Positions 1-16,343 of a stretch of 16,343 nt of DNA are shown one piece after another. Position numbers and translations under genes: made by a program. The stretch is from an uncultured Fibrobacter sp. (lineage in GTDB: Bacteria; Fibrobacterota; Fibrobacteria; Fibrobacterales; Fibrobacteraceae): positions 1 through 16,343 of the forward strand of contig CALATK010000089.1 of assembly GCA_937891805.1 (NCBI GenBank), in the 5' to 3' direction. The notes beneath the pieces were generated by a model. That model made no database searches, was not told the origin of the DNA, and saw only the letters and a program-made list of their open reading frames with translations. Position 1 is the stretch's first letter. Each line of letters begins with the position of its first letter.

Positions 1-180
1 CTCTAGCACTATTTGATTTGTAACTAATCCCTTTCTTACTAAATCAAGAGTTAATAGTTCTGTCATTTCTTTTACTATTAGTTTTGTTTTTTCATATCCA
101 TAAGGACAATGTAAAACTTGTCCAGAACTTGTACTATTAGATGTAGGTTTATATGCTTTTACACTTTCAACAGTGCAAGG
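1..180. other. AT-rich segment forming the 3' part of the polymerase gene (mosaic junction near 180)
   Basis: Counting by 60-base lines gives 30%, 25% and 35% GC for 1-180, then 52% and 60% for 181-300. The switch falls at codons for the conserved GWEPCT motif of the polymerase. AT-rich synonymous codons (AAA, ATA, TTA, AGT) replace GC-rich ones from the Pro codon at 178-180 onward. The translation remains a good polymerase, with motifs such as AYKPTSN, SSGQVL and KGLVTNQ that I associate with Firmicutes versions of this family. This could be natural recombination within a conserved motif or an assembly join between two organisms. Confidence 0.7.
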
Positions 181-975
181 TTCCCAACCCCAAGCGTGGT
201 CTATCAGGATTTCCGCATTCACGCCGAACATCTTGTACAGGGCGTCAGGTTCCTTGACGCTTACCCGAGCGATATCTCCCATGGTGTGGATACCCCGACC
301 CCGATTCAGGTGACATTTTTCCAGCCTGGCCGCGATGCCACGGCCCACCTGCCAAAAACTGGTAATGGGCTTGTGGGCCCACAGTTGCCTACGGTAACTC
401 ATCTCGTCCAGTTCCGCAATGCGCACGCCGTCGCTGTCCGCCACTACATGCTTTGCCATGATGTCCATGGCAATCTTGCACAGGTAAAGGTTCGTGCCGA
501 TGCCACCTGTGGCTGTAATTCCCGTGGTGGCAAGCACGTCCTGGATGATGGTCTTCACCAGTTCCCGAGCGGTTTTCTTGTACAGCTTCAGATACTTCGT
601 CAAGTCCAGAAAACATTCGTCGATAGAATAAGAATGAATATCTTCGGCACTTACGTACTTGAGGTAAACGTTGTACACCTTCGTGGAATACTCCACGTAC
701 CTGGCCATCTGGGGCTTCGCAATCAAGAACTCCACCTTCTCGCCGGTGCGTCGCTCCACCTCCCGGACCTTCTGGTTCACTTCGAAAAGCCGGGCCCGTC
801 CGGGAATCCCGTAAGCTTTCAGCGCAGGCGTCACCGCAAGGCAGATGGTCTTTTCGGTACGGCTCTCGTCGGCCACCACCAGCTTTGCCTTTAAGGGGTC
901 AAGCCCCCGAAGGATACATTCCACCGAGGCAAAGAATGACTTTAAGTCTATAGCGGCGAAGGTGCGGGAGGGCAT
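1..975 (-). CDS. Y-family translesion DNA polymerase (UmuC/DinB-like), C-terminus beyond window
   Basis: Error-prone polymerase that copies past damaged bases. The 325 visible residues begin MPSRTFAAIDLKSFFASVEC, with the first catalytic Asp at residue 10 and the FF/SVE palm motif after it. SIDECFLDL at 117-125 supplies the paired catalytic D119-E120, and TGGIGTNLYLCKIAMD (157-171) is the usual palm/thumb motif. A helix-hairpin-helix-like region and a GWEPCT motif (263-268) follow, then the start of the little-finger domain. Full-length relatives are about 400-500 residues, so roughly the last third is outside the window. The start is set by AAGGTGAGG about 10 bases before the ATG; this site overlaps the stop of the upstream Bat-like gene, suggesting co-transcription. 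Bases 1 to about 180 (residue 266 onward) are 30% GC against 52-60% just upstream, yet the frame runs through without a break. Assignment to the Y family is firm; UmuC versus DinB is not settled. Confidence 0.9.
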   Translation of the reverse strand, partial: MPSRTFAAIDLKSFFASVECILRGLDPLKAKLVVADESRTEKTICLAVTPALKAYGIPGRARLFEVNQKVREVERRTGEKVEFLIAKPQMARYVEYSTKVYNVYLKYVSAEDIHSYSIDECFLDLTKYLKLYKKTARELVKTIIQDVLATTGITATGGIGTNLYLCKIAMDIMAKHVVADSDGVRIAELDEMSYRRQLWAHKPITSFWQVGRGIAARLEKCHLNRGRGIHTMGDIARVSVKEPDALYKMFGVNAEILIDHAWGWEPCTVESVKAYKPTSNSTSSGQVLHCPYGYEKTKLIVKEMTELLTLDLVRKGLVTNQIVLE

Positions 976-992
976 TGGGAATGGCCCTCACC

Positions 993-1778
993 TTACCAGT
1001 CCTTAGCTGGCCGTGCCTGGCCGCGGATAGGCTTCCAGGGTTTGCGTTCGCCGTTCTGTTCGTCAAAATCTTTCAGGAGCTGTGCCGCTTCTTCCGGGCT
1101 CATCTCCCCCATCTGCACGGGCTGTTCTTCCGGTTCTTCGCCATCGTTAGAGGAATCGCCCTGGCTGTCGCTTGAACCTTCTTCGGGCTGCTCGGGTTGC
1201 GGCTGTTCGCCGGCACCGCCGTTACTGTCGGAGCTATTGCTTTCTGAGCTGCCGCCCTCCTGGCTGCTGCTGGACTGGCCGCCGCCGTTCTGGTCCTGCT
1301 CATCGGAAGCGCTTGAGGAACTTTCTGAACCGCTGGAATTGCCTTCGCCGTTCTGGTCCTGGTTTTGGTCTTGATTCTGGTCCTGGTTGTTATCCTGGTT
1401 CTTGTCGTTCTTCTTGTTTTCGTTTTTCTGCTCGTCCTTGGCCTCGTGAATACGGTCCAGGAGCATCTGCAATTTTTGATCGTTGGGGTAGTATTGCAGG
1501 CCTTCGTTACAGGTAATTTCTGCAGAGGGTAAGCGGTTCTCAATATACTGGAATGCCGCATCGCTGTAGTAGGCCGATGCCGACTTGGGAGCGGCAAAGG
1601 CAGCTGCGGACAAAAGCAAAACCATAACAATGGACCCTATCGCTGCTGTCATTCTGGAGCGTAGCGATAGAATCCAGGGTGACGAATGACTGGATCCTTC
1701 GCGGTTTCGCCGCTCAGGATGATGCGTTTCGCAATGACAATTCCGAACTCCGAACTCCGAACCCCGAATTATAATCAT
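993..1778 (-). CDS. Secreted Bat-like low-complexity protein (BatC C-terminal-like)
   Basis: A 261-residue exported protein related to the C-terminal part of BatC-type proteins of Bat (Bacteroides aerotolerance) operons. A signal-peptide-like hydrophobic stretch at 50-62 ends AAAFA. A short TPR-like helical pair covers about 70-115, followed by a Lys/Asn/Gln/Asp tract with NQDQ repeats (127-142), a long Ser/Gly/Glu/Gln-rich disordered region, and a conserved tail MSPEEAAQLLKDF...KDW resembling BatC C-termini. The start at 1778 is chosen because GGAGGT lies 6 bases before it and it overlaps the upstream stop (TGATG). However, residues 5-43 are encoded by repeats (SEFGVRN, then HPERRNREGSS...SLRSRMT), so the ancestral start may be the ATG at 1652 or 1625, which lack a good Shine-Dalgarno site. 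The role, probably with von Willebrand-domain Bat proteins outside the window, is inferred. Confidence 0.75.
   Translation of the reverse strand: MIIIRGSEFGVRNCHCETHHPERRNREGSSHSSPWILSLRSRMTAAIGSIVMVLLLSAAAFAAPKSASAYYSDAAFQYIENRLPSAEITCNEGLQYYPNDQKLQMLLDRIHEAKDEQKNENKKNDKNQDNNQDQNQDQNQDQNGEGNSSGSESSSSASDEQDQNGGGQSSSSQEGGSSESNSSDSNGGAGEQPQPEQPEEGSSDSQGDSSNDGEEPEEQPVQMGEMSPEEAAQLLKDFDEQNGERKPWKPIRGQARPAKDW
1647..1739. repeat. Dispersed repeat with hairpin, inside the 5' end of the Bat-like gene
   Basis: The unit is bounded by TGTCATT (1647-1653) and its inverse AATGACA (1733-1739), with another GAATGAC at 1684-1690 in the middle. The right half folds as ATCCT-tc-GCGG-tttcg-CCGC-tc-AGGAT (1694-1720), and the left half has CTGGA (1655-1659) facing TCCAG (1673-1677). 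Read on the minus strand it gives the HPERRN...GSSHSSPWILSLRSR type of peptide, which I recall from repeat-derived spurious N-termini in several bacterial phyla. The dispersed nature is from that recollection; only one copy is in this window. Confidence 0.6.
1737..1771. repeat. Heptanucleotide repeat array, CGAACTC type
   Basis: Consecutive 7-base units on the plus strand: ACAATTC, CGAACTC, CGAACTC, CGAACCC, CGAATTA. The array abuts the dispersed repeat on one side and the overlapped stop/start of two Bat-like genes on the other. On the minus strand it is translated as the SEFGVRN-like peptide near the start of the 993-1778 gene. Confidence 0.75.
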
Positions 1779-2515
1779 CAGATTACCTCCAGGTCGTTGT
1801 CGGTGTTGCTGGCGTCAATCTTTGCCTTGGGCTTTCGGCCAGCCTTGATTTCGATAATGTCGTCAATGCGCTGCACATGCCCGCTGAGCTGACCAGCCGT
1901 TTCGTCTTCGGCAATCAGGTTTTCCAGCATTTCCTTGCCTTCGGCATACTTGCCGTCCTTGCAAAGCTGCAATGCACGGGCCAGAACTTCCTTCGCCTTT
2001 TCGCTCAGGGGCGGCTGTTTCTGATCGTTGTTCTGGTCCTGATTCTGGTCCTGGTTCTGCTTTTGCTTGTCCAGTTCTTCTTTCAGCTTGCGCTGCACGA
2101 TTTCTACGTTCTTCTTGGCGTTTTCAAAACCGTTGTCCAGATCGATAGCCTTTTTCAAGTAGGCGACGGATTCACGCCAGGCGGCAATGCGCTCGCTACC
2201 TTCGGCAGACTTTTCACCTATGCGAAAGTGTGTATTGGCCAGATTGTAGGCCGCCTTGGCCGCCATTTTCTTGTCGGGCATGCGCACGGCGCTCTCCAAT
2301 TCCTTCTTGGCCTCGTCGTAATTGCCCAACTTGTACTGGCAAGTGCCGATATTGTAAAACAACAACGGGTTTGCAGGTTCCGCTTCCCGGGCCTTCATAT
2401 ACTTTTCCAAAGCACCGGCATAGTCGCCATTCTTAAAAAGTTTATTGCCGTCGTTTATAGGTCGCGCAAAAAGCGACACCGACAGCACACACAACAGTAT
2501 CAAAAACAATCGCAT
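1778..2515 (-). CDS. batC: BatC-like secreted TPR protein
   Basis: A 245-residue TPR protein of the Bat type, expected in the periplasm or anchored to the inner membrane. Residues 1-17 (MRLFLILLCVLSVSLFA) form a signal peptide. TPR units lie at about 18-50, 51-84 and 85-135, for example GNKLFKNGDYAGALEKYMKA and YNIGTCQYKLGNYDEAKKEL. A charged helix and a QKQNQDQNQDQNNDQ tract (151-165) follow, then another helical hairpin with a TPR-like KDGKYAEGKEMLE segment. The ATG at 2515 is preferred over the in-frame TTG at 2521 because AAGG lies 7 bases before it. The C-terminus lacks the KDW tail of classic BatC; that tail is on the next gene, which overlaps it by one base (TGATG). Bat operons usually also hold MoxR, DUF58 and von Willebrand-domain genes, and none is in this window. 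The batC symbol is provisional. Confidence 0.8.
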   Translation of the reverse strand: MRLFLILLCVLSVSLFARPINDGNKLFKNGDYAGALEKYMKAREAEPANPLLFYNIGTCQYKLGNYDEAKKELESAVRMPDKKMAAKAAYNLANTHFRIGEKSAEGSERIAAWRESVAYLKKAIDLDNGFENAKKNVEIVQRKLKEELDKQKQNQDQNQDQNNDQKQPPLSEKAKEVLARALQLCKDGKYAEGKEMLENLIAEDETAGQLSGHVQRIDDIIEIKAGRKPKAKIDASNTDNDLEVI

Positions 2516-2541
2516 TTTCAAACCTTCATCTTTGCAATGGT

Positions 2542-2571
2542 AATATACAAAAATGAGATTTATACGACCAA
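2542..2571 (-). promoter_or_regulatory. Possible promoter for the Bat-like TPR genes
   Basis: On the minus strand TTGGTC (2566-2571) and TATATT (2542-2547) are separated by 18 bases. They lie just before a short leader containing AAGG and the ATG at 2515. The -35 overlaps the last bases before the stop of the glycosyltransferase gene, so the Bat-like genes could have their own transcript. Similarity to a sigma70-type promoter is by eye only. Confidence 0.3.
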
Positions 2572-2572
2572 T

Positions 2573-4330
2573 CTATAGCAAAAGCATTAGAGCTGTCGAG
2601 CAACCACTAAAAATCAGCACAAGGAACACGCCCGCAACTCGGCGACGTACAGAGCCATTCTCGGCAAAAATTCCTTCAACCGACAAACAAATACAGGGAA
2701 TCAATACTGGAAGTATAAAGCGGAAATCATTACTGCACGAATAAGGGTATTTCAGCCTTAATGCCGCCACTGCCACAACAAACATCACTATCTGAGCAAG
2801 GGAAAGAATTGTCTTGGCATTCCACTTTATTCGCCAAAGCCCCACTAGGGCAAATCCCACAAGGCCCAACAGCGAAATACTGATAATGGTTGCAAGCCAG
2901 TTCCCTGCCGTGGTTTTCAGCAACTGGAATTCCCCGAAAAGGGATGTCTTTGCGAGATAATTCAAGAAATACTGCCGACCCATGTTGTCATCCCAGGCAC
3001 TAGTGTAAGGGTGGGTCAAGAAGTTTTCCAAATCAAAATAAAGCATATTACCCGGCTGTGCACCCACAATCAAGGCGCTGTTCAAATTCTTGGAGTTGCC
3101 CACAATATCGGGATTGAACAGAACAAGGCCTCCCACGATGCCACAAAGGGCCAAGAACAGTACAAGGCCGACATATTCCGATTTCTTCTTGCGTTCAAAG
3201 GACAGCAATCTGCTGGGAACAAAATAGACAAGGAACATCAATCCGAGCATGGCGATGGTAATGATTCCCGTGGATTTTGCCCAATAGGCCATTGTCGCAA
3301 GGGCCACTGATAAAATCACATACGCGCCATTCTTTGTAGCCATATACCGCAAAATGGCCCAAAAACAAATCACATGCGCCATGCAAAACATGGCTTCGTT
3401 GGTAACCCTCGGAGACATCATGACAAGGGACGGCCAGAAAGTCCAAAGCAAAGCGGCAAGCCAAAAACCTCCACCCGTCAAAAGCATGCGCAAGCAATAT
3501 AGCCCAAAGATCAGGGCCAATGCCGACATGATAAAACTGTACCATTGTAGCGCCCTGGGCTTGGAATAATCGAACAGGAAAGAGGCTTCCCAGAAGGGTA
3601 TTGCCGAAAGGTAATAAAGGGGTGGGTGGTAGCAGGTCCAACATTCCTTATTGTCCGGAATGCGGTGCTCGTCTGCCACAATTCCTACATACTCAATATG
3701 TCCATCTACGTCGTAGGCTCGCTGGCTGTAACTGGTATTCTGGAAATAAACCCCTCTCAAAGCCAGTCCCAACAAGAAAATCAACAGGATTCCCTTATGT
3801 AGCCGGAAGCGAGAACCGATCAAGAAAACAAGTAACCCGAAAAGAAGCGCGGCGACAATAGAAAGAGCCCGAGAACCGAAAGAGCCGGCCTTCATCAGGG
3901 CAGACAAACCTGCCGCTCCCCCATTGTTTCGGATTTTCAGGTCAAATTTATATTCGTTCTGCAATCCCGCATATTTTTCAAAATCTTGTTTTGTCAACGT
4001 GAATCCAGAAGCCCAATCACAATAGCCGGGAAAGCGCTTAGGATCTACGGACTTACCATTTATAGCCATATCCAGAACGCAATCATCGGGAACCAATTTA
4101 AGGCTCAATTCTTTAGACCATCCCGTATTCAATCCAAACTTGACAGAAAAAACTTCCCCTTGACCCATGCGTTCAAGAATCGGGAGGACAACTTCTTTTG
4201 TTTCACTCTGTCTTTCTAAAGTGACATTTTTGATGACGGGAGCTGCAGCCTTCAGTGCCACCAACACCAGCACCAGTATAAGCGTTACATATAATTCCGG
4301 ACACCTAAAAAATTTCAGGATTCTTTTCAT
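2573..4330 (-). CDS. GT-C-type integral membrane glycosyltransferase
   Basis: A 585-residue multi-pass membrane protein that probably transfers a sugar from a polyprenyl-phosphate donor on the outer face of the inner membrane. A first membrane helix at about 12-29 is followed by a roughly 120-residue extracytoplasmic domain (about 30-150) rich in short beta-like segments. About ten further hydrophobic helices start near 153. After the third helix comes AYDVDGHIEYV (206-215), with acidic residues in the position typical of the GT-C catalytic loop, and then YHPPLYYL (234-241), which matches the HPPLYY/QPPLYY pattern of PMT/ArnT-like families. The soluble domain between helices 1 and 2 is unusual, since the catalytic loop normally follows helix 1. 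It lies 13 bases downstream of the FAD oxidoreductase gene with no clear Shine-Dalgarno site, suggesting the same transcript. Donor and acceptor are unknown. Confidence 0.75.
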   Translation of the reverse strand: MKRILKFFRCPELYVTLILVLVLVALKAAAPVIKNVTLERQSETKEVVLPILERMGQGEVFSVKFGLNTGWSKELSLKLVPDDCVLDMAINGKSVDPKRFPGYCDWASGFTLTKQDFEKYAGLQNEYKFDLKIRNNGGAAGLSALMKAGSFGSRALSIVAALLFGLLVFLIGSRFRLHKGILLIFLLGLALRGVYFQNTSYSQRAYDVDGHIEYVGIVADEHRIPDNKECWTCYHPPLYYLSAIPFWEASFLFDYSKPRALQWYSFIMSALALIFGLYCLRMLLTGGGFWLAALLWTFWPSLVMMSPRVTNEAMFCMAHVICFWAILRYMATKNGAYVILSVALATMAYWAKSTGIITIAMLGLMFLVYFVPSRLLSFERKKKSEYVGLVLFLALCGIVGGLVLFNPDIVGNSKNLNSALIVGAQPGNMLYFDLENFLTHPYTSAWDDNMGRQYFLNYLAKTSLFGEFQLLKTTAGNWLATIISISLLGLVGFALVGLWRIKWNAKTILSLAQIVMFVVAVAALRLKYPYSCSNDFRFILPVLIPCICLSVEGIFAENGSVRRRVAGVFLVLIFSGCSTALMLLL

Positions 4331-4343
4331 TAAAAATACCGAT

Positions 4344-5972
4344 CTAGGCCTTCTTTCCTTCGTGGTAGTCTTCTTCGCTATTCACGCTCCAGAGGGCAGT
4401 CTTGTCGGTGGAGTTTTCACGAATGCACTTTACCACTTCCATGGCAGCAAGCATGCTGTGATCCATATTGTTGTACTTGTGCATGCCGTTACGACCCATC
4501 AGGAACAGGTTTTCTATCGGGTCTACATATTCACGAATCTTGTTAAATTCGCCATAGGTACCGAAATAAGCCGGGTAGGCCTTCTTGATATGGAACACCA
4601 CGGAATCGCGGACATCGGCTGGCCTTGCCACGTCTATCTTGTCAAGTTCGGCGATGGCGAACTTGATAAAGTCGGCATCGGGCATGCGCCACATCTCGTC
4701 GCCCTCGGTGGCGAAGTATTCGAGGCCGATCCAGACCTTTTCGGGATCGGCCACCAGGTAGGGGCTCCAGTTGTTGAAAATCTGGATGCGGCCGAGTTTC
4801 ACGTCGGATTCCTGCACATAGATCCAGTTGTCCGCCACGAACTTGAGCTTGCTTTCGGGAGTGCCTGGCCTTGCAGGGTTCTTGATAAGCAGCTTATCCA
4901 GGAGCAGCCCCACTGTGATGAAGTCTCGGTACACGAGACCTTCAGCCACGCGCTTGACTTCTGCCGGCACGGGCGTTTTTCCGTTGTCCATGGCGGCCAC
5001 AAGTTCTTTTACCGGCATAGTACTGAGGAAATAGTCACAGGAAATCGTTTCCATAGAATTCCCGCGGTCCACGACAACGCTTTCCACACGCTTGCCGTCG
5101 GTAGAGCGGTTCACGCCCACCACCTTCGAGTTCATGTGGATTTCGCCACCTTTCTCCAGCACCTTCTCGGCCACCGTTTCCCAAAGCTGTCCCGGCCCAA
5201 ATTTCGGATAGAGGAACTGGCCTATCAGGCTCGTCTCGGTATCCTTCTGGCGGATGTCCGCACCATTGGCAGCACCCGCTTCAGGCTTTTTCTTGCCCGC
5301 AAAAATCTGCTTGAGCGCATGCACCACGGTCTTGGTGATGGAAAGCCCCTTGATGCGCTGGCCACCCCAGTCGGGGCTGATTTTATTGCAGGGAACACCC
5401 CACACCTTTTCGGTATAGTCCCTAAAGAAGGTGCGGTAAAGTTCCACTCCAAAGCGGTTAATCATGAAATCTTCCAGGCTCTTTTCTTTACGGGCGGGCA
5501 AAAGCTGAACCTTGAGGTAACTCATGCCTATCTTGAACATACGCCAGAGCCCGAGGTTCCGGATGGTGTCGCCGTTCAGACTCACCGGATAATCGAAAAG
5601 CTTGCGGAGGAACAAAATACGGCTGAGGCGGCTACGACAAAGCATCACATAGTCCGTCTTTTCGGGATCGGGGCCGCCCTGCACCAGCGGTACGCTGCGT
5701 CCGATGGCGATGTCGTCCTTGCTGGCAGAGCCTTGCAACGGCAAAATCCCCTGCCACCAGTCCATCACCGTATCGCTCTTGCTAAAGAAACGGTGGCCGC
5801 CTATGTCCATGCGGTTCCCGTTATAACGGGCGGTGCGAGAAATGCCCCCGATAACATCTTCGGCTTCAAAAATCACAGGTTTCACACCTGTGGTGCGCAA
5901 AAGTTCCAGGGCTGCGGTCAGACCCGCAGGGCCAGCTCCCGCGATGACGGCGACTTTCTTTTCTTCACTCAT
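4344..5972 (-). CDS. FAD/NAD(P)-binding oxidoreductase, UDP-galactopyranose-mutase/PRK07208-like
   Basis: A 542-residue flavoprotein. The N-terminal Rossmann motif [14 protein letters not shown] starts near residue 12 and is followed by the acidic FEAED end of strand 2. GGISRT and [12 protein letters not shown] are characteristic of the amine-oxidase-like family that includes UDP-galactopyranose mutases and the PRK07208 group. The C-terminal FAD site is [15 protein letters not shown]. These enzymes are often found beside GtrA proteins and glycosyltransferases, as here. The ATG is preceded by AAGGT at 5-base spacing and overlaps the gtrA-like stop by 4 bases (ATGA). The reaction is probably an oxidation or isomerisation of a nucleotide- or lipid-linked sugar; this is inferred from context, and the actual substrate is not visible. 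Inserts at about 55-90 and 220-240 make it somewhat longer than typical UGM (about 370-400). Confidence 0.85.
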
Positions 5973-6448
5973 AGGGTACCTTGGGAATTAGGATTCTTGC
6001 TTCCCGATTTAAAAAGAATAAACTTCCTTGCTAGGAAATTGTACAGAAGTACGATTATCGCCGCTCCTACCTTGGATACCATCTCCTGAATATGGAGCAC
6101 CCCGACGAACACATACATCAACAATTCATTCAGTCCCATCCCAAAGAGACTAATCAGCACAAAAACAACCACTTCCAGAAAAACATACTTTTCCATCTTG
6201 CGCTTTTCCGTGCTGAACACCCACCTTACAGTCAGGAGGTAGTTGACCACATTCCCCGCCGCAAGACCAATTAAGTTTGAAATCAGATAATGAATATCAA
6301 AATAATAGAGGGCAATCGCAAACGCCCCAAAATCTACTACAAAGGCAAGGCCGCCAGTCACGAAATAACGCAAAAACTGACCTACAACTCCCCTTCGGCT
6401 GGGAATCTTCGATTTTATCTTTCCGAGCACGGAACTTTCGAAATCCAT
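5969..6448 (-). CDS. GtrA-family membrane protein
   Basis: A 159-residue protein with four membrane helices in the GtrA/DPMS-TM arrangement: [21 protein letters not shown] starts near residue 27, then the [20 protein letters not shown] block, a third helix [13 protein letters not shown], and a fourth ending [13 protein letters not shown]. The NYxxxRxWVF and NFLxRKFxLF motifs are hallmarks. GtrA proteins are thought to move or help move undecaprenyl-phosphate-linked sugars across the membrane. It is the first gene of a three-gene minus-strand unit, overlapping the next gene by 4 bases, and it diverges from the epimerase gene. It has no clear Shine-Dalgarno site. Confidence 0.9.
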
Positions 6449-6504
6449 ACCAAAAAAGTTAGTAATTTTACCCCCAAAGTAATTCTACACATAGGTTATT
6501 AGTC
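6449..6504. promoter_or_regulatory. Divergent intergenic region between gtrA-like and epimerase genes
   Basis: These 56 AT-rich bases separate two diverging start codons and must hold both promoters if neither gene is read from further away. On the minus strand TAAAAT (complement of 6465-6470) is a possible -10 element about 17 bases from the ATG, but no good -35 is seen. On the plus strand only AGG about 10 bases before the ATG suggests a weak ribosome site. No operator-like palindrome is evident. Confidence 0.35.
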
Positions 6505-7542
6505 ATGTCTTGTTTCCTGATTACCGGTGGCGCCGGATTCTTCGGTTCCATTCTAAAAAAAGAACTCCTTGCAAAGGGTCACAAATGCGTAAGCATCGAC
6601 CTATGCCCTGACCCGGACAAGCACGAAAACCTCACCAGCATATTGGGCGATATTCGTGACAAGGAACAGGTTGAAAAGATATTCAGCGAAAACCAGTTCG
6701 AAGCCGTGTTCCACCTGGCCGCCATGCTGGCCCACGACCGCAAGCGCATCAACAACCTGTGGACATCCAACGTAGATGGCACAGAAATTATTGCCGACGC
6801 CTGTATCCGCCACGATGTAAACAAATTTGTATTCACATCTTCAAACTGTCTCTGGGCAAAGAACTTCGACGACCCCGTTACCGAGGCCGAAGAGCCGAAC
6901 CCCATCGAGATTTACGGCAAGTCCAAGCTGGAAGGGGAAAAGATTCTCTTCGCCCGCAAGGATAAGCTAAACTCTGTCATCTTCCGCTGTCCTACCATCA
7001 TGGACGAAGGCCGACTCGGACTGCTTTCCATCCTCTTTGAATTTATTGACGAAAACCGAAAACTCTGGATGGTAGGCGACGGAAACAACCGTTACCAGTT
7101 TATCTACGCGAAGGACTTGGCCAACGCCTGTGAACGCGCCTTGAATTACCAAGGGACCACCGTATTCAACATCGGCTCGGACAACGTGAAGACCTTCAAC
7201 GAGGTGTACAGCTACGTCATCGAGCATGGCAAGTCAAAATCCAGGCTGGCCCATTTCCCCAAATGGTTTATTATCCCTTGCATGAAGCTCGCCAGCAAGC
7301 TCGGCATTTCGCCCCTCGGCCCCTACCAGTACAAGATGATTGCCAGCACCTTCGTTTTCGACACGTCAAAAATCAAGAAAGAACTGGGCTTCCAGCCCAC
7401 AAAGACCAACGAAGAAATGCTGCTCCGCGCCTATGAATTCTACCACCAGAACCGCAAGGCCATCGAACACCGCACCAACGTCTCGGCGCACAACGAGTGC
7501 GCCAAGATGGGCGTCATTCGGCTGCTGAAATGGCTTTCGTAA
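6505..7542 (+). CDS. NAD(P)-dependent epimerase/dehydratase (extended SDR)
   Basis: A 345-residue extended short-chain dehydrogenase/reductase of the nucleotide-sugar epimerase/dehydratase type. GGAGFFG at 8-14 is the nucleotide-binding glycine motif (TGxxGxxG pattern), and ILGDIRD and FHLAAM follow in the usual places. The catalytic pair is YGKSK (YxxxK), preceded by the Ser-rich TSSN strand. The later part contains the family segment VGDGNNRYQFIYAKDLANAC, where the substrate pocket lies. It diverges from the GtrA/oxidoreductase/glycosyltransferase unit, consistent with supplying or modifying the sugar nucleotide used there, although this partnership is inferred. A strong terminator follows the stop, so it is probably transcribed alone. 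Specificity (UDP-glucose, dTDP-sugar or another) cannot be read from sequence by eye. Confidence 0.87.
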   Translation: MSCFLITGGAGFFGSILKKELLAKGHKCVSIDLCPDPDKHENLTSILGDIRDKEQVEKIFSENQFEAVFHLAAMLAHDRKRINNLWTSNVDGTEIIADACIRHDVNKFVFTSSNCLWAKNFDDPVTEAEEPNPIEIYGKSKLEGEKILFARKDKLNSVIFRCPTIMDEGRLGLLSILFEFIDENRKLWMVGDGNNRYQFIYAKDLANACERALNYQGTTVFNIGSDNVKTFNEVYSYVIEHGKSKSRLAHFPKWFIIPCMKLASKLGISPLGPYQYKMIASTFVFDTSKIKKELGFQPTKTNEEMLLRAYEFYHQNRKAIEHRTNVSAHNECAKMGVIRLLKWLS

Positions 7543-7549
7543 ACAAGTC

Positions 7550-8737
7550 CTACAAATAAAATGCAGACACCAGGGCAATCATGCCTTGGTGGTCTTTTTT
7601 TGCCGTCATCTCGCGGATGCTGTGCATGCTGAGCATAGGCTCGCCGATATCCACTGTCGGGATCCCGAGGCTTGCTGAAACGGCAGGGCCTACCGTTGAG
7701 CCGCAGGGCATGTCGTTGCGCATGACAAACGTCTGATACGGAATGTTATTTTGTTCACAAATCAGCTTGAACTGGGCGTTAGAGAACACATCGCTAGCGT
7801 AACGCTTTTGCGCATTGACCTTGAGGACAATTCCACCGCCCAGAACCGGGGCGTGGTTCGGCTCGTGCTTGGCTACAAAGTTCGGGTGACAGGCGTGAGC
7901 CATGTCGATGGAAAGGGCGAGTGAATTCGGAGTTCGGAATTCGGAATTCGGAGTTAAAGAATCCAAAACACTCTTCAGGAAATTACCGGCGGCTCCTTCG
8001 CGGGTGTTGGAACCCACCTCTTCGTTGTTGAAGAAGGCAGCCACCTGAAAATCCTTCTCCGAAGGTTCCGCCTTGGCAAAGGCTTCTGCGATGGCGTGGC
8101 AGCTGGAAAGGTTGTCGAGCCTGCCGGAATAAATCCATTCGTCTTCAAAGCCGCCTGGCTGTGCAGCTTGAGCGTCGAACAGCTGCACGTCGAAATCCAG
8201 AAGACGCGCCCCACGGGGAAGCTCAGCCGACAAGGCCTCTACGAAACGTTCCTTGCCGCCAACGGCCGTCCACAAGGCGTTCAAGTCCGTCTGGGGGTTC
8301 ACCTTCAGGCCGTCCTGGTTGACGTTTCGGTTTAAGTGGACCGCAAGCTGCGGAATGCGGAACAGCTTTTTTCCACGGAACAACTTTGTCTGTACCTTGC
8401 CTTCCAGTTCGTAGGCCAAAAGTCCGGCATAACCTAGGTCACGGTCCAGCCAGCTGGCGAGAATGGGACTGCCGTAAACTTCGGGGTGGAGGGTCCGTAC
8501 GCCCGCAGCCGAACAGTCCGGATTGGGGGTGATTTTCAACGTCGGGTAGTCCGTATGGGCAAGGGCAATCCTGAACCTGGATTCTGCACTTGCCGCTCGA
8601 GGTAAACGGACCGCAATCAGCGCACCGCCACGTTCAAAAAGCTTTATTTCGGCCCCAGCAGGTTCCAAAAGCTGTTTCAGGTTCTCTACCGTATGGTAGG
8701 GCGTTACTGAATTATTCAAAAAATCAAGGAAATTCAT
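7550..8737 (-). CDS. M18-family aminopeptidase
   Basis: A 395-residue zinc-type aminopeptidase, expected in the cytosol, which removes N-terminal residues (family members prefer acidic or hydrophobic ones). All expected metal ligands are visible: H61 in AHTDYP, D208 in SGRLDN, E239-E240 in NNEEVGS, D278 in SIDMAHA and H372 in MHSIREM. It is slightly shorter than the usual 410-470. Residues 261-272 (LTPNSEFRTPNS) are encoded by a heptanucleotide repeat array and sit between the EEVGS and DMAHA motifs, where the family has a variable loop. The stop is 7 bases from the stop of the convergent epimerase gene, whose terminator overlaps this coding end. It diverges from the MCE gene over 113 bases. 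Confidence 0.92.
   Translation of the reverse strand: MNFLDFLNNSVTPYHTVENLKQLLEPAGAEIKLFERGGALIAVRLPRAASAESRFRIALAHTDYPTLKITPNPDCSAAGVRTLHPEVYGSPILASWLDRDLGYAGLLAYELEGKVQTKLFRGKKLFRIPQLAVHLNRNVNQDGLKVNPQTDLNALWTAVGGKERFVEALSAELPRGARLLDFDVQLFDAQAAQPGGFEDEWIYSGRLDNLSSCHAIAEAFAKAEPSEKDFQVAAFFNNEEVGSNTREGAAGNFLKSVLDSLTPNSEFRTPNSLALSIDMAHACHPNFVAKHEPNHAPVLGGGIVLKVNAQKRYASDVFSNAQFKLICEQNNIPYQTFVMRNDMPCGSTVGPAVSASLGIPTVDIGEPMLSMHSIREMTAKKDHQGMIALVSAFYL
7566..7601 (+). terminator. Intrinsic terminator of the epimerase gene, inside the convergent aminopeptidase gene
   Basis: ACCAGGGCA (7569-7577), loop ATCA, and TGCCTTGGT (7582-7590) form a 9-pair stem with one G-T wobble. Flanking GAC/GTC can add pairs with one bulged G. 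Seven Ts (7595-7601) follow directly. The hairpin is 26 bases after the epimerase stop and lies in the last codons of the opposite-strand M18 gene. Confidence 0.75.
7923..7957. repeat. Heptanucleotide repeat array, GAATTCG type, inside the aminopeptidase gene
   Basis: Five consecutive 7-base units on the plus strand: GAATTCG, GAGTTCG, GAATTCG, GAATTCG, GAGTTAA. This is the same family as the arrays at 1737-1771 and 11581-11639. Three units make 21 bases, that is 7 codons, so any length in multiples of three units keeps frame. Here it is translated as repeat-like TPNSEFR/TPNS residues. Confidence 0.85.
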
Positions 8738-8850
8738 GACCCAAAATTAGGTATTGAGTCCTAGAACTAGGCGCCCGATGTTAGAAATTACCCTAATCAC
8801 CAGTCATTAATCACCAAACACTGGCCAAACCTGTTTCTATATTTTTTTTC
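8738..8850. promoter_or_regulatory. Divergent region between M18 aminopeptidase and MCE gene
   Basis: These 113 bases hold a perfect palindrome CCTAG-AA-CTAGG (8760-8771) and a heptad-phased repeat (8787-8821). TATATT (8838-8843) lies only 7 bases before the MCE start codon and is followed by a run of eight Ts. No Shine-Dalgarno site precedes that ATG. If TATATT is a -10 box, the MCE transcript would have almost no leader. Promoter elements for the aminopeptidase were not recognised. Confidence 0.35.
8787..8821. repeat. Heptad-phased repeat, TAATCAC type
   Basis: Successive 7-base units: ATTACCC, TAATCAC, CAGTCAT, TAATCAC, CAAACAC. TAATCACCA occurs exactly twice, 14 bases apart. The consensus differs from that of the CGAACTC arrays, but the period and intergenic setting are the same. 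Confidence 0.5.
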
Positions 8851-9858
8851 ATGAAGCTCAAGCCCATCAAGCAGATAAACTGGATGGAGATGTCCGGCCT
8901 TTTGGTCGGTATCTTCTTTACGGTTGCCGTGATGGTGTTCGGGCTTGTGCTCTATACGAAGCTTTTTACCAGCGGAATGATTGGCGTGGAGGAGTATAAG
9001 CTCCACAGTACCTTCGACAAGGCCCTGGGTCTTAGGCCCGGCACCCGCGTGCAGATTAGCGGTGTAGATGTGGGGCAGATTTCGGACATGAAGATCGAGG
9101 GCGACGGCGTCTATATGGAATTCACCCTCCGCAAGCAATTCCAGAACTGGATTACCGACAGCGCCCAGGTGTACGCCATCCGCGACCAGAACGTGATTTC
9201 GGCCCGTGTGGTCAACATCGATGTCAAGCGCGGAAAGGGGCGTGTACTAGAAAACGGGGACTTTTTGCCGCCGGGCAAGGCACAGGACATCGAGACCGTG
9301 CTGGAGACGGCCAACGAACTGCTGGGCCGCGTGAACCAGCTTATCGATGCTGCCGATACCCTGGTGTCCATGGCCATGGATACGGGGACCACCGTCGGCG
9401 CCTTGTTCGGCTCCCGTACCCTCTACGACAACCTGAACCGACAGCTTGTGCGCCTGGACGACATTACCCTCAGCGGCACAAGGGCAATACACAAGGTTTC
9501 GGACCTGATGGATACGCTGCAGCTATCTGTTCCGCCCCTTGTGAACCGGATGGACACCGTGATGAGTAACGTCTCCGGAATGATGAACGATGTCTCGGGC
9601 ATAATGAAAGAGCTGAAGCCCCTGCCCGGAAAGGTGGATGGTCTCATGGGCAAACTTGAAGGAACGGTGGGTCGCGCAGACGACATGATTACCGAACTCG
9701 GAAAGATTACCGTCGGACTTTCGGACTTCATGGAATCTACGGAACAGACCCTGGAAAACGCGGACGAGCTGATGGAAGGCATTTCCAACATGTGGATTAT
9801 CAACCGGAACATGCCTAACCGCGACAGCATTCCCTACATGGTGGAGACCCTATGGTAA
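8851..9858 (+). CDS. MCE/MlaD-family lipid-transport substrate-binding protein
   Basis: A 335-residue protein with one N-terminal membrane helix (about 15-37) and an MCE domain (about 47-127: YKLHSTFDKALGLRPGTRV, then ISGVDVGQISDMKI). A long helical region from about 147 to 320 contains repeated short motifs such as VSGMMNDVSGIM. MCE proteins form hexamers anchored in the inner membrane and carry phospholipids across the periplasm in Mla-type systems. The permease (MlaE) and ATPase (MlaF) that normally work with it are not adjacent; upstream is the divergent aminopeptidase. They may be encoded elsewhere. It overlaps the next gene by 7 bases, so the two are translationally coupled. No Shine-Dalgarno site is seen before the ATG. 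Confidence 0.9.
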   Translation: MKLKPIKQINWMEMSGLLVGIFFTVAVMVFGLVLYTKLFTSGMIGVEEYKLHSTFDKALGLRPGTRVQISGVDVGQISDMKIEGDGVYMEFTLRKQFQNWITDSAQVYAIRDQNVISARVVNIDVKRGKGRVLENGDFLPPGKAQDIETVLETANELLGRVNQLIDAADTLVSMAMDTGTTVGALFGSRTLYDNLNRQLVRLDDITLSGTRAIHKVSDLMDTLQLSVPPLVNRMDTVMSNVSGMMNDVSGIMKELKPLPGKVDGLMGKLEGTVGRADDMITELGKITVGLSDFMESTEQTLENADELMEGISNMWIINRNMPNRDSIPYMVETLW

Positions 9859-10622
9859 ATAGAATCTTCGCCCTGGCCCTGGTCCTTGTTTTTTCGGGAA
9901 TGAGTTTCGCTTCCGAGTCTTCGACGCTGGCCTTTCGCGCCCAGAAGTCCATAGCCAACGGCAAATTCGCCAAAGGTTACGGCCAGCTGGAACGAGCTCT
10001 GCTTGCAAGCCGCAAGGAAGCCGATTTGGCCTCCGAAGGACGGGTCTTGCTGTCTATGGCGAGAGTCCGTATCATGAGTCTGGACCTGAACTTCGCGGAT
10101 TCCCTACTGAAAGTGGTGCGTCCCGAAGCCCTGGACGAAAATTCCGCATTGATGCTCAACCAGTCGAAAGTTGCCCTGGCCAACGCCCGGGAAAAATACG
10201 GCGACGCCGAAAAGATTTGTCGCTCCATTGACGACGGCGATATCAAGAAACGAGACGAAGCCCTGAAGGCCGCCTACTATTCGGAATGCGCCATCGCCTA
10301 CGCTGGAGCGGGCCACGAAGACGAAGCCAACGCCGCCCTCAAGATGACGGGCAAGAACAGCGACACGGACGGAGGCTTTTACGCCTACACTGCGGCAAAG
10401 GTCAAACGGCTATTGGGAGACTCCGAAGCCGAAAAACTATACAAGACGGCCGAAGAAAAATCCATCAAGAGCAACTACACCTACATGACCGCCACAATTC
10501 TCTGGGAACGTTCCTTAATCAAGGGAGTTCCGCAAAAAGAAAAAGACGACCTGCGGCTCCGCTGCAAGAACGCCTTTGAACTGATGGGGCTGCCCAACAA
10601 CGCCAAGCGCTGCGGAAAATAG
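9852..10622 (+). CDS. Secreted TPR-like protein partnered with the MCE gene
   Basis: A 256-residue protein of unrecognised specific family. Residues 1-20 (MVNRIFALALVLVFSGMSFA) form a signal peptide ending in an Ala-X-Ala-like site, so it is probably periplasmic. The rest is almost entirely alpha-helical, with TPR-style helix pairs (ANGKFAKGYGQLERALLAS; NAREKYGDAEKICRSI; LLGDSEAEKLYKTAEEKS). There is no lipobox cysteine. Its start lies inside the MCE gene in another frame, and this tight coupling suggests a shared role, perhaps as an accessory of the lipid transporter. That is inference from position only. Confidence 0.8.
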   Translation: MVNRIFALALVLVFSGMSFASESSTLAFRAQKSIANGKFAKGYGQLERALLASRKEADLASEGRVLLSMARVRIMSLDLNFADSLLKVVRPEALDENSALMLNQSKVALANAREKYGDAEKICRSIDDGDIKKRDEALKAAYYSECAIAYAGAGHEDEANAALKMTGKNSDTDGGFYAYTAAKVKRLLGDSEAEKLYKTAEEKSIKSNYTYMTATILWERSLIKGVPQKEKDDLRLRCKNAFELMGLPNNAKRCGK

Positions 10623-10624
10623 GC

Positions 10625-10652
10625 GTTAGGTTTTAGATTGTAGGTGTTAGGG
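10625..10652. repeat. Heptad-phased repeat, GTTAGGT type
   Basis: Four successive 7-base units: GTTAGGT, TTTAGAT, TGTAGGT, GTTAGGG, starting 3 bases after the stop of the TPR-like gene in a convergent intergenic region. Confidence 0.55.
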
Positions 10653-10677
10653 CTGATGGCCGCAAGAGGCTTCAGCC
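10651..10677. terminator. Hairpin between convergent genes, possible bidirectional terminator
   Basis: GGCTGA (10651-10656) pairs with TCAGCC (10672-10677). Inside, GGCC pairs with GGCT with one G-T wobble around the loop GCAAGA, leaving one unpaired T. It lies between convergent stop codons, but no T-tract follows on either strand, so intrinsic termination is doubtful. Confidence 0.35.
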
Positions 10678-10695
10678 GTAGGTTGCAAGATGCCG

Positions 10696-11574
10696 CTAGT
10701 TGCTGGTCGTATCGGTTGCAGCGGCGACAGTATCCGCTGCGACGGCATTGATTACCGTAGAATCAGCTTTCGTCGAATCCACCGCCGTTGAATCGGCGGG
10801 CTTCACCTCTTCGGGCTTTTTCAGCTGCAATAAGTGATTGTATGCCTGGACAGGAGAAATCTTGCCATCGGCAAACAGGTCGATAGTGTTTTGGACATCG
10901 TTGTACACCGTAGAATCCGCACCTTGCCTTAAGCTACGGTACCCGAGAACTCGGAAAGTTTTGTTGTAAAAACTGCTCCGGAATTTCTTGAAACGGGGCT
11001 GCATCACGTCGTTCAGTATCATTTCGACAGCCGTTTCCGTCTGCATGGTATCCAGTTCAAAAGTCCGGTAAATGGTGCGGATATGGGGCGGAATGGTGGT
11101 GTCGGGACTGTCGAAATAAGGCCGCATAATATTTGCTGCCTTGGTCTTGTTGGGGTAGGGGCTCTTGGAAAGCCGCAAGGCGTGAGCCACGGCCAACCGC
11201 CAGTATTGAGGATAAGTTCTCAGTGCCCTGTCCATCACGATATAATCGGTGGTGTCCTTGGAATCCATCTGAGTCATGGCGCTCACAAAGTAGTAGGGAG
11301 TGTAAAACAAGCTATCCAGTTCTGTGCAGAGGTTCGCCACGTGGCTCAGGTAAGCATACTCCTTGCCACTCAAGAAACTGTCCCCAAGTTCCGTAAGGCC
11401 CTTGATCCAGAAAAGTCCTGCCACCGAAGCGTCGTTCCCTGCGGCGATATACCTCACGTAGTTAGCCTTCGGCAAGAACGACTCGTCGAAATTAGTGCCA
11501 GGGAGCGGCTTCGCATAATGGAAGGCCGTCGCAATGACCACTATGGCTAATATGATGATGGCAAGGAAACGCAT
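10696..11574 (-). CDS. Membrane-anchored helical protein of unknown function
   Basis: A 292-residue protein I do not recognise. MRFLAIIILAIVVIATAF is an N-terminal membrane anchor or uncleaved signal. A mostly helical body with TPR-like pairs follows (for example YIVMDRALRTYPQYWRLAVAHALRL) and is rich in Tyr and aromatic residues. From about 255 the tail is low-complexity Ala/Asp/Ser/Thr (DSTAVDSTKADSTV and so on). The start at 11574 is chosen because it puts the charged residue directly before the hydrophobic segment. The frame stays open to an ATG at 11640, but those 22 extra residues (MNSELGIDFSNSELRIPNSEL) are translated repeat. Neither start has a good Shine-Dalgarno site. It is probably the last gene of the ispA-dxs-trmH-pyrF unit, 75 bases after pyrF. 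Confidence 0.75.
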   Translation of the reverse strand: MRFLAIIILAIVVIATAFHYAKPLPGTNFDESFLPKANYVRYIAAGNDASVAGLFWIKGLTELGDSFLSGKEYAYLSHVANLCTELDSLFYTPYYFVSAMTQMDSKDTTDYIVMDRALRTYPQYWRLAVAHALRLSKSPYPNKTKAANIMRPYFDSPDTTIPPHIRTIYRTFELDTMQTETAVEMILNDVMQPRFKKFRSSFYNKTFRVLGYRSLRQGADSTVYNDVQNTIDLFADGKISPVQAYNHLLQLKKPEEVKPADSTAVDSTKADSTVINAVAADTVAAATDTTSN

Positions 11575-11580
11575 GGTTAG

Positions 11581-11639
11581 TTCGGAGTTCGGGATTCGGA
11601 GTTCGGAATTAGAAAAATCAATTCCTAATTCCGAATTCA
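11581..11639. repeat. Paired heptanucleotide arrays in opposite orientation, forming a hairpin
   Basis: Units TTCGGAG, TTCGGGA, TTCGGAG, TTCGGAA (11581-11608) are followed, after a short AT-rich spacer, by inverse-oriented units CAATTCC, TAATTCC, GAATTCA (11619-11639). TTCGGAATTAG (11602-11612) and CTAATTCCGAA (11625-11635) form a perfect 11-base stem with a 12-base loop. This fills most of the gap between pyrF and the next gene. It could affect mRNA stability or partial termination, but there is no T-tract. Confidence 0.75.
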
Positions 11640-11649
11640 TAAATCTGAA

Positions 11650-12555
11650 TTAAATATCGCAGGCCTCCGCGAGTTTTTCGAGGGCGTCGATGCAGTCGCT
11701 TGCGAAGTTCGCCGGGTTGCCGGTGCGCTGGTAGGCAAAATTCAGGCCGCTACTGCTGTTGAGAACATGGAACTTGCGTTTGCCGCCGCCGTTGGCAATG
11801 GCGGTAAGTACCGTCTTGGCGTCGCCGCCCTGACCGCCGGGCACGCCCGGAATGGACACGCCAGGAATCAGGAAGGGAATTTCGTGCTTGTGGGCTACGG
11901 TGTAGGCCGTTATCTTTTCAAGCTCTTCAGGATGGGTGGCTCCGACGACTGCGCCCAGGTATCCGAAGTTTCCGTCCCATTCCATAATCTTGTCGGCTAC
12001 GGAATAAAACGCTTCGGCCTTGTCCCGAGGGTCGTCGCTACGGACCACAGGCAGGTCCTGAAAATCGTGGGCGCCCTTGTTGCTGGTGCGAAGCAGCACG
12101 TAGGCGCCATGTTCGTCGGCGTTCGTTTCGGAACTGCGGATAAACGGCCCTACGGAATCGGCGCCCATCCAAGGAGAAACCGTCACGGCGTCCGCCTTGT
12201 AAACATCGTAGGCGGCGGTGGCGTAGGCGGCGCTGGACTTGCCGATATCACCGCGCTTGGCGTCGAGAATCACCGGAATGCCTGCGCTCCGGTAATCGGC
12301 AATCAACTGTTGCAGCACCAGCATGGCCTGCACGCTCACGCATTCGTAGTAGGCACTGTTGGGCTTGACTACGGCGGGCTGCACGCCCCGCTTCAATGCG
12401 CATTCCAAAATTTCGGAATAGAAACGCTTGATCTTGTCTTCGGCAGAGCCATCGGGGCAGCAGGGGTCAATCAGCTTGAGCACAGGATCCATGCCCAGGC
12501 AAATCGGGTTCCCGCACTTGGCAATGCGTTCTTCTAAACGAGCCTGAAAGTTCAT
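11650..12555 (-). CDS. pyrF: Orotidine 5'-phosphate decarboxylase, type 2
   Basis: Last step of de novo UMP synthesis: converts OMP to UMP and CO2 in the cytosol. The 301 residues fit the longer type 2 subfamily (about 270-310). CLGMDPVL near 19 and VKPNSAYYE near 63 begin the barrel, and VILDAKRGDIGKSS (95-108) carries the catalytic Asp-x-Lys-x-x-Asp set. VTVSPWMGADSVGPF and FLIPGVSIPGVPGGQGGD cover the phosphate-binding end. GAGGAG lies about 8 bases upstream of the ATG. The start shares one base with the stop of the methyltransferase gene (TAATG), so the two are translationally coupled. Confidence 0.96.
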   Translation of the reverse strand: MNFQARLEERIAKCGNPICLGMDPVLKLIDPCCPDGSAEDKIKRFYSEILECALKRGVQPAVVKPNSAYYECVSVQAMLVLQQLIADYRSAGIPVILDAKRGDIGKSSAAYATAAYDVYKADAVTVSPWMGADSVGPFIRSSETNADEHGAYVLLRTSNKGAHDFQDLPVVRSDDPRDKAEAFYSVADKIMEWDGNFGYLGAVVGATHPEELEKITAYTVAHKHEIPFLIPGVSIPGVPGGQGGDAKTVLTAIANGGGKRKFHVLNSSSGLNFAYQRTGNPANFASDCIDALEKLAEACDI

Positions 12556-13814
12556 TACTTCAGCTCCTCTTGAATCTGGGCGGCCTCGTAGCTGAGAATA
12601 CCGTGGGCTACCGCCACGTTCAGGGATTCCAGTTCGCTGCTCATGGGAATCTTTACCGTCTCGTCGGCAAGCTCGATAAAGTAGGGGTTGGTACCCGCAC
12701 CTTCGTTACCCACCAAGAAAGCCATCTTGCGGAGCTTGCGTTCCGGAATCTGGCGCAGGGACTGCTTGGCATGCAGGTCGGTCGCAATAATCGTGTATCC
12801 CTTGCTGCGCAAGAAATTAATCTGGTCAATCAAGTCCACGTCAAATTCGAAAGGCACGCGGAGGAAAGTTCCCGATGAGCCGCGGACCACCTTGGGGTTG
12901 AAGGGGCTCACGGTACCGCGGCCAAGAATCATGCCGTCAGAACCGAAGCCGAGGCTCGTGCGGAACAGCGTTCCCAAGTTGCCCGGGTCCTGTACCGCAT
13001 CTACAAGAGTCAGCACGCTGCGGCTGGATTCATAGTTGGGCTTGGTATTTGCAATACGGCAATGGGCGATAATACCCTGAGGAGTCACCGTAGAGCTGAT
13101 CTGCTTCATCTGGTCGGCAGGCATGTCATGGAGGGTGATCCCTGCCTCGTTGATGAGGTCCAGCAATGTCTGGTCCTCGAAACCTTCGACGGCGTAAACG
13201 GCAATAACCAGCTCCCGGTGGTTCTTCACCAGCTCGGTCACCACATGGACGCCTTCGCCCAAGAAACGGCCTTCGCGCTCGCGGCCCTTTTCTGTGGTGA
13301 GGGCCAGGAGCTTCTTGAACCAGGGCGGATTGCCGGCGGTTTCTTCTACGGTTTCCGCCTGGGCCGCGCGGGCTTCCAATACGGACTCGTCCAGGTTCTC
13401 GTCCTGGAAGGCGTCGGACTTTTGTTCCGGACGCTGGCGGTAAATGGGCCTGCTGGATTTTTCAAAACCGGCCTTGTCGTACCCGCGGAAAGGGCGGTCT
13501 CCATCGCGGCGGCGGTCATGACCGAACCTTTCGGAGCGGCCGAAGGGCCTGTCGTCAAAACGACGGGGACGGCGTTCGCGGTCAAAGGGCTTGCGCTCGC
13601 GGTCGAAACGGCGTTCCCCTGTGCGGCCTTCACGGAGGCTTCCGTCTTCGCGAAGTCCACGGGGGCGGTCACCACGAGGGCCACGGCCAAATTCCCTATC
13701 ATCGCCGGTTCTTTCTTCGCGGCGGGGGCGGCGTTCATCACGGCTTTCGCTGACGCCGAATTTGCGGTCCAAAGTTTTCCTTATGGTACGCGGGGTCTTG
13801 TTTTCTACGCTCAT
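12555..13814 (-). CDS. TrmH/SpoU-family RNA 2'-O-methyltransferase with Arg-rich N-terminal extension
   Basis: Transfers a methyl group from S-adenosylmethionine to a ribose 2'-OH of rRNA or tRNA. The C-terminal SPOUT knot shows all three motifs: VDAVQDPGNLGTLFRTS (271-287), AFLVGNEGAG (365-374) and VKIPMSSELESLNVAVAHG (387-405). A substrate-binding L30e-like domain at about 163-250 (KGREREGRFLGEGVHVV) matches RlmB/TrmH relatives. The first about 130 residues are an addition: a disordered Arg/Asp/Glu/Gly stretch with repeats such as RDERRPRREER and FDRERKPFDRERRPRRFDD, so the 419-residue length is well above the usual 240-280. The ATG overlaps the dxs stop by 4 bases (ATGA), with GGA 7 bases upstream. 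Exact RNA target unknown. Confidence 0.92.
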   Translation of the reverse strand: MSVENKTPRTIRKTLDRKFGVSESRDERRPRREERTGDDREFGRGPRGDRPRGLREDGSLREGRTGERRFDRERKPFDRERRPRRFDDRPFGRSERFGHDRRRDGDRPFRGYDKAGFEKSSRPIYRQRPEQKSDAFQDENLDESVLEARAAQAETVEETAGNPPWFKKLLALTTEKGREREGRFLGEGVHVVTELVKNHRELVIAVYAVEGFEDQTLLDLINEAGITLHDMPADQMKQISSTVTPQGIIAHCRIANTKPNYESSRSVLTLVDAVQDPGNLGTLFRTSLGFGSDGMILGRGTVSPFNPKVVRGSSGTFLRVPFEFDVDLIDQINFLRSKGYTIIATDLHAKQSLRQIPERKLRKMAFLVGNEGAGTNPYFIELADETVKIPMSSELESLNVAVAHGILSYEAAQIQEELK

Positions 13815-15679
13815 AGTTTTTCCATCAGTTGTTCGGCGACAGATTCGCCATCGATTTTCAAGAGTTTATAAAGGTTCTTGATTTCACCTTGCTCCACGAA
13901 ATTATCCGGGATTCCGAACCGGAAGAACTTCTTGCCTGAATATCCAAGATCCGCGGCGAGCTCCATCACGGCAGAGCCAAAGCCGCCTATTAAAGTGTTG
14001 TCCTCGAGAGTGACAATGGTATCGTGGCTTTCGAACAGACCCCGATAACATTCGGTGTCCAGAGGCTTCACCAGACGGGCGTCCACGAGAGTGGGGTTAT
14101 GCCCATGCTCGCGAAGAATCTTCGCCGTCTTCTTCAGTTCGTTGGTCATGAACCCGGCACCCAGAAGCAGAATGCCCTTGCCCTGTTCCAAGACCTTCGG
14201 GAGCTTCACATCTACTGTCGCAGGTGGCTCTGCCATTTTCTCGGCAAGGGCGGTCCCGCGGGGGTAACGGATAGCCACAGGGCCTTCCATGTCGATGGAA
14301 GCCTTCAGCATATCCCGAAGTTCGTTTTCGTCGCTGGGCGCAAGAATGGTCATGCCCGGCACCGTGCGGAGGAACGACAGGTCAAAGGTCCCGTGATGGG
14401 TAGGCCCGTCGGCGCCCACGAGTCCCGCGCGGTCCAGCACGAACACCACGTGCAGTTTCTGCAGGGCTACGTCGTGCATAATCTGGTCGTAGGCCCGCTG
14501 CATAAAGCTGGAATAGATAGCCACCACCGGCACCACTCCGTCGCAGGCAAGGCCTGCGGCAAAGGTCACCGCATGCTCTTCGGCAATGCCCACGTCTATC
14601 ACCCGGTCAGGCAGTTCCTTGGCCACAATGTCCAGGCCGCAACCCGTAGGCATGGCGGCCGTAATCCCGATAATGCGGTTGTCCTTACGGACAAGTTCCA
14701 ACAGGGTCTTTCCGAACACGCTGGTAAGGGATGGGTTCGGACTGCCCGGCGAAAGGGGGAGCCCGCTTTCGGGGTCGAAGGGGCCCGTGCCGTGGAACTT
14801 GGTGGGGTTCTTCTCGGCGGCGTTCAGCCCGCGGCCCTTCTCGGTCAGAACATGGACCAGGCAAGGCCCCGGCTGGGACTTGACCCGCTCGAGAATCATG
14901 ATCAGTTCGTTGATGTCGTGACCGTCGATAGGCCCGAAATAGCGAATACCCAGGTCTTCAAAGAAAGCCCCCGGCTTCACGGCGTTTTTCGCCGCGTTTT
15001 CCACCTGCAAGAACAAATCGCGGAACCTGCTCCCTAGCACTCCGGGGAGCCTTGTCATGAGGCGGTCCAAATCGGAGCGCATCTTGTTGTAGACCGGGTC
15101 GGATATCACGCGGTTCAGGTACTTGCTGAACCCGCCCACATTGGGAGCGATGCTCATCTTGTTATCGTTCAAGATGATGGTCATGTTCTGCTTCGAAATA
15201 CCCGCGTTGTTCAGGGCCTCGTAAGCCATACCGCCGGTCATGGAGCCGTCACCGATGACAGCCACCACGTTGTTCTTGCGGTTAAAGTGGTTGCGGGCCA
15301 CAGCAAAGCCAAGAGCCGCCGAAATGGAGGTGGTGGCATGTCCTGCGCCAAAGCAGTCGTACTCGCTTTCGCAGCGTTTCAAAAATCCGGAAATGCCGCC
15401 CTGCTGGCGGAGCGTGTCGAACCGGTCGTAGCGGCCCGTCAAAAGCTTGTGCACATAGGCCTGGTGCCCTACGTCCCAGACAATCTTGTCTTCGGGAGCG
15501 TTGAACACGTAATGGAGGGCAATGGTCAGTTCTACCACCCCGAGGCTAGACGCCAAGTGGCCGCCATGCTTGGCCACCTGGCCAATGATGGTCTCGCGTA
15601 CCTGGGACGCCAGGTTATAAAGTTCCTCCACAGAACAATGCTTGATGTCCTCGGGAGACTTTATGTTTTTCAGTTCCAT
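13811..15679 (-). CDS. dxs: 1-deoxy-D-xylulose-5-phosphate synthase
   Basis: First enzyme of the MEP isoprenoid pathway: joins pyruvate and glyceraldehyde 3-phosphate, with thiamine diphosphate and Mg2+, to give DXP. The 622 residues are the normal length. HGGHLASSLG (38-47) and WDVGHQAYVHKLLTGR (68-83) match the substrate site. GDGSMTGG (143-150) with NDN (171-173) is the thiamine diphosphate/Mg2+ motif. The transketolase middle domain includes GIAEEHAV with the activating glutamate and DRAGLVGADGPTHHG. The C-terminal domain starts after YPRG. The start overlaps the ispA stop by one base (TAATG) with only a weak ribosome site, indicating coupled translation. Confidence 0.97.
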   Translation of the reverse strand: MELKNIKSPEDIKHCSVEELYNLASQVRETIIGQVAKHGGHLASSLGVVELTIALHYVFNAPEDKIVWDVGHQAYVHKLLTGRYDRFDTLRQQGGISGFLKRCESEYDCFGAGHATTSISAALGFAVARNHFNRKNNVVAVIGDGSMTGGMAYEALNNAGISKQNMTIILNDNKMSIAPNVGGFSKYLNRVISDPVYNKMRSDLDRLMTRLPGVLGSRFRDLFLQVENAAKNAVKPGAFFEDLGIRYFGPIDGHDINELIMILERVKSQPGPCLVHVLTEKGRGLNAAEKNPTKFHGTGPFDPESGLPLSPGSPNPSLTSVFGKTLLELVRKDNRIIGITAAMPTGCGLDIVAKELPDRVIDVGIAEEHAVTFAAGLACDGVVPVVAIYSSFMQRAYDQIMHDVALQKLHVVFVLDRAGLVGADGPTHHGTFDLSFLRTVPGMTILAPSDENELRDMLKASIDMEGPVAIRYPRGTALAEKMAEPPATVDVKLPKVLEQGKGILLLGAGFMTNELKKTAKILREHGHNPTLVDARLVKPLDTECYRGLFESHDTIVTLEDNTLIGGFGSAVMELAADLGYSGKKFFRFGIPDNFVEQGEIKNLYKLLKIDGESVAEQLMEKL

Positions 15680-16343
15680 TACTTAACCCGGGTGATAATG
15701 AATGCGGCTATGGCCCGAAGGATTTCGGTATCGCAGGAAAGGGAATCCAGAGACTTGATGGACTCTTCGAAGAGTTCCTTGGCCTTTTCCCTGGAGCGGT
15801 CAAGCCCCACCACGGAGGGGTAGGTGGCCTTGCCCTTCTCGATGTCGGAACCAGCATCCTTGCCCAGTTCTTCGGTAGTGGAGACAATGTCCAGGATATC
15901 GTCCACAATCTGGAACGCAAGCCCGATGGACTTGCCATACCTGCGGATGACCTGGATGTCGGCATCGCTTGCACCGGCAAGCATGGCGCCTACCTGCAAG
16001 GCCGCCTCGATAAGGGCCGCCGTCTTGTGGTAATGGATGTAGTCCACCGTTTCCAGGTCTACTTCCTTGCCTTCGCACTCGATGTCGATCATTTCGCCGC
16101 CGATAAGGCCGTAGGTGCTGAGCAGGTGTGCAAGGACTTCGATTGCACGGGCGTTTCCCGTCTTGCCCATGAGTTCAAAAGCGAGCACGCAAAGGGCATC
16201 TCCTGCCATTACGGCCGTAGCCTCGCCAAACTGCTTGTGGCTGGTGGGCTTGCCCCTGCGGAAGTCGTCGTTGTCGATACAGGGCAGGTCGTCGTGAATG
16301 AGGGAGAAGGTGTGGATCATCTCCAGGGCGACCATGGCAAGCT
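15679..16343 (-). CDS. ispA: Farnesyl diphosphate synthase / short-chain polyprenyl synthase (N-terminus beyond window)
   Basis: Condenses isopentenyl diphosphate with DMAPP and then GPP to give FPP. The visible part lacks about the first 75-80 residues and runs off the right edge in frame (Leu-Ala before the internal Met at 16335). EMIHTFSLIHDDLPCIDNDD carries the first Asp-rich motif in the DDxxxxD form typical of bacterial FPP synthases, followed by RRGKPTSH. GLIGGEMIDIECEG, HKTAALIEAA and the second Asp-rich motif FQIVDDILD follow. GKDAGSDIEKGKATYP is the usual C-terminal block. It heads the group of overlapping genes with dxs, an arrangement found in many bacteria. GGE replaces the commoner GGQ. 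Confidence 0.95.
   Translation of the reverse strand, partial: LAMVALEMIHTFSLIHDDLPCIDNDDFRRGKPTSHKQFGEATAVMAGDALCVLAFELMGKTGNARAIEVLAHLLSTYGLIGGEMIDIECEGKEVDLETVDYIHYHKTAALIEAALQVGAMLAGASDADIQVIRRYGKSIGLAFQIVDDILDIVSTTEELGKDAGSDIEKGKATYPSVVGLDRSREKAKELFEESIKSLDSLSCDTEILRAIAAFIITRVK

What the first reader, a model, noticed from the sequence alone, without database searches (positions are those of the whole stretch)
1..300. In-frame GC mosaic inside a DNA polymerase gene
The Y-family polymerase changes from 52-60% GC to 25-35% GC at about base 180 with no frame break, exactly at the conserved GWEPCT motif. The AT-rich end encodes family-typical residues but with codons unlike the rest of the window. 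Either a gene from a distant donor recombined within a conserved motif, giving a hybrid polymerase with a foreign little-finger domain, or the assembler joined two organisms at a short conserved sequence.
Basis: partly seen in the sequence, partly recalled or inferred. Interest (0 to 1): 0.7.

Follow-up and report, generated by a model that had tools for sequence, protein, structure and literature searches.

The report
Assembly join inside polymerase gene
The start of this Fibrobacter contig most likely carries about 185 bases from a different bacterium, joined by the assembler at a short conserved stretch of a DNA repair polymerase gene, so the apparent hybrid enzyme is probably not a natural protein.

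Summary
The composition break is real: window 1-185 is 30.8% GC, below each of 15,973 other 185-base windows, and third-position GC falls from 0.70 to 0.10 in frame. The minus-strand gene (1-975) is a Y-family polymerase whose two parts have different owners. Bases 186-16343 match four genomes of the Fibrobacter genus at 87-97% in long blocks. Bases 1-178 match 0 of 41 Fibrobacterota genomes, but 1-190 match a genome from the order of a Clostridia MAG at 87%. The 62 tail residues are identical to those of P0121, a 499-residue polymerase with a different, 61% identical head. In 80 genomes of the genus no listed tail exceeds 57% identity, and 0 of 240 listed homologues are hybrids. The best switch point is base 185-186, inside the conserved LIDHAWG codons. 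The foreign part runs off the window after 185 bases. Best explanation: a chimeric contig end. Weak points: no reads, base 1 as contig end is inferred, held parents share at most 19 identical bases there, and AU tree tests did not reach 0.05.

The parts
1..975 (-). Y-family DNA polymerase gene, open at the window start (325 residues seen)
   Evidence: ORF; PF00817 IMS, E 1.4e-27, residues 9-171; best NCBIfam hits are DNA polymerase IV/V models, all below their cut-offs
187..975 (-). Fibrobacter-type head, residues 1-263
   Evidence: 95.2% DNA identity to L002 over 179-975; 106 consecutive bases, 186-291, identical to L002
1..186 (-). Clostridia-type tail, residues 264-325, AT-rich
   Evidence: 87% DNA identity to L098 over 1-190; 62 of 62 residues identical to P0121; 0 of 41 Fibrobacterota genomes match 1-178
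185..204 (-). Interval in which the switch can lie, according to the Fibrobacter parent used; 185-186 with the closest one (L002)
   Evidence: two-parent mismatch count

Best explanation
Chimeric contig end. An assembler following a Fibrobacter chromosome into the conserved LIDHAWG codons of a Y-family polymerase gene continued into the homologous gene of an AT-rich Clostridia-type bacterium in the same sample, and the contig stopped about 185 bases later. Shown: the two sides have different owners, the place of the switch, the absence of this hybrid from what was searched, and the existence of the identical tail in a polymerase with its own head. Inferred: that the join arose in assembly rather than in a cell or a library, that window base 1 is a contig end, that both organisms were in one sample, and that the true parents share a longer identical stretch than the ones held here.
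For: 0 of 41 Fibrobacterota genomes match window 1-178, while 5 of 5 chosen Clostridia-type genomes do and G066 matches 1-190 at 87%. Around the switch, L002 agrees at 131 of 137 bases on the head side and 83 of 178 on the tail side; L098 at 72 of 137 and 156 of 178. One switch at 185-186 leaves 27 mismatches of 315, against 101 for pure L002 and 87 for pure L098. Tails in 76 of 80 genus genomes are 43-57% identical, 4 gave no match. 0 of 240 listed homologues are hybrids. Residues 264-325 are identical to P0121, whose head is 61% identical to the window's (173 of 283 columns, counted). 186-16343 lies in Fibrobacter gene order. The two groups can share up to 19 identical bases at the switch. 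Chimeric contigs are a known product of metagenome assemblers (passages of PMC8171044 and PMC5264255).
Against: The closest held parents (L002 and L098) share only 8-base runs at the switch. Among 234 pairs of Fibrobacter loci and loci of the donor's order the longest shared run is 19 bases (2 pairs), slightly short of the smallest k-mers that I recall for common assemblers (21 or more). Runs of 21-24 bases (7 of 1,368 pairs) occur only with loci outside that order, 6 of 7 of them with Bacteroidales-type records. The frame is kept and the join falls at homologous codons, as homologous recombination would also give. AU tests did not reject swapping the sides at 0.05 (p 0.48 and 0.69; 0.079 and 0.112).
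Confidence: 0.86

Rival explanations
1. Natural hybrid: a Fibrobacter strain recently acquired the little-finger part of a Clostridia-type Y-family polymerase by recombination inside conserved codons, giving a hybrid enzyme.
For: In-frame, at homologous codons, no residue lost. The tail keeps codon usage of its source, as a very recent transfer would.
Against: None of the listed tails in 80 genus genomes exceeds 57% identity; 0 of 240 listed homologues are hybrids; 87% DNA identity to a held genome and 62 of 62 residues shared with P0121 demand a very recent event; the foreign part runs off the window after 185 bases, so no return to Fibrobacter DNA is seen. Identical stretches between held parents are short, which also disfavours homologous recombination.
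Confidence: 0.05
2. Chimeric molecule or read: the join was made during library amplification or sequencing, and one such read extended the contig end.
For: A short shared stretch suffices for such events (recalled), and held parents share only 8-19 bases. 185 bases is about the length of one read or merged pair (recalled).
Against: Nothing here separates it from an assembler join; the sequencing method is unknown.
Confidence: 0.09

Closest known systems
Interspecies chimeric contigs of metagenome assemblers (passages of PMC8171044 and PMC5264255 seen)
   Same: Non-overlapping parts of one contig match different organisms, with the switch in sequence that the two have in common.
   Different: Those passages speak of closely related or evolutionarily similar species; here the two organisms are of different phyla and the shared stretch is one gene motif.
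Fibrobacter Y-family polymerase (P0001, P0004; 462 residues)
   Same: Residues 1-263 of the window are 99% identical to P0004.
   Different: Fibrobacter-headed proteins continue HAWGYEPCTIADIK; their tails are 40-49% identical to the window's.
P0121, a 499-residue Y-family polymerase of Clostridia type
   Same: 62 of 62 tail residues identical.
   Different: Head 61% identical, with gaps against the window at two places. Its organism and DNA were not seen.

Membership tests
Interspecies chimeric contig | Non-overlapping parts match different organisms | tested here: met
Interspecies chimeric contig | Switch lies in sequence identical in both parents and at least one k-mer long | tested here: inconclusive
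   True donor DNA not held; longest run 19 bases among 234 pairs with the donor's order
Interspecies chimeric contig | Reads do not support the join, or depth changes there | not testable with these tools
   No reads; the window's own assembly is not held
Natural hybrid gene | Same hybrid in an independent genome | tested here: not met
   0 of 240 listed proteins; none of the listed tails in 80 genus genomes above 57%; lists are capped, so lower-ranked cases are not excluded
Y-family DNA polymerase | IMS catalytic domain | tested here: met
   PF00817, E 1.4e-27

The most novel reading that the evidence does not exclude
A very recent natural transfer replaced the little-finger half of a Fibrobacter translesion polymerase with that of a Clostridia-type neighbour through a short shared stretch, making a cross-phylum hybrid error-prone polymerase.
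Probability: 0.05. Interest if true: 0.55.

Novelty: not a real feature. Interest (0 to 1): 0.06.

Why it matters
As an artefact it is a quality-control case: a short in-frame cross-phylum join at a contig end makes a plausible hybrid protein, recognisable by a sudden change of codon usage. If natural, it would be a cross-phylum exchange of the lesion- and template-binding domain of an error-prone polymerase (domain role recalled).

Tried and rejected
Phage or plasmid source of the tail: no match of window 1-178 (distant mode, E 1e-5) in 50,697 phage or 72,556 plasmid records; one exact degenerate pattern for 12-13 tail residues found 0 viral contigs. Exact donor DNA: not found; best of 385 genomes drawn from the order of G042 is G066 at 87%. 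Narrower searches round G066 gave 3 of 6 genomes of its genus at E 1e-3 and 1 of 13 of its family at E 1e-40, with nothing better. The metagenome collection was not open to scans. An AT-rich domain normal for Fibrobacter: rejected, since Fibrobacter loci differ from the window at about half of the tail bases (82-83 of 178 agree, 4 loci).

Results against my reading. AU tests: head held with the Clostridia side, lnL 0.73 lower, p 0.48; tail held with the Fibrobacter side, lnL 5.25 higher, p 0.69 (the window tail was identical to P0121 in that set)., without P0121: lnL 31.4 lower, p 0.079, and 14.0 lower, p 0.112. The free trees put head and tail in different groups in both calls. Shared runs at the switch are at most 19 bases with the donor's order.

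Rows dropped: one search used 18 of 120 and 25 of 120 proteins, part chosen, the rest drawn at random from the longer ones. One search used 18 Fibrobacter loci and 21 of 23 intended others; 2 gave no parsed protein. One search kept 94 of 113 aligned loci after a motif check, and its 76 non-Fibrobacter rows include L093-L097 and L104, which repeat L025 and four other loci. One search used 13 loci of the donor's order, all those held after leaving out the repeats.

Full report
Observation. The minus-strand gene at 1-975 is open at the window start (325 residues) and has the IMS domain of Y-family polymerases (PF00817, E 1.4e-27). NCBIfam's hits are DNA polymerase IV/V models, all below their cut-offs. 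Bases 1-185 are 30.8% GC, below each of 15,973 other overlapping 185-base windows (minimum 36.2%); GC3 is 0.10 in the tail and 0.70 in the head. The frame is not broken.

Owner of the head. Residues 1-268 are 90.3-98.5% identical to 15 Fibrobacter-type loci (L001-L015); DNA identity to L002 over 179-975 is 95.2%. Named records among these are Fibrobacter, except L013, titled Clostridiales; names given in the protein search, where given, are Fibrobacter or plain function names. Window 186-16343 matches G001, G003, G017 and G023 at 87-97% in long blocks on one contig each; in G001 and G003 about 1.4 kb of other DNA lies between the polymerase and the next gene.

Owner of the tail. Window 1-178 matches 0 of 41 Fibrobacterota genomes; the same query matches 5 of 5 genomes chosen because their loci were similar, so the search can find such tails. 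With 1-190, 167 of 385 genomes from the order of G042 (the genome of L025, titled uncultured Clostridia bacterium) match at E 1e-3; many are short. By my count of the listing, 65 rows from 63 genomes reach E 1e-17, at 72-87% identity over 123-190 bases; G066 is best, 87% over all 190. The tail residues are identical to those of P0121 (59 of 59, 62 of 62), whose head is 61% identical (173 of 283 columns, counted). In the window's genus, 76 of 80 genomes give a tail match, 43-57% identical; 4 give none.

Switch point. Bases 186-291 are identical to L002 (106 bases); the first difference towards the tail is base 185. L002 then L098 with one switch at 185-186 leaves 27 mismatches of 315; pure L002 leaves 101 and pure L098 87. 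With other Fibrobacter parents the interval widens to 185-204. At residue 264 the window has W; 18 of 18 Fibrobacter loci have Y, and of 13 loci of the donor's order 9 have W and 4 Y.

Is the hybrid found elsewhere? Of 240 listed homologues (120 from a whole-protein search, 120 from a tail search), 0 combine a head of 80% or more with a tail of 65% or more. Tails of the 120 Fibrobacter-headed ones are 40-49% identical, heads of the 120 tail-like ones 57-71%. The lists are the best 120 of 7,997 and of 6,583 matches, so lower-ranked hybrids are not excluded; a hybrid like this one would have ranked above the 89% seen at the top.

How the join could arise. The codons LIDHAWG are conserved. Among 1,368 pairs of 18 Fibrobacter and 76 other loci, 80 share 15 or more identical bases there, 27 share 19 or more, and 7 share 21-24; none of those 7 involves the donor's order. 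Among 234 pairs with 13 loci of that order, the longest run is 19 bases (2 pairs), and L002 with L098 shares 8. The true donor's DNA was not found, so whether the real parents share a full k-mer is open. Smallest k-mers of about 21 are recalled, not looked up. Passages of PMC8171044 describe chimeric nodes as sequence in common between two similar species and give chimeric contig length ratios of 0.279 (Megahit) and 0.516 (metaSPAdes) on one simulated set; a passage of PMC5264255 says assemblers tend to join sequences of different species.

Verdict. Chimeric contig end by assembly 0.86, chimeric read or molecule 0.09, natural hybrid 0.05. The double origin and the lack of the hybrid in what was searched are shown; that the join is technical, and that base 1 is a contig end, are inferred from the 185-base length and the open window edge. 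The AU tests did not reach 0.05.

Noticed in passing
window 1645-1775, 7920-7970, 10619-10675, 11578-11660: Dispersed repeat-like stretches with many short matches elsewhere in four genus genomes (27-59 matches per genome in all, long blocks included).
   Followed up: partly
window 7920-7970: One such stretch lies in frame inside the ORF 7550-8737 (looks like an M18-type aminopeptidase, recalled), as TPNSEFRTPNS; L111 and L113 have the same residues and L112 a variant.
   Followed up: partly
L013 (LVAK01000053.1): Record titled Clostridiales bacterium Firm_05 carries a Fibrobacter-type polymerase (head 90.7%, tail 41% to the window): perhaps a misbinned contig.
   Followed up: no
P0036, P0046, P0048, P0059, P0069, P0084: NCBI names for these Y-family polymerases read 'DNA methylase', apparently a propagated misnaming.
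   Followed up: no
genome G014, contig C125:4972-5292: A second, partial polymerase match (residues 1-107, 94% identical, open frame 117) beside a full gene on C19.
   Followed up: no
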